Below, piece by piece: positions 1-64,000 of a stretch of 64,000 nt of DNA. The number at the start of each line of letters is the position of its first letter. Positions within the stretch are counted from its first letter, which is position 1. The notes under the pieces were generated by a model. The model was given only the letters and a program-made list of their open reading frames with translations. It made no database searches and had not been told where the DNA came from. The stretch comes from Miltoncostaea oceani (GTDB lineage: Bacteria > Actinomycetota > Thermoleophilia > Miltoncostaeales > Miltoncostaeaceae): the NCBI RefSeq assembly GCF_018141545.1, contig NZ_CP064357.1, forward strand, positions 558,001 to 622,000. The letters are read 5' to 3'. The position numbers and the translations under genes are program-made.

Positions 1-575
1 ATCACCGCCGGGCCGGTCACCGCGGAGGACGGGGCGAGCGTCAGCCGGGCGAGGATCCCCGCCCGCAGCCCCGTCGCCAGCGCCTCGGACAGAGACGCGA
101 CGAACGCGACGTCCTCGGCGTCGAACGGCTGCTCGCCGAACAGGGCGATCCCTCCCCACGCGCGACCGGACACGCGGGCGACGAGCCGCAGCTCGTCGGC
201 GCAGTCGAGGTTCGGGAGGATCAGGTCGCGCATGCGCGCCGATCGCCGGACGTCGCCGCCGGTCGCGTGGTGCACACCCGCGGCGGGCACGTCGGCATGG
301 GCCAACTCGGTGAAGCTCGTAGGCTCGACCTGGCCGTACTCGACGAGCCCCCACTGCTCGTCGAACTCGTCGCGTCCCTCGATGTCACCGTACTTGAAGC
401 CCCCGGTGAGCAGGTTCGTCGCCGGGTCGAGGGTCGCCACACAGCTCGCGCAGGAGGGCATCGCCCGCTGCAGGGACGCGGTGAACTCGGCGCAGAAGGT
501 AACGATGTCCATCCCGCCGCGGGCGAGGACCTCGACATCGCGACGTACGCGTTCGGCGGTCAGCTCGCGTCCCAC
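1..575 (-). CDS. LuxR-family transcriptional regulator, N-terminal part (cut by window edge)
   Basis: The minus-strand frame is open from a GTG near 575 to the window edge, so only about 191 N-terminal residues are present. The visible part is the GAF-like sensor region that precedes a LuxR helix-turn-helix in a common actinobacterial regulator family. It has the pattern of a short lead helix, FCAEF, a PCASC pair and a hydrophobic strand series ending near VSGRAWGGIAL. The helix-turn-helix itself would lie beyond the edge and is not seen. It would bind DNA in response to an unknown signal. It is divergent from the membrane protein at 689. The family call rests on resemblance of the sensor half only, so another GAF-containing regulator is possible. 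Confidence 0.6.
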   Translation of the reverse strand, partial: MGRELTAERVRRDVEVLARGGMDIVTFCAEFTASLQRAMPSCASCVATLDPATNLLTGGFKYGDIEGRDEFDEQWGLVEYGQVEPTSFTELAHADVPAAGVHHATGGDVRRSARMRDLILPNLDCADELRLVARVSGRAWGGIALFGEQPFDAEDVAFVASLSEALATGLRAGILARLTLAPSSAVTGPAV

Positions 576-688
576 GTGCGCAGTATGGGGGCGCCCGGCG
601 GCGCGGGACACCCCCAGATGTCTGGGGGGTGGCGGCAGCGGGGGATCTGGGATTGCCCGGACCCCGCGCGCCGGGGAGGCTCGCAGCC

Positions 689-1354
689 ATGCCGACCGCT
701 GCCCGAACGCTCCCACACCCCGCGCCCACCGGCGCCTCCGCCGACGACCGTGTCCGACCCCTGGGCGCCGCGTGCGCCGCGGGCGGACTGCTCGGAGTCC
801 TCATCACCACCGTCCAGGTCATCCACGCGACGTCGTCGTCGACGCCGGACGATCTCTGGCGATCCCCGTGGTCGTCCGGTGCCTTTATCGTCGTCGGCCT
901 GCTGTGGTGCGTCTCCCACGCGCTCGTCCTCGCGGGGCTCGTCGGCCTGCGGCGCAGCGGACACGGCGGCCCGGGCCGAGCGGCCGCCGCCGGGGCGGCC
1001 CTCGCGATCGCCGGGACGTCACTGATCCTCGTCGGTGAGATCGCCGGCATGACGATCGGCGACCGTTCCGAGGACTCGGGTGCCGCCGGGGCCGTCGCGG
1101 CCGTCTACGGGGTGGGGACGCTCCTGGCCGTGATCGGCCTCGCCCTCCTCGGGCGCGAGGTCCTGCGCACCGGATCGTGGACCGGCTGGCGCCGCGGGAT
1201 CCCGCTCGCGTTGGCCGGGTGGGGGATCATGCTCCTCTGGCTCCCCCTCACCCCGCTAGCGCCGGTCGGCAGCCTCGTGATCGACGCGTTGTTCGTCGCC
1301 CTCGGCGTCGCGCTCTACACGCAGCCCTCACCCGTTCGCTCCGAGCAGGGGTGA
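689..1354 (+). CDS. Six-helix membrane protein of unknown function
   Basis: A protein of 221 residues with about six hydrophobic segments (near residues 26-46, 61-83, 95-118, 130-152, 165-183 and 190-208) and few charged residues between them, so an integral membrane protein. The ATG at 689 was chosen because GGGGAGG lies 8-9 bases upstream; an in-frame extension to 629 has no such site and an unlikely sequence. I do not recognise a family or a catalytic motif. It stands alone between a divergent regulator and an ATP-grasp gene. Confidence 0.6.
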   Translation: MPTAARTLPHPAPTGASADDRVRPLGAACAAGGLLGVLITTVQVIHATSSSTPDDLWRSPWSSGAFIVVGLLWCVSHALVLAGLVGLRRSGHGGPGRAAAAGAALAIAGTSLILVGEIAGMTIGDRSEDSGAAGAVAAVYGVGTLLAVIGLALLGREVLRTGSWTGWRRGIPLALAGWGIMLLWLPLTPLAPVGSLVIDALFVALGVALYTQPSPVRSEQG

Positions 1355-1583
1355 ACCGGCAGCCCTGACGGATCGATCCGATCAACGTACGAGGTCGCGC
1401 TCCCGGGGCCGCGGGCGACCTCCTCCGTAGACAATCAACTCAAACACGTGGGCGTTGTGCTCCTCGCCGAACCCGCGCCGTGAACGTGGCTCCGCTCCTC
1501 CAGAAGCGTCCGCGGAACGCGCCCCACTCTGGGTCACCGCCCTGTCGCTATAGGCTCGGCGCCCGAGTGACGATCCCGACCGC

Positions 1584-2810
1584 ATGCCCCTCCTCCCACT
1601 GATCCCCAACGCCCGCGCGGCCACCCGGCCCGCGACCGTGGCGGGTGCGGCCACCGGGCCCCCGGGGACGGTGCTGGTGTTGTGGTGCGGACACCGGCCC
1701 GGCCCCTGGGCCGTGCGCAGCCTGCGCGCCGCCGGCCACCGGGTGATCGCGGCGCACCCGCGCGACGACCCGGGCGGGCGCTCCACCACCGTCCTGTCGC
1801 CCCGCTGGTACCCGCCGGCCGTCGCCGACCCGCCCGCGTTCCTGGCCTGGGTGCGGGAGACCTGCCTCCTCGAGGGCGTCGACGTGATCCTGCCGCTCGA
1901 CGAGGACGTCGTGCGCCTGCTCGCCGAGAACCCCCTCGGCCTGACGCGCACGGTGGTGGCCGGCCCCGACGCCCGCCAGTTCCGCATGCTCTGCGACAAG
2001 CTCGAGCTCGCCGACACCGCCGCCCTCGCGGGCGCCGACCACCCCGCGAGCGTCGAGGTCGGCATCGACGGCCCCGCCGGCCCCTGGCCGGACCTGCCGT
2101 CGATCGTCAAGCCGCGCACCTCCCTCTCGGACGCCGCCGCCGCCCCCGTCGTCGCCGTGCGCACCGTCGAGGAGCGCGACGCCGCCATCGCCCACCTGCG
2201 CGTCTCCGGCCTCGACGCCGTCGTGCAGGAGCAGATCATCGGCCGCCCCTGGGTCCTCCACTGCGTGCGCGACGCCACGGGCACCGTCGGCATGGTCGCG
2301 GCCCGGGTCGAGACCACCTATCCGCGGATCGTCGGCACCAGCTCCGTCTCGACCGTCGTCCCGATCCCGCCCGACCTGGAACGCCACGCCGCGCGCCTGC
2401 TCGACGTCGCCGGCTACGTCGGCCCGTGCTGCATGAACCTGCTGGAGCGCGACGGCCGCTACTGGTTCCACGACATCAACCTGCGCCTCGCGGCGTCCGT
2501 CGGCGCGTCCGTCTCCGCCGGCTTCGACCTGCCGCGCCTCGGCGTGGAGGCCGCCCTCGGGAGGATGGTCCTGCCCGTCGGCGCCCGGATGCGGTCCATC
2601 ACCTACGTCCCCCTCGAGGGGGAGCGGTCCGCGCTGCGCGACGCCCTCGCCGGGCGGATCGGCGACGCGCCACGGGCCCTTGCGGGGCGCATCGCCCGCG
2701 CCGCCGTCGCCCGCGACCACCAGCTCGACCCGCCGCTCCGCGACCCCCAGTGGGCGTTCGACCGGGTGGCGGCGCTCCTGCGGCGTGGCCTGCGGGCCCT
2801 CCGCCTCTAG
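1584..2810 (+). CDS. ATP-grasp domain protein
   Basis: A protein of 408 residues with the layout of stand-alone ATP-grasp ligases. There is an N-terminal Rossmann-like pre-ATP-grasp part (about residues 28-130, with the strand VLVLWCGHRPG) and a central lid with SIVKPRTS (near 173-180), the usual nucleotide-contacting lysine segment. The C-terminal metal-binding part reads FHDINLRLAAS (near 297-307), where D, N and R match the usual Mg-ATP ligand spacing. Such enzymes join a carboxylate to an amine or thiol through an acyl-phosphate; the substrate cannot be told. Many relatives act in cell-wall or peptide biosynthesis, but no partner genes are near. No clear ribosome site precedes the ATG, so the start could lie slightly downstream. 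Confidence 0.8.
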   Translation: MPLLPLIPNARAATRPATVAGAATGPPGTVLVLWCGHRPGPWAVRSLRAAGHRVIAAHPRDDPGGRSTTVLSPRWYPPAVADPPAFLAWVRETCLLEGVDVILPLDEDVVRLLAENPLGLTRTVVAGPDARQFRMLCDKLELADTAALAGADHPASVEVGIDGPAGPWPDLPSIVKPRTSLSDAAAAPVVAVRTVEERDAAIAHLRVSGLDAVVQEQIIGRPWVLHCVRDATGTVGMVAARVETTYPRIVGTSSVSTVVPIPPDLERHAARLLDVAGYVGPCCMNLLERDGRYWFHDINLRLAASVGASVSAGFDLPRLGVEAALGRMVLPVGARMRSITYVPLEGERSALRDALAGRIGDAPRALAGRIARAAVARDHQLDPPLRDPQWAFDRVAALLRRGLRALRL

Positions 2811-3509
2811 GCCGCCCCCGAGGACCCCCCGGCCAGCCACTCCTGCAGGGTGAGGTGGCGCGGCGAGTGCCGACCGCCCGCGAGCTCGCCCCGGATCTCG
2901 CCGACCCCGCTGGAGACAGTCGTCCGCCCTGAAACGACTCCAGAGACTGCGCCGCGCCCACCCGACGGACTCCCCGGGCCCGTCGGTGCACACCGTCTGC
3001 TTCGGACTTCAACCGCCCGGGTAGCGGCAGGCTGATGGCACGAGGTCACCATGACCGAAGTCGGCGAGACCACCAACGCGCCTCGGGCGGCTAGGTCGGA
3101 GCCCGCAGGCGACGCCTATCCGATCGACGTGCGGGCGAGGCCGCCCATCAAGACGGGCGCGCATCAGCCGGCCCGTTCGACGCCGAGGCGGACGGCGAGA
3201 ACCCGTGACGTGCCTCGCGTCGAAGCCGGCGCCGCCCTCTTTCTGGTTTCGCGGAACGACACCAAGGAAATTCTGAATGTCCAGCAGGGTCGAGGAGGCA
3301 ACCTCGATCGAACGCCACGCCCGAGGACTTGGAGTAGACATGTCGATGGACGCTGCCGCCGCCGGACCGCACGGGGACGCTTCTCCGCGCGTTCGCGTTC
3401 GCGGGACCCGGCTTCACTCGGCCGGCCCCTTCCCCGATGAATCAATGGTTGGGGGGAGTCGGCGATCCGCAGACTCGCCCGCTGCCGTCTCTTGGTCGGA
3501 GGTGGCGGC
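2811..3509. other. Non-coding gap of about 700 bp
   Basis: No convincing gene. A plus-strand reading frame from an ATG at 3051 has a weak ribosome site (GAGG) but reads as low-complexity Arg/Pro-rich sequence after about 90 residues. A minus-strand frame ending at 2807 finishes with RHLTLQEWLAGG, which looks protein-like and may be a gene relic, but I cannot assign it. Confidence 0.4.
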
Positions 3510-4658
3510 GTGAAGGCCCTCGTCTACAACGGTGCGCGCGACGTCGTCGTCAAGGACGTCCCGGACGCCCGGATCGAAGCCGCCAACGATGTCCTGGTCA
3601 AGGTCACGAGCACCAACATCTGCGGTTCGGACCTCCACATCTACGAGGGCCGCACCGACATGGAGGACGGCCGGATCATCGGCCACGAGAACCTCGGTGA
3701 AGTGATCGAGGTAGGCCCGGGCGTGGTGAAGGTAAAGGTCGGCGACATGGTCTGCCTGCCGTTCAACATCGGCTGCGGCTTCTGCCGCAACTGCGAACGC
3801 GGCCTCACCGGTTTCTGCCTCAGCGTCAACCCCGGCATGGCGGGGGGCGCATACGGCTACCCGATGATGGGTCCGTACGAAGGCGGCCAAGCCGAACTGC
3901 TGCGCGTCCCGTTTGGGGACTTCAACTGCCTGAAGCTCCCAGAGGACGCACGCGAGAAGGAAGCTGACTACGCGCTCCTGTCGGACATCTGGCCCACCGG
4001 ATGGCACGGCACCGAGCTCGCCGGGGTCGCGCCGGGCGATTCGGTCGTCATCTTCGGCGGCGGCCCCGTCGGTCTGATGGCCGCATTGTCCGCCAAGGTC
4101 AAGGGCGCGGAGCAGATCATGTTGGTCGATCGCCAGAAGGATCGTCTGAAGCTGGCCGAGGAGATCGGTGTGACGGCGATCGACGACACCGATGGCGAGC
4201 ACGTCGAGAAGATCCTGGAGCTGACCCGCGGCGAAGGCGCCGCATGCGGCGTTGAGGCGGTCGGCTGGCAGGCCCACGACCCCCAGGGCCACGAAGTCCC
4301 GAACGCCACGATGAACGACCTGGTGGCGTCGGTTCGTGCGACGGGAGGGATCGGCGTCGTCGGCGTCTTCGTCCCCGAGGACCCGAAGGCGGAGGACGAG
4401 TTGATGCAGAAGGGGCAGATCGCGTTCGACTTCGGCCAGTTCTTCACCAAGGGACAGAGGATGGGCACCGGGCAGGCGAACGTGAAGCAGTACAACCGCC
4501 AGCTCCGCGACCTCATCCACGCCGGCAGGGCTACGCCGTCGTGGATCGTCAGCCACCACCTCCACCTCGATGAGGCGCCCGGTGCGTACGCCCACTTCGA
4601 CGCCCGCGATGACGGTTGGACGAAAGTCATCCTGCATCCCGACGGGGCGACCACCTGA
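3510..4658 (+). CDS. fdhA: Glutathione-independent formaldehyde dehydrogenase (zinc, NAD)
   Basis: Medium-chain zinc alcohol dehydrogenase fold, 382 residues, closely resembling the Pseudomonas putida glutathione-independent formaldehyde dehydrogenase (398 residues). That enzyme oxidises formaldehyde to formate with NAD bound tightly. Catalytic zinc ligands are Cys38 and His59 (GHE). Structural zinc cysteines are 89, 92, 95 and 103. The dinucleotide motif GGGPVG is at 183-188. The segment NPGMAGGAYGY is typical of this subgroup rather than of ordinary alcohol dehydrogenases. The GTG at 3510 is preferred because GGAGG lies 8 bases upstream; a TTG at 3492 is in frame but overlaps that site. It is monocistronic and ends in a strong terminator. 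The likely role is aldehyde detoxification in the cytoplasm. Confidence 0.85.
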   Translation: MKALVYNGARDVVVKDVPDARIEAANDVLVKVTSTNICGSDLHIYEGRTDMEDGRIIGHENLGEVIEVGPGVVKVKVGDMVCLPFNIGCGFCRNCERGLTGFCLSVNPGMAGGAYGYPMMGPYEGGQAELLRVPFGDFNCLKLPEDAREKEADYALLSDIWPTGWHGTELAGVAPGDSVVIFGGGPVGLMAALSAKVKGAEQIMLVDRQKDRLKLAEEIGVTAIDDTDGEHVEKILELTRGEGAACGVEAVGWQAHDPQGHEVPNATMNDLVASVRATGGIGVVGVFVPEDPKAEDELMQKGQIAFDFGQFFTKGQRMGTGQANVKQYNRQLRDLIHAGRATPSWIVSHHLHLDEAPGAYAHFDARDDGWTKVILHPDGATT

Positions 4659-4987
4659 TTCAGGATCGCCGAGGGAACCGCGCCGAGGCCACTGGTGCTC
4701 GGCGCGGTTTCCCAGGACGCCGGCCACCGGGGTCGCGCCCCCAACAGGGCATAGTCCCCACGGTGACGCGGCAGTGCTTCCCGAGGAGATCCACCTCGAC
4801 CGGCCGGACCCACCCGCCGCTACCGGGCTCCACATTCCCAGTGGAACGCTTGCGAGGCCCCTCCCCGCATAGGACGCTTTGCTGGTTCAACCGGCAGCCG
4901 GTATCCCACCGTTGATCGAGGGCGCGCAGGCGAGGGCCGTGGCGATGGAAACTCTCGCCGGTGTGGACGGTGGGCGATACTTGATGC
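4659..4987. other. Non-coding gap with a terminator
   Basis: Holds the terminator hairpin of the formaldehyde dehydrogenase gene near its left end and presumably the promoter of the phosphatase gene at its right end. No gene, RNA gene or repeat was recognised in the rest. Confidence 0.5.
4676..4709 (+). terminator. Rho-independent-like terminator of formaldehyde dehydrogenase gene
   Basis: A perfect 12-bp stem, AACCGCGCCGAG paired with CTCGGCGCGGTT around a 10-base loop, begins 17 bases after the stop codon and is followed by TTCCC. There is no long T tract, as is usual in very GC-rich genomes. Confidence 0.7.
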
Positions 4988-7474
4988 GTGAGTAGCCTCG
5001 AGGGACCCGATCCGGCCGGCGTCGAGCGCATCCGGACGGCCCGTCAGCGCCTCCTCACCGTCCTCATCGTCATCACCTGCCTCGTCGCCGTCGTCGTCAC
5101 GGCCGGGGTCCTGGTCTCTCGCCAGATCAACAGGGAGGCGACGAACCGCTTCGTCGAGGACGCGATCCCGCTGCAGGCAAGCGTCGACCGGCTCGTACTC
5201 GGTGTCGTCGAGGAGCAGAGCGGCGTCCGCGGCTACATCATCTCGGGCGATCCAGGGGAACTGGTCAACGCCCAGGAGGGTCGGCAGGCGACGCAATCGG
5301 AGCTGCGCTACATCTCCGGTCACCTCGCCGGCCACCCCGACCTGGCTGCCCTGGTGGAGCGTGTGCGTCCCCAGATCAGGCTGCTGCAGTCCTATTTCGA
5401 TGACCAGAGTGCGTTGGTAGCCTCGGGCCGCGCCGACGCAGCCGCTCAGCGCCTCGTCATCGGGGTCGCCCTCGCCGCACGGTTCCGGACGACGGCGGAT
5501 GAGATGGTGGCCGACACGGAGGAGTTCGTCCGCGACGCGAAAGCGGCGCAGGACTCACGCTCGAATCTCCTGACGCTGCTGCTGGTCACAGTGGGTGGGT
5601 GCGCCCTCTTGCTCGTCGGGGTGGTCACAGCCGTCGTCCCCCGCGGGGCGGCTCGCCTGCTCGGCGACCTCGAAGGCGAACGCGCCGCCGCCGACCGGGC
5701 GGAGGCACGGACCGCGGTCCTCCAGGAACTGACCGCAGCCCTCGCGGTCGCCCCGACGGTCTCCGACGTCGCCCAAGTCGTCCTCGAACAGGGCCTCGTT
5801 GCCACAGGGGCATCCGCCGGCTCCGTCGCAATGGTCAGCCCGGGGGGGGACTCGCTCAGGACCGTTGGCCTCGCGGGTTACCCGGAGGAGATCGTCGGCG
5901 CCTTCGGGGAATACCCCTTGAACGCGGCGCTTCCCGCCCCTGACTGCATCCGGGAGGGCCCGATCTTCATGAGCGACTCCGCGGCGGTCGTCGCCCGCTA
6001 CCCCGACCTCGAGCGATTCCACCGCGATACCGGACACGAGGCAGTCGCGTCGCTTCCGCTGTGCGTGGAAGGCCGGCCGATCGGTGGCCTCACGCTGAGT
6101 TACCCCGACGCCCAGAGGTTCGGTGAGGCGGACCGTGCCTTCCTGAGGGCCGTGACCGACCTGTCTGCGCAGACCCTTGATCGAGCCCGCCTCTACGACA
6201 ACGAGCGCCGCGACGCCGAACGCCAGCATTTCCTCGCCGAGGCAGGGGTGCTGCTGACGAGCTCACTCGACGCCCGCGCAACCCTCGCCGCACTGACGAG
6301 ACTCGCTGTTCCACGACTCGCGGACTGGTGCAGCGTCAGCCTCCCCGCCCACGACTCCATCGACACGGTGGCTGTAGCCCATAAGGATCCCGCCCGGATC
6401 GCCCTCGTCGAGGATCTCGTGACTCGCTTCCCTGCCCAGCCGTCGGACGAGACAGGGGCGGCGGCGGTGCTCCGCACCGGGCTGCCGGAGTTCACCCCCG
6501 TAATCACGGATGCCCTGGTCGATGCGGCCATCCCCGACGAGGAGCTGCGTTCCCTGGTCAAGGGGCTGGGGCTCATCTCAGCGATGACGGTCCCGATCAC
6601 AGCCCGCGGCCGCACGTTGGGTGTCCTGTCCCTCGCCAGCTCGGAATCCGGGCGTCACTTCGACGCGGAGGACCTGTCGTTCGCCCAGGACGTCGCGGGC
6701 CGCGCCGGGTTGGCGATCGACAACGTACTGCTCTACCAGCGGGCGCAGCACATCGCGACGACCCTTCAGAACAGCCTCCTTCCATCCAGACTCCCCACCA
6801 TCCCGGGGGTGGACGTCGCCGCACGGTTCCGCGCGGCGGGTGAGGGCGTCGAGGTTGGAGGCGATTTCTATGACCTCTTCGCCCTGCCTGGCGACTCGGG
6901 ATGGGCGGCCGTGCTCGGCGACGTCTGCGGGAAAGGCCCCGAGGCCGCCTCCCTCACGGCCCTGGCGCGCTACACCGTGCGCGCCGAAGCCGACGCCCCC
7001 GGCCCGGCGGAGGTCCTGTCGCGCGTGAATCAGGCGATCATCTCCCAACGTGGCGACGGTCGCTTCCTCACGATGGCGTGCGTCTGGATGCACCACGACA
7101 CCACCGGCCTCCGCGCCAGGATCGGACGAGGTGGCCACACGCCCTCACTGGTCGTCCGCTCCGACAGACGGGTCGAGGCACTCGCACCGCCGGGGACGCT
7201 GGTCGGCGTCTTCCCGGGTGCGGAGTTCGAAGAAACGGACTTCGCGCTCGCCGCAGGCGACTGCCTCGTCCTCTACAGCGACGGTGTCACCGAGTCCCGC
7301 TCTCCGTCAGGCGAGTTCTTCGGCACGGAGCGCCTCATTCACCTCCTTCGCACGGCCTCCTGGGCGTCTGCCGCCGACCTCGCCGAGCGCATCGAATCGG
7401 CTTGCCACTCCTTCGGGAACGGTCGGATAGCCGACGATCTCGCCCTCCTGGTCATCTCCGTGAGCCCTTCGTAG
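4988..7474 (+). CDS. Membrane sensor with two GAF domains and a SpoIIE phosphatase (RsbU-like)
   Basis: A protein of 828 residues. Order: transmembrane helix (about 20-42), extracytoplasmic CHASE3-like sensor (43-195, with the typical VRGYIISGD), second transmembrane helix (200-222), a coiled linker, two GAF domains (about 245-410 and 415-590) and a C-terminal PP2C/SpoIIE phosphatase (600-825). Metal-binding motifs are intact: GGDFYD at 624-629, then GDVCGKG, YSDGVTE and a late ADD. RsbU-type phosphatases dephosphorylate a STAS anti-sigma antagonist and so release a sigma factor; STAS proteins are encoded at 14.3 and 36.6 kb, but a partnership is only inferred. Start is GTG at 4988. It is transcribed alone. 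Confidence 0.9.
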   Translation: MSSLEGPDPAGVERIRTARQRLLTVLIVITCLVAVVVTAGVLVSRQINREATNRFVEDAIPLQASVDRLVLGVVEEQSGVRGYIISGDPGELVNAQEGRQATQSELRYISGHLAGHPDLAALVERVRPQIRLLQSYFDDQSALVASGRADAAAQRLVIGVALAARFRTTADEMVADTEEFVRDAKAAQDSRSNLLTLLLVTVGGCALLLVGVVTAVVPRGAARLLGDLEGERAAADRAEARTAVLQELTAALAVAPTVSDVAQVVLEQGLVATGASAGSVAMVSPGGDSLRTVGLAGYPEEIVGAFGEYPLNAALPAPDCIREGPIFMSDSAAVVARYPDLERFHRDTGHEAVASLPLCVEGRPIGGLTLSYPDAQRFGEADRAFLRAVTDLSAQTLDRARLYDNERRDAERQHFLAEAGVLLTSSLDARATLAALTRLAVPRLADWCSVSLPAHDSIDTVAVAHKDPARIALVEDLVTRFPAQPSDETGAAAVLRTGLPEFTPVITDALVDAAIPDEELRSLVKGLGLISAMTVPITARGRTLGVLSLASSESGRHFDAEDLSFAQDVAGRAGLAIDNVLLYQRAQHIATTLQNSLLPSRLPTIPGVDVAARFRAAGEGVEVGGDFYDLFALPGDSGWAAVLGDVCGKGPEAASLTALARYTVRAEADAPGPAEVLSRVNQAIISQRGDGRFLTMACVWMHHDTTGLRARIGRGGHTPSLVVRSDRRVEALAPPGTLVGVFPGAEFEETDFALAAGDCLVLYSDGVTESRSPSGEFFGTERLIHLLRTASWASAADLAERIESACHSFGNGRIADDLALLVISVSPS

Positions 7475-7847
7475 TTCCCTGACGGCGCTCCGAGGAGACG
7501 AACGCGTAGGGCTGATCCCCGTCGGCGTCGATCTCACAGCCCGAAGATGTATCCCAGCCGCCGGCCTCCCAAACCGCCTGTGGCGATGGTGGTTCATCAC
7601 GGCGGCCTGACGCCCACCAACGCCAACGAGCAGCCGCAGAGCTTCAGGGGAGGCCGGTTCCTCAGGTGGGAAGGGAGCGCCGCGTTATCGGGAAACAAAG
7701 GCGGACGCCGAGCGGGAGCTGGCCGCAGCGATCGCGCTGCTGAAGCTGCGCCAGCTCGCCGAGCCCTCAAGCCGCGGGTGGAGCGCCTTCCGCGTTCGCA
7801 ACTCGCCCAGACGATGCCGTCGGGCGTCAGGGGGGCCCACCGCGAGC
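7475..7847. other. Gap of about 370 bp, possible short relic
   Basis: No supported gene. One plus-strand frame (about 7677-7800) reads as a plausible helical stretch (KADAERELAAAIALLKL) without a start codon. It may be a relic of a longer gene; nothing more can be said. Confidence 0.3.
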
Positions 7848-8126
7848 TCAGCCTAATGCGTCGTGAGTCTCCGTGGAGCGCGCAGGGGCCTGGGCTGACG
7901 CCCCGAGGGCCGTCTGCGGCCGATCGCTGCTTCCAGGCTTGTCTGCAACCGGGGGGCTCTCTGCAACCGGGGCGCTTTCGGCAACCTGCTCGGTAGTCAG
8001 AGATCCCTTGAGCTCCCGTATCTCGCGTCCCACGGTGCGTGCGATCCCAGGGAGGCGGGACGGTCCGAAGACCAGGAGGGCGATCACGACTACGATCATG
8101 ATCTGAACCGGGGAGATGTTGACCAC
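7848..8126 (-). CDS. tatA: TatA/TatB-family twin-arginine translocase subunit
   Basis: A protein of 92 residues with the TatA layout: a short N-terminal transmembrane helix (about residues 5-21, ending in the LLVFGPSRLPG hinge), an amphipathic helix (RTVGREIRELKGSL) and a polar, disordered tail. The FGP hinge is the hallmark of this family. TatA forms the pore of the Tat system, which exports folded proteins. Several Tat-type signals occur in this window (ferritin-like proteins at 14.7 and 19.8 kb). The GTG at 8126 is chosen because the TatA helix begins there and GAAAGGG lies upstream. It stands alone, without tatB or tatC nearby. Confidence 0.88.
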   Translation of the reverse strand: MVNISPVQIMIVVVIALLVFGPSRLPGIARTVGREIRELKGSLTTEQVAESAPVAESPPVADKPGSSDRPQTALGASAQAPARSTETHDALG

Positions 8127-9223
8127 CGAAATGCCCTTTCGGTTGTGACGCGGACGGAGCTTCGTCGAGAGCCACGGGACAAGACGACAGACCCACTCAG
8201 GAAGTCGCGTCCTATCGTTTGTTCGTAGCACGCCAAAGACCGGTTCACCGGGACGGGTCCCGCGGGCCTGGCTGACCGCCCAAGCCAGCCCCCTCGCCGC
8301 GCCGCGGCTCCCTTGGGCGACCGCGACGCTCGGGAGGGCCAACAGGGCGCCGCCACCGCGCCATCTCGGTCGACCGTATCCAAGTTGAAGGTGTGACTCT
8401 CCACGTCCGTCTCCCGTGACCGCCGGCCGCCAGTCGGCCGGATGCCGCTCAATACCCCTCGCCAAGACTCCGGCGCTCGCCCACCGGGTCCTTCTCCAAA
8501 CCGGCAACCGAGCCGCACTCGGACTACTTCATCCAGTCCTCCTCCCCTGCCGTTTCCCGCTCGCTCAGAGGTGGATCCAATACGGGACCCGGAGGGAGGC
8601 CCCGCGAGGGAGATTTCCCGGATCGGGAACTCCGAGGTCGGTGTCCGTCGGCGGGGGGCTTGACCGCGGCGGGCTACCGCAGGGAACTCAAGGGGCGTCG
8701 CCAGCTCTTCGGCTCGCCAATGTGTCCCGTGACGCGACCTGCTCCATAGCGGTACGTGCGGGGAGCGACGACACCTGGTTGTGGCCCGGGTGCCGCCGCT
8801 CGACCACGGCATCCGGCGGCTTGCCCTCGCCGGCGCGCCTCCAACCTACCCACCGCACGTCCCCAGAAACCGGAGCGACCCAGCGCCATCGAGCCGGCCC
8901 GGACGTCCACACCAGCCGCCGCCCAATCCATCGCAGAGGCGGGGGGAGCACCGCGGTAGTGGACCGCGAGCAGTGCGCAGTCGTCGCGAGCGTCGCGGGG
9001 CCCCCCGTTCCGACTCAGCGACCCGGCCGGATCATCGTCGGGGCGGCGGACTGCCCTCGCGATTTCGTCGAGGCCTCGTCGATACTTCGGCGACGACCCC
9101 GTGGCCCGCGCACCGGCCGCCCCCGCGCGCCCCGCGGGCGGCGATGGAGCTCGAGCCGGCCAACCCGCCGGCGCGGCACGCGGTCGGCGTGGGGGTCCGC
9201 ACCCTGCGGCGCGCACCCGACGG
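8127..9223. other. Non-coding gap of about 1.1 kb with a phosphatase relic
   Basis: No intact gene. The right part, next to the Crp/Fnr gene, contains a minus-strand fragment resembling the end of a SpoIIE phosphatase, listed separately. The remainder shows no recognisable protein, RNA gene or repeat. Confidence 0.4.
8941..9096 (-). pseudogene. Relic of a SpoIIE phosphatase C-terminus
   Basis: About 50 residues on the minus strand read like the last helix and strand of a PP2C/SpoIIE phosphatase: RRGLDEIARAV, a short variable part, then RDDCALLAVHYRG, where DD is the usual final metal ligand pair. The frame has no upstream catalytic domain; it runs into unrelated sequence and then the Crp/Fnr gene. 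It is most simply a remnant left after deletion of a larger gene. Confidence 0.4.
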
Positions 9224-9949
9224 TCAGCGGCCCCCGGGGCCGTCCCCGCCGGGGTCCTGATCCGGGGGCCGGATGATCAGGGTGCGGTTGCGCACCTCGA
9301 TCTCCCCGGACTCCGCCAGCCGGCCGAGCGCGATCGTCACCGACTCGCGGACCGCGCCGACCATGTTCGCCAGCTCCTGGTGGGTGAGCCGCAGGTCCAG
9401 GCGGATGCCGTCGGGCGTCACGCGGCCCCACCGCTCGGCGAGCTGGCGCAGCTTCAGCAGCAGGCGGCGCTCCACCCGCGGCTCCAGGGCGATCGCCACG
9501 GCCAGCTCGCGCTCGGCGATCTGGGCGCTCAGCAGGCGGACCATGTTCGCGGCGAGCGCCGGGTCGGTCATCCAGGCCTCCATGCGGGCGCGGTCCACCA
9601 GGTGGACGGTGGAGTCCTCGATCGCGAAGCAGCGCACCTGCGGCGCGGAGGCGGCCCACGGCTCCAGGGGCCGCACGAGCAGGTCGCCCTGCTCCAGCAT
9701 CCCGATGGTGCGCTCCCGCTCCTCGGGCGCGATCACCGCGAGCGCGAGGCGCCCGTCGCCGACGACGCAGCAGAGCGCCCCGGTCGCGGCGACGTCCAGC
9801 TCCCCGCCCGCCGCGATCCGCACGGCGCGGAGCCCGTCGACCGCGGCCGCCAGCACCTCGTCGTCGAGCCCGGCGAACAGGTCGATCGTGGAGAGGTCGG
9901 ACACGGAGGGCCATACGGTAGCTGCTGGGCGCGTGCACCCATCAGACAC
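9224..9949 (-). CDS. Crp/Fnr-family transcriptional regulator
   Basis: A protein of 241 residues with an N-terminal cyclic-nucleotide-binding-like beta barrel (about 20-140), a long dimer helix and a C-terminal HTH_Crp winged helix (about 165-225; LTHQELANMVGAVRESV is the helix-turn-helix). No Fnr-type iron-sulfur cysteine cluster is visible, and the usual cAMP-binding Arg/Glu pattern is not obvious, so the effector is unknown. GTG codons at 9949 and 9904 could both start it; the domain begins just after the latter. Overlapping readings make the C-terminus unusually rich in Gly, Asp and Pro. Confidence 0.82.
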   Translation of the reverse strand: MSDGCTRPAATVWPSVSDLSTIDLFAGLDDEVLAAAVDGLRAVRIAAGGELDVAATGALCCVVGDGRLALAVIAPEERERTIGMLEQGDLLVRPLEPWAASAPQVRCFAIEDSTVHLVDRARMEAWMTDPALAANMVRLLSAQIAERELAVAIALEPRVERRLLLKLRQLAERWGRVTPDGIRLDLRLTHQELANMVGAVRESVTIALGRLAESGEIEVRNRTLIIRPPDQDPGGDGPGGR

Positions 9950-10268
9950 GGCAGGCGCCTGGGCTTCCCGCTCGCCTCGGCCGGTTGAGTGCCGTCATCT
10001 CATCGGCCTGGTGCTCACCCACCCGCAGGGCGTGCAGACGAGGCCCACCCGCCTCGCCCGCACCGCGCCCTGGGCCCGGCGCTCTCTAACGCCGGGCAGG
10101 CCGCTTTGCCCAGGTACATCACAAACCCCGTGCGCGCCAGGTGACAGAAGCTCTTACGGCGCTTGACTGAACACGACGACGCATTGGGAGCCGACGGCCC
10201 TCAGGGACGGCACCAGGCGGTGGCGTCAGCCTGCCGGCCTCGTGGCCCGTTGTCGGCATGTGCGTCAC
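9950..10268. other. Gap of about 320 bp
   Basis: Lies between the start of the Crp/Fnr gene and the end of the repeat-rich membrane protein gene. It should contain the Crp/Fnr promoter. No gene or structured element was recognised. Confidence 0.35.
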
Positions 10269-10832
10269 TCAGTCGAACTGGATGGCGTACCCCTGCCCCT
10301 GGCGGATCCTGGTGGCGTACTCACGGGTCGCGGGACGGAGGCGGCTGTAGACGGTGTCCCGGTAGGACATCCTCGCCCATGGCCCGACCGTGAAAGGCAA
10401 CTCGCGGCCGCGGGCGAGGCGCTTGAGCACGGGGTCGTCCTCGACGATCGAGGATCCGCCTCCGCTGCCGCCATCGGTCGCCTCATCGGCGGCGTCGGTC
10501 GTTGTGTCCACAGCGTCGTCGGTCGCATCGGTCGCCGCGTCCACCGCCTCGTCGGCGGCCTCGGTTGCGGTGTCGACCGCGCCCCCGCCGTTCTCGACGG
10601 CGTCGTCACCGGCCTCAGTGACCGTGTCGCGTGCCTCGTCGCCGGCGTTCGTGACGGCATCGATGCTGCTGTCCACCGTCCCCGATATGGAGTCGTCATC
10701 CCCCGTTGCGACGACAGCGATCGCGACGCCGCCGATGACGAGCAGCGCGACAAGGGCCGCCAGCCAGCCAAGGCCACGGCGGCGCCGACGCGGCGGCTCG
10801 GAGGGTCCGTCACCGGGTGCGCGTGTCGCCAT
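10269..10832 (-). CDS. Membrane-anchored protein with acidic helical repeats
   Basis: A protein of 187 residues: a basic, Arg/Pro-rich cytoplasmic N-terminus (1-21), one transmembrane helix (about 22-43), an extracytoplasmic segment (about 50-110) built from Asp/Ala/Thr/Val units such as DTATEAADEAV and DTTTDAADEAT, a Gly/Ser break, and a compact basic C-terminal part (about 125-187). The repeats should form an amphipathic acidic helix. Function is unknown. It heads a minus-strand group with a small protein and a channel-like protein, which suggests an envelope role. The stop lies in the non-coding gap to the left. Confidence 0.65.
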   Translation of the reverse strand: MATRAPGDGPSEPPRRRRRGLGWLAALVALLVIGGVAIAVVATGDDDSISGTVDSSIDAVTNAGDEARDTVTEAGDDAVENGGGAVDTATEAADEAVDAATDATDDAVDTTTDAADEATDGGSGGGSSIVEDDPVLKRLARGRELPFTVGPWARMSYRDTVYSRLRPATREYATRIRQGQGYAIQFD

Positions 10833-10883
10833 TGAATCCTCCTGATCCTGGTTTCGCGGTTCGCGCGTCGTAGCGGGGTTCGA

Positions 10884-11081
10884 TCAGAGGCTTGGGATCT
10901 TGCCGCCGAACCCGCCGAGTAGGTCCTTCGGGTCGACTCCGAACTTGGCGAGGAGTCCAGCGTCGCGGTCCGTGTCGACCTCATCCGGGAGTTCGCCCCG
11001 TGCCAGCTCGGCGCGATCGCCGTCGCCCCGCCCCTGCAACAGCTCGATGATCTGGTCCTTGGGGATCTTCATGTCGTGCAC
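10884..11081 (-). CDS. Small conserved-looking protein (65 residues)
   Basis: Starts MHDMKIPKDQIIELL, then an acidic helix and the segment LPDEVDTDRDAGLLAKFGVDPKDLL, ending in a glycine-rich tail. Small actinobacterial proteins with the same plan (helix, LPDxVDTD, FGVDPxDLL) are common, to my recollection, but have no assigned function. It sits between the repeat protein and the CmpX-like gene in the same orientation, with gaps of 51 and 83 bases. Confidence 0.65.
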   Translation of the reverse strand: MHDMKIPKDQIIELLQGRGDGDRAELARGELPDEVDTDRDAGLLAKFGVDPKDLLGGFGGKIPSL

Positions 11082-11164
11082 CTCTTGGTCGCGCCGCCCG
11101 GCCCTCGCGGGCCGGGCGGCTGTCAGGCCCGTCTCCGGAAGGGAGCGGACAGTGGTTCAGGCGC

Positions 11165-11983
11165 TCAGTGGGTGGAGCCCGAGACGGCGCCGGGGCCAGG
11201 GCCCGTGGTGCCGCCCTCCCCCTCGGACCGCTTCTGATCCACCTTCTCCTGGGCCTCGTCCTTGCGCTCGGCGGCTCGGTCCTTGGCGAGCGCGAGCTCC
11301 TCCTTGGCCTGCGGCATCGCCTGCTGCCCCTTCTCGTAGGCCCCGTCGAGCAGCCGCTGCGCGGCGTTGCGACCGCCGAGGCCGAAGGCGAGTGCCGCGG
11401 CGAGGACGATGCCGCCGAGCACGATGTAGAACATGCCGACGACGATCTGGGTGGCGATCTCGAGCTGCACCAGCGCCATGAAGACGGCGACGGTCAGCAC
11501 GAGCACCGGAACGATGCTCGCGGCGATCTTGCCGAGGGCCGTGTCGCCCATCAGCTTCGCGATGGCGCCGCCGACGATGCCGGCGATCGCGATCGCGACG
11601 ACGAGGATGATGATCGCGGCGACGACGTTGGGCAGGTACGCCACTACCGCGGCGACGGCGTTGTTGAGGGCCTCGATGCCGAGCGTCGAGATGGCCAGCA
11701 GGACACCGGTCAGGAACACGAACCAGAACGCGATCGACGCGATCACCGCGCTCGGGGTGAACCCCGATGCGTACTGGGTGACGTATTCACCGTACTTGCC
11801 CGACCGCACGGCCCGGTCGATGCCCGCGGAGGACAGCGCCTTGGCGATGACCTTGCGGACGATCTTTGCCACCACATAGAAGATGAGGAGGATCACCAGC
11901 GCGCCGATCAGACGCGGCAACCAGGTGAACAGCTCATCGGAGAAGTTCTGGAAGCTGTCGCCGATGTCGAGTGCGAGGATCAT
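11165..11983 (-). CDS. CmpX/MscS-like transmembrane-helix protein
   Basis: A protein of 272 residues with about five hydrophobic helices (near 20-42, 75-100, 110-140, 150-175, 180-200) and a charged coiled C-terminus (about 215-272). The repeated pattern of a helix followed by a short amphipathic loop (LPRLIGALVILLIFYVVAKI and, later, LPNVVAAIIILVVAIAIAGIV) matches the conserved TM-helix repeat of the CmpX group, related to small-conductance mechanosensitive channels. No MscS beta domain is seen. It probably acts in membrane tension or envelope stress. The gene is in a same-strand group with the GlsB-like gene upstream. Confidence 0.78.
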   Translation of the reverse strand: MILALDIGDSFQNFSDELFTWLPRLIGALVILLIFYVVAKIVRKVIAKALSSAGIDRAVRSGKYGEYVTQYASGFTPSAVIASIAFWFVFLTGVLLAISTLGIEALNNAVAAVVAYLPNVVAAIIILVVAIAIAGIVGGAIAKLMGDTALGKIAASIVPVLVLTVAVFMALVQLEIATQIVVGMFYIVLGGIVLAAALAFGLGGRNAAQRLLDGAYEKGQQAMPQAKEELALAKDRAAERKDEAQEKVDQKRSEGEGGTTGPGPGAVSGSTH

Positions 11984-12020
11984 TCAAGACTTCCTTCCGT
12001 TGTTGTCGTCTCCCCAGCCC

Positions 12021-12314
12021 TCACCGGTGGTGCCGGCTGCGAGGGTCGGGTGTGTTCTGCCGGCCGGTGACGACGCGGTAGAGGATCAGCAGGATCAACG
12101 CGCCGACGATGGCGGTGATCCAGGTGGAGAGGTCGAAGAACTCATCGATCGGGTCCGCATCGAGGAGCAGCCCGGCGAGGAACCCACCGGCGAGGGCGCC
12201 GGCGACGCCGACCAGCATCGTCAGGACGATTCCGCCGGGGTCCCTTCCCGGCATGGTCGCCTTGGCGATGAGGCCGGCCAGCAGGCCGAGAACCACGAAC
12301 GCGATGAATCCCAT
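12021..12314 (-). CDS. GlsB/YeaQ/YmgE-family stress membrane protein
   Basis: A small membrane protein (97 residues from the ATG) with three hydrophobic segments and the family's glycine-rich repeats: GLLAGLIAK, PGRDPGGI and a second helix full of GA pairs. The central PGRDPGG loop is diagnostic of the transglycosylase-associated protein family, which is induced by envelope or general stress. The ATG at 12314 overlaps the stop of a small upstream reading frame as TGATG, so translational coupling is likely; TTG at 12317 is an alternative start. Confidence 0.85.
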   Translation of the reverse strand: MGFIAFVVLGLLAGLIAKATMPGRDPGGIVLTMLVGVAGALAGGFLAGLLLDADPIDEFFDLSTWITAIVGALILLILYRVVTGRQNTPDPRSRHHR

Positions 12315-12523
12315 CAACTGCTCGCCGTGTCGTCGTGGCCGACGGCGTGGACCTCGGCGCTGCCCGGTTCAACGGGCCTGCACACGCCGTGGAGGAGGTC
12401 ATGCGAACCTCCGCGGTCGGACGGTCTGGAGTCGTCCGCGGGATCGGTCACGTCGAGCTCCAAACGGGTGCCCAAGTGCACCGTTCCGCGCACACGCAGG
12501 CGACGCGCAGCTCCTCCTCGCAC
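12314..12523 (-). CDS. Small possible protein coupled to the GlsB-like gene
   Basis: A frame of up to 69 residues whose TGA overlaps the ATG of the GlsB-like gene. The part TVHLGTRLELDVTDPADDS looks like a beta strand with an acidic loop; the N-terminal ten residues are Arg/Ala-rich and may not be translated. No good ribosome site is seen, and the start (GTG at 12523, 12493 or 12481) is open. No family is recognised. Confidence 0.35.
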   Translation of the reverse strand: MRGGAARRLRVRGTVHLGTRLELDVTDPADDSRPSDRGGSHDLLHGVCRPVEPGSAEVHAVGHDDTASS

Positions 12524-12703
12524 CGGGTCAGGGAATCCCCCATGCCGTCGTACCTTTCGCCAGGGGCGGCGCGGGTCGCGTCACCGTTCGGAGGGCCCCT
12601 CTACCCCCGCGGCACCCCGCCAACCGCGGATCCTTGACATCTCGCGAAATGCGCCACGGGGCCCACGCGGTGCTGTCTCACATCGTCCGCGACGGGTGCA
12701 CCG

Positions 12704-14140
12704 GTGCCGGTCGTGCGGCAAGCTGGAGGAGTGCCGGACATCCCTGAAACGGACCCCGAGTCCCCGCGGGGCCAGCGCCGCGCCGACGCGGTGCGCAGCC
12801 GGGAGCGGATCATCGCCGCCGCCGAGCGACTCCTCCGCCAGTCCACCGCCGTCACCGTCGGGGAGATCGCCGCAGCGGCCGGTGTGTCTCGTGCGACGGT
12901 TTACCGGCACTTCGGGGGTCGCGAGGGCGTCCTCGGCGCCGTCTCCGGCGACGCCGACATGCCGCGTGCGGTGGACGAGGGCAAGCACCAGCCCGCCGGG
13001 CGTCTGGGGCGGTCACGGCCGGTGGTGCTCGACCCGATCCACGTGCTCGACGTGGTGCCCCCCGCGCAGCTGCCCAGTCAGCTCGTCGCTGAGGCGCGAC
13101 GCGTCGCCCAGGTACCCGTCGCCCTCTACGTCCTCGACATCGACGGGACGCACCTGCTGCGTGTCGCCGGCCCGGATGACTTACCGGACGCGATCGAGAC
13201 CCCGCTCGCCGTGGGGCCGGAACTCGATGCCGACGGACTCGGACAGGTACATGAGCGGTTGCGACAGTTCCCCGGGACCCACATCTTCCCGCTGTGGTTG
13301 AGGGGACGGGCGATCGGTGTCCTGATCGCGCTCGGGCAACCCGCCGACTCCCTGCTCGACATGGCGCGACAGGCCGCCGCCGCGATCACACTCGCCGACC
13401 GCTACACCGACGCCTTCGCGCAGGCGCAACGCCGCAAGCGACCACTCGCGGCGGCGGAGATCCAGCAGAGCCTCCTGCCCCCGCGGATCTCGCGGGTCTC
13501 CGGGGGTGAGGTCGCCGGCAACGTCCTCCCGTGTTACGACGTGGCAGGCGACTGGTTCGATGTCGTGGAGAACACCGACGGATTGTGGATCACCCTCGCC
13601 GATGGGCTCGGGGGATCGACCGTCGCCGCCGCCAGCAGCGCCGTCGCGCTCGGCGCACTCCGCGCGAGCCGAAGAAGCGGCGCCGATGTCCCGGAGGCGT
13701 TGATCGCCATGCACCAGACCCTCCGTGAGATGCCCGGGCCGCGCGCCGAGATGACGGCACTCGCGATTCACTGGGACTCGGGGACGTCGACGCTCAGGAT
13801 GGTGAGCTGCGGCCACGTCCCCCCCGTCATCATCCGCGCCGACGGGTCCGCAGAGCGCGTCCACATCCCGGCAGGACGGGGCCTTGGTGGGCGCGCCAGC
13901 CCGAACCCCGAGGAGGTCAGGTCTACCCTGGGAGTGGGCGATCGCCTCGTGATGGTCTCCGACGGCGTCGTTCGGTCAGGCCCCGGGCAGGCGGGCATCG
14001 GCGTGGACGGCCTGATCCGGGCGGCGCTGCGAGCCGGGAGGACTGCATCCGCGACGGTCCGGGAGATCCACACCGAAGTCCTCCGCTCAAGCCCCGAGGG
14101 GCTCGCAGACGACGCGACCGCAGTGTGCCTGTCCCTCTGA
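12704..14140 (+). CDS. TetR DNA-binding domain fused to a SpoIIE-type phosphatase
   Basis: A protein of up to 478 residues. Residues about 25-85 are a typical TetR N-terminal helix-turn-helix (RERIIAAAERLL, then VTVGEIAAAAGVSRATVYRHFG). In place of the ligand domain comes a GAF-like region (about 120-245), a helix with the RsbU-type linker EIQQSLLPP, and a C-terminal PP2C/SpoIIE phosphatase (about 270-478). The phosphatase keeps the acidic metal motifs GDWFD, LADGLG, VSDGV and DDATAV. It may link promoter binding to dephosphorylation of a STAS protein; one is encoded just downstream on the other strand (14279). In-frame GTG starts lie at 12704, 12713 and 12731; no site decides between them. 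Confidence 0.82.
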   Translation: MPVVRQAGGVPDIPETDPESPRGQRRADAVRSRERIIAAAERLLRQSTAVTVGEIAAAAGVSRATVYRHFGGREGVLGAVSGDADMPRAVDEGKHQPAGRLGRSRPVVLDPIHVLDVVPPAQLPSQLVAEARRVAQVPVALYVLDIDGTHLLRVAGPDDLPDAIETPLAVGPELDADGLGQVHERLRQFPGTHIFPLWLRGRAIGVLIALGQPADSLLDMARQAAAAITLADRYTDAFAQAQRRKRPLAAAEIQQSLLPPRISRVSGGEVAGNVLPCYDVAGDWFDVVENTDGLWITLADGLGGSTVAAASSAVALGALRASRRSGADVPEALIAMHQTLREMPGPRAEMTALAIHWDSGTSTLRMVSCGHVPPVIIRADGSAERVHIPAGRGLGGRASPNPEEVRSTLGVGDRLVMVSDGVVRSGPGQAGIGVDGLIRAALRAGRTASATVREIHTEVLRSSPEGLADDATAVCLSL

Positions 14141-14263
14141 GACCGGACGGTCGGTCGACACCGCCAGGCGACGACGGATGACGCGCCCTCGGGCGCAGAG
14201 CCTCCCCCTGGGGACGCCCCAGCGAAGGCCACCACCAGGACGAACCGGGGGGTCCGGCTGTTC

Positions 14264-14299
14264 GCGTGTGGCCCGCCGTCAGGGCGTCAGGCCACACGC
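14264..14299. terminator. Possible bidirectional terminator between convergent genes
   Basis: GCGTGTGGC pairs perfectly with GCCACACGC across an 18-base loop, between the convergent TetR-SpoIIE and STAS genes. The right arm overlaps the last codons of the STAS gene, and there is no T tract, so the call is tentative. Confidence 0.35.
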
Positions 14300-14569
14300 C
14301 CCAAGGAGCGGGATGTGCTCGATGCGTGCACGGTCCACGACGAGGCGACCGCCGTGCGAGTGAAGATTGCGATGCGCTCGCCGGAGCAGGGCAAGACCGA
14401 CGGCGTCGATGACCTCGACCGCTCGTAGATCCACATGGACGGTGGCCGAGGTCTCCGCAGATACCGACTCGAGCATCGCCGCGGCATCGGCCGCTCCCCA
14501 GATGTCGAGGTCACCCGAGAGGACCAGCAGAACGACTCCGTCATCGGTTCGGACGGCGGACGCGCTCAC
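14279..14569 (-). CDS. STAS-domain anti-sigma factor antagonist
   Basis: A single STAS domain of about 96 residues: strand VVLLVLSGDLDI, helix AADAAAMLESV, strand VHVDLRAVEVIDAVGLALL and a final helix. RsbV/SpoIIAA-type proteins bind an anti-sigma kinase unless phosphorylated on a serine in the DSSG motif. Here that motif reads VIDAVGL, so the usual phosphorylatable serine is replaced by Ala-Val, and the protein may be a constitutive or non-phosphorylated binder. The frame extends upstream to 14728 without a clear start; GTG at 14569 fits the domain edge, GTG at 14614 is also possible. Confidence 0.75.
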   Translation of the reverse strand: MSASAVRTDDGVVLLVLSGDLDIWGAADAAAMLESVSAETSATVHVDLRAVEVIDAVGLALLRRAHRNLHSHGGRLVVDRARIEHIPLLGACGLTP

Positions 14570-14738
14570 GCGACATCCGTCCAGTCCATGATCTGCAAGC
14601 GCATCGCTTCTCACTCCGGTCGACCGACGTTCGTTCCTACCCGCGCGGCGTGGGAACCCGAACCCCCAAGCCGTTGAGGTCGCCGGCGGGTGGGCGCGCG
14701 CCCCGACCACAGGACGCGCGCCACCCACCGACCCGGGG

Positions 14739-15551
14739 TCAGCTGACCACGGGCACCCGCGTGTTGATGGCCGGGTCGTCGGGGGTCCGCTTGGACACCT
14801 CGTCGAACGAGTAGAAGCTGCCGGGGGCGGAGCCCTCGGCGCCGAAGCCGAAGCCGGCCGCCTGCAACTGCGCGACGGCCGTCTCGATCCGGGTGAAGCC
14901 CTTCTGACCGACGTTCGGGGCGTCCAGCGCCTCCTCGCGCTGACTGAACTTCATGAAGACGCGGTCGTTGCCGAGCTTGCCCAGCGACTGGCGGGCGAGC
15001 GCCCGGTGCACGGCCTCGGCACCCATGAACTCGGCGGTCGTGGCCGCGAGGGCCCCGCTGCCGCGGTTGCCGAACTCGATCGTCCCGATCAGGTAGGCGT
15101 TGATGAAGATCTGGTCGCCGACCTCGAGGGTGCTGAGCAGGCCCTCGCGGCTCGCGAACACCGCGTCCGGCACCCAGATCTTCTTGGTGACCGGCCGGCC
15201 GCCGACGCCCTTGCTCGTCAGCACCTGGTAGTGGATGAGCTCCTCACGCGCCGCGGCCTTGATGTTGGCCTGCGTCACGTCGTCGCCACCCAGGCCGCGC
15301 TCCCAGCCGATGGTGTTGACGATCGTCGCCAGCACCTCGGCGGTCGCCGCGACGTTCAGGATGGTCTGCGGGTCGTTGCGCACCCGGCCGTGCTTGCCCT
15401 TGGTGGCCGAGGCCACGCCCGGGATCGCGAGCAGGCCGAGGCCACCGAGGGTCGCCGTGGCACCTGCGACGAACTGGCGGCGCGTCGAGGCGGACTCCCC
15501 GGCGTGCTGCTCCTCGATGGACTTCCCGACGAGGTCGAGAGGATCTGACAT
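14739..15551 (-). CDS. Tat-exported ferritin-like domain protein
   Basis: A protein of 270 residues. A twin-arginine signal lies at about 22-50 (STRRQF at 22-27, then a Gly/Ala/Leu-rich stretch ending in ASA). The mature part resembles the exported ferritin-like family of bacteria, with long helices carrying Glu/His pairs (for example EELIHYQVL and GAEAVHRALA), which usually hold a di-metal site. The reaction is unknown. ATG at 15551 has AAGGCAAGGA directly upstream. It follows the secreted FN3-like protein gene by 68 bases in the same direction, so both are probably co-transcribed. Confidence 0.78.
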   Translation of the reverse strand: MSDPLDLVGKSIEEQHAGESASTRRQFVAGATATLGGLGLLAIPGVASATKGKHGRVRNDPQTILNVAATAEVLATIVNTIGWERGLGGDDVTQANIKAAAREELIHYQVLTSKGVGGRPVTKKIWVPDAVFASREGLLSTLEVGDQIFINAYLIGTIEFGNRGSGALAATTAEFMGAEAVHRALARQSLGKLGNDRVFMKFSQREEALDAPNVGQKGFTRIETAVAQLQAAGFGFGAEGSAPGSFYSFDEVSKRTPDDPAINTRVPVVS

Positions 15552-15619
15552 TCCTTGCCTTCCGTCGTGTTGCGTGGATGCGGCCCGGAAAAGGCGCGAG
15601 AGGTCGCGCCCTGGATGGC

Positions 15620-16636
15620 TCAGCCGCGGAGGCCGAGCGGCGGGGTCGGACCGCGGGTCACCAGCCACGCGCTGAGGCGCTCGCCGGCACGCTTCGCGAC
15701 CGGGAGGGTGAACCGGCCGCGGGCGGTCAGGGTCACCCGGTCGGGGACACGTCCCACCAGCGACCGCGGCACCCCGAGGGCGATCGTCGCGAACGGGATG
15801 TGCGGCCGGACCTCGGCCACCACCCCCGTGCGTCCCGGGCCCGCGGGCCGCAGGACGATGCGCGGACGCAACGTCAACTCGAACGTCGAACGGCCGATCG
15901 GAGGGCCGTAACGGCGGGCGGAGCGCGGACCGACCCCCGGCCACACCACCCACACATAGGTGCGTCCCTGGCGCAGCACACCCTCCGGCACCCGCAGACG
16001 GTTGCCCGTCGGCCACGCGTTCAGCACGCGGCGGGTGCCGCGGAAGACCTGCACGTTGTAGTGACCGGCCCCCCGCGTCGCGCGCCAGCGCAACGTCGGC
16101 GTCTGCCACGGGAGCCAGCTCGCCGCACCGGGGCTCAGCAGACGGCCGAACGCGGCCGCCACCTCCCCCGGGGCCGGCGGCGCGGCGGCGACCGCCGGCG
16201 GCCGCGCCGCGGGGTCCTCGTCGATCGGGACCACCGGGACGGGCGTGAGGTCCACCGCCGGCTCGGGGTCGCCGGTCGCCGGGTCCTCCACCGGGGCGAT
16301 CGGCGCCGGGTCGGTGCCCTCCGCCGGGGGCGGCGCCAGCCCCGGAAGCTCCCCACGCAGGTCGACCTGCGCCTCGGCGCCCCAGTCGGCGCAGTCGCTC
16401 GGCTTCTCACCCATGCACGCGTCGCCCACCGCCACCGGGGACGGTGACGGCCGCCCGTCCGGCGCCACGGCCGCCACGGGGACCGCGGCGGCGATCGGGC
16501 CGCCGAGGAACCGCTCCGGCACCGCGACCGGGATGTCGGCGACGGCCACCCCCGGGGCGACCAACGCGATGGCCCCGGCGAGTGCCGGGGGCACGACGCG
16601 GAGGAGGGCGGACCTGCGGCGGGGAGGCGGCATCAC
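15620..16636 (-). CDS. Secreted protein with Pro-rich linker and FN3-like domain
   Basis: A protein of 338 residues: a signal peptide (1-33, cut after VAVA), a short N-terminal part with FLGGPI, a long Pro/Ala/Asp linker (about 95-165), and a beta-rich C-terminal domain (about 175-338). The last includes YNVQVFRGTRRVLNAW and RTYVWVVWPG, reminiscent of fibronectin type III strands. It is clearly homologous to the protein at 62555-63517: both share the N-terminal FLGGPI and almost the whole C-terminal domain, down to the final GPTPPxGLRG. A two-cysteine motif near 74-82 (ACMGEKPSDC) is also shared in spacing. Function is unknown, probably structural or binding at the cell surface. Confidence 0.75.
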   Translation of the reverse strand: MMPPPRRRSALLRVVPPALAGAIALVAPGVAVADIPVAVPERFLGGPIAAAVPVAAVAPDGRPSPSPVAVGDACMGEKPSDCADWGAEAQVDLRGELPGLAPPPAEGTDPAPIAPVEDPATGDPEPAVDLTPVPVVPIDEDPAARPPAVAAAPPAPGEVAAAFGRLLSPGAASWLPWQTPTLRWRATRGAGHYNVQVFRGTRRVLNAWPTGNRLRVPEGVLRQGRTYVWVVWPGVGPRSARRYGPPIGRSTFELTLRPRIVLRPAGPGRTGVVAEVRPHIPFATIALGVPRSLVGRVPDRVTLTARGRFTLPVAKRAGERLSAWLVTRGPTPPLGLRG

Positions 16637-17100
16637 ACCGGGGTTCGCAGCACCCGCCCCGGCGGATCACCCGACTGCGGGAACGTAAGCCGGCGGCGTT
16701 CCGTTAGACCGGTCCTGAGTGAGAAACGCCACCCACTGGCAGGCGGGCCCACTCCGCCGGTAGCCGCGAGGGATGGTGCGACGGCACAGGCGGACGAGGA
16801 ACGCGGTTGCGTGAGGGCCGGAAAGAAGTAGATGCGCGCTTGCTCTGGTTTGCCATTTTATTTCGGCGCGGCGCCCTTGATTTCCGGCTCCCGTGAAGCG
16901 GGCGCCCCCCGACGGGGCTGCGTGCCGCGTGCTGTGGACTTGCCGCGATCGGGGACGGCGGGAATGCGAGCCCCCTGACTACCCCCCCTGCACCGATATC
17001 CGTGCCATCACCCTCGGGCGCCCGGTCGGTACGTCAGGGCCTCGCTATACCGCCCTGGATCTAGAAGGCGGCTCGGGCCCCGGAAGGACCGCCGCGATGG
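16637..17100. other. Gap of about 460 bp
   Basis: Includes the upstream region of the secreted protein gene. A short AT-richer patch (about 16848-16866, with ATTTTATTTC) stands out from the surroundings and could be part of a promoter. No gene seen. Confidence 0.35.
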
Positions 17101-17331
17101 TCAAACCGCCCGCGGCGTCGACGCCCGACCCGTTGAGGCTATCCGCCGGACCGCGTCGATCGGCAGGTGCACATAGAGGCCGTGAGCGAGCACCACGCAG
17201 ACGCCGTCGTCGACGAAGCGCACCATCGCGACATCCCCTGACGCGAGGGCCCTCAACGAGCCCCGCCCGACGTGAACACGCCGGAGGACCTCAACCTCGT
17301 CACCCGGTCGCAGTCCATGAGCCACGGTCAC
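17101..17331 (-). CDS. Small beta-rich protein, family A (first copy)
   Basis: A protein of 76 residues from GTG 17331 (the frame opens at 17400). It alternates short strands and turns: LRPGDEVEVLRRV, DVAMVRFVDDGVCVVLAHGLYVHLPIDAVRRI. The plan matches the protein at 39306-39509, which has YEVGDVVCLLRSV and DEGVVIQVGDHFLALHVGG. Both look like small SH3-like barrels. No family or function is recognised. It is monocistronic, convergent with nothing close by. The GTG has only a weak ribosome site. Confidence 0.5.
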   Translation of the reverse strand: MTVAHGLRPGDEVEVLRRVHVGRGSLRALASGDVAMVRFVDDGVCVVLAHGLYVHLPIDAVRRIASTGRASTPRAV

Positions 17332-17575
17332 CAACCCCAAGGGGGAACACCCGATGCCGTCGGACCCTAGACCGACGTTTGCCGCGACGCCACAACTCAA
17401 AAGTGCGTGAATCGTCGGCGGTCCGGTGGGCGTGATCGCCTAGGTGCGCCAAAGAGATTCACCGGCGCACCTGCGTGAATCTCAGGTGCGTGGCTCCGCG
17501 GCTTCCCCTGCGCTCCGCTCGGCTCCCGCGTCCGGCAGACTGGCGCGACACGACCCGAACACCCGGAGGGAGTCG

Positions 17576-18226
17576 ATGGAGCTCGCAGACGCGATCCGCA
17601 AGCGACGCGCGGTCCGCACCTACACCGACCGCCCGGTCGATGACGAGACGATCGACCGCCTGCTGCGGCTCGCGCTCCGCGCACCCAGCGGTGGCGGCCA
17701 GCAGGCGTGGAGCCTGCTCGTCGTGCGCGACCCCGAGAAGCGCCTCGCCGTCGCCGAGCTGATCATCGCCGGTGGCGCCCAGTACTTCGCGCTGATGCGC
17801 CCGCAGAAGGACGCGAGCGACGAGGAGCACGCCGCGTGGGCGCGCGACTACGCCGAGACCGTGATGGCGACGTACCGGCAGGTGCCGGCCTTCGTCGTCG
17901 GGCTGCTCGTGCCGCGCGGCTACCCCGAGGGCTTCCCCGGCGGGTACGAGGACGACCTGATCTCGCTGGCGTTCGCCTTCGAGAACCTGATGCTGGTGGC
18001 GCGCGAGGCCGGGCTCGGCAGCGTCCCGATCACCGCGTTCCAGCGGTGGGAGAAGGGGCGCCTGCGGGAGATCCTCGGCGTCCCCGAGGAGGTCGACCCG
18101 GCCATCGTCAGCCCGATCGGCTACCCCGAGTCGTTCCCGACCGGCCTCGCCCCGGCGCTGAAGCGCAACTTCCGCCCGTGGCGCGCCCTGGTCCACGACG
18201 ACGCGTACGGCAACACGCGGGCCTGA
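17576..18226 (+). CDS. Nitroreductase-family flavoprotein
   Basis: A protein of 216 residues with the nitroreductase fold: start helix AIRKRRAVRTYTDRPV (the conserved Arg-Arg-x-x-Arg FMN-phosphate contact), a second helix LLRLALRAPSGGGQQAWSL (Ser/Gln contacts), and a late LVAREAGLGSVPITAFQRW segment lining the active site. Such FMN enzymes reduce nitro compounds, quinones or iodotyrosine-like substrates with NAD(P)H; the substrate here is unknown. ATG at 17576 has CGGAGGG five to six bases upstream. It is followed by a double hairpin terminator. Confidence 0.88.
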   Translation: MELADAIRKRRAVRTYTDRPVDDETIDRLLRLALRAPSGGGQQAWSLLVVRDPEKRLAVAELIIAGGAQYFALMRPQKDASDEEHAAWARDYAETVMATYRQVPAFVVGLLVPRGYPEGFPGGYEDDLISLAFAFENLMLVAREAGLGSVPITAFQRWEKGRLREILGVPEEVDPAIVSPIGYPESFPTGLAPALKRNFRPWRALVHDDAYGNTRA

Positions 18227-18696
18227 TCCACAACGGCGCGCCCCCCCGGGGGGCGGCGCGCCGTGCGGGCCCGCACGGCCCGGCGCGACCGTTAGGGCGA
18301 CAGTACGTCCGGTCCGCCGAGCGCCGAGGCGCCTGTGAATCGCTGGCCGCTTCGCGGCACGCGCAAGCGTAAGCCACTCTCCCGCAGGGGGTCTAACCGT
18401 TAGAGGGCGCCGAGCAGCCAGTCGCCTCGGCGCGGAACACGAGGATCTGTTTGAGCTCCGCCGTTCGATGCGAACCCAACGCCAATCGACGGACCCAAGG
18501 TCGTGGGCGACAGCCACCGCTTCCCACCCGGGCGGGCGGCCAGTTCGCGTGAGCCCCTCTCGCGCGACACTGCCTGCAGACAGACGAGAAGAAGCCGTCG
18601 TCGCCGCTGTCGGCAGCGACGGGACGAACGTGCAGCCGGTTCGTATCGCAGCGGACCGGGGAACATGGGGGCTCGGTATTCAAGCGCGGAGGAAAC
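18227..18696. other. Gap of about 470 bp
   Basis: Contains the nitroreductase terminator at its left end. Further right, the 11-base near-palindrome CTAACCGTTAG lies at 18394-18404. No gene could be supported. Confidence 0.35.
18235..18276 (+). terminator. Double hairpin after the nitroreductase gene
   Basis: GGCGCGCC at 18235-18242 pairs with GGCGCGCC at 18255-18262 (self-complementary arms around a C/G run). The perfect 14-base palindrome GTGCGGGCCCGCAC follows at 18263-18276. Position just past the stop fits a terminator, though no T tract follows. Confidence 0.45.
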
Positions 18697-18846
18697 ATGT
18701 CCGACGAGAAGATCCGGAAGGACGAAGAGGACCTCAGTAAGGGGCCGACCCCTGAGACCCGGCGAGCAGACGGGGAGCCTGAGAAGGACCGGGACACCAG
18801 CGACGGCCCGACGCCGGAGACGCGCGAGGCGGACCGCCGCTCCTAA
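18697..18846 (+). CDS. Very small acidic protein with an internal repeat (49 residues)
   Basis: Begins MSDEKIRKDEEDLSKG and contains the unit GPTPETRxAD twice (about residues 16-25 and 37-46), separated by a charged EKDRDTSD stretch. Nearly all residues are charged, Pro, Thr or Gly, so it is probably disordered and soluble. The start is strongly supported: GGAGG followed by AAAC and ATG. No family recognised. It stands alone, so it probably has its own promoter. Confidence 0.7.
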   Translation: MSDEKIRKDEEDLSKGPTPETRRADGEPEKDRDTSDGPTPETREADRRS

Positions 18847-19128
18847 CCCCAGGCACGATCACTGGGAAGCCGCGAATCTCTTGGTTGGAGCTCGGCTCTG
18901 GGCGGGGTGGAACGAGGTCGTCAACATCGCTCCACCCCGTCCCGTTCGCGCGGTCTGAGGTGTTCGCCGGACGGTCCACTCCAACCGTGGACTGCTCCCC
19001 ATCTCGAGCGGTGACTTAGGACTGATCGGGGTCGTCCGGCAGGCGGCTTGGGGTGCGACCCGCGGCACCGTCGGGGGCGGATCGCCCTCCGACGGTGCCG
19101 TGCCACGGCAGGTTCGGCTGGTCCCCCG

Positions 19129-19755
19129 TCAGACGATCAGGGGGGTGATCGCGGTCGTCACCTCCTCGACCGTGAGGGTCGGGTCGAAGGCGTTCGGCGC
19201 CGGCTGGGCGCCGTTCAGGAGGCGGATGATCGCCGCATGGCGCGCCTCGATCTGGACGATCGAGCCCGCCGCCCCCAGGACCTCGGCGCTCTGGATCATC
19301 GGGCCGGCGCCGTTGTAGGCGCTCACCCCGGTGTCCTCAAGCGTCTGCGCGAGCGTCAGGAACGTCTTCTGGTTGGTGATGGGGAAGCTGAACTCCGGCA
19401 TCGCCGCCGGCGTCCCTCCGAGGGCGGTGATCGTCTCGGTCAGGGCCGTCACGTGCGCGGCCTCGTCCTCGCCGAACCGCGTCGCGAACGTCTTCACGTC
19501 CCCGCCGAGGTCCAGGCCGGCGGCCTCCTCGTAGAAGGCGGCCTCCAGGTACTCGAGGGTGAGGGCGAAGTTCAGGATGTCCAGGTCCCCGGCCTCCGAC
19601 TGCGCGAGCGCCCTCGACACGAAGGGCGACACGAAGCCGGCGCCGTAGACGGCGCCGGCGGCGAGGGCCCCCCGCAGAACGAACGCGCTCCGCGTCATCC
19701 CACGGACCTCGACCCCTTCGAGCTCAGGCGAAGCAAGCGTGAATCCACTGGTCAT
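19129..19755 (-). CDS. Exported ferritin-like domain protein, second copy
   Basis: A protein of 208 residues with an N-terminal hydrophobic signal (about 20-51, ending SRALAQ; only one arginine pair-like TR is seen, so the Sec/Tat route is open). A four-helix ferritin-like domain follows. Its helices contain LEYLEAAFYEEA, DEAAHVTAL and VQIEARHAAII, matching the Glu-x-x-His pattern of di-metal sites. It is translated from ATG 19755, 28 bases after the stop of the lipoprotein-type ferritin gene, so they form one operon. The two share the core motifs and are paralogues. Confidence 0.82.
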   Translation of the reverse strand: MTSGFTLASPELEGVEVRGMTRSAFVLRGALAAGAVYGAGFVSPFVSRALAQSEAGDLDILNFALTLEYLEAAFYEEAAGLDLGGDVKTFATRFGEDEAAHVTALTETITALGGTPAAMPEFSFPITNQKTFLTLAQTLEDTGVSAYNGAGPMIQSAEVLGAAGSIVQIEARHAAIIRLLNGAQPAPNAFDPTLTVEEVTTAITPLIV

Positions 19756-19783
19756 GTTGCGACTCCGATCGGGTGGGGTGGGA

Positions 19784-20572
19784 TCAGCCGGTGATGAACG
19801 GGGAGGCGAGCGCGAGGACGTCCTCAGCCGACGCCCCGTTGGCGAACGCGCCGTCCGGCAGGGTCCCGAAGTAGGCGTCCGGCACCGCGCCCTCGGCGCC
19901 CGCGCCGGGGCCACCCGCGAAGTCGTTGCCGACCACCAGGTTCAGCGCCGCGGCGTGCCGGGCCTCGACGCTGTGGATCGCGAGGGCCGCGGCCAGGATC
20001 TCCGGGCTCTGGATGTTGGCGGCCTGCCCCAGGTACGCGGCCGCGCCGAGGTTCTCCACGTTCGCCGCCAGACCGGCGACGGCGTCGGGGCCCATGTCGA
20101 ACACCGCCGTGAAGTCCGTCGTCGGCTTCGGCGCCGCCATGCCGAGGCTGTTCGCCACCTCGCGGAGGGCGACCACGTGCTGTGCCTCGTGATCGCCGAA
20201 CATCTTCAACGTCGCCGCGTACTGGGCGTACTTCGTGCCCGCGAAGATCTTGCTGGAGATCACCTGGGCGTAGAAGTCCGCCTCGATGTGCTCGAGCGTC
20301 AACGCGTAGTTGACGATGCCGAGGTCCCCGTCGCCGAAGCTCGCCGGGGGGGCGCCCACCGGGGCGGCCGCCGTCGTCGCCGCGGCGGTGGACGTCGAAC
20401 CGGCGGAGTCGTCGTCATCGCCGCACGCGGCGAGCAGGAGGCCGAAGGCACCGGCCGCGCCGGCCCCGCCGACCATCTTCAGGAACCTGCGCCGGGCGAC
20501 CGGGTCGTTCGCCAACCGGTCGACCGCCTTCTCGGTACCCGGATCGGTGTCCAGGGGAGTGCGAGTGGCCAT
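19784..20572 (-). CDS. Ferritin-like domain lipoprotein with Tat-type signal
   Basis: A protein of 262 residues. RRRFLK (27-32) precedes a hydrophobic stretch ending in LLAAC, so Cys50 is the likely lipid-modified residue, followed by an Asp-rich spacer and a Thr/Ala linker. The ferritin-like domain (about 90-262) has LEHIEADFY, DHEAQHVVAL and IHSVEARHAA, the expected metal-ligand pattern. It should be anchored on the outer face of the membrane. ATG 20572 has GGAG upstream; an earlier start at 20614 would place 14 odd residues before the signal. First gene of a two-gene operon with 19129-19755. Confidence 0.83.
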   Translation of the reverse strand: MATRTPLDTDPGTEKAVDRLANDPVARRRFLKMVGGAGAAGAFGLLLAACGDDDDSAGSTSTAAATTAAAPVGAPPASFGDGDLGIVNYALTLEHIEADFYAQVISSKIFAGTKYAQYAATLKMFGDHEAQHVVALREVANSLGMAAPKPTTDFTAVFDMGPDAVAGLAANVENLGAAAYLGQAANIQSPEILAAALAIHSVEARHAAALNLVVGNDFAGGPGAGAEGAVPDAYFGTLPDGAFANGASAEDVLALASPFITG

Positions 20573-21037
20573 CTGCGTGCTCCGTCTCTCGAGGCTGCGG
20601 ACCGTGGGGTCCATGGGCCGTGCGGACGTGATCGAGCACGGGCGGAAGGCGGGGCGAGGGGCCTTGAGACGTCAGCCATCACGGCGGTCCCGTCGCGCTA
20701 GGAGACCGGTCGCACCCCTCGCCATCACCTAATGGGATCCCGTGGTCGTGTCCATGTGCAGGACACCGCCGGGGGTCTGGGGCGGCGTGTCCTCACGCCG
20801 GGCGTGAGGCCTACGCGGTGATATCCACCCCGCAGCGAACACGCTATCGAAGTAGGAGGGGCACGGTAACCGGATCCGGGCCGCGTTCTCCGTCTGCCCC
20901 ACACGCTTGCCGCCGCGGGGGCGGGTGGTCCCTGCCGAGGCGGCTACACCGCCGGCAGGGACTACCGCGGACCCTCGGCCACGGGCCACGCGCATCGTCG
21001 GGGGGCGCCGCCCTCGCCTACCCACCGCATCCCGCGC
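20573..21037. other. Gap of about 465 bp with a hairpin
   Basis: Upstream region of the ferritin-like operon. A perfect 8-bp stem (CCTCACGC / GCGTGAGG, 20791-20809) is present. No gene seen. Confidence 0.35.
20791..20809. terminator. Short perfect hairpin between same-strand genes
   Basis: CCTCACGC and GCGTGAGG flank a three-base loop, between the small minus-strand gene ending at 21038 and the ferritin-like operon starting at 20572. It may end transcription from upstream or be an operator; sequence alone does not decide. Confidence 0.35.
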
Positions 21038-21280
21038 CTACCCCCCGCGCCGGCGGTCCCGCTCCAACGCGCGATCCTCCACGAAGGCGAGGTCCGCCGT
21101 CGCCGCCAGGACGACCTCGTCGAGGACCACCCGTTCGCTGGGTAACTGATTGAACCGCCGCCGACGCGACTCACTGGCTTCAACGGCTTGGAGTGCGTCC
21201 TCGACCTGCTGGCGCAGGGCATCGGCGCGCGCAACCGGATCCGGCGCCTCCTCTCCCAGGATCCGCTCCCATCGGTTCAT
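21038..21280 (-). CDS. Small helical protein of unknown function
   Basis: An 80-residue frame from ATG 21280: MNRWERILGEEAPDPVARADAL followed by a heptad-like helix (QQVEDALQAVEASESRRRRF) and a second amphipathic part with VVLDEVVLAATADLAFVEDRAL. The regular charge pattern supports coding, and GGCGGG lies just before the ATG. No family is recognised. The gene is divergent from the two-gene cassette at 21551. Confidence 0.45.
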   Translation of the reverse strand: MNRWERILGEEAPDPVARADALRQQVEDALQAVEASESRRRRFNQLPSERVVLDEVVLAATADLAFVEDRALERDRRRGG

Positions 21281-21550
21281 CCCGCCACGGTACGCCGCGG
21301 GCGGCTGCCCGCTGCCACCCAGAGGGATAGGGCGAGGGCAGAAAAGGACAGTCCGCCCCACCGACGCAGTGGCCTCTCGGATCGGTTCCCGCGCGACGTC
21401 GCCGGGGTGGGGACGTCAGATGGCCCCCTCGAACGCCGATGGGAGGTCCGTGCCCCTCTCTCCCCTTCCGGGCCCTCCATGCCGGACGAGGAGACGGGCA
21501 GGGCGACGGGACGGATCCCGCCGCGGAACTCGCCAGGGAGGGCGCCGGGG

Positions 21551-21754
21551 ATGGACTTCCCACCGCTGGAGGTGTGGGAGAGGGACGTCGCGTTCTCGGT
21601 CTACGAGAGCCTCAGGCGGGACCTCTCCCACACCGACCCGACAGAACTGTGGGTGCGGCTGTCGCCCCTCACCGCCTGCCAACGGGCGCTCGTCTACCGT
21701 TGCATCGCCCGTGCCGCAACGGATTCGCTCGGCGGGTCAAGCGAGGACCCATAG
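21551..21754 (+). CDS. Small protein, family B N-domain (first of a two-gene pair)
   Basis: A 67-residue helical protein: FPPLEVWERDVAF, a linker, then LWVRLSPLTACQRALVYRCI. The same plan (W near the start, then xRLxxLTxxQRxxV) recurs in the N-half of the 34032 protein and in the whole 34768 protein. Start ATG 21551 has GGGAGG nine bases upstream; an earlier ATG at 21480 has no such site. The next gene starts ten bases after this stop. No known family recognised. Confidence 0.6.
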   Translation: MDFPPLEVWERDVAFSVYESLRRDLSHTDPTELWVRLSPLTACQRALVYRCIARAATDSLGGSSEDP

Positions 21755-21763
21755 GATCACGAG

Positions 21764-22012
21764 GTGTCAACCCTCATCGTCATGGGCGACCTTGAGCAGG
21801 CCGGCGACCCGCTGGAAGGCACCCAGCTGTGGCGAATAGATTTCCTGGGCTGGGACGTCGTCCATAGGTTTCTCACTGAGATGAGGTGCGTGCCGCGCCG
21901 ATACATCTTGCTTGCCGACGGACAGATCCTCGCCGCCGGGAGAACAGACGCACCGCACCTGGCCCCGGGTGAGACCTTTCGGCTTAGCGTGAGCGAACCG
22001 GAGGCCGGGTAA
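21764..22012 (+). CDS. Small protein, family B C-domain (second of a two-gene pair)
   Basis: An 82-residue beta-rich protein from GTG 21764. Key segments: TLIVMGDLEQAGDPL, QLWRIDFLGWDVVHRFL, VPRRYILLADGQILAAGRTDA and PGETFRLSV. The same segments, in the same order and spacing, form the C-half of the 34032-34571 protein (ELWCVPFEGWGAVHHL, VPRRFAVVGD, GLTDA, PGEAFDIQV). So this gene and the one before it correspond to a single fused protein 12 kb away. Function unknown; no catalytic motif is evident, apart from a conserved HxxxxxxxVPRR block. Confidence 0.65.
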   Translation: MSTLIVMGDLEQAGDPLEGTQLWRIDFLGWDVVHRFLTEMRCVPRRYILLADGQILAAGRTDAPHLAPGETFRLSVSEPEAG

Positions 22013-22514
22013 GGGGCGAGTTCGAGCAATGCTGGAGCGATCTCCTCGCCGCTTGACCGGGCGTGATCCCCGAAGCGTGGGCAACCGCGACACGAGCGTC
22101 AGGGACTGACCACCACCCTGACGTCGACATCGGCAACCTTGAGACGTCCGCCTTCCTGACCGGCAGCAGCGGCTCGCTCGGTCGTCCCGCCAGAACAGAT
22201 GAACGGGCTGAGGGCTCTGACCGACCCGGTGGTCGGGACATCGACTGGTTGCCTGCCGGAGTGAGCGAGGCGTCCCCCGTGACCGAGGTCCAGGGTACGT
22301 GCGGTCGGTTGCGCCCGGTCGCCTCCCGCCGCGTCGGCGCCGTCCGTGGCAGCCGATACCCCTGGCGTCCTCGCAACCCGCCTCATCCACGCGAGGCCAT
22401 CGCCGAACGCGTGGATCCCCGTCCTCTCGGAGCCGCCACCCCTCACCGGCACCGAAGCAGGCCCACAGAGGGACAGCGCGGCGCCAGGAGGCGACCACGG
22501 GGCAACGTCTCGCC
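22013..22514. other. Gap of about 500 bp between convergent genes
   Basis: No gene supported. A minus-strand frame ends in LKVADVDVRVVVSP just right of 22095 and may be a relic, but it lacks a start and a recognisable domain. Confidence 0.35.
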
Positions 22515-23042
22515 TCAGTCCGCGAGGCCCTCAGCGCACCGGTCGATGGCGGCGATTGCTCGCCGGAGGTCGTCCCGCGCGAACTCCGCAACCCGCGCGG
22601 TGTCGACGATGCGACCCTCGCGGGCATAGACACCAGCCAAGTCCAGGAAGTCGAGTGCGGACACGTACGCGGTACCGGCACGATCGAGACACCCATCGGC
22701 GGCACGGTCGACGCGCTCCTGGAGCCCTCGTCGCTCGCGATCGGCGATTTCCGCGAGGGGCAGGATCGACGCCGACAGGCACGCATCGCTCGCGCACCGC
22801 TCCACACGACGCAGACGCGGTTCGACTGTCTCGATGCCCTCAGAGATCGCGCGACGCAGGTCGCGATCGGCCTCCTCCAGCCCGGCGATGATCTGCCGCT
22901 CGCGCGACAGCGTACGTCCATCGAGGGGGACCGAAACGATTGGCGGGACGACATCCGGCTCGTCGCCCCCGCAGCCGGTGAGCGCACTGACAAGCAGAAC
23001 GGTCAACAGCACCTTCGAGGCCCGGACCCTTCTGATCCCCAC
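22515..23042 (-). CDS. Lipoprotein of unknown function
   Basis: A protein of 175 residues. A signal peptide with lipobox LTGC (Cys24) is followed by a mature helical domain rich in Glu and Arg with six cysteines (for example VERCASDACLSAS, ADGCLDRA, AIDRCAEGL). The spacing suggests disulfides outside the membrane. No family recognised. Start is GTG 23042, with GGAAGGGAGG directly before it (spacing is tight). It is convergent with the 21764 gene across a 500-bp gap. Confidence 0.62.
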   Translation of the reverse strand: MGIRRVRASKVLLTVLLVSALTGCGGDEPDVVPPIVSVPLDGRTLSRERQIIAGLEEADRDLRRAISEGIETVEPRLRRVERCASDACLSASILPLAEIADRERRGLQERVDRAADGCLDRAGTAYVSALDFLDLAGVYAREGRIVDTARVAEFARDDLRRAIAAIDRCAEGLAD

Positions 23043-23254
23043 CCTCCCTTCCAGGTCACCGGTCGCTCATTGACCCGCGGGACGAGCTCCCGTCTCGAGG
23101 TATAGCCGAATGCTGCAGCGATCGGCGCGACGTCGGGTCGGCAGGCGCTGAGGATCGCGCGCCCGGATGTACGCCACTCCCCGGGGCCCGGCACCCAGGT
23201 CCCCGGTGACCCTCTCGGATACGCAGAGTGTGCGGGATGCCGATAGGGCCGCCC

Positions 23255-23650
23255 ATGGATCTTCTCGAGCCGCAGCCGCGGGCGGGACACGCCGAAACCG
23301 AGGAAAGCGCCGAGGTCGCAGGTTCAGCAGGCGGGCGACCGCAGCGTCCTGGAGACGGTCGCCGCCATCCTCGGCGAACGCCTGGACATGGACTCGACCC
23401 TCGCGGGGATCGCCTCAACAGCGCAGCGGACGCTGGGCAGCGACCGGGCGAGCTGTTTCGTGCACGACGGTGAGGACGTCAGCATCGTCGCCGTCCACAC
23501 CACCGCCACGGACCCCCGTGAGCGAGGCTTCCTCACGCGTTCGGCCGGCCGGCCGCTGGTGAAGCTGCCGATCTGCCGCCTGCTGGTCGAGCAGAGCGAT
23601 CCACTCCCTATCGTGGAGGACATCCAACCCGTGGGTCGGATCCCCGCGCT
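23255..23650 (+). pseudogene. Truncated, frameshifted GAF-domain gene
   Basis: A GAF domain can be read as DRSVLETVAAIL, LAGIASTAQRTLGSDRASCF, VSIVAVHTTATDPRERGF and LPICRLLVEQSDPLPIVEDI, typical of sensor GAF domains in this genome type. The first part (about 23337-23387) has no start codon in its frame. A plausible start (ATG 23255, reading MDLLEPQPRAGHAE) is in a different frame, so one frameshift near 23330 is needed. After about 23650 the GAF similarity stops and another protein follows in frame. Confidence 0.45.
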
Positions 23651-24425
23651 CGCCTTGAGCCTCTGTTCTTACCCGCTTTGCGTGGATAGAGCGGCGCCGT
23701 CGCGCCTCGCCAAGGTCGGCGTCAGGTTGGTGGAGACGGACCTCGGCTGCGATGCTCGATCCATAAAGCGCATCGGAAGCAAACCCGTTGCGGGCGTGGC
23801 AGCCGCGGCCGCCATCGGACTCGTCGCCTATGCAGCGTTCCACGACGGAAACGACGCCATGAGCCGACCGGACCCCGGCAGCACGGCCGCCGTTGCTGTC
23901 GCGACGCCAGGCCAGACGGACCTGTTCACCAGCATGGCGTGCGGGTATGGAGGTCGTGTCGCCTTCGTGTGCACCACGGCGGCCCGCAATCCTGCGCAGG
24001 TCGCCTCGGCTTGGCAGATGATGACGGGGCGCTCCGACGCGCCGCCCGAGGATCTCCTTCTTCTCGCGCGTCGGGTTGGACGTGCCTACGGCGATCCGTC
24101 CTCCCAAGTCATCGGCGCCGCCTCGACCACGCAGGTGCGCGGGTGGGCCGCAGTTGGCGCCGTCATGCGCGCGCGCGGGAGGCCCACCAACCCTGATGCT
24201 CTACCCCAGTCGCGGAGGGTCTGGTTCGTCGCGCTGCAGGGCCGCTTCATCGCAGGTCCGCCGAGCCGCAGCCCGGGCAGCCCCGGCCCCCCGACGACGC
24301 CCCTCGTGCGCACGCAGCTCGGGCTTGTCGTTGACCAGGCCACGCACGCGCCGCTGCTCATCGCGGTCACCAACCGTCCCCCGAGGCTCGATCGCCTTGA
24401 CGCACCCCTGCTGAGCATTCCCTAA
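23388..24425 (+). CDS. Chimeric reading frame: GAF fragment joined to an exported protein
   Basis: The open frame from ATG 23388 is 345 residues. Residues 1-85 are the GAF remnant described separately. From about residue 125 a different protein follows: a hydrophobic segment (about 132-152, VAGVAAAAAIGLVAYAAF), a Pro/Thr/Ala linker, and an extracytoplasmic domain (about 180-345) with two cysteines (SMACGYGG and AFVCTTAA) and regular strands. The natural start of the exported protein may be a GTG near residue 112 (23721). Function unknown. Whether the two parts are expressed together cannot be told. Confidence 0.45.
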   Translation: MDSTLAGIASTAQRTLGSDRASCFVHDGEDVSIVAVHTTATDPRERGFLTRSAGRPLVKLPICRLLVEQSDPLPIVEDIQPVGRIPALALSLCSYPLCVDRAAPSRLAKVGVRLVETDLGCDARSIKRIGSKPVAGVAAAAAIGLVAYAAFHDGNDAMSRPDPGSTAAVAVATPGQTDLFTSMACGYGGRVAFVCTTAARNPAQVASAWQMMTGRSDAPPEDLLLLARRVGRAYGDPSSQVIGAASTTQVRGWAAVGAVMRARGRPTNPDALPQSRRVWFVALQGRFIAGPPSRSPGSPGPPTTPLVRTQLGLVVDQATHAPLLIAVTNRPPRLDRLDAPLLSIP

Positions 24426-24599
24426 GGGAAATGCCCCCAGTCACCGGGGCTTGGCAGGCGGGAACGGGGGGGTGGTCCGCTGAACGCCTCGGGAGATGCC
24501 ACTCGGCGGGGGCCCCGCTACTGGGCTACGGACACGGAGCTCGGCGTCCGGGACCAGCGGGCGGAGGCGGAAGGGGCCCCTTCGGCCCGATCCCCTCCC

Positions 24600-25089
24600 C
24601 GCGCGGCGAACACCGGGCTCGTCAACGACAACCCCTTCGCTGCCGCCTGTCACCACACCATCAGCTAACTGCGGCTCGCGGCCGGTTGGGAGGAGGCGTT
24701 CAACACCCGGATCCAGGGGGACCAGATCGAGGTGATCGGCTCCAGTGGATCCGGGTTGATCCCCCGGTAGTCGCGCGCGGTTGACCGAGTCATTCTGCCA
24801 CCGGATGATCGAGGGGCTCGCTCCCGCCTCCCACGGCCACCTCAGATCTTCTTCGGGTTACGTGGACCTCGCCCTCCGGGCCGACTAGGGCGTGGAGAGC
24901 TATAGCGGCCACACGATCGGCCTCCCCGACGGATCCATCTACGGAAGGCTGTGCGTCATCGACCGACAGCCGCGAGTCGCGGCAGCGGCGGGGAGCGAAC
25001 TGTGGAACGCCCTCGCGCGGCTGCTGGCCTGGGGAGCCGACCGCGGGAGGGTCCTCACCGCCGTCGGTCGCGCCCGCGCCGGCCTCTGA
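24600..25089 (+). pseudogene. Decayed GAF-domain gene with in-frame stops
   Basis: Translation gives successive GAF-like pieces: NTGLVNDNPFAAACHHTIS (ending in a TAA at 24666), GWEEAFNTRIQGDQIEVI (same frame), then after a +1 shift LTESFCHRMIEGLAPASHGH, an in-frame TAG at 24886, and SYSGHTIGLPDGSIYGRLCVIDRQPRV. The last block matches the signature of GAF domains ahead of GGDEF domains (SYxGxPIxLPDGxxYGxLC). Two stop codons and a frame change show that it is dead. It ends 93 bases from the start of the convergent GGDEF/HD-GYP gene. Confidence 0.55.
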
Positions 25090-25181
25090 CCGCAGCCGCC
25101 CGCGTCCAACACCGCCCGTTCGGTTGGCGACCCCACCTCGAACGCGACCACCTGGTCCGCGGGCTCGCGGCCCGTGGCGGA

Positions 25182-27275
25182 TCAGTGGGTCTGCCCGCCA
25201 CCTGCCAGGGCCCCGGATGCGTCGAGACGGGTGAGGACCGCGACAACGTCAGGGCAGAGGCTGCTGCCGGCGATCCCCACACACGACGCAAGTGCCGCCG
25301 AGGGCGGCATCGGCGCCCCGCCGATGCCCGCGCAGAGGCAGTCGAAGGTGTCGGCGACCGCGAGGATGCGAGCGCCCTGTGGGATCGCGTGGCCCCTCAA
25401 CTGCTCGGGTCCGCCTGACCCGTCGAAGCGTTCAGGCCTGGATCGGATCCAGGCGAGCTGTTCGGGGAGGAGAGCCCGGGCGAGGATCTGACTTCCGAGC
25501 ACCGCCCACCGCGCCGTCGGCTGACGCTCCACAGCACCGGAGGGAGCGGCGATCTGACCGATGTCGTGCAGGAGCGCCGCCTCCCGCAGGAGGATCGTCT
25601 CGTGCACCGGCCACCCGAGGCCGGTCGCAAGCCGGACCGAGAGGTCCGCGACCCGTTCGGAGTGGCCGCGGCTCGGGGGATCCACGGATTCGACCGAGTG
25701 AGCGAGGGCACGCAACGGCGTGAGGGTCGCCTCCCTGACGCCGGTGACCGGACCGTCCCCTTCACCGTCTGGCGATGACTGGGTGTGACGCACGGATTGG
25801 TTGCGGCCCCCGGCTTTCGCCCGGTAGAGGGCGGCGTCTGCGAGCGCGAGTAGCGCATCAGCGTCGGAGGCGGCCAACGAGTCGGCGACACCGGCCGATG
25901 CGGTCACGGTGAGGCGCTCACCGACCGGGCGAGCGAAGATGGCGACCCGGATCCTCTCCAGGGCATGCCAGGCGCTTGCCTCTGTGGTGTCAGGCAGGAT
26001 CCAGGCGAACTCCTCACCGCCGATGCGGGCTACGAGGTCCCCCGGCCGCGCCTCCTCCGCGAGCCGCTTCGCGACCTCACGCAGGACCGCGTCCCCGGTG
26101 GGGTGGCCGTGGCGGTCGTTGACACGTTTGAAGTGGTCGATGTCGAGGATCGCGACCGAGAGGCGGCGCCCATGCCGCCGGGCCCGGGCGAGTTCCTCCT
26201 CCAGCCGCTCCTGGAAGCTGCGTCGGTTGGCGAGGCCCGTGAGGGCGTCGGTCGCGGCTTGGTGCTCCAGAGACGCCCGGTGCTCTGCGCTGGCGATCGC
26301 GAGTCCGACGATCTCCCCGAGCCGCGTCAACCGCTCCTCGGCGTCGTCGGGGACCGCGTGGGGCCTGGGGCTGGTCGCGACGACCGCCCCCCAGAGGCTC
26401 CCGTCGACGACGATCGGTGCCGCCACCGAACTGCGGATCGGTATCCGGGTGACGGCGCGCGCGACCTCGCCGTCGAGGCTCGCGTAGTCATCCACCCGCG
26501 CGGGTTCGCCCGAGCGCGCAACCCGGGAGAACACGGTGTCGTCGGCGAGGGGAACACGACGCAGGTCCTGGCGCGCGTCGATCTCTGTGGCAGGGGCGAT
26601 CCAGGACGCCAACAGTTCAGCCGCGTCGGTCGTGAACCGGCCGACCGCACCGATCTCGAGGCCGACGAGGCAGGCGACCTCCCGTGCGAGCGCCGAGAAG
26701 ATCTCCTCAGGCTGGGCGGCCCCTGCCAGCAGGGTCGAAAGGCGCGCGATGGCTTCGTGCTCAGCGGCGCGTTGCTCTAGCAGCACGCAACACTCGGCGT
26801 AGCCGAGTGACGGTGCAGCAAGACCAGCGAAATCGGCGAGGCGCTCTGCGGACGCCTGCGACAGGACACCGTGCCGGCGCGTCACGACATGCAATGCCCC
26901 CCAAGATCGGCCACCGAGCACGACCGGAGCTGCGACAGCGCAGCGGTACCCGAACGGCTCGGCACGGACGCGGACGGGGTCCCCTGCATCGAGCGACCAG
27001 TAGTCGATGTGCACCGGCCGGGTACCGAGAATGCACGACTCGACGGCGCCGCCGTGGCCTCGCGTCAAGCGGAAGCCCCGATGGGCTGTCTCTTGGGAGG
27101 AGCTCCCGAGGACCGTCAGCCTCTCGGGCCCGGCCCTCCACACCAACCCTCCATCACCGCCGACCAGATCAGCCGCCCCACCCGCCACGAGCCGCAGGAC
27201 CTCCGAGACCGACGATCCCCGAGCCACGGCGCGGGCGACCGAGACGATCCCCGACCGATCATCCTCCCCGCTCAC
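25182..27275 (-). CDS. GAF-GAF-GGDEF-HD-GYP signalling protein (cyclic-di-GMP)
   Basis: A protein of 697 residues from GTG 27275, which has GGAGG six bases upstream. Two GAF domains (about 10-170 and 180-340) are followed by GGDEF (about 345-510) and a C-terminal HD-GYP-like domain (about 530-695). The GGDEF active site is GGEEF, preceded five residues earlier by RPGD, the RxxD inhibitory site, so cyclase activity with product feedback is expected. The HD-GYP part keeps HSERVADLS and LLHDIGQIA, but the usual HHE and GYP motifs read RPE and GGP, so its phosphodiesterase activity is doubtful. Cytosolic; no membrane segment. Neighbour of a dead GAF gene on the other strand. Confidence 0.9.
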   Translation of the reverse strand: MSGEDDRSGIVSVARAVARGSSVSEVLRLVAGGAADLVGGDGGLVWRAGPERLTVLGSSSQETAHRGFRLTRGHGGAVESCILGTRPVHIDYWSLDAGDPVRVRAEPFGYRCAVAAPVVLGGRSWGALHVVTRRHGVLSQASAERLADFAGLAAPSLGYAECCVLLEQRAAEHEAIARLSTLLAGAAQPEEIFSALAREVACLVGLEIGAVGRFTTDAAELLASWIAPATEIDARQDLRRVPLADDTVFSRVARSGEPARVDDYASLDGEVARAVTRIPIRSSVAAPIVVDGSLWGAVVATSPRPHAVPDDAEERLTRLGEIVGLAIASAEHRASLEHQAATDALTGLANRRSFQERLEEELARARRHGRRLSVAILDIDHFKRVNDRHGHPTGDAVLREVAKRLAEEARPGDLVARIGGEEFAWILPDTTEASAWHALERIRVAIFARPVGERLTVTASAGVADSLAASDADALLALADAALYRAKAGGRNQSVRHTQSSPDGEGDGPVTGVREATLTPLRALAHSVESVDPPSRGHSERVADLSVRLATGLGWPVHETILLREAALLHDIGQIAAPSGAVERQPTARWAVLGSQILARALLPEQLAWIRSRPERFDGSGGPEQLRGHAIPQGARILAVADTFDCLCAGIGGAPMPPSAALASCVGIAGSSLCPDVVAVLTRLDASGALAGGGQTH

Positions 27276-28704
27276 CGCCCACCTCCGGGGTCGACGGTCA
27301 CTCCCGTCAATCCCGAGCCCCGGGTCACCAAGTGAGGCCGACGCGGCCACGGCCTGCGGCGCACGTCCGGATAGCCCACCGCTGGGACAGCACATCGGTC
27401 GAAGGACGCTGGTAACCGGTTCTCTCTGACGTCATCCCAGTGCCGGACGCGCGCCGCACTGCCCCGCCGGTTGCCCCCAACACCTGCCAAGTGGGCGGGT
27501 GTCCAGTAACGAACCCCGTCATCCCTCGCCACGTCAGGGACCGGGGGAGGGGCGGCCGGCGGAACCGGAGTCGGCAGGCGATAACCAACACTGTGGCGGG
27601 AGCGTTCGCGTCCGAGCGAAAAACCAGGAAGCATTGGGCGGGTCTGCGTCGGTGGCGACAGCCACGCCTCTCACTCTCCCTGAAAGCAACGAGACCCCCC
27701 GGATGGCCGGAACGGGCGGGGCCCCCCGACTCGCCCGCGACTCCCCACCAGCCACCTCCCCACCGCGTGTTCGAAAAGTGTCGGTCGTCGCGCCCTCGAC
27801 GCAGCGAATGGGCGATGAACTCCACAAACCTACCCCATTTGCACGATTGAGTTGTGCTCGATTGAAAGCGTCAAGCACTGGGTGGGACGGGTCCCGGTGA
27901 CCTGCTGGCACCCTCAGCCTTGTATCGCCGCCGTCCGACGCTCGCCAACGCGCGGGTCCTCCGCGGGGTGACGGCTGGCGGCCGATGGGTGGCTGGCGAC
28001 CGGAGTTCGCCCAGCTCGGCCTGATCACGTGGGGGGGCGACGAGGTGCGCATGCCGAGCGACCCGACGCCGTCCGAGGTCGAGAACACGCGGCGGGCGGG
28101 CGCGCGTCACCACCCGCTCGTGGACCTCGCCGGGGTGCCGCTTGAACACCGACCTGAACAACCTCGACGACACGGAACCACGACCGATGGCGGCAGCCCC
28201 CGAGGGGCCGTCCCGTGGACGTTCAGTCAGTGCAACCCTCGGACCGTCGCCAATCCGGTCGGCGCGAACCTCGACGGGTGATCCCCCTGCTCACCCTCGT
28301 CGGCGCGGGCCCGACCTCGCGCTCGCGGGCGTCGTCTCGATCGGTCGTTCACCGTCTGGGAGTGCGCCCTGGTGCGTGTGTCGAGCACCGAGCCGGGGCG
28401 TACGCTCGCTCGTGAAAATGTTCAGGGGTGCCCGCGGCACGCGCCTCTTCGGTCAGAAGCTGGTGATCATCAGGGGTTCCCGGTCACGCCGGGTCTCGGT
28501 ACCGGTCCGGCGCCGCCAAGAACCTCAACTCGCGTGCAAAGCCGGGGCTTGCATGGGGCTATTCGAGGGCGCCGCCACTCCCAGAGTCGAGCGTCAAGCC
28601 GGACGCGCCGACCATCAGGACGATCAAGCTTCGCCGGTTTCCCGAACGGCTTGACGCCCCGGCGACGGGTCCCCGGAGGGACCCGTCGCCATACCGGTCA
28701 CGAG
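27276..28704. other. Long gap of about 1.4 kb
   Basis: The left end holds the promoter region of the GGDEF gene and the right end the terminator at 28661-28690. One plus-strand stretch (about 27985-28140) reads semi-plausibly (ITWGGDEVRMPSDPTPSEV) but has no support beyond that. No RNA gene or repeat seen. Confidence 0.4.
28661..28690 (-). terminator. Terminator of the isocitrate-lyase-fold gene
   Basis: A perfect 12-bp stem (GGCGACGGGTCC / GGACCCGTCGCC) around a six-base loop, 14 bases beyond the stop codon on the minus strand. Confidence 0.65.
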
Positions 28705-29460
28705 TCAGCGCCAGCGGCCCGCGATCTCGAGCGAGTAGTCGGTCAAGGCGGCCTGCAGGAGCGGGCCGAACGTGACGCGGCCCACCCCAAGCGACGCGAG
28801 GTGCGCGAGGGAGTGGTCGACCGGGTGGGCGGTGATGTTGACCGGCACAGGCATCGCGGTGACCACGTCGCGCACGAGGTCGTCGTCGGCCTGGATCTTC
28901 ACCGGGTAGACGCAGTCGGCCCCGGCCTCGACCAGCAACAGCAGCCGGGCGATGCCCTCCTCGCGCAGCGACGCCGGATCGTCGGCGCCCTTGAACACGT
29001 CGGTCCGCCCGTTGATCACGAGCGGGACCGAGGCGGCGTCGGCGGCCGCCCGCAGGCCGGCGACATACGCGGCGTGCTCCTCGGGTGCCCGCAGGCGGCC
29101 GCCCTCCGAATGGACGGTGTCCTCGATGTTGAGCCCGGCGGCCCCCGCCGCCACGAGGCCGGCGACGAGGTCCTCGGGCCCATGCCCGTAACCCGACTCG
29201 AGGTCAACCGACACTGGGACGTCGACCGCCGCGATGATCGGGGTGACCGCCGCGAAGACCTCCTCGAGGGTGAGGTCCTCGCCGTCCTCCGCGCCGAGAG
29301 CCGCAGCGAGCGGGTGACTCCCGATGGTAAGGCCGCCGAAGCCGGCGCGGACGGCGGTGCGCGCCGACCACACGTCCCACACCGTCGGCAGCACCAGCGG
29401 CCCGTCGCCGCCGTGCATCTCCTTGAGCCGTGCGGCCGCAGCCGCCGCGTTCGGGTCCAT
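28705..29460 (-). CDS. Isocitrate lyase/PEP mutase superfamily protein
   Basis: A protein of 251 residues with the phosphoenolpyruvate mutase/isocitrate lyase barrel: LVLPTVWDVWSAR, GFGGLTIGSHPLA, VPVSVDLESGYGHGPED (metal-binding Asp/Glu) and AAGAAGLNIEDTVHSEGG (IED motif), with late INGRTDVF. It lacks the KKCGH loop of true isocitrate lyase, so carbon-phosphorus or carbon-carbon cleavage of a 2-oxoacid such as oxaloacetate or methylisocitrate-like compounds is likelier. The substrate is unknown. ATG 29460 follows GAGGAGA at a good distance. It is monocistronic. Confidence 0.85.
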   Translation of the reverse strand: MDPNAAAAAARLKEMHGGDGPLVLPTVWDVWSARTAVRAGFGGLTIGSHPLAAALGAEDGEDLTLEEVFAAVTPIIAAVDVPVSVDLESGYGHGPEDLVAGLVAAGAAGLNIEDTVHSEGGRLRAPEEHAAYVAGLRAAADAASVPLVINGRTDVFKGADDPASLREEGIARLLLLVEAGADCVYPVKIQADDDLVRDVVTAMPVPVNITAHPVDHSLAHLASLGVGRVTFGPLLQAALTDYSLEIAGRWR

Positions 29461-29746
29461 GTCGTCTCCTCGTCTGGGTGGGTCCCTGGTGGGCCCGTCG
29501 TCGCACCGCACCAGGATGCCCGACACCCGGCGAAGCGACGCATCCACCGGCCCCAGGCCCCCACGGCAGGAGGCGGCGGGGCGCCAATCGCGTCGGCGCG
29601 CGCGCAGCCGGCCGGCGGGGTCGGCGGCGACGTCGCCGATCGCACCGGCCGGCTGCTCGGAGCCCGTAGCGTCCCAGCTCTCCCGGTAGCGCCCGATGCG
29701 ACGCGCGAACGCCCGCTGGAGTGCGGCGTCAGACGCGCCCCCCCGG

Positions 29747-30259
29747 TCAGCGCGCGGTCCGCACGACGCTCTCGGTCAACTGCTGGAGGGCGTCGCGCAA
29801 CCTCGAGATGCCCTCGGCATCCAGGCCCATTCCGTCGGCGATGGCCGATGGGATCTCGGTGGCGCAGGCGTCGAGTTCCCGCCCGCGTTCGGTCAGGGTG
29901 ACGAGGACCGCGCGCTCGTCGTCGGCACGGCGCCGGCGGTTGATCAGTCCCGCGACCTCCATCCGCTTCAACAACGGTGAGAGGGTCCCGTAATCGAGGG
30001 CGAGGGCCTGCGCGAGGTCACCGACCGCGACCCCGTCCTCCTCCCAGAGGGCGAGCATCACCAGGTACTGGGGGTACGTCAGCCCGAGGCGCTCGAGCAT
30101 CGGCCGATACAGGGAGGTCACAGCCCGCGACGCGGCATAGATCGCGAAGCACAGCTGGTCCTCGACCCGTCGCGACGGGTCGAGGCTGGTGTTCTCCGCA
30201 TGCGGCGGGGGCGTCGTCGGTTCCAACGGGCTCCTCGGATGGTGGGTTGATGTCGACAC
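29747..30259 (-). CDS. ohrR: MarR-family regulator, OhrR-like
   Basis: A protein of 170 residues from GTG 30259 with a winged helix-turn-helix in MarR arrangement (about 35-165). The segment VEDQLCFAIYAASR has Cys37 in the position of the redox-sensing cysteine of OhrR. LGLTYPQYLVMLALWEEDG and LALDYGTLSPLLKRMEVAGLINRRR are strongly OhrR-like. OhrR represses peroxide-resistance genes until this cysteine is oxidised by organic hydroperoxides. The divergent neighbour (30372) is a haloperoxidase-like hydrolase rather than Ohr; it may be the target. Confidence 0.8.
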   Translation of the reverse strand: MSTSTHHPRSPLEPTTPPPHAENTSLDPSRRVEDQLCFAIYAASRAVTSLYRPMLERLGLTYPQYLVMLALWEEDGVAVGDLAQALALDYGTLSPLLKRMEVAGLINRRRRADDERAVLVTLTERGRELDACATEIPSAIADGMGLDAEGISRLRDALQQLTESVVRTAR

Positions 30260-30371
30260 CGTCAGGGTAGCTCCCCCACGTCCGCCATCACATCGTGCAC
30301 AAGGTATGTGGGTTCGGTGGACGAGGGCGGCGCCGTACGGGCCGCCCTCCACGACGACGGAAGGGCTTCTC

Positions 30372-31208
30372 TTGACTGAGATCTCCGCGCGTTCGGGCCT
30401 GCTGAGCCGGACCAAGCTGCACGTCGACGACACCGGCGGCGAGGGCCGCCCCGTCGTGTTGATCCACGGGTGGCCCCTGTCGGGGGAGGCTTGGGCGCCG
30501 CAGGTGCCGGAGCTCGCGTCCGCGGGGTACCGGGTGGTCACCTACGACCGGCGCGGCTTCGGGCGCAGCGACAAGCCGGGCCGCGGCTACGACTACGACA
30601 GCCTCGCCAAGGACCTCGAGAGCATCCTCGACGAACTCGAGCTCACCGACGTCACCCTCGTCGGCTTCTCGATGGGCGGCGGTGAGGTCGCCCGCTACAT
30701 CGCCAACCACGGTGAGGAGCGCCTTCGGAGCGTCGTCTTCGCCGCGGCGGTGCCGCCCTACCTGATGAAGAGCGACGGCAACCCCGACGGCCCCCTCACC
30801 AAGGACGCCGCCGAGGGGATGGAGCAGGGGCTGCGCGACGACCGCGACGCCTTCTTCGAGCAGTTCACGACCACGTTCTTCAGCGCCGATGGCCAGCTCA
30901 AGGTGAGCGAGGCCGAGCGCACGGAGGCGGTCGCCCTCTGCCACCAGTCCGACCAGGACGCCGCCCTCGCCTGCATGGAGTCCTTCGGTACCACCGACTT
31001 CCGTCAGGACCTCCCGAAGGTCACTGTGCCGACCCTTGTCCTCCACGGCTCCGCCGACGCGATCGTGCCCCTTGAGGGCTCCGGCGCGCGGACCCACCGC
31101 GCGATCCCGCACAGCGAGCTGGTCGTCATCGACGGTGGCCCCCACGGCGTGAACGCCAGCCACGCCAGCGACTTCAACCGGGCGCTGCTGGAGTTCCTCA
31201 GCCGCTGA
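30372..31208 (+). CDS. Alpha/beta hydrolase, non-heme haloperoxidase/arylesterase-like
   Basis: A protein of 278 residues. The oxyanion/HGWPL segment near residues 32-36, nucleophile Ser100 in GFSMGG, acid Asp229 (GSADAIVP) and His258 (GGPHGVN) form the catalytic triad of the cofactor-free haloperoxidase/esterase group. These hydrolyse esters and can form peracids from acetate and peroxide. The TTG start at 30372 has AAGGG about eight bases upstream; an open frame further upstream runs across the regulatory region and is unlikely coding. Divergent from the OhrR-like gene across 112 bases, which fits control by peroxide stress. Confidence 0.85.
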   Translation: MTEISARSGLLSRTKLHVDDTGGEGRPVVLIHGWPLSGEAWAPQVPELASAGYRVVTYDRRGFGRSDKPGRGYDYDSLAKDLESILDELELTDVTLVGFSMGGGEVARYIANHGEERLRSVVFAAAVPPYLMKSDGNPDGPLTKDAAEGMEQGLRDDRDAFFEQFTTTFFSADGQLKVSEAERTEAVALCHQSDQDAALACMESFGTTDFRQDLPKVTVPTLVLHGSADAIVPLEGSGARTHRAIPHSELVVIDGGPHGVNASHASDFNRALLEFLSR

Positions 31209-31226
31209 CGGTCAGGTGCGCCCAAA

Positions 31227-31259
31227 GCTCCACCCCCGCTGACCGCGCAGGGGTGGAGC
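31227..31259. terminator. Bidirectional terminator between convergent genes
   Basis: GCTCCACCCC (31227-31236) pairs perfectly with GGGGTGGAGC (31250-31259), midway between the stop codons of the hydrolase at 30372 and the GAF gene at 31279. Confidence 0.6.
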
Positions 31260-31278
31260 AGGGGGCAACCGGAACTGC

Positions 31279-31746
31279 CTACCCTTCGGCGGTGGGGCGC
31301 TGGAGGACCGCGGCTGCGAGCAGGGCCAGGTCGTCGAACGCGGCGACCTGCTCCTCGGTGAGGTCACCGGCGTCCGCGTCCCACGCGCACAAGGTGCCGA
31401 CGAGGGCGCCGTCGTCCATCCGCAGGGGCGTGGAGACGTACCGTCGGACACCCGGCTCGTCGCCCCGCACGAACGAGGAGTACCCGAACCGCTGCTCCTG
31501 GCTGGCGTCCCCGGTGACGATCCGCTCCCCGGACTCGACCACCAGGCGACACATCGAGTCCTCGCGTGGGTGCGGGGCGACCGGGGCGTTATGGCCGGCG
31601 ATCCGGTGCTGGACCCGATCGTCGAGGATGTGGACGCCCGCCCCGCTGCCGTCGGCGATGTGGCCGGCGAGCCGGACGATCGCCTCGAGCGCCGGGTCTC
31701 CACTCCGGGCGAGGATCTCCGAGATCCGGGCCGGCCCGGGCGTCAT
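31279..31746 (-). CDS. Stand-alone GAF-domain protein
   Basis: A protein of 155 residues that is one GAF domain: ISEILARSGDPALEAIVRLA, AGVHILDDRVQHRIAG, DSMCRLVVESGERIVTGD and VSTPLRMDDGALVGTLCAWD. No output domain is attached. The ATG at 31746 overlaps the stop of the upstream hydrolase as ATGA, so the two are translationally coupled. The ligand is unknown; its blocks match the pseudogenes near 23.4 and 24.8 kb. Confidence 0.78.
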   Translation of the reverse strand: MTPGPARISEILARSGDPALEAIVRLAGHIADGSGAGVHILDDRVQHRIAGHNAPVAPHPREDSMCRLVVESGERIVTGDASQEQRFGYSSFVRGDEPGVRRYVSTPLRMDDGALVGTLCAWDADAGDLTEEQVAAFDDLALLAAAVLQRPTAEG

Positions 31747-32438
31747 CGGTTTGCCGCCTCGGCGATCGCGGCTGCGAGCTCGGAGGGCCGCGACAACAGG
31801 GGGATGTGGCCGGCGTCCACCTCCACCGTCCGCGTCGCGTTGACGGCCATCCGCCGCTGGAGCGCAGGCGAGAACACCTTGTCCTGCGTCGTCAGGATGT
31901 ACGTCGACGGGTGCTCCTTCCATCCCAGCGCGGTCGGTGCCTCGCCGAACACCGCCAGTCGGTGCGGGCCGAGGGCGGCGATGATCGGTGCCGCCTGCTC
32001 GTCTGTGACGTCGTTGAAGAGGATCGCCTTGGCCCCCACGGGATCCAGGATCGACATCCCTTCCTCGTCGCTTCGGATCGCCGACCCGATGTCGCTCGGC
32101 TGTGGGTCCTCACCCATGAGCGACCCCGTCGACTGGCCCTCCTCCGGGAGGATCGCGCAGACGTAGACCAGTTCCTTCACCTTCTCGTTCCCAGCGGAGG
32201 CCTCGGTGATGACAACACCGCAGTAGGAGTGGCCGACGAGCACCGCCGGCTCAGCGAACCCTGCAAGCGCCTCGCGAACGGTTGCCGCGTCGTCGGCCAT
32301 CGTGCTCGGAGCACGCTCACGGGATGGGAGGTCGATCGCAGTCGACGTCACACCCAGCTTGTCGAGCTCCGCCTGGACGAAGCCCCACGCCCACGCGCCA
32401 CCCCACGCGCCGTGGACCAACAGCACCGGTGCGCTCAT
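31743..32438 (-). CDS. Alpha/beta hydrolase (methylesterase-like)
   Basis: A protein of 231 residues. LLVHGAWGGAWAW is the oxyanion-hole strand, GHSYCG contains nucleophile Ser71, and DAGHIPLLSRP carries the late His. The plan, with a small cap and VYVCAILPEEGQS, matches the salicylate/indole-ester methylesterase-like EstC group in bacteria. The substrate is unknown. ATG 32438 has a G-rich site upstream. It forms a two-gene operon with the GAF protein. Confidence 0.82.
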   Translation of the reverse strand: MSAPVLLVHGAWGGAWAWGFVQAELDKLGVTSTAIDLPSRERAPSTMADDAATVREALAGFAEPAVLVGHSYCGVVITEASAGNEKVKELVYVCAILPEEGQSTGSLMGEDPQPSDIGSAIRSDEEGMSILDPVGAKAILFNDVTDEQAAPIIAALGPHRLAVFGEAPTALGWKEHPSTYILTTQDKVFSPALQRRMAVNATRTVEVDAGHIPLLSRPSELAAAIAEAANR

Positions 32439-33081
32439 CCCGGACCCCCTGACTCGAGGCCGCCACGGTGGCGACCTAGGAGACCGGAAACTACCTTTTG
32501 CGCGATGATCTTGTGGAAGAGGCAACCCAAAGGGGGTTCCGGCAGCGAGGAGTCGCCCTGCCGCCCGGGCTCCTGCGACGCGTCTTTTCGTGACGCATTG
32601 AGGCCCCGCGGCGTCCGGTGGTCCACGGGCCGTCGTTCCCCGGGGCACGCAACGGCCCGCCGCTCGGAAACGGCGCCGGGCCGAGTGACTTCCACATCGA
32701 CGAGACGCGCCGGCACACGCCCCGCCGGACTCGGAGCCCTCCTTCCTTGCACGAAAGAAGCCCTATCCGCTCGTGCTCTCGACCTATGGGGCCGCGGCGA
32801 TCGTGCCAGTACCGGAAGGTCAGAGCGTCGATCTCCTAGCCCGCTGACCCGAACTCGAGCAGGGGGATCCGCTGGACGCGTTCGCGCCCGTAGGGCCCGC
32901 CACCCGGCGCGGCCCTCGCCGCGACCGACGTCGGGCCGACCGCTCGCGGCGGGAGCTACACCCTCCGGGGCCGGTGCCTCAACCGGGCGTGGAGCCTCGG
33001 TCGGTGATCTCAAGTCCGCCCGCGTCGGTCGATCTCAACGAGGCGGAGTGCGGTGGCACCGACAACGAGCCCCGGGGCCGC
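32439..33081. other. Gap of about 640 bp
   Basis: No supported gene. In one plus-strand frame (about 32756-32880) the reading STYGAAAIVPVPEGQSVDLL is interrupted by a TGA and may be a relic. Nothing else seen. Confidence 0.3.
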
Positions 33082-33327
33082 TCAGTCAGATTCGGGTCTC
33101 TGGCCGCTCCGTCGCAGCCGCCAACGCGTTCCGGTGGGCGTGGCCTCCCACTCGGCCCGTCCCGTGCGTTCCAAGGTCGCTAGTAGCTGCCGAGCTCTCG
33201 GAGCTGTGATGTTCGCGGCTTCAGCAACCCGCCAGAGGTCGATCCATCGTCCGGCGTACCGTGGGTGGGCGAGGACGGCTTCCACCGCAGTCAGGGGGTG
33301 ACCGTCGTTGAGCATGACGGCAGTCAC
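33082..33327 (-). CDS. Small winged-helix-like protein
   Basis: An 81-residue frame: LTAVEAVLAHPRYAGRW, LWRVAEAANITAPRARQLLATLERTG, then a wing-like WEATPTGTRWRLRR. This is the shape of a MarR/ArsR-type DNA-binding domain without a sensor part. Start is GTG 33327 or ATG 33315; neither has a good ribosome site. No family certain. Confidence 0.5.
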   Translation of the reverse strand: MTAVMLNDGHPLTAVEAVLAHPRYAGRWIDLWRVAEAANITAPRARQLLATLERTGRAEWEATPTGTRWRLRRSGQRPESD

Positions 33328-33759
33328 TTTAAGTCGCTACCTACGTCGGCGGTAGATCCCCGGTTGGGCCCTCCGTGCACACCGACTCTCGACTCGACGA
33401 TGGCCCCCGCACCGGTCGCGAGCCCTCTGCGTTCCCTTGGGGTGCGAGCGCGGCGCGCGAAGAAACCCTCGGGACCTCGATCGCCGACGGTCCCCCAACG
33501 AAATGGCGGGGTTGCCCGCCCGGCCCGATGGCAGCGTCAACGGGTGGACGGCGGACAGGCGATGCAAATGGTCGGACCGTGAATCGCCCCGAGCCGCGCG
33601 TCACGTCAATCGCGGGGGGCCGAGTGACAGAACGGGTCCCCAAATTTGCTGTACCACCGCCCGACGATATACTTGCCGCTCTCCCGTCGTGCTGATCAGC
33701 GAGGGACGTTGAGATCGAGCATCGCCGGGTCCGGTTCAAAGGGACAGCACGGAGACCGG
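33328..33759. other. Gap of about 430 bp with a promoter
   Basis: Contains the predicted promoter of the small-gene pair that starts at 33760. No gene seen in the rest. Confidence 0.35.
33646..33673 (+). promoter_or_regulatory. Sigma-70-type promoter for the 33760-34571 genes
   Basis: TTGCTG (33646-33651) and TATACT (33668-33673) are separated by 16 bases, close to the housekeeping consensus, in a locally AT-richer patch. The next start codon is 87 bases downstream. Confidence 0.45.
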
Positions 33760-33984
33760 GTGGACGAGGCCGTCGAACGTGCGGCGCTTGCCGTCCTCAA
33801 CCTGAGGCTCGACCCGGTCTGCGGACGCGTCGCGCCGCCGAAGCCCGATGCGGGCGACTGGCTAGTGGACATCGAGTTGCCCGGTGAGTCCAGCGAGGTC
33901 ATCAGGGGCTCGACGCCGATCGTCGCCCTGGCAAGTGCCGCCGAATGGGTTGAGCGTGCCCTGCGTGTTCGTCGAGCCGGCTAG
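33760..33984 (+). CDS. Small protein of unknown function (74 residues)
   Basis: Starts with GTG 33760; GGAG lies seven to eight bases upstream. Residues: a helix DEAVERAALAVLNLRL, a beta part DPVCGRVAPPKPDAGDWLVDIELPG, and a second helix VALASAAEWVERALRV. The helix-strand-helix pattern with balanced charge supports coding. No family recognised. It precedes the fused family B gene by 47 bases on the same strand. Confidence 0.55.
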   Translation: MDEAVERAALAVLNLRLDPVCGRVAPPKPDAGDWLVDIELPGESSEVIRGSTPIVALASAAEWVERALRVRRAG

Positions 33985-34031
33985 ACAGATGCCCAAAGCG
34001 CGAGAAGCAGGCGCGAACGCTGTCATGCCAG

Positions 34032-34571
34032 GTGAGAGCGCCTACAGGACCGATCCTGGAACCACGGCACGCCTCGACCTGCGCCCTTTGGTCTGCCGTG
34101 CGTGACAGAGGCGGATTCGACCCACCGGTAGACCTCTGGTCGCAGCAGGCGGCCGAGATCGCACTGAGGAGCCTGGTCCGGGACCGCACCATCATCGGGG
34201 CCGATGAAGCGTGGCGGCGCCTGCAGAGGCTCACCGCCGCCCAACGAGATTGGGTCATCTCGCGAGTCCAGCTGTGGGAACTGGTCGCAGATCAGCCTGC
34301 CGATAGGGTCCCGACGCCGACCCGAGACGCTGTGTTGATCGTCGCCGGAGACCGCATCAACCCAGGCGAGGATGCCCACGATGTCGAGTTGTGGTGTGTT
34401 CCCTTCGAGGGTTGGGGCGCCGTCCACCATCTCCACGCATCGCACTGGGTCGTGCCGAGACGGTTCGCGGTGGTCGGTGACGCGCTCATCCAGGCGTCCG
34501 GATTGACCGATGCGTCTCTCGTGCTGCCGGGAGAGGCCTTCGATATCCAGGTTCAGCGCCCGCCGCGGTAA
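34032..34571 (+). CDS. Two-domain protein, fused family B
   Basis: A protein of up to 179 residues. The N-domain (about 29-76; VDLWSQQAAEIALRSLV, then RRLQRLTAAQRDWVISRV) matches the 21551 product and the 34768 product. The C-domain (about 97-176; DAVLIVAGDRINPGED, ELWCVPFEGWGAVHHL, VPRRFAVVGD, GLTDASL, PGEAFDIQV) matches the 21764 product. So it is the fused form of the two-gene cassette. Start is GTG 34032 or GTG 34098; the first 22 residues do not look domain-like. Function unknown. Confidence 0.65.
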   Translation: MRAPTGPILEPRHASTCALWSAVRDRGGFDPPVDLWSQQAAEIALRSLVRDRTIIGADEAWRRLQRLTAAQRDWVISRVQLWELVADQPADRVPTPTRDAVLIVAGDRINPGEDAHDVELWCVPFEGWGAVHHLHASHWVVPRRFAVVGDALIQASGLTDASLVLPGEAFDIQVQRPPR

Positions 34572-34767
34572 CGACCGCACGACTCGAAACTGTGATCCGC
34601 GGGCGCCGGAGTCGCCCGAGCCGCCGCACGCGTCTAAAGCGGGCCGCCGGACAGACCCCGGGCGCGGTGAGCTGTTCGCGATCAGTAGTCGTGTGCGATC
34701 CCGGGCGTTGCGGACGGGTGCGATCGACGACCACTCCACTCATCAGTCGAAGGTGCCGGGGGCGCCT

Positions 34768-34956
34768 TCACGCTGCAGGTGGCCATTCCCACACCGTCCT
34801 GATAGCGGAGACAACGAGGGCACGCTGCTCGGGCGTCAGGCGTCCCAGGCGGCGGGCGGCGTCACCGGCATCCACGTGGGGGAGGTCTCGGGCGAGGCGA
34901 GCGAGTTCTCGCAGTGCCCCGTCCTTCGCCCACTCGTTGAGCGGTGGATCTGTCAC
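34768..34956 (-). CDS. Single-domain member of family B (N-domain only)
   Basis: A 62-residue helical protein from GTG 34956: PPLNEWAKDGALRELARLARDL, then AARRLGRLTPEQRALVVSAIRTVWEW. It shares the W, the RLxxLTxxQRxxV block and the overall length with the N-domains at 21551 and 34032, but has no C-domain partner next to it. It is convergent with the fused gene. Confidence 0.55.
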   Translation of the reverse strand: MTDPPLNEWAKDGALRELARLARDLPHVDAGDAARRLGRLTPEQRALVVSAIRTVWEWPPAA

Positions 34957-35419
34957 CTGCCGCCGCGACGCAGACGCGGCGTTGTCCTCTCAAGGCGCGT
35001 TCGGCACCTCTCCCTGTAGATCGCGGCTTCCTCGCTCGCGGTGATGCGACCCTAGGCGGAGCGGCGGACGCGAACGTGCTGGCCGCCTCACCTATCAGGC
35101 TGTCTGGTGGGCCACCCGACGCCGCGGCCGCCGCCGAGGAGCACGACCACCTCACGCGAGGCCAGCACATCGGGGCCGGCGACGACCAACGGTTGCCGCC
35201 TGCGCCGACTCAGAGGTGCCGCGTGACGACCATCGATGTCCCTCATCGCGCGGCGCAGGCCCACACCAGCGAGGCCCGGCCCGGGTCCGGGTACGGACCT
35301 TCGATGCCGAAGCTGCGCTCCGAAAGGGGGCGTCGTGACCAGCCATGTCGATGTGGAACGGGGTGCCTGCCGTCGCCGGGCGAGGGGCGTCACTGTCCTT
35401 CGCGCGATCCCTCAAGGGT
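34957..35419. other. Gap of about 460 bp
   Basis: Lies between the small family B gene and the end of the sigma factor gene. A minus-strand frame (about 35088-35180) reads PLVVAGPDVLASREVVVLLGGGRGV, protein-like but without a supported start. No other element seen. Confidence 0.3.
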
Positions 35420-36046
35420 CTAGACGACGAACCTCGGCCGGCAGGGGCTGCCTGCCTTGCGACGTGAAGCGGCGAGGGCTGCGGTGGCCGTCACGGCGCG
35501 AGGGGCCGCCCCCGCGATGGCGATCGGCTGCTCCGCGATGTTGATGCGCAGGGCCAACCGCTTCTGGGCGAGCCGCACGCGTCCCTTCGCCGTTCCGAGT
35601 GCGACGCCCGTACGAGCCGCGAGCTCGGCGTGGCTGAGCCCCGCGCCGTAGACCAGGGTCAGGGCGTGACGCTGGACGGCCGGCAGCTCCCCGAGCGCCG
35701 CCCGCACCTCGCGGGCCTCCCCGCGCGAGATGGTTTGGGTGAGGGCGTCGGGAGCGTGATCCTGCTCGCGCAGCTCGCTGCGGGCGGACACCACCAAACG
35801 GTCTTGACGAGCACGCAGGCGCAGGACGTCGACAGCGCCATGATGCGCCACGGCGAGGATCCACGTTCGAACCGTTCCACGCCGTTGGTCGTACTGGCCG
35901 CGGGTCCGCCAGATCCGCAGGAACACCTCTTGGGTCAGGTCCTCGGCGGACTCAGGGCAGGTCAGGACCCGGACGCCGACTGCATGGACCGCGTGCCAGT
36001 GGCGCCGGAAGAGCTGCTCGAAGGCGTCCCGGTCGCCGAGGCACAT
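35420..36046 (-). CDS. ECF-type RNA polymerase sigma factor
   Basis: A protein of 208 residues: region 2 (about 5-75; DAFEQLFRRHWHAV, AEDLTQEVFLRIWR, WILAVAHHGAVDVLR) and region 4 (about 110-165; LPAVQRHALTLVYGAGLSHAELAARTGVALGTAKGRVR), with a basic 40-residue tail. It directs polymerase to a stress or signal regulon. No ZAS/RsrA-type anti-sigma gene follows. The ATG at 36046 is used, but the preceding in-frame codons (reading TADERDAAL) resemble the usual ECF N-terminus, so translation may begin further up, coupled to the upstream small gene. Confidence 0.88.
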   Translation of the reverse strand: MCLGDRDAFEQLFRRHWHAVHAVGVRVLTCPESAEDLTQEVFLRIWRTRGQYDQRRGTVRTWILAVAHHGAVDVLRLRARQDRLVVSARSELREQDHAPDALTQTISRGEAREVRAALGELPAVQRHALTLVYGAGLSHAELAARTGVALGTAKGRVRLAQKRLALRINIAEQPIAIAGAAPRAVTATAALAASRRKAGSPCRPRFVV

Positions 36047-36099
36047 GAGTGCCGCGTCGCGTTCATCCGCCGTCGTGCCGAGGGCCGCCTGGATGGTCG

Positions 36100-36366
36100 T
36101 CAGCCGGTGCCCCTGCGCCCTCGTCTCGGCGAGCCGGCCGCGAGTCGGCCGCTGTCGGTGAGGCCGAGGGGACGGGGCGGGTCAAGACTCCTGTCGAGGT
36201 AGACGTAGCCTGCGACCGCCAGGCGCCTGATCGCCCGGGGTGCGACGACCGGCGTCAGCTGAGCCAGTAGAGCCGGCTCGGCGAGATCGCGCCACGCCTC
36301 CGTCGGCCGACCCAGCTCTTCGGTGGCGAGCATCGCCGAGAGAACAGCGTGGTCGAGGACTCTCAC
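36100..36366 (-). CDS. Small winged-helix-like protein upstream of the sigma factor
   Basis: An 88-residue protein from GTG 36366, which has GGAGGGG four bases upstream. VLDHAVLSAMLATEEL, WRDLAEPALLAQL, APRAIRRLAVAGYVYLDRSLDPPRPLGLTDSGR gives three helices and a wing. It ends 53 bases before the sigma factor ATG on the same strand, so it is likely co-transcribed and might control or partner it. Not recognised as a known anti-sigma family. Confidence 0.6.
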   Translation of the reverse strand: MRVLDHAVLSAMLATEELGRPTEAWRDLAEPALLAQLTPVVAPRAIRRLAVAGYVYLDRSLDPPRPLGLTDSGRLAAGSPRRGRRGTG

Positions 36367-36608
36367 GTCACCCCTCCGTCTCCTGCGCACGGGGGGGCCG
36401 CACCGCGGTCCCCTCGCACGGTCGCCCCTCCCCCACGGCGGCCTTCAAGCGGAGGGGCCGTAGCCGGTGGATCGGGAGCGCGAGGCACGCGCACCGACCT
36501 TCTCGCCGCCACCGAGGCCCGCGGACTCGATGTTGATGAGAGACCCGTGGGCGAGCAGCATCGTCCGTCTGCTGGAGACCTCGTCACCGCCCTCGAAGTG
36601 GGTGCTGA

Positions 36609-37001
36609 TCACTCGGATGCCTCGGCGCCCTCTGCGAGGAACAGCTCGTGAAGTTCATCAATGGACGAGACCACCGTCAGGAACCTATGGACTCCCGTAA
36701 TGGTCAAGGCGTGGCGCGGGGGTCCCGAGCCGCTCAGAACGGCGAACAGCCGCTCCCCGAGGGACCGGTTGTGGGCGTCGATGAGCACCTTGACCCCCGA
36801 TGAATCCAGGAAAGTGAGCGCCTGCAGGTCCACGGCGATGGCGCGCGGCCGCGTCGCTTCGATCTGCGCTAGGAGGGCATCCGCGGCCGCGACGCTCGCG
36901 AGGTCGAATTCGCCGGTCAACGACAGCATGGCGACGCCATCGTCATGCTCGATACGCCCGTTCAGGACATGACCGAGCGGCACCGTGAGGTCGTCGGGCA
37001 T
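36609..37001 (-). CDS. STAS-domain anti-sigma factor antagonist (phosphorylatable type)
   Basis: A STAS domain of 130 residues from ATG 37001: VAMLSLTGEFDLASVAAADALL, then IAVDLQALTFLDSSGVKVLIDAHNR. DSSG carries the serine that RsbV/SpoIIAA proteins have phosphorylated by the anti-sigma kinase and dephosphorylated by a SpoIIE phosphatase. Unlike the STAS protein at 14279, this site is intact. It is the third gene of a same-strand group after two GAF-ANTAR genes. Confidence 0.85.
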   Translation of the reverse strand: MPDDLTVPLGHVLNGRIEHDDGVAMLSLTGEFDLASVAAADALLAQIEATRPRAIAVDLQALTFLDSSGVKVLIDAHNRSLGERLFAVLSGSGPPRHALTITGVHRFLTVVSSIDELHELFLAEGAEASE

Positions 37002-37209
37002 GGAACCGTCCGATCGGGACTGGATCGCGGAGCCTGCGAGGTCCGGGCAGGGGGTGCTGGGCAGCATCGTCGGGACTCGGCGACCCCGCGTCAAGTCTCC
37101 GACCGATCTGTGACGGTGCGGCCCGGGCCGAGCGGCAACGCGAACCGACGCGGAGGTTGAGCAAAGCCGACGCGTCGACTTCCTCGTCGGGCTTCCGCCG
37201 ACTTGGCGT

Positions 37210-37923
37210 CTACGGGTTTGGAATGACGCGTCGGCCGGCGACGACATCGGCGGCCACTTCACCCATGCGTCGCCCCTCCTCGCGGGCGAAGGCACGAAGG
37301 AGGTCGAAGGCCTCGTCCATCTCACAGCCCCTGCGTTCGGCGAGGACGCCCTTCGCCTGCTCGATCACGATTCGACTGTTGAGCGCGTGTTGGAGCTGTT
37401 GCTGGACGATCTGGGCGTCGACGAGGGCGCGGCTTTGGACGAGGGTGATCGTCGCGACATCGGCGAGGGCTTGGGCGACGGCGAGATCAGGCCCCGCCAG
37501 CTCGACCGGTTCGGCGCGGAACAGGTTCATCGCCCCGAGGACCTCGCCGCGCAGTCGCAGCGGGAACGCGTGCGCCGCTCGGAAACCCGCTGCGACAGCG
37601 ACGGGTGCGAAACGCGGCCACCGGCCCTCCTCGCCCGCGAGGTCAGCCACGTTGAGCGGCGTCCCCGTCGAGCAACAGTCGTGGCAGGGCCCCTCCTCGT
37701 TCTGGGTCTGGAAGAGCTCGACCACCTCGGTTGCCTTGCTGGTGGCGGCCACGACATGCAGGCGACCGGACTCCCCGCGAAGGAGGAGGCCCGCGGCGTC
37801 GGCGTCCAAGAGCTCTACCGAACGCTCGGTCAGGAGCGTCATGAGCTCAACGACGTCGAAATCCTCGACGAGGTTGTCGACCAGCTCGACGAAGGTGTTC
37901 GCCAGGCGCTGCTCTCGGATCAC
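37210..37923 (-). CDS. GAF-ANTAR protein (RNA-binding response protein), second of a tandem pair
   Basis: A protein of 237 residues from GTG 37923, with GGAGAAGGA upstream. The GAF domain (about 10-155) has the typical EGPCHDCCSTGTPLNVADL and FPLRLRGEVLGAMNLF. The ANTAR domain (about 165-225) reads IVQQQLQHALNSRIVIEQAKGVLAERRG, then AFDLLRAFAREEG. ANTAR domains bind paired RNA hairpins and prevent transcription termination; no such leader was identified here. The same arrangement is repeated in the next gene upstream. Confidence 0.88.
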   Translation of the reverse strand: MIREQRLANTFVELVDNLVEDFDVVELMTLLTERSVELLDADAAGLLLRGESGRLHVVAATSKATEVVELFQTQNEEGPCHDCCSTGTPLNVADLAGEEGRWPRFAPVAVAAGFRAAHAFPLRLRGEVLGAMNLFRAEPVELAGPDLAVAQALADVATITLVQSRALVDAQIVQQQLQHALNSRIVIEQAKGVLAERRGCEMDEAFDLLRAFAREEGRRMGEVAADVVAGRRVIPNP

Positions 37924-37980
37924 GTGGTTTCCTTCTCCAAAGTTACCCGCGGCGACCTTCACCGACGGGGGCGTTGATCT

Positions 37981-38697
37981 TCACACAGCCCGCCAACCAG
38001 TCGTTAGGCGTAGGCGTCGCATCACGACGTCCCTCGCGACATCGACCACGAGCCGATCCGTGACGAAAGCCTGGGCACGTAGCAACGCCAGGGCGTCGAG
38101 GACCCCGACGCCGCACTGGACGCTCACCATGCCCGACGCCTGGTGGACGACCGCGCTGTGCGACGCGAGGGCCTCGAGCTGCGGGTGCACCGACTCGGGG
38201 GCGGCGGACGCTTGGGTGATGACGATCAGGGTCGCGGCGATGTCGGCGATGACCTGGAGGTCGCCGCGCTCGCCTGTCGACAGGTCCCCCTCCTCGGCGC
38301 GGAAGACGGTGAGTGCCCCGAGATGGGCTGCGCCGACACGGAGGGGAACGGAGAAGACGGCGGCCGCTCCCGCATCCAGGGCCGCTCGGGTGAACGCCGG
38401 CCACCGCGACCGCGATCTCGCGAGGTCGGGTTCCGAAACCAGGGCGCCGCCCGTGTGGGCATCGACGCACGGCCCCTCCCCGAACCCGTTCTGCAGGAAC
38501 TCGAGCTGCTCGGCGACGGCACCGGACCACGCGAGGGGGGTCGGCGTCCCACCGACCAGGATCATGATGCTCGCCCCGGAGACCGACAGGGAACGCGTGG
38601 ATGCACGGAGGACGCCCGTGACGGGGTCCGCATCGCGTACGGCGCGAAGGACCGCCGCGAGCCGCGTCACCCGCCCCCGATCCCCGAGTTCGGTCAT
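37981..38697 (-). CDS. GAF-ANTAR protein, first of a tandem pair
   Basis: A protein of 238 residues from ATG 38697. The GAF domain (about 10-155) has GEGPCVDAHTGGALVSEPDL and FSVPLRVGAAHLGALTVFR. The ANTAR-like C-terminus (about 170-232) has HPQLEALASHSAVVHQASGMVSVQCGV and ALALLRAQAF, more diverged than its neighbour. It is a paralogue of the 37210 gene, 57 bases upstream of it, which suggests duplication. No clear ribosome site precedes the ATG. Confidence 0.83.
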   Translation of the reverse strand: MTELGDRGRVTRLAAVLRAVRDADPVTGVLRASTRSLSVSGASIMILVGGTPTPLAWSGAVAEQLEFLQNGFGEGPCVDAHTGGALVSEPDLARSRSRWPAFTRAALDAGAAAVFSVPLRVGAAHLGALTVFRAEEGDLSTGERGDLQVIADIAATLIVITQASAAPESVHPQLEALASHSAVVHQASGMVSVQCGVGVLDALALLRAQAFVTDRLVVDVARDVVMRRLRLTTGWRAV

Positions 38698-39305
38698 GGG
38701 CGCACGGTCGGGATCCCCGTGCTGGTGCCGCGTACCGCGTCCATACGTCTCCTGGCGGTATCGCCGATCGACGCCTTGGGTCCGCAGGCAGCAATCAACG
38801 GGCGAGAGCCCGTGCGATGCCGGACACCACATCCGACGCGCCGACCCTAGCGACGGGGTGTCGCACAGTCGAATCGACCTCGCGCTCGACGGCGCGCAAG
38901 GGCCCCTGACGACACGACGAATCGAGGTGAAGATCCGATCCAGGCGGGGGCCTACGCCGGCTTCAGGTCTCGAATCTCGAGAGCATGGCGTCGCCGATAG
39001 CGGGACTCGAGGCTCCGCGATGTTGCCATCCTCGGGAGCCCCCCCCGGATGACGCACCCGGTGTATCACTACGGAGCGCCCGTGCCGCCGACTACCCTCC
39101 CTCGATGCTGCCGTGCCTCGATCCCAGCGAGACGCAGCGAGACGCGTCGCGACGTGAACCCGACGATCGGATGCGCCCTTCGCGCAGGCGCCCGGCGGAC
39201 GTTTCGTGGCGCTATCCACCGCCCTTCAGTCGCGCGCGGATCGCCGAAGTCGATCCTCGCGATGAGGGGGGACTCCGTTGCGAATGAGGTTCACTCGCCA
39301 ATGAG
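38698..39305. other. Gap of about 610 bp
   Basis: Upstream region of the GAF-ANTAR operon. No gene, RNA gene or repeat identified. Confidence 0.35.
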
Positions 39306-39509
39306 TCAATCTCCCCGGACCAAGCGCGCGACATCGCCTTTCGCAGCAATTATTCGAACACCGCCGACGTGCAGGGCGAGGAAGTGGTCTCCGACTTGGA
39401 TTACGACGCCCTCGTCGCCGGGCTCGATGACGATCGCCGACCCAGGCACAACCGGCACGGATCGCAGCAGACACACCACGTCCCCGACCTCGTACTGCAG
39501 TCCACTCAC
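39306..39509 (-). CDS. Small beta-rich protein, family A (second copy)
   Basis: A 67-residue protein from GTG 39509; GGAGGGG lies four bases before it, a strong start. It reads LQYEVGDVVCLLRSVPVVPGSAIVIEPGDEGVVIQVGDHFLALHVGGVRIIAA, a run of short strands like an SH3-type barrel. The pattern matches the 17101 protein. No family or function recognised; monocistronic. Confidence 0.62.
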   Translation of the reverse strand: MSGLQYEVGDVVCLLRSVPVVPGSAIVIEPGDEGVVIQVGDHFLALHVGGVRIIAAKGDVARLVRGD

Positions 39510-40058
39510 GACCCCTCCAGGGCACGGAGCGTGGTCACCGGTTGCCGTGATCCCAGCAGTCGGCCGCCGCGAGTGGGCTCATCGACACGTCGTTCTCTGT
39601 TGTTCCCGACCCATCCCGTGGCAGTGGCCTTCAACTCGGTGCCGCGCCGGTGCCGGATGGCCGCCGCTGGCTCGTGAGCCCATTCGATCTGGCTCGCCAC
39701 TGAGTCCCCACCGGCGGGGGGCGCCTGAATGAGCCAAGGGACGCGGCAGAGCCTCAGGTTCGCGGCTGGGAAGTCCCGTGCGCCATGCGCAGCGGTCTGC
39801 ACTTCCAGTTCGCTGCGTTCGGTGATCGAGCCCTTTCATCCCGCTCGGGCCACCTCGTCTCCCTTGATGGCTGAGCCGGATATCGGGAGGCTAGAGGGCG
39901 ACGTTCCACCTGAACCTTACGCTCAGGAGGGAGGCGCCTCCCGGAAGACCGGTCTCGCTCCCTTGGAGCCCCGTAACCGTGAGTGAACTCGTGGCTGCCG
40001 AGTCCCTGCACGGCGTTACCATGACGCGATCACGGCGACCGGTGACCTTCTCGAGTTG
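39510..40058. other. Gap of about 550 bp with a palindrome
   Basis: Holds a perfect 14-base palindrome, GGGAGGCGCCTCCC at 39929-39942, upstream of the 40059 gene. A short frame with a plausible start (GTG 39979) reads SELVAAESLHGV and stops at 40057, one base before the next start; it could be a leader or a frameshifted N-terminus. Confidence 0.4.
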
Positions 40059-41195
40059 ATGCATGGCGCGGTGCGGCGCTACGAGAGCGTGCGTCTGGTC
40101 TTCCGGGAGTGGCGCCACCGAGACCGATCCCGGCAGGCATGGGACCGGTACCTCGCGACTACCGCCGGCACCTCCTTCTCCCTAGAGCTCGGCAGCATCG
40201 GTGGCGAGCCTGAGCCCGAGGAGACCGAGGACATCACCCGCCTCTGGAGGGCGCCTGGGCGCGGGCGAGAGGAGTCGGATCGCTGGAATCCGCAGGGACG
40301 CACCCAGTCGCTCACGGTGATCAACGACGGGACGTGGTGGCGTTTCGACCCCCTGATCGGGTCGATCACCAACGACGGCGACCCCGGGCACCGCGTCGGG
40401 ATGGGTGAAGCCGCACGACCGCTCCTCGACCCCGCCGTGATGCTCCCATTCGTCGACCTACAGGTCATCGGCACGGCAAGCGTCGCCGGTCGCGCGGGCA
40501 TACGCGCGCTCGCTCACGTACGACCACGCTCCGACGACGACGGCCACGCATCCCCTCTACCGTTCGGAGCCGACGAACATGAGATCGTCGTGGACGGGAC
40601 GCTGGGTGTGTTGTTGCGCATGGAGAGCCGGATCGGTGGGGCGCCCTTCCATGTCACAGAAGTCATGGAGATCGCGTTCGGCGAGGCGTTCGATCCCGCC
40701 GTCTTTTCCTTCTCGGCACCCGCTGGGCGGCCGGCGCGGCGCAGCCACGACCTCTTTCCCCCACCGCTTGATCTGCCGCTCCTCGAGGCGGCTTCGCGCG
40801 CTCCCTTCACGGTCTGGGTGCCGACGCGCACACCCGCCGGCCACAGCCCCCTCGTCGAACTCGTGCCTGCATCCGAGGGGCCGCTGAGAACGGCGAGCGT
40901 CCATCTGAACTACCCACACCCCGAGCACGGCTTCCAGGTGATCCAGACCCACGTCGTCGACGGCAACTGGGGCGACACCGGCTGGGCGGAGTTGCCCCTC
41001 GATGGGTGGACCGCCCGGATCCGCACGATGGGTGGTCAACGCCAACTGATCACCGACCGCGACGCGACGCGGGTGCTCATCCAAGCGAACAACCTCGACA
41101 GCGAGACCCTCGTAGCGATCGCGGAATCGCTCGTCGAAGCCTCAATCGATCCGCCCACCCTCCGCTGGATCGATAGTGGAGATCCCGACGGGTGA
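40059..41195 (+). CDS. Protein of unknown function, LolA/RseB-like fold suspected
   Basis: A protein of 378 residues. N-terminal helix YESVRLVFREWRHRDRSR, then alternating strands: TVINDGTWWRFDPLIGSITNDGD, GADEHEIVVDGTLGVLLRME and VMEIAFGEAFDPAVFSFSAP. The pattern of a strand series carrying substrate-like Trp/Arg and the phrase xVDGxxGVLLRxE resembles periplasmic lipoprotein-carrier/RseB folds, but no signal peptide is seen. The C-terminus has two further strand-helix repeats. The ATG at 40059 is the first good codon; the frame is open and coding-like upstream (reading DAITATGDLLEL), so the true start may lie earlier. It is followed by the 41284 gene. Confidence 0.6.
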   Translation: MHGAVRRYESVRLVFREWRHRDRSRQAWDRYLATTAGTSFSLELGSIGGEPEPEETEDITRLWRAPGRGREESDRWNPQGRTQSLTVINDGTWWRFDPLIGSITNDGDPGHRVGMGEAARPLLDPAVMLPFVDLQVIGTASVAGRAGIRALAHVRPRSDDDGHASPLPFGADEHEIVVDGTLGVLLRMESRIGGAPFHVTEVMEIAFGEAFDPAVFSFSAPAGRPARRSHDLFPPPLDLPLLEAASRAPFTVWVPTRTPAGHSPLVELVPASEGPLRTASVHLNYPHPEHGFQVIQTHVVDGNWGDTGWAELPLDGWTARIRTMGGQRQLITDRDATRVLIQANNLDSETLVAIAESLVEASIDPPTLRWIDSGDPDG

Positions 41196-41283
41196 TGCTG
41201 ACGGACCACTTGAGGGATCGACATCGTCTGTATCCGCGGCGGGCGATCGGGGCCTCCGCCGCCGAGCCGGAGGACCGTTCGAC

Positions 41284-42117
41284 GTGCCCGAAGCCATGAC
41301 CGACGAGGGAGACCCGGAAGCCATCCGCAGGCGCGTCGATGACCTACAGCGTCAGATCGACAGCCATCCCGCGCGGATCGAGCACCACGCAATCGAGGCC
41401 CTCAACGAGAGTCTGAACCACGTCTGGCGTCCCAACCTCGCGGAACTCGAACAGCTGCTCGTCGCACCCTCCCAGGACCAGGGACTCGCCATCGAACTGA
41501 TCCAGAACGTCAAAGCTCCAGTAGTCCGCGACCGATTTATCGCGAGCGTCCTCCGGGCGACGCACAACTATGTCGCGAGCACCCAGAGCCTCGTCGAGCA
41601 CGTGCGCACGGTGATGCGAAACCGAAGTGGTGACACCGCCGCAGCCTTCACGATCCGCCGCAGAGACCTTGCAAAGGACTCGAGCGTCGCCTTCTTCAAG
41701 GACTTGCGGAACTTCACCCTGCACAGGTCCCTGCCGCCCCTCACCTGGGAGTTCCGCGTCGCGGACCTGCATCGACCAGACGCCTTCGAGTTCGACTTTC
41801 GAGTTCCCGTCTCGGCACTCCGGTTGTGGAGCGGCTGGAGCGCGTCGTCGAGGTCCCTGCTCGCGGAACGCGAAGGAGGGTTGTCGCTTGAGCCGCTGCT
41901 GAGGCGCCACGGCGCGATCGTCCTCGACCTCAACTCCTGGTTGATCGATCGCCTGCTCGCGGACGGTGAAGCCGGTCGAGCAGTCGTCAACGAGCTCATC
42001 ACACGGCAGGAGATGCTGATTACGGGGCTCGACCGAGGCGAGGTTCTGCGCCGCATCAGGGACCGCTCCGACCGATCGGACTACCCACAGGGTGAAGGCA
42101 TGCATCGGGACAGTTGA
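41284..42117 (+). CDS. Protein of unknown function, helical
   Basis: A protein of 277 residues from GTG 41284, which has GGAGGA about ten bases upstream (ATG 41296 is the alternative). Long helices with conserved-looking W and H: ALNESLNHVWRPNLAELEQLL, VRDRFIASVLRATHNYVASTQSLVEHVRTVM, KDLRNFTLHRSLPP (an HR-rich centre), then a beta-rich middle (TWEFRVADL). A pattern of NFxxHRxLP recalls HEPN-like nucleic-acid enzymes, but that is a guess. No domain is certain. The 88-base gap to the preceding gene suggests co-transcription. Confidence 0.6.
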   Translation: MPEAMTDEGDPEAIRRRVDDLQRQIDSHPARIEHHAIEALNESLNHVWRPNLAELEQLLVAPSQDQGLAIELIQNVKAPVVRDRFIASVLRATHNYVASTQSLVEHVRTVMRNRSGDTAAAFTIRRRDLAKDSSVAFFKDLRNFTLHRSLPPLTWEFRVADLHRPDAFEFDFRVPVSALRLWSGWSASSRSLLAEREGGLSLEPLLRRHGAIVLDLNSWLIDRLLADGEAGRAVVNELITRQEMLITGLDRGEVLRRIRDRSDRSDYPQGEGMHRDS

Positions 42118-42662
42118 CCGCCACCGACTACAGCTGGCGGCTTAGACGTCTGGCACGTCCCTTATCCCATGAGGGGCGGCGGACGACGTCGCGCGAGGCG
42201 CGGCGGGGCGTGGGACGACGCATGGTGCCGTCGAGTTCGCGGCATCGTCGTCGGACGACCTGCCCGGAGGACTCGATCAGTGCAACCGCGTGACAGTGAC
42301 CTCTTGGGGGCAGGCGCGGGTCCTCGCCAAGACCTCCACACGTCGGTTCCTCGCAGCCGATGCAACGACTACTCACGACCTCGTCCCAGTTGGGATCTTC
42401 GCGTGCTCCTTAGCACCCGGTCCGGCCGGGTGGCGGACCTGAGTGGATCCCTCGTGGAGGACGGTTCCCAGACGAGCAGTCACTCGGAGTCGCACAGTGT
42501 GCGACCCGACTGCTCGGGGGGCCGCGGCGCCTGCGTCCCGGGTGCCGCACACCACCGCTACGCACGGACGGACGGACGGACGGACGGACGGATCGTAAGC
42601 CCCGTGTCATCTCCGGCTGTTCGAATCACGGTCGTCGTCTCAAACCTGTCTGGAGGAGGGAC
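42118..42662. other. Gap of about 545 bp with a tetranucleotide repeat
   Basis: Upstream region of the rhodanese gene. It contains seven tandem ACGG units at 42564-42592. No gene seen. Confidence 0.4.
42564..42592 (+). repeat. ACGG tetranucleotide tandem repeat (7 copies)
   Basis: Seven uninterrupted copies of ACGG followed by one A, 70 bases before the rhodanese start codon. Length variation here could alter the leader or promoter spacing of the downstream gene. Confidence 0.85.
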
Positions 42663-43160
42663 GTGCCGGCTAGCCAGAGTTCCGAGATCCGACTCCCTGG
42701 GTGCACCGCCGCTATCGACCGAGTCGTGGCGGCGGCACGCTGTCGCTTCCCTCGCCTGACGCCTGCGGGCTCGTTGGAGGCGGTCCGGGCTGGCGGGCTG
42801 ATCGTCGATATCCGGTCTGAACTCCAGCGGGAGCAGCAGGGGCGGGTTCCAGGTGCGCTGTTCATCCCCCGCAACGTGCTTGAGTGGCGAGCCGATCCGA
42901 CGTGCCCCCACCACAACCGCGTCCTCACTGCTGTGAAGGGTCCGCTCGTGCTCATGTGCGCCGAGGGCTACCAGTCGAGCCTCGCCGCCGCCGCCTTGGT
43001 CGATCTGGGGGTCGCGAACGCCGCCGACATGGAGGGCGGCTACGATCGCTGGCGCGCAGAGGGTCTGCCGACCGTCGGCGCCCCATGTCGGAGCGTCGAA
43101 CGGGAATCGCGGTCGCCTCAACCGACGAATAGCGTGTCCACAACCGGGGGGCTGGCGTGA
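42663..43160 (+). CDS. Rhodanese-domain protein
   Basis: A single rhodanese domain of 165 residues: GLIVDIRSELQREQQGRVPGALFIP, a middle helix, then LVLMCAEGYQSSLAAAAL, where Cys99 is the sulfur-carrying residue of the active loop, and ADMEGGYDRWRAEGLP. Rhodaneses move sulfane sulfur (or selenium) between acceptors. GTG 42663 has GGAGG six to seven bases upstream. Its last bases overlap the start of the flavoprotein gene as GTGA. It lies next to the selenocysteine locus, so a role in selenium or sulfur delivery is possible but unproven. Confidence 0.85.
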   Translation: MPASQSSEIRLPGCTAAIDRVVAAARCRFPRLTPAGSLEAVRAGGLIVDIRSELQREQQGRVPGALFIPRNVLEWRADPTCPHHNRVLTAVKGPLVLMCAEGYQSSLAAAALVDLGVANAADMEGGYDRWRAEGLPTVGAPCRSVERESRSPQPTNSVSTTGGLA

Positions 43161-44530
43161 CCGAGAAGGCCTACGACGTGGTGGTCATCGGCGCGGGACC
43201 GGGGGGCGAAGTCGCCGCGGGCCGGCTCGCCGACGCGGGGCTCGAGGTCGCGATCGTCGAGGAGCATCTCGTCGGCGGCGAATGCTCGTTCTACGCCTGC
43301 ATGCCCTCGAAGGCCCTCCTGCGGCCGGCCCAGGCGGTGGCAGAAGCGAGGCGTGTCCCGGGCGCCCGCGAGGCCGTCACCGGTCCGCTGGACGTCGCCG
43401 CGGTCCTCGCGCGGCGCGACGAGGTCGTCCACGACCTCGACGACGGGGCGCAGGTCCCCTGGCTGGAGGCCCACGGCATCGTCCTGCACCGTGGGCGGGG
43501 GGTGCTGGACGGCGAACGCCGCGTGCGGGTCGGTGACGAGGTGCTGACGGCGCGACGCGCCGTGGTCATCGCCACTGGCAGCAGCGCGGCGGTCCCCCCT
43601 GTCCCCGGTCTGGCTCAGTCCTCCCCATGGACCAGCCGCGAGGCGGCGGTCGCCTCTGCCGTCCCGGGCCGCCTGGTAGTACTCGGCGGCGGTGTCGTCG
43701 GGTGCGAGCTCGCTCAGGCGTTCCAGACACTCGGCAGCGCCGTGACGTTGATCGAACCGGGGCCGCAGCTGCTCGGTCGCGAGGAGCCCTTCGCCGCCGA
43801 GCAGGTCGAGGGGGGCCTGGCGGCGGCGGGGGTGGACGTGCGTGTCCTCACGCGCGCCGAGCGGGTCGGGCGCACGGCAGCGGGTGTACGCGTCGAGCTC
43901 TCCGGCGCCGCCCCCGTGGAAGCCGATGAGATCCTCGTCGCGACGGGACGCCGCCCCAACGTCACCGGGATCGGCTTGGAGACCATCGGGCTGGCCGACG
44001 ACGGACCGCTCGCCACGGACGTGCATCTGTGCGTCGCCGGGGCCGAGGGCTGGCTCTACGCCGTCGGCGACGTCAACGGGCGCGCCCTGCTGACCCACCA
44101 GGGCAAGTACCAGGGCAGGATCGCGGCGGACCACATCCTTGGTCGCTTCAACACCAGCATCGTCTACGGCGGGCCGCTGTCACCCCGGGTGGTTTTCACC
44201 GAACCTCAGGTCGCCGCGGTCGGCTACACTCTCGGGGCCGCCCACGAGGCCGGCATCGACGCACGCGCCGTCGACGCCGACCTCTCGGCAACGGCCGGTG
44301 CCTCGTTCCTCGGGCGCGGGGAACCGGGCACCGCCCGCCTGGTGGTCGACGAGAACCGGCGGGTGCTCGTGGGAGCGACCTTCACCGGCCCCGAAGTCGC
44401 GGATCTCGTCCATGCCGCGACGATCGCGATCGTCGCCGATGTCCCGATCGATCGGCTCTGGCACGCAGTGCCGAGCTTCCCGACGCGCAGCGAGGTCTGG
44501 CTGAAGCTCCTCGAGGCCTACGGCCTCTGA
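43157..44530 (+). CDS. Pyridine nucleotide-disulfide oxidoreductase (mercuric reductase/lipoamide dehydrogenase-like)
   Basis: A protein of 457 residues with FAD motif VIGAGPGGEVAAGRLA (10-25), redox disulfide Cys43-Cys48 (GGECSFYACMPSKALL), NAD(P) motif LVVLGGGVVGCELAQ, ATGRRPN, and the YAVGDVNG FAD segment. The C-terminal dimer domain has FTEPQVAAVGYT and ends near HAVPSFPTRSEVW. The usual HxxxxE active-base segment near the end reads HAVPSFPT, so the reaction differs from lipoamide dehydrogenase. The substrate is unknown. Start GTG 43157 overlaps the rhodanese stop, so both form an operon. Confidence 0.85.
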   Translation: MTEKAYDVVVIGAGPGGEVAAGRLADAGLEVAIVEEHLVGGECSFYACMPSKALLRPAQAVAEARRVPGAREAVTGPLDVAAVLARRDEVVHDLDDGAQVPWLEAHGIVLHRGRGVLDGERRVRVGDEVLTARRAVVIATGSSAAVPPVPGLAQSSPWTSREAAVASAVPGRLVVLGGGVVGCELAQAFQTLGSAVTLIEPGPQLLGREEPFAAEQVEGGLAAAGVDVRVLTRAERVGRTAAGVRVELSGAAPVEADEILVATGRRPNVTGIGLETIGLADDGPLATDVHLCVAGAEGWLYAVGDVNGRALLTHQGKYQGRIAADHILGRFNTSIVYGGPLSPRVVFTEPQVAAVGYTLGAAHEAGIDARAVDADLSATAGASFLGRGEPGTARLVVDENRRVLVGATFTGPEVADLVHAATIAIVADVPIDRLWHAVPSFPTRSEVWLKLLEAYGL

Positions 44531-44578
44531 ACCGGGGCCGCCGCGCGCGCGAATGTCCCCGGGGCGATGTGCACGGAA

Positions 44579-44671
44579 CGGAACGGCGCAGGAATCGAAC
44601 CTACCGGGCGGGAGTGATCCCTCCCCCACTCGTTTTGAAGACGAGGCGGGCCACCAGGCCCCGGCCGCTCC
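44579..44671 (-). tRNA. selC: Selenocysteine tRNA (tRNA-Sec, anticodon TCA)
   Basis: 93 bases. The acceptor GGAGCGGC pairs over eight bases with GCCGTTCC (one G-U pair). The anticodon arm CTCGTCTTCAAAACGAG has TCA in the loop. A long variable arm (GGGGGAGGGATCACTCCCGCCC) and a T arm GTAGGTTCGATTCCTGC follow. The eight-base acceptor and long variable arm identify tRNA-Sec. G is the discriminator base; CCA is not encoded. It starts 20 bases after the selB stop, so it is the last element of the sel operon. Confidence 0.93.
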
Positions 44672-44691
44672 CCGGTGCGGTCAAGCGTAGA

Positions 44692-46485
44692 TCATGGCCG
44701 CCGCGCGCCGCGGCGTAGAACCCGCGCGTCGCCCTCGCGTTTGGTGAGGCCCACGTCGTCGAGATGGCCGGCGATGGCGAGGGCGTGGCGACGCCCGACG
44801 CCCCAGGCATCCCTCAATGCTCCGATCCCGACGGGGCCCCGCTCGAAGATCGGGGACACCTCCCGCCACGCGCCCTCGAGTGCGGCGGCGTCGAACCACA
44901 GGTCCTCGACGCGCCGAACCCTCCCGGCGTCCCGCAGGGCCGCCAGGGCCGAGGCGATGGCATCCTCGTCGAGGCCGGTGATTCCCGGCAGCTCGCGCAT
45001 CGACAGCGCGCGAAGCCCCGCGGAGGCGAGTGCCGAGGAGACGGTGTGCGCCTCGGCGCCGATGGTGCCGGCCCCCGGAGGCATCAGCCGGGCTCCTCGC
45101 AGCGTCATCGCACCCTCGGCGACCAACCCAGTGACGACTGCGGCGGCTGCCGCGGGGGGAAGGCCGGTCGCCGCCCTGGTCGCTGCGACGGTCGCCCCCC
45201 GTCCGCTGACGGCCGCACGCGCCTGGTCGCCGACTCGGGCGATGACCGCCTCGTGGAAGAGCCTGCCGCCGATGGACACGAGCCGGCTGCCGGCGCTCCG
45301 GGGGGCATCGTCCACGTCGTCGAGGCCGAGGGTGCCGGCCTCCTGGGCCCGCAGCTCGGTGATCGCGGTTGCGTCCGCCCCTGCGAGCACGGCGAGGCGT
45401 TCGGCGAGGTGCCGTCGCGGCCGGCCCCGCGGCGGATCGGTGTCGACCACCCGCGCCCCGGCGACGGTCCGCCCGGCGGACGCCCTCAGAACCAGCCGGT
45501 CCCCCGGCCTCGCGCAGACCGCGTGGGCGAGCCGGAGCTCGGCCGGGCCGTCCTCGCCGGGATCGAGGTGCCGGCGGTCGAGCAGCACGACGCGGCCCGG
45601 CCCCTCGTGCGTGCCGAGGAAACACTGCACCGTCGCATCCGAACGAGGGATGCCTTCCTCCCCCGCCAATGCCTCCACGTGGACGCCGAGCCGGTCCGTG
45701 AGGGCCCAGGGGTCGCCGGCGCGGACGACGCACGAGCCCCGCCTGGCCTCGGCTCGCCCGACCCCCGCGAGGGCGACGGCCACCCGCCCCGCTTCGACGC
45801 GCTCGACGGGGGAGTCGTGGACCTGGAGGCCCCTGATGCGCCCGCCGGTGCCGTCGGGCAGCACCGTGACGGCGTCGCCGACGGCGAGCCCGCCACCCCA
45901 GAGTGTGCCGGTGACGACCGTGCCCGCCCCGGGCGCGCTGAAGCACCGGTCGACCCACAGTCGTGGCGGGCCCTCACGCAGACGGGGAGGAAGGCGGGCG
46001 ACCAGCCTCTCCAGGGCCTCGCGAAGCTCCGGGACACCGTCGCCGGTCGGTGCGCAGACGGGCACGATCTCGGTTCCCTGGGGCAGCAGGCGGGCGACAG
46101 CCGCGGACGCGGCCGCGGCGTCGCCGAGGTCGGATCGTGTGATCGCGACAACCCCCTGGTCGATGTCGAGAAGCCCGAGCACCGCCATGTGTTCACGGGT
46201 CTGGGGCATGACGCCGTCGTCGGCGGCGACGCACAGCAGGAACCCGTCGACCCCGGTCACGCCGGCGACCATGTGGCGCACGAAACGGTCGTGACCGGGC
46301 ACGTCGACCAGGCTGACGGACCCGCCGGAGGCGAGCCGCAGAGGCGCGAAACCGAGTTCGATCGAGATGCCGCGCTGTTTCTCGGCGGCGAGGCGGTCGG
46401 TGTCCCTGCCGGTCAGCGCCCCCACCAGCGTCGTCTTGCCGTGATCGACATGCCCGGCGGTCGCCAGGACGACGCCGTCCCTCAC
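44692..46485 (-). CDS. selB: Selenocysteine-specific elongation factor SelB
   Basis: A protein of 597 residues. GTPase motifs GHVDHGKT (11-18), RGIS (38-41) and DVPGH (61-65), with TRSD in the place of NKxD. It has EF-Tu-like barrels (about 175-370) and a C-terminal winged-helix region (about 390-597) that binds the SECIS hairpin in the mRNA. It carries tRNA-Sec to in-frame UGA codons. Start GTG 46485 overlaps the selA stop as GTGA. Directly followed by selC. Confidence 0.95.
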   Translation of the reverse strand: MRDGVVLATAGHVDHGKTTLVGALTGRDTDRLAAEKQRGISIELGFAPLRLASGGSVSLVDVPGHDRFVRHMVAGVTGVDGFLLCVAADDGVMPQTREHMAVLGLLDIDQGVVAITRSDLGDAAAASAAVARLLPQGTEIVPVCAPTGDGVPELREALERLVARLPPRLREGPPRLWVDRCFSAPGAGTVVTGTLWGGGLAVGDAVTVLPDGTGGRIRGLQVHDSPVERVEAGRVAVALAGVGRAEARRGSCVVRAGDPWALTDRLGVHVEALAGEEGIPRSDATVQCFLGTHEGPGRVVLLDRRHLDPGEDGPAELRLAHAVCARPGDRLVLRASAGRTVAGARVVDTDPPRGRPRRHLAERLAVLAGADATAITELRAQEAGTLGLDDVDDAPRSAGSRLVSIGGRLFHEAVIARVGDQARAAVSGRGATVAATRAATGLPPAAAAAVVTGLVAEGAMTLRGARLMPPGAGTIGAEAHTVSSALASAGLRALSMRELPGITGLDEDAIASALAALRDAGRVRRVEDLWFDAAALEGAWREVSPIFERGPVGIGALRDAWGVGRRHALAIAGHLDDVGLTKREGDARVLRRGARRP

Positions 46486-47801
46486 GCTCGCGCCCCCCGA
46501 ACCAGATCCGGGATGCGGAGCAGGTCGCCCTCCCCGAGAGCCAGCACATCGATCAGGACTCTGCCATCGGCGATGCGGGTGACCACCGGCGGGTCGCCGG
46601 AGCGCAGGCGGGCAGAGAACGCCTGGGCATCGCCGACGTGATCGGGCACGACGGCCCAGCTGGCCAGTTCGTGGAGGGGCATCGTGCCCCCGCCGACGCG
46701 CCCGACGGTGGCCACCACCTCGCCCCCGATGGCCCGAGCGAGACCGTCCGCCGCCGCGCGGCGCTCCTGCGACGAGGCTGCGAGCATCCGCAGGGCCGGG
46801 ATCTCACGCCAGGCCCGCTCAGGGTCGCGGTGCAGTGCGAGGGTCGCCTCGAGGGCTGCGAGCGTGAGCTTGTCGGGTCGCAGGGCACGCATCAGCGGGT
46901 GGGCGGTGCAGCGCGCGACGGCCTCCCGGCGTCCCACGATCAGCCCGGCCTGCGGGCCTCCCAGGAGCTTGTCGGCGCTGAAGCAGACGAGGTCGGACCC
47001 CGCGGCGACGCTGGCGCGGACATCCGGCTCGTCCGGCAGGCGCGCATCGGCGCGCAGGACGCCGCTTCCGGTGTCGTCGAGCAGGGCGATGCCCCGCTCC
47101 CGGGCGAGTCCTGCGAGGGCGGCGAGCGGGGCCTCTTCAGTGAATCCGACGGTCCGGAAGTTCGAGGGGTGAACGCGCAGGATGGCGACGGTCTCCTCCC
47201 CGACGGCACGCGCGTAGTCCTCGATTCGGGTGCGGTTGGTGGTCCCGACCTCCACCAGGCGCAGCCCGGACGCGGCGAGGATGTCCGGCACCCGGAACCC
47301 GCCTCCGATCTCGACGAGCTGGCCGCGTGACACGACGACCTCGCCGCCGCCGAGGGAGCAGAGGGCGAGGAGAACGGCGCCGGCGTTGGTGTTGACCGCG
47401 CAGGCGTCCTCGGCGCCGGTGAGGGCGCGCAGGTGTTCCGACACATGGTCGTGCCGTGATCCCCGCGTGCCCTCGTCGCGCCGCCACTCGAGGGTGCAGG
47501 CCCCCGCGGCGGCCTGGATCGCGTCGATCGCGGCGTCGGCGAGCGGGGCTCGGCCGAGGTTGGTGTGCAGGATGACGCCCGTCGCGTTGACCGCCTCACC
47601 GAGAGACGCCCGGAGACGGTCGGCGACCTCACGCGCCAGGCCGCCGACTCCCGCTTGCGTCGTTCGTCGCGCCGCGAGCACGGCGCGGACCTCGTCGGTC
47701 ACGCGCGTCCTGCCGTGCCGGTCGGCGAGGGCCCGCACCGTCGGATCGCCGAGGACCGAGTCGACCGACGGGAGCGACCGTCGGGGGTCAGGCCCCGGCA
47801 T
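46482..47801 (-). CDS. selA: L-seryl-tRNA(Sec) selenium transferase SelA
   Basis: A protein of 439 residues with the PLP lysine Lys278 in CFSADKLLGGPQAG. The N-terminal tRNA-binding part has NATGVILHTNLGRAPL, and VNTNAGAV and TGSGVLRAD line the PLP site. It converts serine on tRNA-Sec to selenocysteine with selenophosphate from SelD. ATG 47801 overlaps the end of selD by 14 bases, and its stop overlaps the selB start, so translation is coupled throughout. Confidence 0.95.
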   Translation of the reverse strand: MPGPDPRRSLPSVDSVLGDPTVRALADRHGRTRVTDEVRAVLAARRTTQAGVGGLAREVADRLRASLGEAVNATGVILHTNLGRAPLADAAIDAIQAAAGACTLEWRRDEGTRGSRHDHVSEHLRALTGAEDACAVNTNAGAVLLALCSLGGGEVVVSRGQLVEIGGGFRVPDILAASGLRLVEVGTTNRTRIEDYARAVGEETVAILRVHPSNFRTVGFTEEAPLAALAGLARERGIALLDDTGSGVLRADARLPDEPDVRASVAAGSDLVCFSADKLLGGPQAGLIVGRREAVARCTAHPLMRALRPDKLTLAALEATLALHRDPERAWREIPALRMLAASSQERRAAADGLARAIGGEVVATVGRVGGGTMPLHELASWAVVPDHVGDAQAFSARLRSGDPPVVTRIADGRVLIDVLALGEGDLLRIPDLVRGARA

Positions 47802-48903
47802 GCACCCGTATGCGACCCGGGGCGCCATCGGTGAGCCGCCCCACGGGCCATGCCTGGACGCCGCGCCGGGCAAGGGCACGCTCCAGGGCGGCCCTGCGTG
47901 TCGGTGCGACGGAGAGCAGCAACCCCCCACTGGTCTGGGGATCGGCGAGCACCAGGCGCTCGACCTCGTCGACGCCCGCGTCGAACTCGACGTGGGCTGC
48001 GGTGGCGGCGAGATTGCGGCGCAGCCCCCCCGACAGGTGGCCGGCCCTCGCGAGGGCGTCGACACCCTCGATGCGGGGAACCGACGCGGCGAGGACCTCG
48101 GCGCCGGTACCGCTCGCCTCGCACATCTCGTGGAGGTGTCCGAGGAGCCCGTAGCCGGTGACGTCCGTCGCGGCGGTGAGCCCGCATTCCACGGCCGCCT
48201 CGGAGGCATCCCGGTTGGCCGTGAGCATCCACGCATCGGCGCGGGCGCAGACATCGACTCCGGCCGCCCCCGCTCCCCTCGCCGTCGCCACCAGGCCGAC
48301 CCCGAGGGGTTTGGTCAGCAGCAGGTCATCCCCCGCCCGGCCCGCGGCGTTCGTCAGGAGCCGGTCCGGGTGGGCGGTGCCGACGACGGCGAGGCCGTAC
48401 TTCGGCTCGGGGTCGTCGATCGAGTGCCCTCCGAGGACCGGGCAGCCGAGGGCGAGGGCCGCCTGGGCTCCCCCCGCGAGGATCGCCCCGAGGACGGTGA
48501 GGTCGCCGTCTTTGGGGTACGCGCAGACCGCGAGCGCCAGCGTCGGCGCCGCCCCCATCGCGTACAGGTCGCTCAGGGCGTTGGTCGCGGCGATCGCCCC
48601 GAAGGTCGCTGGGTCGTCGACGACGGGGGTGAAGAAGTCGACCGACGCGACGATCGCCAGGTCGTCCCGGAGGCGGTAGACACAGGCATCGTCGAGGGTG
48701 GCGGGGCCGACGAGGACGTCCGGGTCGCCGCTTGGCAACGGGAGACCCCGCAGGGCCTCGAGCAGCACGTCCTTCCCGAGTTTGGATCCGCATCCGGCTC
48801 CGCGGGCGAGCTGCGTCAGGCCCACCGGCGCCGCAGCCGCCGGGTCGTCGCGATCGTGGGGATCACCGGGCGGGATCGGGCACCTCCGTGGTCGCCGCGG
48901 CAC
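47788..48903 (-). CDS. selD: Selenide, water dikinase SelD (cysteine form)
   Basis: A protein of 371 residues with the active-site loop GAGCGSKLGKD (Cys38, Lys41), so Cys replaces the selenocysteine seen in some SelD proteins. Further motifs are VDFFTPVVDDPATFGAIAATNALSDLYAMGA, GGHSIDDPEPKYGL, ATDVTGYGLLGH and ADPQTSGGLLLS. It makes selenophosphate from selenide and ATP for SelA. The GTG at 48903 overlaps the cupin gene end by 40 bases; a GTG at 48825 could also start it. Confidence 0.94.
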   Translation of the reverse strand: MPRRPRRCPIPPGDPHDRDDPAAAAPVGLTQLARGAGCGSKLGKDVLLEALRGLPLPSGDPDVLVGPATLDDACVYRLRDDLAIVASVDFFTPVVDDPATFGAIAATNALSDLYAMGAAPTLALAVCAYPKDGDLTVLGAILAGGAQAALALGCPVLGGHSIDDPEPKYGLAVVGTAHPDRLLTNAAGRAGDDLLLTKPLGVGLVATARGAGAAGVDVCARADAWMLTANRDASEAAVECGLTAATDVTGYGLLGHLHEMCEASGTGAEVLAASVPRIEGVDALARAGHLSGGLRRNLAATAAHVEFDAGVDEVERLVLADPQTSGGLLLSVAPTRRAALERALARRGVQAWPVGRLTDGAPGRIRVHAGA

Positions 48904-49282
48904 CGACGGGGAGGATCCGGACGACGTCGATGGTGGCGTCGACGACGACCGTGATGGTGTGGACGCGGCCCCCGGGTTCGACGAAGGTGTCGCCGCGGCC
49001 GTAGGCGCGCATGGCCCCGCGGTCGGTGATCTCGACGCGGCCGGCGCGGACGAGGTTGACCGTCAGGCCGCCGTGCCGGTGGGTCGAGGTGAACCCGGTC
49101 CCCAGGCGCACCGACTCGGTCGTCACGTTCACGGCGCCAGCGGCCAGGTCGGCGACGGGGACCGTCGTACGGGTGAGCGTCGCGTCCGGCGGTTCCGAGC
49201 CGGCGAGCAGCACGGCCATGCCGAGCGCACCGGCGATCACCCCCGCGATGAGCGTGAGAACGGTTCGGACCGGTGTCGTCAT
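48863..49282 (-). CDS. Membrane-anchored cupin-domain protein
   Basis: A protein of 139 residues from ATG 49282. An N-terminal membrane helix (about 6-27, TVLTLIAGVIAGALGMAVLLAG) is followed by a single cupin barrel with FTSTHRHGGLTVNLVRAGRV and GRGDTFVEPGGRVHTITV. The cupin metal motif reads HRH and later H, close to the usual HxH plus Glu plus His pattern. It faces the outside of the cell. It is the first gene of the sel operon and overlaps selD, and is divergent from the DM13 gene. Confidence 0.75.
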   Translation of the reverse strand: MTTPVRTVLTLIAGVIAGALGMAVLLAGSEPPDATLTRTTVPVADLAAGAVNVTTESVRLGTGFTSTHRHGGLTVNLVRAGRVEITDRGAMRAYGRGDTFVEPGGRVHTITVVVDATIDVVRILPVGAAATTEVPDPAR

Positions 49283-49329
49283 GGGGGTGATCGTACGCCG
49301 TCCCCGGACCCCCGAGTCCCGCTTGGCGT

Positions 49330-49348
49330 GCGTAATCTCGGCGTAATC
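49330..49348 (+). promoter_or_regulatory. 11-bp-period direct repeat in the shared sel/radical-SAM promoter region
   Basis: GCGTAATC occurs at 49330-49337 and again at 49341-49348, a spacing of exactly 11 bases. OmpR/PhoB-family regulators bind such direct repeats on one face of the helix. It lies in the 87-bp region between the cupin and DM13 start codons and overlaps the DM13 leader. A response regulator of that family is encoded at 60132-60854. Confidence 0.4.
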
Positions 49349-49369
49349 ACCTCCTGGGAGCCTCAGCGC

Positions 49370-49801
49370 ATGCGCCGAATCCTCGCTCCCGCCCTGGCCG
49401 CCGTCATCGCCGTTGGAGGCATCGCCTCGACGGCTCACGCGGCCCCCTCCACGGCGACCCAGAAGGCCCCGACGACCACCATTCTGCGGGGGGCCTTCAC
49501 CGACTCCGCGAAGTACACCGGCAGCGGGTCGGTCGCCGTCACCCGCCGCTCCGGGGTCCGCACCCTGCGACTCGCCCGGAACTTCCGGGCCGACCCCGGG
49601 TCGATCCGCCTGCGTCTCTACGTGGCGACGGACCCGTCCGGCAGGGACTTCGTCGATCTCGGCCCGATGGCCGAGACCGGTGCCCAGTCGTTCCGCGTGC
49701 CCACACGCCTCAGCTTCAGTCGCTACCGCTACGTGATCGCCTGGTGCGCGGCCGTCGACGAGCCGATCACCCAGGCCAGGCTGATCCGGCCGCGCCGGTG
49801 A
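49370..49801 (+). CDS. Secreted DM13-domain-like protein
   Basis: A protein of 143 residues: signal peptide (1-24, ending AHA), then a DM13-like domain: ILRGAFTDSAKYTGSGSVAVTR, TLRLARNFRADPGSIRLRLYVA, FVDLGPM and a late IAWC cysteine followed by ITQARLI. DM13 domains are thought to work in redox or electron transfer at the cell surface; the conserved Cys is present. ATG 49370 has GGGAG nine bases upstream. First gene of the ten-gene operon; its stop overlaps the DoxX start as GTGA. Confidence 0.7.
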   Translation: MRRILAPALAAVIAVGGIASTAHAAPSTATQKAPTTTILRGAFTDSAKYTGSGSVAVTRRSGVRTLRLARNFRADPGSIRLRLYVATDPSGRDFVDLGPMAETGAQSFRVPTRLSFSRYRYVIAWCAAVDEPITQARLIRPRR

Positions 49802-50364
49802 GTGACGGTGGCGCAGTGCCGGTGGGGACCAGCGACCCCGAGCCCTCAGGCGATGTGCGCCGGGAGTCGCTGAGACTGGGTCAGGGTCTTGCCGCCCTCC
49901 GGATCTTCTTCGGGTTGATCCTCTTCGCCAACGGGATCTCGAAGCTGTTCTCGTTCACCGACATCTCCCTCGGGCCCTACCAGGCGAACCTCATCGACCG
50001 TGGCCTTGCCCGGTCGATCCTGGAGAACGAAGCGGCCCGCACCGAGCTCCCGCTGATCGACACGATCGCGACGGAGGTGCTCCTCCCCAACTGGGGCTTC
50101 TTCGAGTGGGTCATCACGTTCATGGAACTCGGCATCGGCGCGCTCCTGATCGTCGGCCTCGCCACGCGCGGTGCCGCCCTCCTCGGGCTCGGCCAGCAGC
50201 TCTTCCTCGCCGGGCTGTACTTCTCCAGCAACCGCTGGGCGTTCGAGCAACCCCATGAGTACATCCCCCTGTTGATCCTCGCCATCGTCCCGGCGGGACG
50301 TGTCTGGGGCCTCGACGGCGCCGTGATCGCGCGTCGCCCACAGCTGCGACGGTGGCCGTTCTGA
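49798..50364 (+). CDS. DoxX-family membrane protein
   Basis: A protein of 188 residues from GTG 49798. Four membrane helices: RIFFGLILFANGISKLF, WGFFEWVITFMELGIGALLIVGLATR, ALLGLGQQLFLAGLYF and IPLLILAIVPAGRVWGLD. The pattern with an N-terminal RIxxGxxFxxxGxxKL is that of DoxX, terminal quinol oxidase subunit and related proteins, some linked to oxidative or sulfur stress. Its end overlaps the AhpD-like gene by 13 bases. Confidence 0.82.
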   Translation: MSDGGAVPVGTSDPEPSGDVRRESLRLGQGLAALRIFFGLILFANGISKLFSFTDISLGPYQANLIDRGLARSILENEAARTELPLIDTIATEVLLPNWGFFEWVITFMELGIGALLIVGLATRGAALLGLGQQLFLAGLYFSSNRWAFEQPHEYIPLLILAIVPAGRVWGLDGAVIARRPQLRRWPF

Positions 50365-50918
50365 GCGGGCCGAGCGGTTCGGTCGACGCGCGGCTCCCCG
50401 TCGTCGGACGCGACCAGGCGGCCCTCACCGTCCGGGCGATGTACGCGGATGGTGACCCCTCCAACATCACCAAGGTACTTGCGGGGTCGCCGGACACCCT
50501 GGCGGCGATGGCTCCGTTCCTGTCGCAGGTGATGAACCCGACCACCCTCGACCTCGCGACGAAGGAGGTCGTCGTCCTTCGCGTGTCGGTGGTCAACCGG
50601 TGCGCCTACTGCGTACCGACCCACCAGGTGGCGGCCCGGCGGGCGGGCCTGTCACCAGAGGCCGTCGCAACGCTGTCCGCGCGGGAACTCACCGACGAAG
50701 GCCTCACCGCGAAGGAGCACACGCTCGCCGCCTACTGCGACCGGGTCGTCATCGACGCGGCCACGGTGGACGAGGGCCTGCTCGCCGAGATGCGCCGTCA
50801 CTTCGAGGATCACGAGATCGTCGAGCTGACGGTCCTCGCCGGGGCGATCACGACGCTCAACTACGTCGCCGGTGTCGCCGGGATCCCCATCGACCCCCGG
50901 ACCCTCTCCGCCGAATGA
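50352..50918 (+). CDS. AhpD/carboxymuconolactone decarboxylase-family protein
   Basis: A protein of 188 residues with the AhpD-type redox site RCAYCVPTHQVAARRAG: a CxxC pair followed by His three residues later. Such proteins have peroxidase or disulfide reductase activity. GTG 50352 starts inside the DoxX gene; the ATG of the next gene overlaps its stop as ATGA. The second helix (LTAKEHTLAAYCDRVV) and IVELTVLAGAITTLNYVAGVAGI fit the family fold. Confidence 0.85.
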   Translation: MAVLSGPSGSVDARLPVVGRDQAALTVRAMYADGDPSNITKVLAGSPDTLAAMAPFLSQVMNPTTLDLATKEVVVLRVSVVNRCAYCVPTHQVAARRAGLSPEAVATLSARELTDEGLTAKEHTLAAYCDRVVIDAATVDEGLLAEMRRHFEDHEIVELTVLAGAITTLNYVAGVAGIPIDPRTLSAE

Positions 50919-51748
50919 ACCAACTGGGCGACGCGGTCCGCGCGGCGATCGAGGAGGCACGCCTCGGGCCGCGCCTGTGGCTGTACGCCAACTACCACTG
51001 CAACCTCACCTGCTCCTATTGCCTCACCGAGTCGGGCCCCGGCGTGCCCCGTCGCGCTCTTCCCGCCGACGCGATGGCCCGGGCCGTCGCGGAAGCCGCC
51101 GACCTGGGCTTCCGCGGTATCGGCGTCACCGGGGGGGAGCCGTTCCTTCGCCCCGACCTGCCGGCCGTCGCCGCGGACCTGTCCGGCGTTCTCCCGGTGC
51201 TCGTCCTGACGAACGCGACGCTCTTCGAGGGGCGGAGGATCGACCGGCTCGATCCGCTCCGCGGCCGTGATGTCACCCTCCAGATCTCCCTCGATGCCGC
51301 AAGCCCCGTCGCGAACGATCCGATGCGGGGCCCCGGCAACTTCGAGCGGGTGATCGACGCGATCCCGCGGCTGCTGGAGCGCGGCATCGGCGTACGCGTC
51401 GCGACGACCCTGTACGGCCAAACCGACGAGGAACTGGAGGCGGTCAAGCGGCTCGTCGCCGACCTCGGCATACCAGCCGACGACCACGTCGTACGCCCGA
51501 CCGCTGCCCGCGGCCGTGCGGCCGAGGCGGGCCTCGGGGAGCTCGCCGGCATCGACGAGCTCCCGGCCGAGGCGACGGTGACGGTGGACGGCCTCTTCTG
51601 GAGTCCCTTCGCGCCGACGGTGCGGGGCGGCCGCCTCGACACCGACCTCCTCGTTTCGCGCCAGACCTCACCCTTGGCGGAGGGGATGCGGAGCTTCCTC
51701 GGCCTCGTCAGCCAAGTGCCCCTCGCCGAGGCGACCCGCTTCAGGTGA
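50915..51748 (+). CDS. Radical SAM enzyme
   Basis: A protein of 277 residues with the [4Fe-4S] motif Cys29-x3-Cys33-x2-Cys36 (HCNLTCSYCLTE). GVTGGEPFLRPDL is the SAM-contacting GGE motif, and QISLDAASP and GVRVATTLYGQTDEEL continue the partial barrel. There is no C-terminal SPASM cluster. It makes a deoxyadenosyl radical for an unknown reaction. ATG 50915 overlaps the AhpD-like stop, and its own stop overlaps the next gene as GTGA. Confidence 0.9.
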   Translation: MNQLGDAVRAAIEEARLGPRLWLYANYHCNLTCSYCLTESGPGVPRRALPADAMARAVAEAADLGFRGIGVTGGEPFLRPDLPAVAADLSGVLPVLVLTNATLFEGRRIDRLDPLRGRDVTLQISLDAASPVANDPMRGPGNFERVIDAIPRLLERGIGVRVATTLYGQTDEELEAVKRLVADLGIPADDHVVRPTAARGRAAEAGLGELAGIDELPAEATVTVDGLFWSPFAPTVRGGRLDTDLLVSRQTSPLAEGMRSFLGLVSQVPLAEATRFR

Positions 51749-53724
51749 GCGTGAGCTCGGGGCGCGCCGTGAGCGTGCCACGTGCAGTCGTGTTGGTCCT
51801 GCTCGGCGTCGCAATGCTCGGCGTGCAACTCGCGCTGCGCGGCGAGGGCGACGCAACAGTCCAGGTGGTCGGGCAACTCGTCGCGTTCGCCGTGTTCCTG
51901 CCGGCTGCGGTCCTCTGCTGGCGCGGTCGCGGCCTCGGCCGGGTGGGACTCGCGATCGTGATCCTCGGCGCCGTCGCCTTCCGGGCGGCGGCGTTCATCC
52001 CCGGCGACGCGACGCCACCCCTGTCGGGCGACATCCACCGCTACGCCTGGGACGGCGAGGTGCAGCTCGCCGGGATCAACCCGTACCGGTACGCGACCGA
52101 CGACCCCGCCCTCGCCTTCCTCCGCGACGGGGAGATCTGGCCAGGCATCAACCACAAGCCCTGGCACACCGTCTACCCGCCGGGCGCCCAGGTCGCCTTC
52201 GTCGCCTCGCAAGCGACGTTCGGCACGCACGTGCGCTCCTCGACGTGGCTGCTGCTGCTCGCGGAGGTGGGGGCGATCGGACTCCTGCTGGTGGCGCTCC
52301 GCCGCATGCGGGCCCCGCCCGAGCGGGTCGCCCTCTATGCGTGGCATCCGCTCGCCATCAGCGAGATCGCCGGCAATGGCCACATCGACGCCCTGGCGGT
52401 GCTCGCCCTGGCCGGGCTGATGGCGGCCTGGGGCGCACGCAGGCACGCCCTCGCCGGGCTCTGCGTCGCGGCCGCCGCGCTCATCAAGCTCGGCCCGCTG
52501 CTCCTCGTCCCGGCGCTCGCGCGGGCCGGGGGACGCCGCTTCGTCGTCGCCGCCGCCGCCCTGATGGTCGTCGCGTACATCCCCTACGCGACGACGATCG
52601 GCACCGGCGTGTTCGGCTCCCTGCGCCGATTCGAGCAGCAGGAGCGGTTCAACGGCAGCCTCGACCAGATCCTGTCGTCGATCCTCGGACGAGGCCCCTC
52701 ACAGGCGATCCTCGCACTCGGGCTGCTGCTGGTGGTCGGCGTCGTCGCCCTACGCGAGCACGAAACGCTCGAGCAGGTCGCGCGGTCGGCGCTGCTCGTG
52801 CTCGGCGGCCTGCTGCTCGCCGTCGACTACGTCCAGCCGTGGCACGCCCTCTGGCTCACGCCCTTCCTGGTGATCGTCGCGGCGCCCGGATGGCTGTGGC
52901 TCACCGGGGTCCTGCCGCTCGCCTACGTCGTGAAGGTGACCGGCGGCCTGCCGATCTGGGCGAGCCTCGCGATCTACGGGCCCGTCGCGGCTGCGGCCGT
53001 CTGGCATCTGCGTGGCTCCCGCCGGACCGCCGGCCGACCGGCCCCCCTCCCCACCGACGTGCGCGTCGCGGCCGTCATCCCCGCACTCGACGAGGCGGAG
53101 GCCATCGGCGGCATCCTGGCGAGTTGGCCCCCAGGGATCACCGACGAGATCATCGTCGTGGACGGCGGCTCACGCGACGCCACGGCGGCGATCGCGCATG
53201 CAGGGGGCGCCCGCGTCGTCGTGGAGCCACGCCGCGGCTACGGTCGGGCCTGCGCAGCGGGAGCCGCCGCCACCGACGCCGAGGTGATCGTCTTCCTCGA
53301 CGGCGACGGCAGCTGCGACCCCGGCGACCTCGCCAAGGTGCTCGACCCGGTGCTGCGCGGCGAGGCCGCCCTGTCCCTCGGCGCCCGGACCCACCCCGAC
53401 GACGGTGCGATGAGCGTCCACCAACGCGCAGGGAACGCCCTCGTCTGCGCACTTCTACGCCTCACCCACGGCACCCGGGTCCGGGACATACCGTGCATGC
53501 GCGCGATCCGCGCCGACACCCTCGCCTCCCTCGATATGCGTGAGGGCACCTACGGCTGGCCCACCGAGATGATCGTCAAAGCCCTCCGCGACGGACACGC
53601 CATCGCCGAGAGACCCGTGTCCTTCCGGCGCCGCCGGGGAGGGCAGTCCAAGGTCGCCGGGCGGGTAGGACCCTCCGCCCGCGCCGGGACCCGCATGCTC
53701 GCCGTCGCCCTGCGATACACCTGA
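51745..53724 (+). CDS. Polytopic glycosyltransferase fused to a GT2 glycosyltransferase
   Basis: A protein of 659 residues. The first 425 or so have about ten membrane helices and the motifs GDIHRYAWDGEVQLAGINPYRY and KPWHTVYPPGAQ, as in polyprenol-linked mannosyltransferases (GT87/PMT-like). A short Pro/Arg linker follows, then a cytosolic GT2 domain (about 435-655): VIPALDEAEAIGGIL, EIIVVDGGSRDATAAIA, VIVFLDGDGSCDPGDLAKVL and FRRRRGGQSKVAG. It may synthesise and use a polyprenyl-phosphate sugar in one chain. Start GTG 51745; it ends two bases before the next gene. Confidence 0.88.
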   Translation: MSVSSGRAVSVPRAVVLVLLGVAMLGVQLALRGEGDATVQVVGQLVAFAVFLPAAVLCWRGRGLGRVGLAIVILGAVAFRAAAFIPGDATPPLSGDIHRYAWDGEVQLAGINPYRYATDDPALAFLRDGEIWPGINHKPWHTVYPPGAQVAFVASQATFGTHVRSSTWLLLLAEVGAIGLLLVALRRMRAPPERVALYAWHPLAISEIAGNGHIDALAVLALAGLMAAWGARRHALAGLCVAAAALIKLGPLLLVPALARAGGRRFVVAAAALMVVAYIPYATTIGTGVFGSLRRFEQQERFNGSLDQILSSILGRGPSQAILALGLLLVVGVVALREHETLEQVARSALLVLGGLLLAVDYVQPWHALWLTPFLVIVAAPGWLWLTGVLPLAYVVKVTGGLPIWASLAIYGPVAAAAVWHLRGSRRTAGRPAPLPTDVRVAAVIPALDEAEAIGGILASWPPGITDEIIVVDGGSRDATAAIAHAGGARVVVEPRRGYGRACAAGAAATDAEVIVFLDGDGSCDPGDLAKVLDPVLRGEAALSLGARTHPDDGAMSVHQRAGNALVCALLRLTHGTRVRDIPCMRAIRADTLASLDMREGTYGWPTEMIVKALRDGHAIAERPVSFRRRRGGQSKVAGRVGPSARAGTRMLAVALRYT

Positions 53725-53726
53725 CC

Positions 53727-54932
53727 GTGCGCCGACGAGTCCTCGTCGTGGCGAAGGCGCCCTCGGAAGGGCGGTCGAAGACGCGCCTCACGCCGCCCGT
53801 CCCGCCCCACCTCACCGCCCGGCTGTCGATGGCCATGCTCCTCGACACGATCGAGGCATGCACCCGGGAGGCCGACCAGGTCGGATTGCTCTGCCCCACC
53901 CCGGACGACGTCGGGGCCCTCCGGCAGGTGGTCGGCACCGGCGTCTCCATCCACGTCCAGCAGGGTCGCGGCCTCGGCGCCGCCCTCCGCGAGGAGATGC
54001 GTACCGGCACCCAGGACGGTGCCCTCGCGATCGTCAGCTCCGACGTACCCGGCTTGCCGGCGGGTGAGATCGAACGTGCCTTCGGCCTCGTCGCCGGGGA
54101 CCGGGACGTCGTCCTCGGCCCGACCCTCGACGGGGGCTACTGGCTGATCGCGATGCCACGGTTCCACGAGGCGCCGTTCGCGCGCATCCCCTGGTCGACG
54201 CCGGCGTGCGCGGCGGTCACCCTGCAACGCGCCGCCGATGCGGGACTGCGCACCGACCGGGTGGCCGAGTGGCTCGACCTCGACACCCTCGTCGACCTCT
54301 CCCTCGCGATCCACGCGCCGCCCGGAGCCCTCGGGCCGCGAACCGCGGGAGCCCTCTCGGACATCGCGGGCTCGGTAGACATCCCACCCCCGCCGGCGAG
54401 GCGGTTGATCGACAGCGAACTCGTCGTCGCATCCCCCTGGCGGTCCCTCCTGCGCGACCGGCTCAAGGAGGACGGCCACGAGGCACGGGACTACCTCTAC
54501 CTCGCCGCCCCCCGTGCGGTCTTCATCGTCGCGGTCACCACCGCAGGGGAGGTCCTGCTGGTGCGCCAATACCGCCATCCGGTCCGCGACTGGACGCTCG
54601 AGGTTCCCGCGGGGTCACTCGAGGATGGGGAGCCCCCCCTCGCCGCGGCACAGAGGGAACTGTCGGAGGAGGTCGGCGGGTCCGGCGGGGACTGGCGCCA
54701 TCTGAGCACGTTCTTCTCCTCGAGCGCCCACATCGGCCTGCGGTCCGACGCCTTCCTGGCGACGGACGTCGAGGTCGGCGCCCCCCGCCCCGATGAGGAC
54801 GAAGAGATCGAGGTGGTGCGGCTACCGGTCGCAGAGGCGCTGCGGCGCGCACGCGAAGGACGGATGGTCGAGGGGCAGACCGCACTCTGTCTGCTGCTCG
54901 CCGCCCCCCACCTCGAGCGCACACTCGGCTAG
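53727..54932 (+). CDS. TIGR04282-type glycosyltransferase fused to a Nudix hydrolase
   Basis: A protein of 401 residues. Residues 1-210 match the DUF2064/TIGR04282 group (VLVVAKAPSEGRSKTRLTPP, SSDVPGLPAGEI, GPTLDGGYWLIAM), related to nucleotidyl- and glycosyltransferases named for arsenosugar clusters. Residues about 230-401 are a Nudix domain with GSLEDGEPPLAAAQREL then SEEVGG, a good match to GX5EX7REUXEEXGU, preceded by RDYLYLAAPRAVFIVAV and VRQYRHPVRDWTLEVPAG, ADP-ribose-pyrophosphatase-like. The fusion suggests making and clearing a nucleotide-sugar-like intermediate. GTG 53727 starts two bases after the previous stop. Confidence 0.87.
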   Translation: MRRRVLVVAKAPSEGRSKTRLTPPVPPHLTARLSMAMLLDTIEACTREADQVGLLCPTPDDVGALRQVVGTGVSIHVQQGRGLGAALREEMRTGTQDGALAIVSSDVPGLPAGEIERAFGLVAGDRDVVLGPTLDGGYWLIAMPRFHEAPFARIPWSTPACAAVTLQRAADAGLRTDRVAEWLDLDTLVDLSLAIHAPPGALGPRTAGALSDIAGSVDIPPPPARRLIDSELVVASPWRSLLRDRLKEDGHEARDYLYLAAPRAVFIVAVTTAGEVLLVRQYRHPVRDWTLEVPAGSLEDGEPPLAAAQRELSEEVGGSGGDWRHLSTFFSSSAHIGLRSDAFLATDVEVGAPRPDEDEEIEVVRLPVAEALRRAREGRMVEGQTALCLLLAAPHLERTLG

Positions 54933-55014
54933 TCGCCCGGCGCGCAATGCCCTCGTAAGAAACGGATGCGAGCGTCCTCGCGGAGGGCCCACCGAGTTGA
55001 CCAGGAGGCGCACC

Positions 55015-56145
55015 ATGATCGAGGCGACGACGATCGACGACAAGGTCGATGCCATCGCGACGGAGGTGGTCCGGGCGGGAGCCGGCGTCGTCGACGAGAC
55101 CGGGGAGTACCCCCGCGCCGCGCTCGCGTCGCTGCGCTCAGCCGGCGTGCTCGGACTCATCAGCGCGACCGAGGTCGGCGGCCTCGGGGAAGGCCCGGCC
55201 GCCGCCGCCCGCGTCGTGGAGCGCCTGGCGCGCGAGTGCGCCTCGACGGCGATGGTCCTCTGCATGCACTACGCCGCGACCGCCGTCATCGAGGCCCACG
55301 GCCCAATCGCCGTCCGCGAGCGGATCGCGACGGGGGAGCACCTCAGCACCCTCGCGTTCTCCGAGGTCGGCTCCCGGGCCCAGTTCTGGGCGCCGCTCAG
55401 CGCCGCCGAGACGGCGGGCGACCACATCGCCCTCACGGCCCGAAAGAGCTGGGTGACATCGGCCGCCGAGGCCGACTCCTACGTCTGGTCGAGCCGCCCC
55501 GTCGCCGCGGACGGCCTCAGCACCCTCTGGCTCGTGCCGGCGACGGCACCCGGCCTCCACGTGAGAGGCGCATTCGACGGCCTCGGACTCCGCGGCAACG
55601 GCTCGACGCCGATCGACGCCGACGCCGTGGCCGTGGCCGCCGACGCGATGCTCGGCAGCGACGGCGGCGGCTTCGACGTCATGCTCGGCACCGTCCTCCC
55701 GATCTTCCTCCTCATGGGCGCCGGGGCGTCGGTCGGCCTGTCGGACGCCGCCGCCGCCGCGGCCGCCGCCCACGCCGCCTCCACCCGGTTCGAGCACCTC
55801 GACCAGTCCCTCGCCGAGCAGCCCGTCACGCGCTCCAGCCTCGGCGCGATGCGCGTCCGCGCCGACGCGGCGCGGGCACTCTGGTCGGGGGCCCTCGAGG
55901 AGGCCGAGAGCGGCCGCGAGACGGCCGCGCTGCGGGCGTTGGAGGCCAAGGCCGCCGCGAGCGAGGCCGCGATCACGGTGACCGACGCCGCCATGCGCGT
56001 CTGCGGGGGCGCGGCCTTCCGACGCGAAGTCGCCGTCGAGCGCCACTTCCGTGACGCACGCGCGGCCGCGGTGATGGCCCCGACCACCGAGATGCTCCAC
56101 GACCTGATCGGCAGGGCCGTCACCGGCCAGCCGCTCTTCGGGTGA
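55015..56145 (+). CDS. Acyl-CoA dehydrogenase-family flavoprotein
   Basis: A protein of 376 residues with the acyl-CoA dehydrogenase/monooxygenase fold. An N-terminal helical domain (DKVDAIATEVVRAGAGVVDETGEYPRAAL) is followed by the middle beta domain with LAFSEVGSRAQFWAP, ALTARKSWVTSA and WLVPATAPGLHV, and a C-terminal helical domain that ends MRVCGGAAFRREVAVERHFRDARAAAVMAPTTEML. FAD-linked; the substrate is unknown. Flavin monooxygenases that use FMNH2 (DszC-like) share this fold. ATG 55015 has AGGAGG upstream; the gap of 82 bases to the Nudix gene is the widest in the operon. The stop overlaps the PhnD-like start as GTGA. Confidence 0.87.
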   Translation: MIEATTIDDKVDAIATEVVRAGAGVVDETGEYPRAALASLRSAGVLGLISATEVGGLGEGPAAAARVVERLARECASTAMVLCMHYAATAVIEAHGPIAVRERIATGEHLSTLAFSEVGSRAQFWAPLSAAETAGDHIALTARKSWVTSAAEADSYVWSSRPVAADGLSTLWLVPATAPGLHVRGAFDGLGLRGNGSTPIDADAVAVAADAMLGSDGGGFDVMLGTVLPIFLLMGAGASVGLSDAAAAAAAAHAASTRFEHLDQSLAEQPVTRSSLGAMRVRADAARALWSGALEEAESGRETAALRALEAKAAASEAAITVTDAAMRVCGGAAFRREVAVERHFRDARAAAVMAPTTEMLHDLIGRAVTGQPLFG

Positions 56146-57014
56146 CCCCGGTGGAGCCGCCGCAGGCGCCGTTGGTGCTCGGTGCCGTCGCATACGAACC
56201 CCGTGTCGTCACGATCTGGGAGGGGTTCAAAGCCTGGCTCGGAGAGCGGGGCCTGCCCTTCGACTACGTCCTCTACTCGAACTACGAACGGCTGGTCGAG
56301 TCGCTGCTCGCCGGCGAGGTCGACATCGCCTGGAACTCGCCCCTGGCGTGGGTCCGGGCCCGTCGGCTCGCCGCCGCACGCGGGCAACGGGTCCACGCGA
56401 TCGCGATGCGCGACACCGACTGCGACCTCACCTCTGTGATGGTGACGCTCCCGGACTCAGGCATCGACGCGATAGGGGATCTACGCGGCCGCACCCTCGG
56501 CGTCGGCGCCGTGGACTCCCCCCAGGCGACGCTGCTGCCCTTGTCGCTCGTCCGCGCGGCCGGCCTCACCCCCGGCCTCGACGTCGCGGTCCGCCATTTC
56601 GATGTGCTCGCCGGCAAACACGGCGACCACGTGGGCGGAGAGCGCGACGCGGCCCTCGCCCTGATGCGGGGCGAAGTGGACGCCGCCTGCATGATCGAGG
56701 GCAACCACGCCCTCTTTCGGCAGGAGGGGACATTGCCCACCGACAGTCGCGTCGTCGCCCGCACCCCGTCGTTCGACCACTGCAACTTCACCGTCACCGA
56801 CGGCGCCCCGGCGGAGCTGGTCGAGCGGTTCCACGGTCTGCTGCTGTCGATGTCCTACGACGACCCCGAGGTGCGGCCACTGCTCGACCTCGAGGGCCTC
56901 CGTGCATGGCGCCCCGGCCGCGACGGCGGCTACGCGCAGCTCGAGTCCGCGGTCGACGAGGCCGGCTTCTACGACACCTGGGGCGCGGTGACGGAGACGG
57001 CGTATCGCTACTGA
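56142..57014 (+). CDS. PhnD-like substrate-binding protein without a signal peptide
   Basis: A protein of 290 residues of the PhnD/SsuA/transferrin-like fold: VLGAVAYEPRVVTIWEGFKAWL, LVESLLAGEVDIAWNSPLAWV, LRGRTLGVGAVDSPQATLLPLSLVRAAGL and VDAACMIEGNHALFRQEG. Such proteins normally bind phosphonates, phosphite or sulfonates outside the membrane for an ABC importer. Here there is no signal peptide and no permease or ATPase gene. It is therefore probably cytosolic and may act as a carrier or enzyme in the pathway. GTG 56142 overlaps the previous stop. Confidence 0.83.
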   Translation: MTPVEPPQAPLVLGAVAYEPRVVTIWEGFKAWLGERGLPFDYVLYSNYERLVESLLAGEVDIAWNSPLAWVRARRLAAARGQRVHAIAMRDTDCDLTSVMVTLPDSGIDAIGDLRGRTLGVGAVDSPQATLLPLSLVRAAGLTPGLDVAVRHFDVLAGKHGDHVGGERDAALALMRGEVDAACMIEGNHALFRQEGTLPTDSRVVARTPSFDHCNFTVTDGAPAELVERFHGLLLSMSYDDPEVRPLLDLEGLRAWRPGRDGGYAQLESAVDEAGFYDTWGAVTETAYRY

Positions 57015-57084
57015 TGCCCACTCCGAGACGCGAGGCAGGTGGCGGGCGGGCACAGCCACCCGACGATCGGACTCGACCGGACGC

Positions 57085-57972
57085 ATGAGCCCGTGGCGCC
57101 CCGACATCGCCCGCGCCGTCGAGGAGGCCCCCCGGGGTGGATCCCTCGAGGACTGGAAGGCGCATGCGCAGTCGCTGCTGTCGCGCCAGCCGTGCGTCTT
57201 CGTGCGCAACGGTCAGATCTCGGCCCTCTACGCGACCCTCTACCTGCGTCGGCCGGAGCTGTTCAAGTGGGCGGGCCTCGCCGCGATCGCCTCACGGCAC
57301 ATCCGCGTCGCCCTCTGGCCGCTACGCCTCGGCGCGGCCGGCGAGGAGATCGACCTGCCGCGGGCCCTCGGCAGGTGGCAGGCGCTCCGGATCACCGACG
57401 CCGACGTGATCCGCCGCACCAACAACGACATCTTCGATGACATCTTCTGGGCGCACCTGGCGTACGACGGCGACCCGGCCGGCCTCGCCGAGCTCGAATC
57501 CCTCGTCCGGGGCACGCCCCAAGCTGCGATTGGAGCTGCCTTCAGGCGGATGGACGAGGGGCGGCGGCTGCTCGACGCCGACCGGGTGGGCGCCACCGAG
57601 ATCGTGTGGGACGCCAATCGGCGGATCCTGGAGCACGAACAGCAGGCGATGGTGCAACCCAACTTCGAGCGCCTCTCCTGCGCGTATGCCCGGGCCTTCT
57701 CGTTCGGCGCCACGGCGGGGCTCGACGTCGCCGGCCTGCGGCGCGCCACCGCCGTGTTGAGCTCCTTCTACGGGTACTCCCTGCTCCGTCGCCGGCCGCC
57801 GCGGGGGACGCGGCTGCCCTTGCTGACCTCCTACGAGGACCGCTGGGCGTGGATGGAAGGGTCGATCATGCCGCGCTTCCAGCGACGTGAGCACACACGC
57901 CACGCGTTGCGACGCACTCTCGAGGCGATCATCGGGGAATCCCAGGGACATCCTACGGGGGCCGCCACATGA
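57085..57972 (+). CDS. Unrecognised protein in the radical SAM operon
   Basis: A protein of 295 residues, mostly helical. Conserved-looking features: RQPCVFVRNGQISALYATLYLR, WAGLAAIASRHIRVAL, RRTNNDIFDDIFWAHLAY and REHTRHALRRTLEAII. The region NNxIFxDxxWxHLAY weakly recalls the DUF2515 group, but I am not sure. Soluble, no membrane helix. ATG 57085 lies 70 bases after the PhnD-like stop; its stop overlaps the next gene as ATGA. Its job in the pathway cannot be told. Confidence 0.68.
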   Translation: MSPWRPDIARAVEEAPRGGSLEDWKAHAQSLLSRQPCVFVRNGQISALYATLYLRRPELFKWAGLAAIASRHIRVALWPLRLGAAGEEIDLPRALGRWQALRITDADVIRRTNNDIFDDIFWAHLAYDGDPAGLAELESLVRGTPQAAIGAAFRRMDEGRRLLDADRVGATEIVWDANRRILEHEQQAMVQPNFERLSCAYARAFSFGATAGLDVAGLRRATAVLSSFYGYSLLRRRPPRGTRLPLLTSYEDRWAWMEGSIMPRFQRREHTRHALRRTLEAIIGESQGHPTGAAT

Positions 57973-59015
57973 CCAACACCGGCGCAACCGGTCCACGCAA
58001 CGCCCCGTCGCTGGCGATGCCGGCGCGCCGGGACCCCGTGGCGCCCGTTCCGCGCGAGGCCTACTTCGAGGTCACGAACCGCTGCAACCTGCTCTGCGAG
58101 ACGTGCCCGCGAACCCACTTCGAGCTGGAGCCCCCCGCCGACCTCTCCTACGAGCGGATGGTCGAGATCGGTGACCAACTGCCAGTGCTCGAGCGGCTCG
58201 TGCTCCACGGAGTGGGTGAGCCGCTCCTGAACCGCGACCTCCCGCGGATGATCGCCTACGGCGCCGGGCGCGGCGCGCATGTCGTCTTCAACACCAACGG
58301 CGTCCTGCTCGACACCAGGCGCGGGGATGCGGTCACCGAAGCCGGACTCGGCCAGCTGCGCATCTCACTCGACGCCGCGACGCCGAAGACGTACCACCGC
58401 ATCAGGGGCGCCGACGTGTTCGCGCGGATCGTCCGAAACGCCGCGGCGTTCACCGCCCGCCGCCTCCAACGCGGAGAGGACGCCCCAACGGTGGAGATCT
58501 GGGCGACCGCCGTCCGCGAGAACCTGGAGGAACTCCCCGCTCTCGTGCGCCTCGCCGGCGAGCTCGGCGTCGGCGGCGTCAACCTCCAGCGCCTCGTCTT
58601 CAACGGCATGGGCCTCGCCGTCGCCGAACAGTCGGTCTACCGCGACCTCACAGCCCGCCAAGACGACATCCTCGCCGAGTGCCGCGCGGCGGCCGCCGAG
58701 GCGGGCATCGCCATCACGGGAAGTGGCGGCACCGACGGGGAGGGCGCCATCATGGGCGGCACCGAACCCCGCGCGTGGCTGTCGTGCCGGCGGCCCTGGA
58801 AGGTGCTGTACGTGACGGCCCAGGGGACGGTCCTGCCGTGCTGCATCGCCCCCTTCACGACCACGGACACCGGTCAGCTCGCCCTCGGCAACGTCATCCG
58901 GCAGGGAGTGGCGCCGGTGTGGAACGGACCGGCGATGCGCGACTTCCGGGCGCGACACCAGAGCGACGACCCGCCCGCGCCGTGCGCGCCGTGCGGGTCC
59001 GACTGGAGCCTCTGA
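57969..59015 (+). CDS. Radical SAM/SPASM protein
   Basis: A protein of 348 residues with Cys39-x3-Cys43-x2-Cys46 (NRCNLLCETCPRTH). HGVGEPLLNRDL is the SAM-contacting motif, and LRISLDAATPKTYHRIRG is the second strand. A C-terminal SPASM-like cluster has CCIAPFTTT and, near the end, CAPCGSDW. SPASM enzymes modify peptides or proteins, or act in cofactor synthesis. ATG 57969 overlaps the preceding stop. Last gene of the operon; it converges with the histidine kinase gene, 28 bases away. Confidence 0.9.
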   Translation: MTNTGATGPRNAPSLAMPARRDPVAPVPREAYFEVTNRCNLLCETCPRTHFELEPPADLSYERMVEIGDQLPVLERLVLHGVGEPLLNRDLPRMIAYGAGRGAHVVFNTNGVLLDTRRGDAVTEAGLGQLRISLDAATPKTYHRIRGADVFARIVRNAAAFTARRLQRGEDAPTVEIWATAVRENLEELPALVRLAGELGVGGVNLQRLVFNGMGLAVAEQSVYRDLTARQDDILAECRAAAAEAGIAITGSGGTDGEGAIMGGTEPRAWLSCRRPWKVLYVTAQGTVLPCCIAPFTTTDTGQLALGNVIRQGVAPVWNGPAMRDFRARHQSDDPPAPCAPCGSDWSL

Positions 59016-59043
59016 AGGCCACAGCACGCGTGGTGGCGGCGGG

Positions 59044-60135
59044 TCAGACCGCCGGCTGAGACGCGGCGATCGGGAGCGTCAGAGACACCCGTGCGCCGCC
59101 CCCAGGGCGCTGCTCAGCCCAGATCCGCCCGCCGTGGGCCTCGACCAGGCCCCGGGCGATCGCGAGGCCGAGGCCCGCGCCTGCCCCGTCGCGGCGGCGG
59201 GCCGAGTCAGCCCGCCAGAAACGATCGAACGCCTGGTCGAGGGATTCGGGCGCGATGCCCTCACCCGTGTCCTCGACGCTGATCCGCACAGCCCCGTCGT
59301 CCGAGGCCACCAGGACCGCCACGGCGCCGTCGCTCGGGGTGTGGCGCAATGCGTTGGTCAGGAGGTTGAGCAACACCCGCTCGACCTGATCGGGCGCGCA
59401 GCGCACCCGTGGGACGGCATCATCGACGCGCGACTCGACCCGCACGCCGCGCGCCCGTGCACTGGCCTGGACGCCGCGCACGCAGCATTCCACCAGACCG
59501 CCGAGTTCGACCTCCCGCATCTCCAGGGTCAGCGCACCGGCGTCGATCCGAGCCAGTTCGAACAGGTCGTCAACCAGACGCCCGAGGTGGCGCACCTGGT
59601 CGTGCATCGCCGGCAGGTAGGCGTCGGCGGGCCGCAGCCCGTCCTCGATGGCCTCCAGCATCGCCTGGAGAGAAGCCAGCGGCGTGCGTAGGTCGTGGCT
59701 CGCGTGCGCCACGAGCTGGCGCCGGGCGTCGAAGAGCCGCTCCAGCTCCCCGGCCATGTGGTTGAAGGCCGCTCCCAGCTCGGCGACCTCAGCCGGGCCG
59801 TCCTCGGGTGCCCGGGCGGTCAGCTCACCGCGAGCCAGCTGCTCACTGGCATCACGCACCCGTCGCACCGGTACCAGCACCGACCGCGCCACCAACACCG
59901 CGCCGGCCATCGCCGCCAAGCCCGAGGCGCTCGCCACGGCGAGCACCGTCAGATCGTGCCCGGAGTCGAACATCAACACCCCCGACAGCAGAACCGCCGC
60001 CAGCGGCAGCACCACCGCCCCAAGAGCCAGCGCGACCAACCGAAGACGCAGCGTCGGTAGCCGCCTGGCCACCAACGCCAGCACCAACCCCGCGGCGAGG
60101 GTCGCCCCCGCCACGACCAGCGCCGGCCCGATCAC
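59044..60135 (-). CDS. Sensor histidine kinase
   Basis: A protein of 363 residues from GTG 60135, whose GTGA overlaps the response regulator stop. Three hydrophobic N-terminal helices (about 5-25, 33-55, 63-88), a HAMP domain (about 88-140), HisKA with His147 in ASHDLRTPL, and an HATPase domain (N-box NLLTNALRHTP, DTGEGIAP, GAGLGLAIARGL). There is almost no extracytoplasmic loop, so the signal is probably sensed in or near the membrane. Partner of the OmpR-family regulator. Confidence 0.92.
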   Translation of the reverse strand: MIGPALVVAGATLAAGLVLALVARRLPTLRLRLVALALGAVVLPLAAVLLSGVLMFDSGHDLTVLAVASASGLAAMAGAVLVARSVLVPVRRVRDASEQLARGELTARAPEDGPAEVAELGAAFNHMAGELERLFDARRQLVAHASHDLRTPLASLQAMLEAIEDGLRPADAYLPAMHDQVRHLGRLVDDLFELARIDAGALTLEMREVELGGLVECCVRGVQASARARGVRVESRVDDAVPRVRCAPDQVERVLLNLLTNALRHTPSDGAVAVLVASDDGAVRISVEDTGEGIAPESLDQAFDRFWRADSARRRDGAGAGLGLAIARGLVEAHGGRIWAEQRPGGGARVSLTLPIAASQPAV

Positions 60136-60854
60136 GGGACGAACCGGTAGCCGACCCCCCACACCGTCTGGACATGGTCCGGGTGGGAGGGGTCGCGCTC
60201 GATCTTCTCGCGCAGGCGGCGTACGTGGACGGTGACCGTACCGCGGTCCCAGGTGGCCTCGTGACCCCAGACCCGGTCGAGAAGCTGCTCGCGTGAGAAC
60301 ACCAGGCGAGGGTGCGACGCGAGGAACCAGAGCAGGTCGAACTCCGTCGCCGTCAACCGCAGCGGCGCCCCGTCACGCAGCACCTCGCGGGTGCCGGCAT
60401 CGATCGCGAGCGGACCGGTGACGATGCGTCGATCGGTCCTCGCGCCGGGCGCACGCCGCAGCACGGTCCGCACGCGCGCCACCAGCTCACGCGGCGAGAA
60501 GGGTTTGGTGACGTAGTCGTCGGCGCCGATGTCGAGGCCGACGAGGCGGTCGGCCTCCTCTCCGCGGGCCGTCAGCATGATGACCGGGGTCGATGACCGT
60601 GCCCGGATCCAGCGGCAGAGCTCCAAACCATCCATCCCCGGCAGCATCACGTCGAGGACGACCAACTCGGGGTCGATGCGCTCGATGAGTCTGCGCGCAC
60701 TGAGGCCGTCGCCGGTCTCCACCGCTCGGTAGCCGTCGCGGCGAAGATAGGTCGCTACCACCTCGCGGACGATCGGCTCGTCATCAACGACGAGCACCGT
60801 CGCAGCACCGGCGGGGCCGGGGGCGTCAAGCGGCGACGTCGCGGGACCAAGCAT
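60132..60854 (-). CDS. OmpR/PhoB-family response regulator
   Basis: A protein of 240 residues from ATG 60854. Receiver domain (about 18-135): VVDDEP acidic pocket, phospho-acceptor Asp68 in VVLDVMLPG, TARGEE, and the Lys in DDYVTKPF. A winged-helix DNA-binding domain (about 145-240) has LTATEFDLLWFLASHP, FSREQLLDRVWG and VHVRRLREKIERD. It should bind 11-bp-spaced repeats, such as the one at 49330-49348. It lies first in a two-gene operon with the kinase; an in-frame upstream ATG-less extension was rejected. Confidence 0.92.
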   Translation of the reverse strand: MLGPATSPLDAPGPAGAATVLVVDDEPIVREVVATYLRRDGYRAVETGDGLSARRLIERIDPELVVLDVMLPGMDGLELCRWIRARSSTPVIMLTARGEEADRLVGLDIGADDYVTKPFSPRELVARVRTVLRRAPGARTDRRIVTGPLAIDAGTREVLRDGAPLRLTATEFDLLWFLASHPRLVFSREQLLDRVWGHEATWDRGTVTVHVRRLREKIERDPSHPDHVQTVWGVGYRFVP

Positions 60855-61094
60855 CGTTGCTGCATGCTCGCACGCAGATGTTGCGCAAGGCTTACGGAGC
60901 CCAGCTGGCAACGCACGTTCCTCGCGGACGGTCACCGGTATCCGAAGTTCACGCGGCGGCAGGGTCGAGGAGGTGGACGCGGTTTCCGAGCATCATCCGG
61001 TGCCGCCGACGAGGGGCTCGGCGGATCAAGCGGCCCGAAGGTAGGACCATGTATCGCGTTCGAGATCGCGTCTGCGGCACTTGGTCCTGCGTCC

Positions 61095-61117
61095 ACCCAA
61101 GCAGCGCGTCCTTGGGT
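61095..61117 (-). terminator. Terminator of the LytM-type peptidase gene
   Basis: ACCCAAG and CTTGGGT form a 7-bp stem with a nine-base loop, starting 17 bases past the stop codon on the minus strand. Confidence 0.4.
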
Positions 61118-61134
61118 CTGGGTTCCTTCGGTCA

Positions 61135-61854
61135 CTAGCGGAGCACGGTGACGGGGTCGATCATGTTCTCGAGGCGGTAGCCGCCGGCCAGCGTCTTCCA
61201 GAGTTCGATGTGGGCGTGCGGTGGGCCGTCCTTCCAGGCGGTGACGGTCGCGACGAGCTGCCCGCGGCTCACCCTCTCTTCCACACTCACCTTTGGGACC
61301 ACGTGGCGGAAGACCCAGACGCGGCCGCCTCGCTCCTCGATCTTGACCGTCCCCCCGAAGACCTGGCCCGTGTCGTTGAGGCTCGGCTTCGCTTCGCAGA
61401 CCCGCCCGCCGATGGGCGCCCGGACGGGTGTGCCGCCCGGCGCGAACCAATCCTTCGCGGCGTGGTAGTTCTTCCCACCCGGACCGGGCGCCCCCTCAGC
61501 GTCGACGACCCGGAACTCTGAGCCGTGGCCCATCCCCACAGGGAGCGGGGCTGCGTACCCGCTCACGCTGCCGGGAAGAGGGACGCCCTTCCGCTGGTCG
61601 GCGCGCGCCCGGAAGTCCGCGGGTTGAGCGGCGAGGCGGAGCAGCCACGCCCGTCCCTGGAGGCCCAGACGACCGTTCACGTGGCGCTTGGGGAAACCGA
61701 ACCGCCACTTCCACTTCTGCACCGCGAGAGCGGTGTCAGGGCCGAAGATCCCGTCGAGTGCCGCGCCGCGGAATCGGAGCGCCGTCTGAACCTCGAGGAC
61801 GTCAGGGCCCTCGAGCCAGTCGTCCTCGTTCGGCATGAGTTCGAGGGATCGCAC
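61135..61854 (-). CDS. M23-family (LytM-like) peptidase with a peptidoglycan-binding domain
   Basis: A protein of 239 residues. Peptidoglycan-binding domain 1-type helices come first (about 10-75; EVQTALRFRGAALDGIFGPDTALAVQKWKWRFG), then an M23 domain (about 95-235). The latter has zinc ligands His131 and Asp135 (NYHAAKDW) and His213-x-His215 (PPHAHIELW), with His184. Such enzymes cut peptide cross-links in cell-wall peptidoglycan. No signal peptide or membrane helix is seen, unusual for a wall hydrolase. GTG 61854 has AAGGGG six bases upstream; ATG 61836 is an alternative. Confidence 0.87.
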   Translation of the reverse strand: MRSLELMPNEDDWLEGPDVLEVQTALRFRGAALDGIFGPDTALAVQKWKWRFGFPKRHVNGRLGLQGRAWLLRLAAQPADFRARADQRKGVPLPGSVSGYAAPLPVGMGHGSEFRVVDAEGAPGPGGKNYHAAKDWFAPGGTPVRAPIGGRVCEAKPSLNDTGQVFGGTVKIEERGGRVWVFRHVVPKVSVEERVSRGQLVATVTAWKDGPPHAHIELWKTLAGGYRLENMIDPVTVLR

Positions 61855-62554
61855 GCCGCACCCCTTCGTCCGTGACGCCAGGTCCCGCCCGGGTGCTATA
61901 TCGGTCGCCCCGCGCCCGTTTGTCAAGCCGCCACACCCGAGACCTCGAGCCGCCGATGAGACGTTGCGGCGACCTGTTGGAGTGAACCTCGAGCCGACCG
62001 AGCCGCGATCCGCGGCGGGTGCCCCCCCACGTGGTCCCTGATCGGGCGGAGTGCACGTCGTGTCGAGAGGCGCTCCCGCCAACGGGACTGCTCGCTCAGT
62101 AGGGCTCGACCTGCCCTCTGGCGCGGAGAAGGGACCGGCCCGCCGGAGCGACTCCGCGGGGTGCGACCAGTGGCGACGGACCAGCCGCGATCGCGAGATG
62201 CCTCGACGCGGCGTCCCGCACCTCGACGGCACATCTAAGCGGTTTGTCACGAGTTCATGCCCTTTTGGCGCTGCAGTGGCCAGACGTCCAACTGCGCATC
62301 TGCCACAGCCCTCTCGAGTCGCGCGACGGCGGATGCTCACGAGGGGATCCGGCGGTGGATGGGACCTCGTAGCCGGTCGGCGAGCGCGACGTCTTCCGCC
62401 TTGGCGCTGTGCGTGTTCCGGGGGCCGGCACCCGCCCGGACGTCGCGGGGAGGGCAACGCGGCATGTGTCGGGACGGCGGTGATCCGGCCGGTCGGTCGC
62501 GCCGTACCAGCCGGTGAAGTCGCCCCGTCGGGGCGCTGACCACGGAGTTGAGAG
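61855..62554. other. Gap of about 700 bp
   Basis: Lies between the divergent M23 peptidase and the secreted protein gene, so it holds both promoters. Its length is unusual for such a region, but no gene, repeat or RNA element was recognised. Confidence 0.35.
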
Positions 62555-63517
62555 ATGCGCCGCCCCGCCGTCCTCGCCCTCGCCGCCGTCGTCGGTCTGG
62601 CAGTGCCGGGCTCCGCAGTGGCAGATGTGTTCGTGAAGGTGCCGACGCCGTTCCTCGGGGGCCCGATCTGGACTCCGCTGCCCGCGCTCTCGCCCGTGGC
62701 GTCGGGACGCCCCTCCATGCCCCCTCCCCCCGCGTCCGACGCGTGCCGGGGGGCCGCGCCCGGCGACTGCGTGGTTGTGGGGCCGGAGGCCGAGACCGAC
62801 GACGCGCCGCTCCCCTCGCCCGGACCGGCGGGTGTGGGGACGCCGGGCGACGGCGTCGGCGTCGAGGCAGATCCGGCCCCCGAGGAGGACACCCCGGGCG
62901 CCGACGACGAGGGACAGAGCGCCCAGGAGGTCCCGGCGATGCCGGCGACCCCTCCATCGTCGGCGGATCTCACCGCAGCCTTCGGTGGGTTGCTCCACCC
63001 GGCGGCCGCCGACTGGCTCGCGTGGCAGCGGCCGACGCTCCGTTGGAAGCCCCAGGCGGGCGCGGACTACTACAACGTCCAGATCTTCCGTGGGCAGCGT
63101 CGCGTACTCAACGCCTGGTCGGCCGGCACGCGATTGAAGGTCCCGGGGGGGGTTCTGCGCCAGGGCCGCTCCTACGTCTGGGCGGTCTGGCCGGGCTCGG
63201 GACCCCGCGCCGCGGCCCGCTACGGCGCGGCGATCGGCCGCTCCACCTTTGCGGTGACGCTACGTCCGCGCATCGTCTTCCGCACCCCCGGCGGAAGCCG
63301 CGGCACGGTCGGTGAGGTGCGTCCCCACATCCCGTTCGCCACGATCCGCCTGTCGCGCGCCGGGGCGCTCGCGGCGCGCGTCCCGCAGGTCGTGACGCTC
63401 GACCGTCGCGGCCGTCTCACCCTTCCCATCTCCTCGCGCGCCGCCGAGCGGCTGGCCGCGGTCCTCACGGACCGCGGGCCGACGCCGCCGGTGGGTCTGC
63501 GCGGACCCGGGCTGTGA
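62555..63517 (+). CDS. Secreted FN3-like protein, second copy
   Basis: A protein of 320 residues: signal peptide (1-23, ending AVA), FLGGPI near the start, a two-cysteine segment (DACRGAAPGDC), an acidic Pro/Gly linker (about 85-130), and a beta-rich C-terminal domain (about 150-320) with YYNVQIFRGQRRVLNAW and SYVWAVWPGSG. It is the paralogue of the protein at 15620-16636, with similar architecture and closing GPTPPVGLRG. GGAG lies seven bases before ATG 62555. Followed by the DUF4331 gene. Confidence 0.77.
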   Translation: MRRPAVLALAAVVGLAVPGSAVADVFVKVPTPFLGGPIWTPLPALSPVASGRPSMPPPPASDACRGAAPGDCVVVGPEAETDDAPLPSPGPAGVGTPGDGVGVEADPAPEEDTPGADDEGQSAQEVPAMPATPPSSADLTAAFGGLLHPAAADWLAWQRPTLRWKPQAGADYYNVQIFRGQRRVLNAWSAGTRLKVPGGVLRQGRSYVWAVWPGSGPRAAARYGAAIGRSTFAVTLRPRIVFRTPGGSRGTVGEVRPHIPFATIRLSRAGALAARVPQVVTLDRRGRLTLPISSRAAERLAAVLTDRGPTPPVGLRGPGL

Positions 63518-63635
63518 GCCCGGCACCGAACCCACGGACGGGTTCCCCGGCTCCGGCCGGGACTTCGACCGCATCACCGCCACCCCCGTCCTCCGGGGGT
63601 CGGCGCAACCGATGACCGACGAAAGGATCACCCCC

Positions 63636-64000
63636 GTGCGATCACGCACACGACAGCGTTGGCTCGTCGCGGCACCGCTCGCGGCGACGGCGGCAGTCGT
63701 CGCCGTGGGCCTGGCGCCGCCGTTCGGCGGCGCCTCGAGCCACCGTGAGGCGCCCTCGATCTCCCAGGACCCGAGCGCCGACAACACCGACGTCTACGCG
63801 TTCCGTTCTCCGGACGCGCCCAACACCGCGACCCTCGTCGCGAACTACGTGCCGTTCCAGGAGCCGGCCGGTGGGCCGAACTTCTACCGCTTCTCCGACG
63901 ACGTGAAGTACGAGGTGAAGGTCGACAACACCGGCGACGGCAACGAGGACATCACCTACGAGCTGCGCTTCGACACGAAGATCAACAACCCGGCGACCTT
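63636..64000 (+). CDS. DUF4331-family exported protein, N-terminal part (cut by window edge)
   Basis: About 121 residues are present. A signal peptide (Arg-rich start, then WLVAAPLAATAAVVAVGLAPP) is followed by SSHREAPSISQDPSADNTDVYAFRSPD and TLVANYVPFQEPAGGPNFYRFSDDV, the signature of the DUF4331 family of secreted beta-rich proteins. GTG 63636 has GAAAGGA about nine bases upstream; ATG 63612 is an alternative without such a site. It follows the secreted FN3-like gene by about 118 bases, so both are likely co-transcribed. Confidence 0.85.
   Translation, partial: MRSRTRQRWLVAAPLAATAAVVAVGLAPPFGGASSHREAPSISQDPSADNTDVYAFRSPDAPNTATLVANYVPFQEPAGGPNFYRFSDDVKYEVKVDNTGDGNEDITYELRFDTKINNPAT

Follow-up and report, generated by a model that had tools for sequence, protein, structure and literature searches.

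The window, by which we mean the whole stretch of 64,000 nucleotides of Miltoncostaea oceani DNA that was analysed, is located in an 816-kb contig (C2) of a 4.54-Mb, three-contig genome, and carries four small open reading frames built from two protein parts, here called the N-half and the C-half. A separate N-half gene (21551–21754, plus strand) encodes an acidic protein of 67 aa, predicted to be helical, and is followed by a separate C-half gene (21764–22012, plus strand) with a GTG start, encoding an acidic protein of 82 aa, predicted to be all-beta. Further downstream, a fused N+C protein is encoded at 34032–34571 (plus strand; 179 aa as listed, or 157 aa if translation starts at an in-frame GTG that we read from the sequence at 34098), and an N-half alone (62 aa) at 34768–34956 on the minus strand. 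All four reading frames had been located by an earlier note on this DNA and are present where it placed them.

Are these genes related as parts of one protein? The earlier note held that the genes at 21551 and 21764 are the ordered halves of the 34032 protein and that the gene at 34768 is the N-half alone, and BLASTP bore this out, with E values from 1e-7 to 3e-17. The 21764 product matched the fusion C-half with 38% identity over 78 aa (E 3e-17), and the fusion N-half was matched by the products of 21551 (40% over 45 aa, E 1e-7) and of 34768 (42% over 55 aa, E 2e-9). Shuffling gave z-scores of 27.5 for the 21764 product, 11.3 for the 21551 product and 12.1 for the 34768 product against the fusion, with every shuffle scoring below the real alignment; the similarity between the copies is thus significant by both measures. 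The products of 21551 and 21764 correspond to non-overlapping parts of the fusion, each over nearly its full length and in the same order. Every convincing N or C match that we found is either stand-alone or joined to the other half, so that the domains are not promiscuous. The residues conserved in the C-half are LW-F-GW-H, PRR and PGE; among the motifs that the earlier note listed as shared, VPRR is present in four of the five C copies, the remaining one having TPRR instead.

Because of their codon use and the purifying selection acting on them, the N and C reading frames are genes and not chance frames: dN/dS between the window pair and its counterpart in a prophage (see below) is 0.44 for N and 0.32 for C, and is 0.07–0.20 among N genes linked to sucB. 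The two families were described as unrecognised, occurring split, fused and, for N, as a single domain, and they remain so: neither N nor C had a significant match to a named family in Pfam, NCBIfam, PHROGs, PADLOC or PDB sequences, and no well-known family accounts for them. Two weak Pfam matches, to LacZ_4 (E 0.007) and to FliG_M (E 0.21), were discarded.

AlphaFold modelled the C-half alone, from an alignment of two sequences only, as six strands (pLDDT 88.8). In the model of the fusion (pLDDT 73, pTM 0.48), N forms three helices, the C part contains a helix and the inter-domain confidence is low. Since the lone-C and fusion models differ, the predicted C-half fold is tentative. Fold searches with both models returned no solved or viral structure at E ≤ 0.001. 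N is about 60 aa long and C about 80 aa, and both are acidic, which argues against plain nucleic-acid binding by either half.

Several other features of the window were recorded along the way. A selenocysteine tRNA gene lies within 44579–48254, beside genes that we take by eye to be selB (44695–46485) and selA (46485–48254). Two adjacent related genes with 39% identity occupy 19132–20614 on the minus strand, the second presumably encoding a secreted protein that is ferritin-like and carries a twin-arginine signal. Finally, positions 15624–16118 and 63013–63504 form an inverted 71% DNA match, and the corresponding frames are a paralogous pair (54% identity across about 300 aa).

Further copies in the genome and in a prophage

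The earlier note had suggested looking for more copies in the genome, and profile searches found them, with seven clear N-halves and five C-halves in all. Outside the window, a second split pair with an additional C-half after it (N-C-C') lies at C1:1282.4–1283.2 kb, solitary N-halves lie at C1:1327, C1:2930 (upstream of sucB) and C1:3177 kb, and a solitary C-half with no N nearby lies at C2:125.6 kb. Another of these N copies adjoins a TrwC relaxase gene.

The second split pair sits on another contig within a siphovirus-type prophage (about C1:1272–1306 kb; loci L083, L013 and L084), whose genes encode a tyrosine integrase (about C1:1272 kb), an exonuclease, two XRE regulators, an amidase, tape measure, neck, major capsid and portal proteins, and a terminase (about C1:1305 kb). 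The N-C-C' cassette lies between integrase and terminase, beyond the lysis genes. Its DNA aligns with that of the window pair over about 540 bp at 75.8% identity, of which about 95 bp precede the N gene, and the match ends at the cassette edges; therefore the shared unit is the cassette itself, that is, leader, N and C. The encoded proteins have diverged to 59–75% identity, and the gap from the N stop to the start of C is 9 nt in both pairs. The leader contains a 24-nt element (21498–21521, plus strand; inverted repeat CGGGA-CGGA-TCCCG) that is identical 5' of the prophage N gene, and within the genome its 20-nt core is found in exact copy only at these two pairs. The GGAGGG ribosome site of the 21551 gene is also kept in the prophage copy. 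A hairpin in the leader is not supported, its RNA folding energy being no better than that of shuffled sequences, and no sigma-70-like promoter was found in the window copy of the cassette. We found no phage or viral relative of the N-C-C' cassette in viral contigs or phage records; a gut phage record at E 0.6 was dismissed as a match without a listed open frame on its strand.

A repeated block is also present around the window pair. Positions 22234–23668 recur over 1.4 kb, with 90% identical DNA, at a distant place on the same contig (C2:128–129.6 kb; L015 8154–9591), and more genes of the 21–25 kb block of the window are found in that region in a different order. The block shared by the two regions holds a C-half at both places. 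The window copy contains broken pieces of a GAF-GGDEF-HD gene (23388–23668 and 24892–25086) that is intact at C2:126.3–128.6 kb.

A third small family accompanies the C-half. Just upstream of the fusion, a small acidic protein is encoded at 33646–33984 (plus strand). The genome holds one clear relative of it (57% identity; L015 5028–5249, minus strand), next to the solitary C-half at C2:125 kb, so that each of the two genome copies of this family is near a C-half. The protein had no match in Pfam, and by eye its sequence (GDTPEQALASA...) recalls, we presume, HicB-type proteins. It is a possible third partner; the link may also be a mere reflection of the shared duplicated block.

Distribution and history of the two families

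The solitary N gene at C1:2930 kb has counterparts beside sucB, the gene for 2-oxoglutarate dehydrogenase E2, in each of the four genus members examined (this genome and three others), and more distant N genes occur in other gene settings in other genera of the same bacterial family. Outside the family, samples of 399 genomes of the class and 296 of the phylum contained no convincing N; the N profile also gave matches at about E 1e-3 in other families, but these cover only short parts of frames that are mostly larger, and they were rejected. Two members of the genus have a possible N-like gene (E about 5e-4; L068 1483–1869 and L082 about 1501–1686, both minus strand) next to a pilB-type ATPase gene, but we did not include it because the similarity is too weak.

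This genome is the only one in which we found the C-half. It is absent from 41 other genomes of the family, no relative was found in the species genomes, and samples of the class (399 genomes) and phylum (396 genomes) yielded weak fragments only. The C-profile matches elsewhere were rejected because they fell in a LysM protein, in a C-terminus recognised by eye as DUF192-like, or in a frame with a stop. No relative was found in viral contigs, phage records or plasmids. We read N as old in this Thermoleophilia family, because it stands beside sucB in the genus and recurs in other genera, and C as confined to this genome or newly arrived, because it is absent from the relatives.

How did the copies in the window arise? 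In the N tree, the 21551 gene groups with the prophage N (support 100/98), and the fusion N-half groups with the solitary N-halves at C1:1327 and C1:3177 kb (89/88), a grouping to be read with caution given its long branch. In the C tree, the fusion C-half groups with the second C-half of the prophage (98/99), and the 21764 gene with the first prophage C-half and the C2:125 kb copy. The earlier note had proposed a recent duplication within 13 kb; this is not supported, as the trees place the split pair with the prophage pair and the fusion halves with copies elsewhere. With the nearest relatives of the split pair and of the fusion halves lying elsewhere in both trees, the phylogeny speaks against a recent origin of these copies from one another by duplication within 13 kb. 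In addition, N and C may have been joined more than once, because the N and C sublineages behind the fusion are not those of the split pairs.

A candidate two-protein cassette

What do the two halves do? At two places N is followed by C after the same 9-nt gap, and at a third the two are fused. Gene fusion is an indicator of a functional link between the fused parts (PMC4921024). Because one fusion is accompanied by two adjacent pairs with the same order and a short gap, the gene arrangement offers good evidence for a functional link between N and C, and fair evidence for a physical complex. The earlier note took the split/fused relation as strong evidence that the parts work together; this stands as regards a functional link, but the relation by itself shows no mechanism. 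As in classical Rosetta-stone pairs, two separate genes are the halves of one fused protein; here, however, the split and the fused versions are paralogues that coexist in a single genome and not orthologues across species.

The reading that we favour, at a probability of about 45%, is that leader, N and C constitute a cassette of about 0.5 kb whose two genes encode a small two-protein complex (made from an operon or as a fused chain), and that this cassette is spread by mobile DNA like a moron and serves the lysogen or the host. The N-half represents a gene family, old in the Thermoleophilia family, that is normally present in single copy upstream of sucB; in this lineage it would have combined with a C-half. 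The cassette would then have been carried around by mobile DNA, with one N-C-C' copy in the prophage. N and C would bind each other; our guess is that C recognises a target through the LW-F-GW-H, PRR and PGE residues and that N tethers or controls C. The position in the prophage suggests an accessory role, and the module would thus serve the host or the lysogen and not virion building. Accessory (moron) genes are often found beyond the lysis genes of prophages. The cassette resembles such lysogenic-conversion genes in being small and independent, with its own leader, beyond the lysis genes and with no virion role in sight; it differs from them in that most copies here lie outside prophages and in that N comes from an old host family beside sucB. 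Several observations weigh against the favoured reading: (i) four of the seven N-halves are solitary and one C-half has no nearby N, so neither half requires the other at every locus; (ii) the fusion model contains no proven interface, and the beta fold of C differs between models; and (iii) the phage and viral collections hold no relative that would show the cassette moving.

Alternatively, N and C could be ordinary orphan families without a common job, N having spread alone and the neighbourhood of C being an accident of mobile DNA, frozen by one fusion. We consider this somewhat unlikely. It would fit the fact that N stands alone in every relative and at four loci of this genome, the failure to find the C-half elsewhere, and the single lineage of both split pairs, which means that N and C became neighbours at least once and perhaps no more than twice. 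Yet the pair was kept adjacent with the same gap while its proteins diverged, and the origin of the fusion from different N and C sublineages suggests repeated union.

The cassette could also be a new toxin-antitoxin or similar addiction module, with N as antitoxin and C as toxin, kept by mobile DNA. Known features of toxin-antitoxin systems include small co-directed genes, patchy distribution, paralogous and solo copies, and a mobile context (PMC2701414). Likewise, the present pair consists of two small co-directed genes (67 and 82 aa, twice with a 9-nt gap), is sporadically distributed, has several paralogous and solo copies, and has prophage and relaxase genes as neighbours. Unlike type II systems, it shows no toxin, antitoxin or DNA-binding signature in Pfam, NCBIfam, PHROGs or PADLOC; moreover, both halves are acidic, a C copy is present without N, and fusion into one chain would be unusual. 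We hold this explanation to be quite improbable. That the module is an accessory of cyclic-di-GMP signalling, working with GAF-GGDEF-HD proteins encoded nearby, is very improbable indeed: three of the six N/C clusters lie less than 5 kb from one of the 40 GGDEF genes (taking the clusters as independent, P is about 0.008), but two of these three share the duplicated block, which counted once leaves no significance (P about 0.05, or 0.12 with an 8-kb limit), no GGDEF gene lies near the prophage, relaxase or sucB loci, and the GGDEF genes concerned form no distinct subgroup.

The most far-reaching reading would be a new mobile two-protein system, for example for addiction, phage exclusion or host modification, made of two families with no description elsewhere, of which phage recruited one from an old sucB-linked host family. 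We regard this as unlikely. Apart from the points of interest that follow, the cassette would be one more case of an orphan accessory module, a kind common in bacterial genomes. Both families, being missing from the searched libraries, would be new names. The presence of split, fused and prophage forms in a single genome makes the N–C complex easily testable, and the case shows a phage cassette that is related to an old host gene family.
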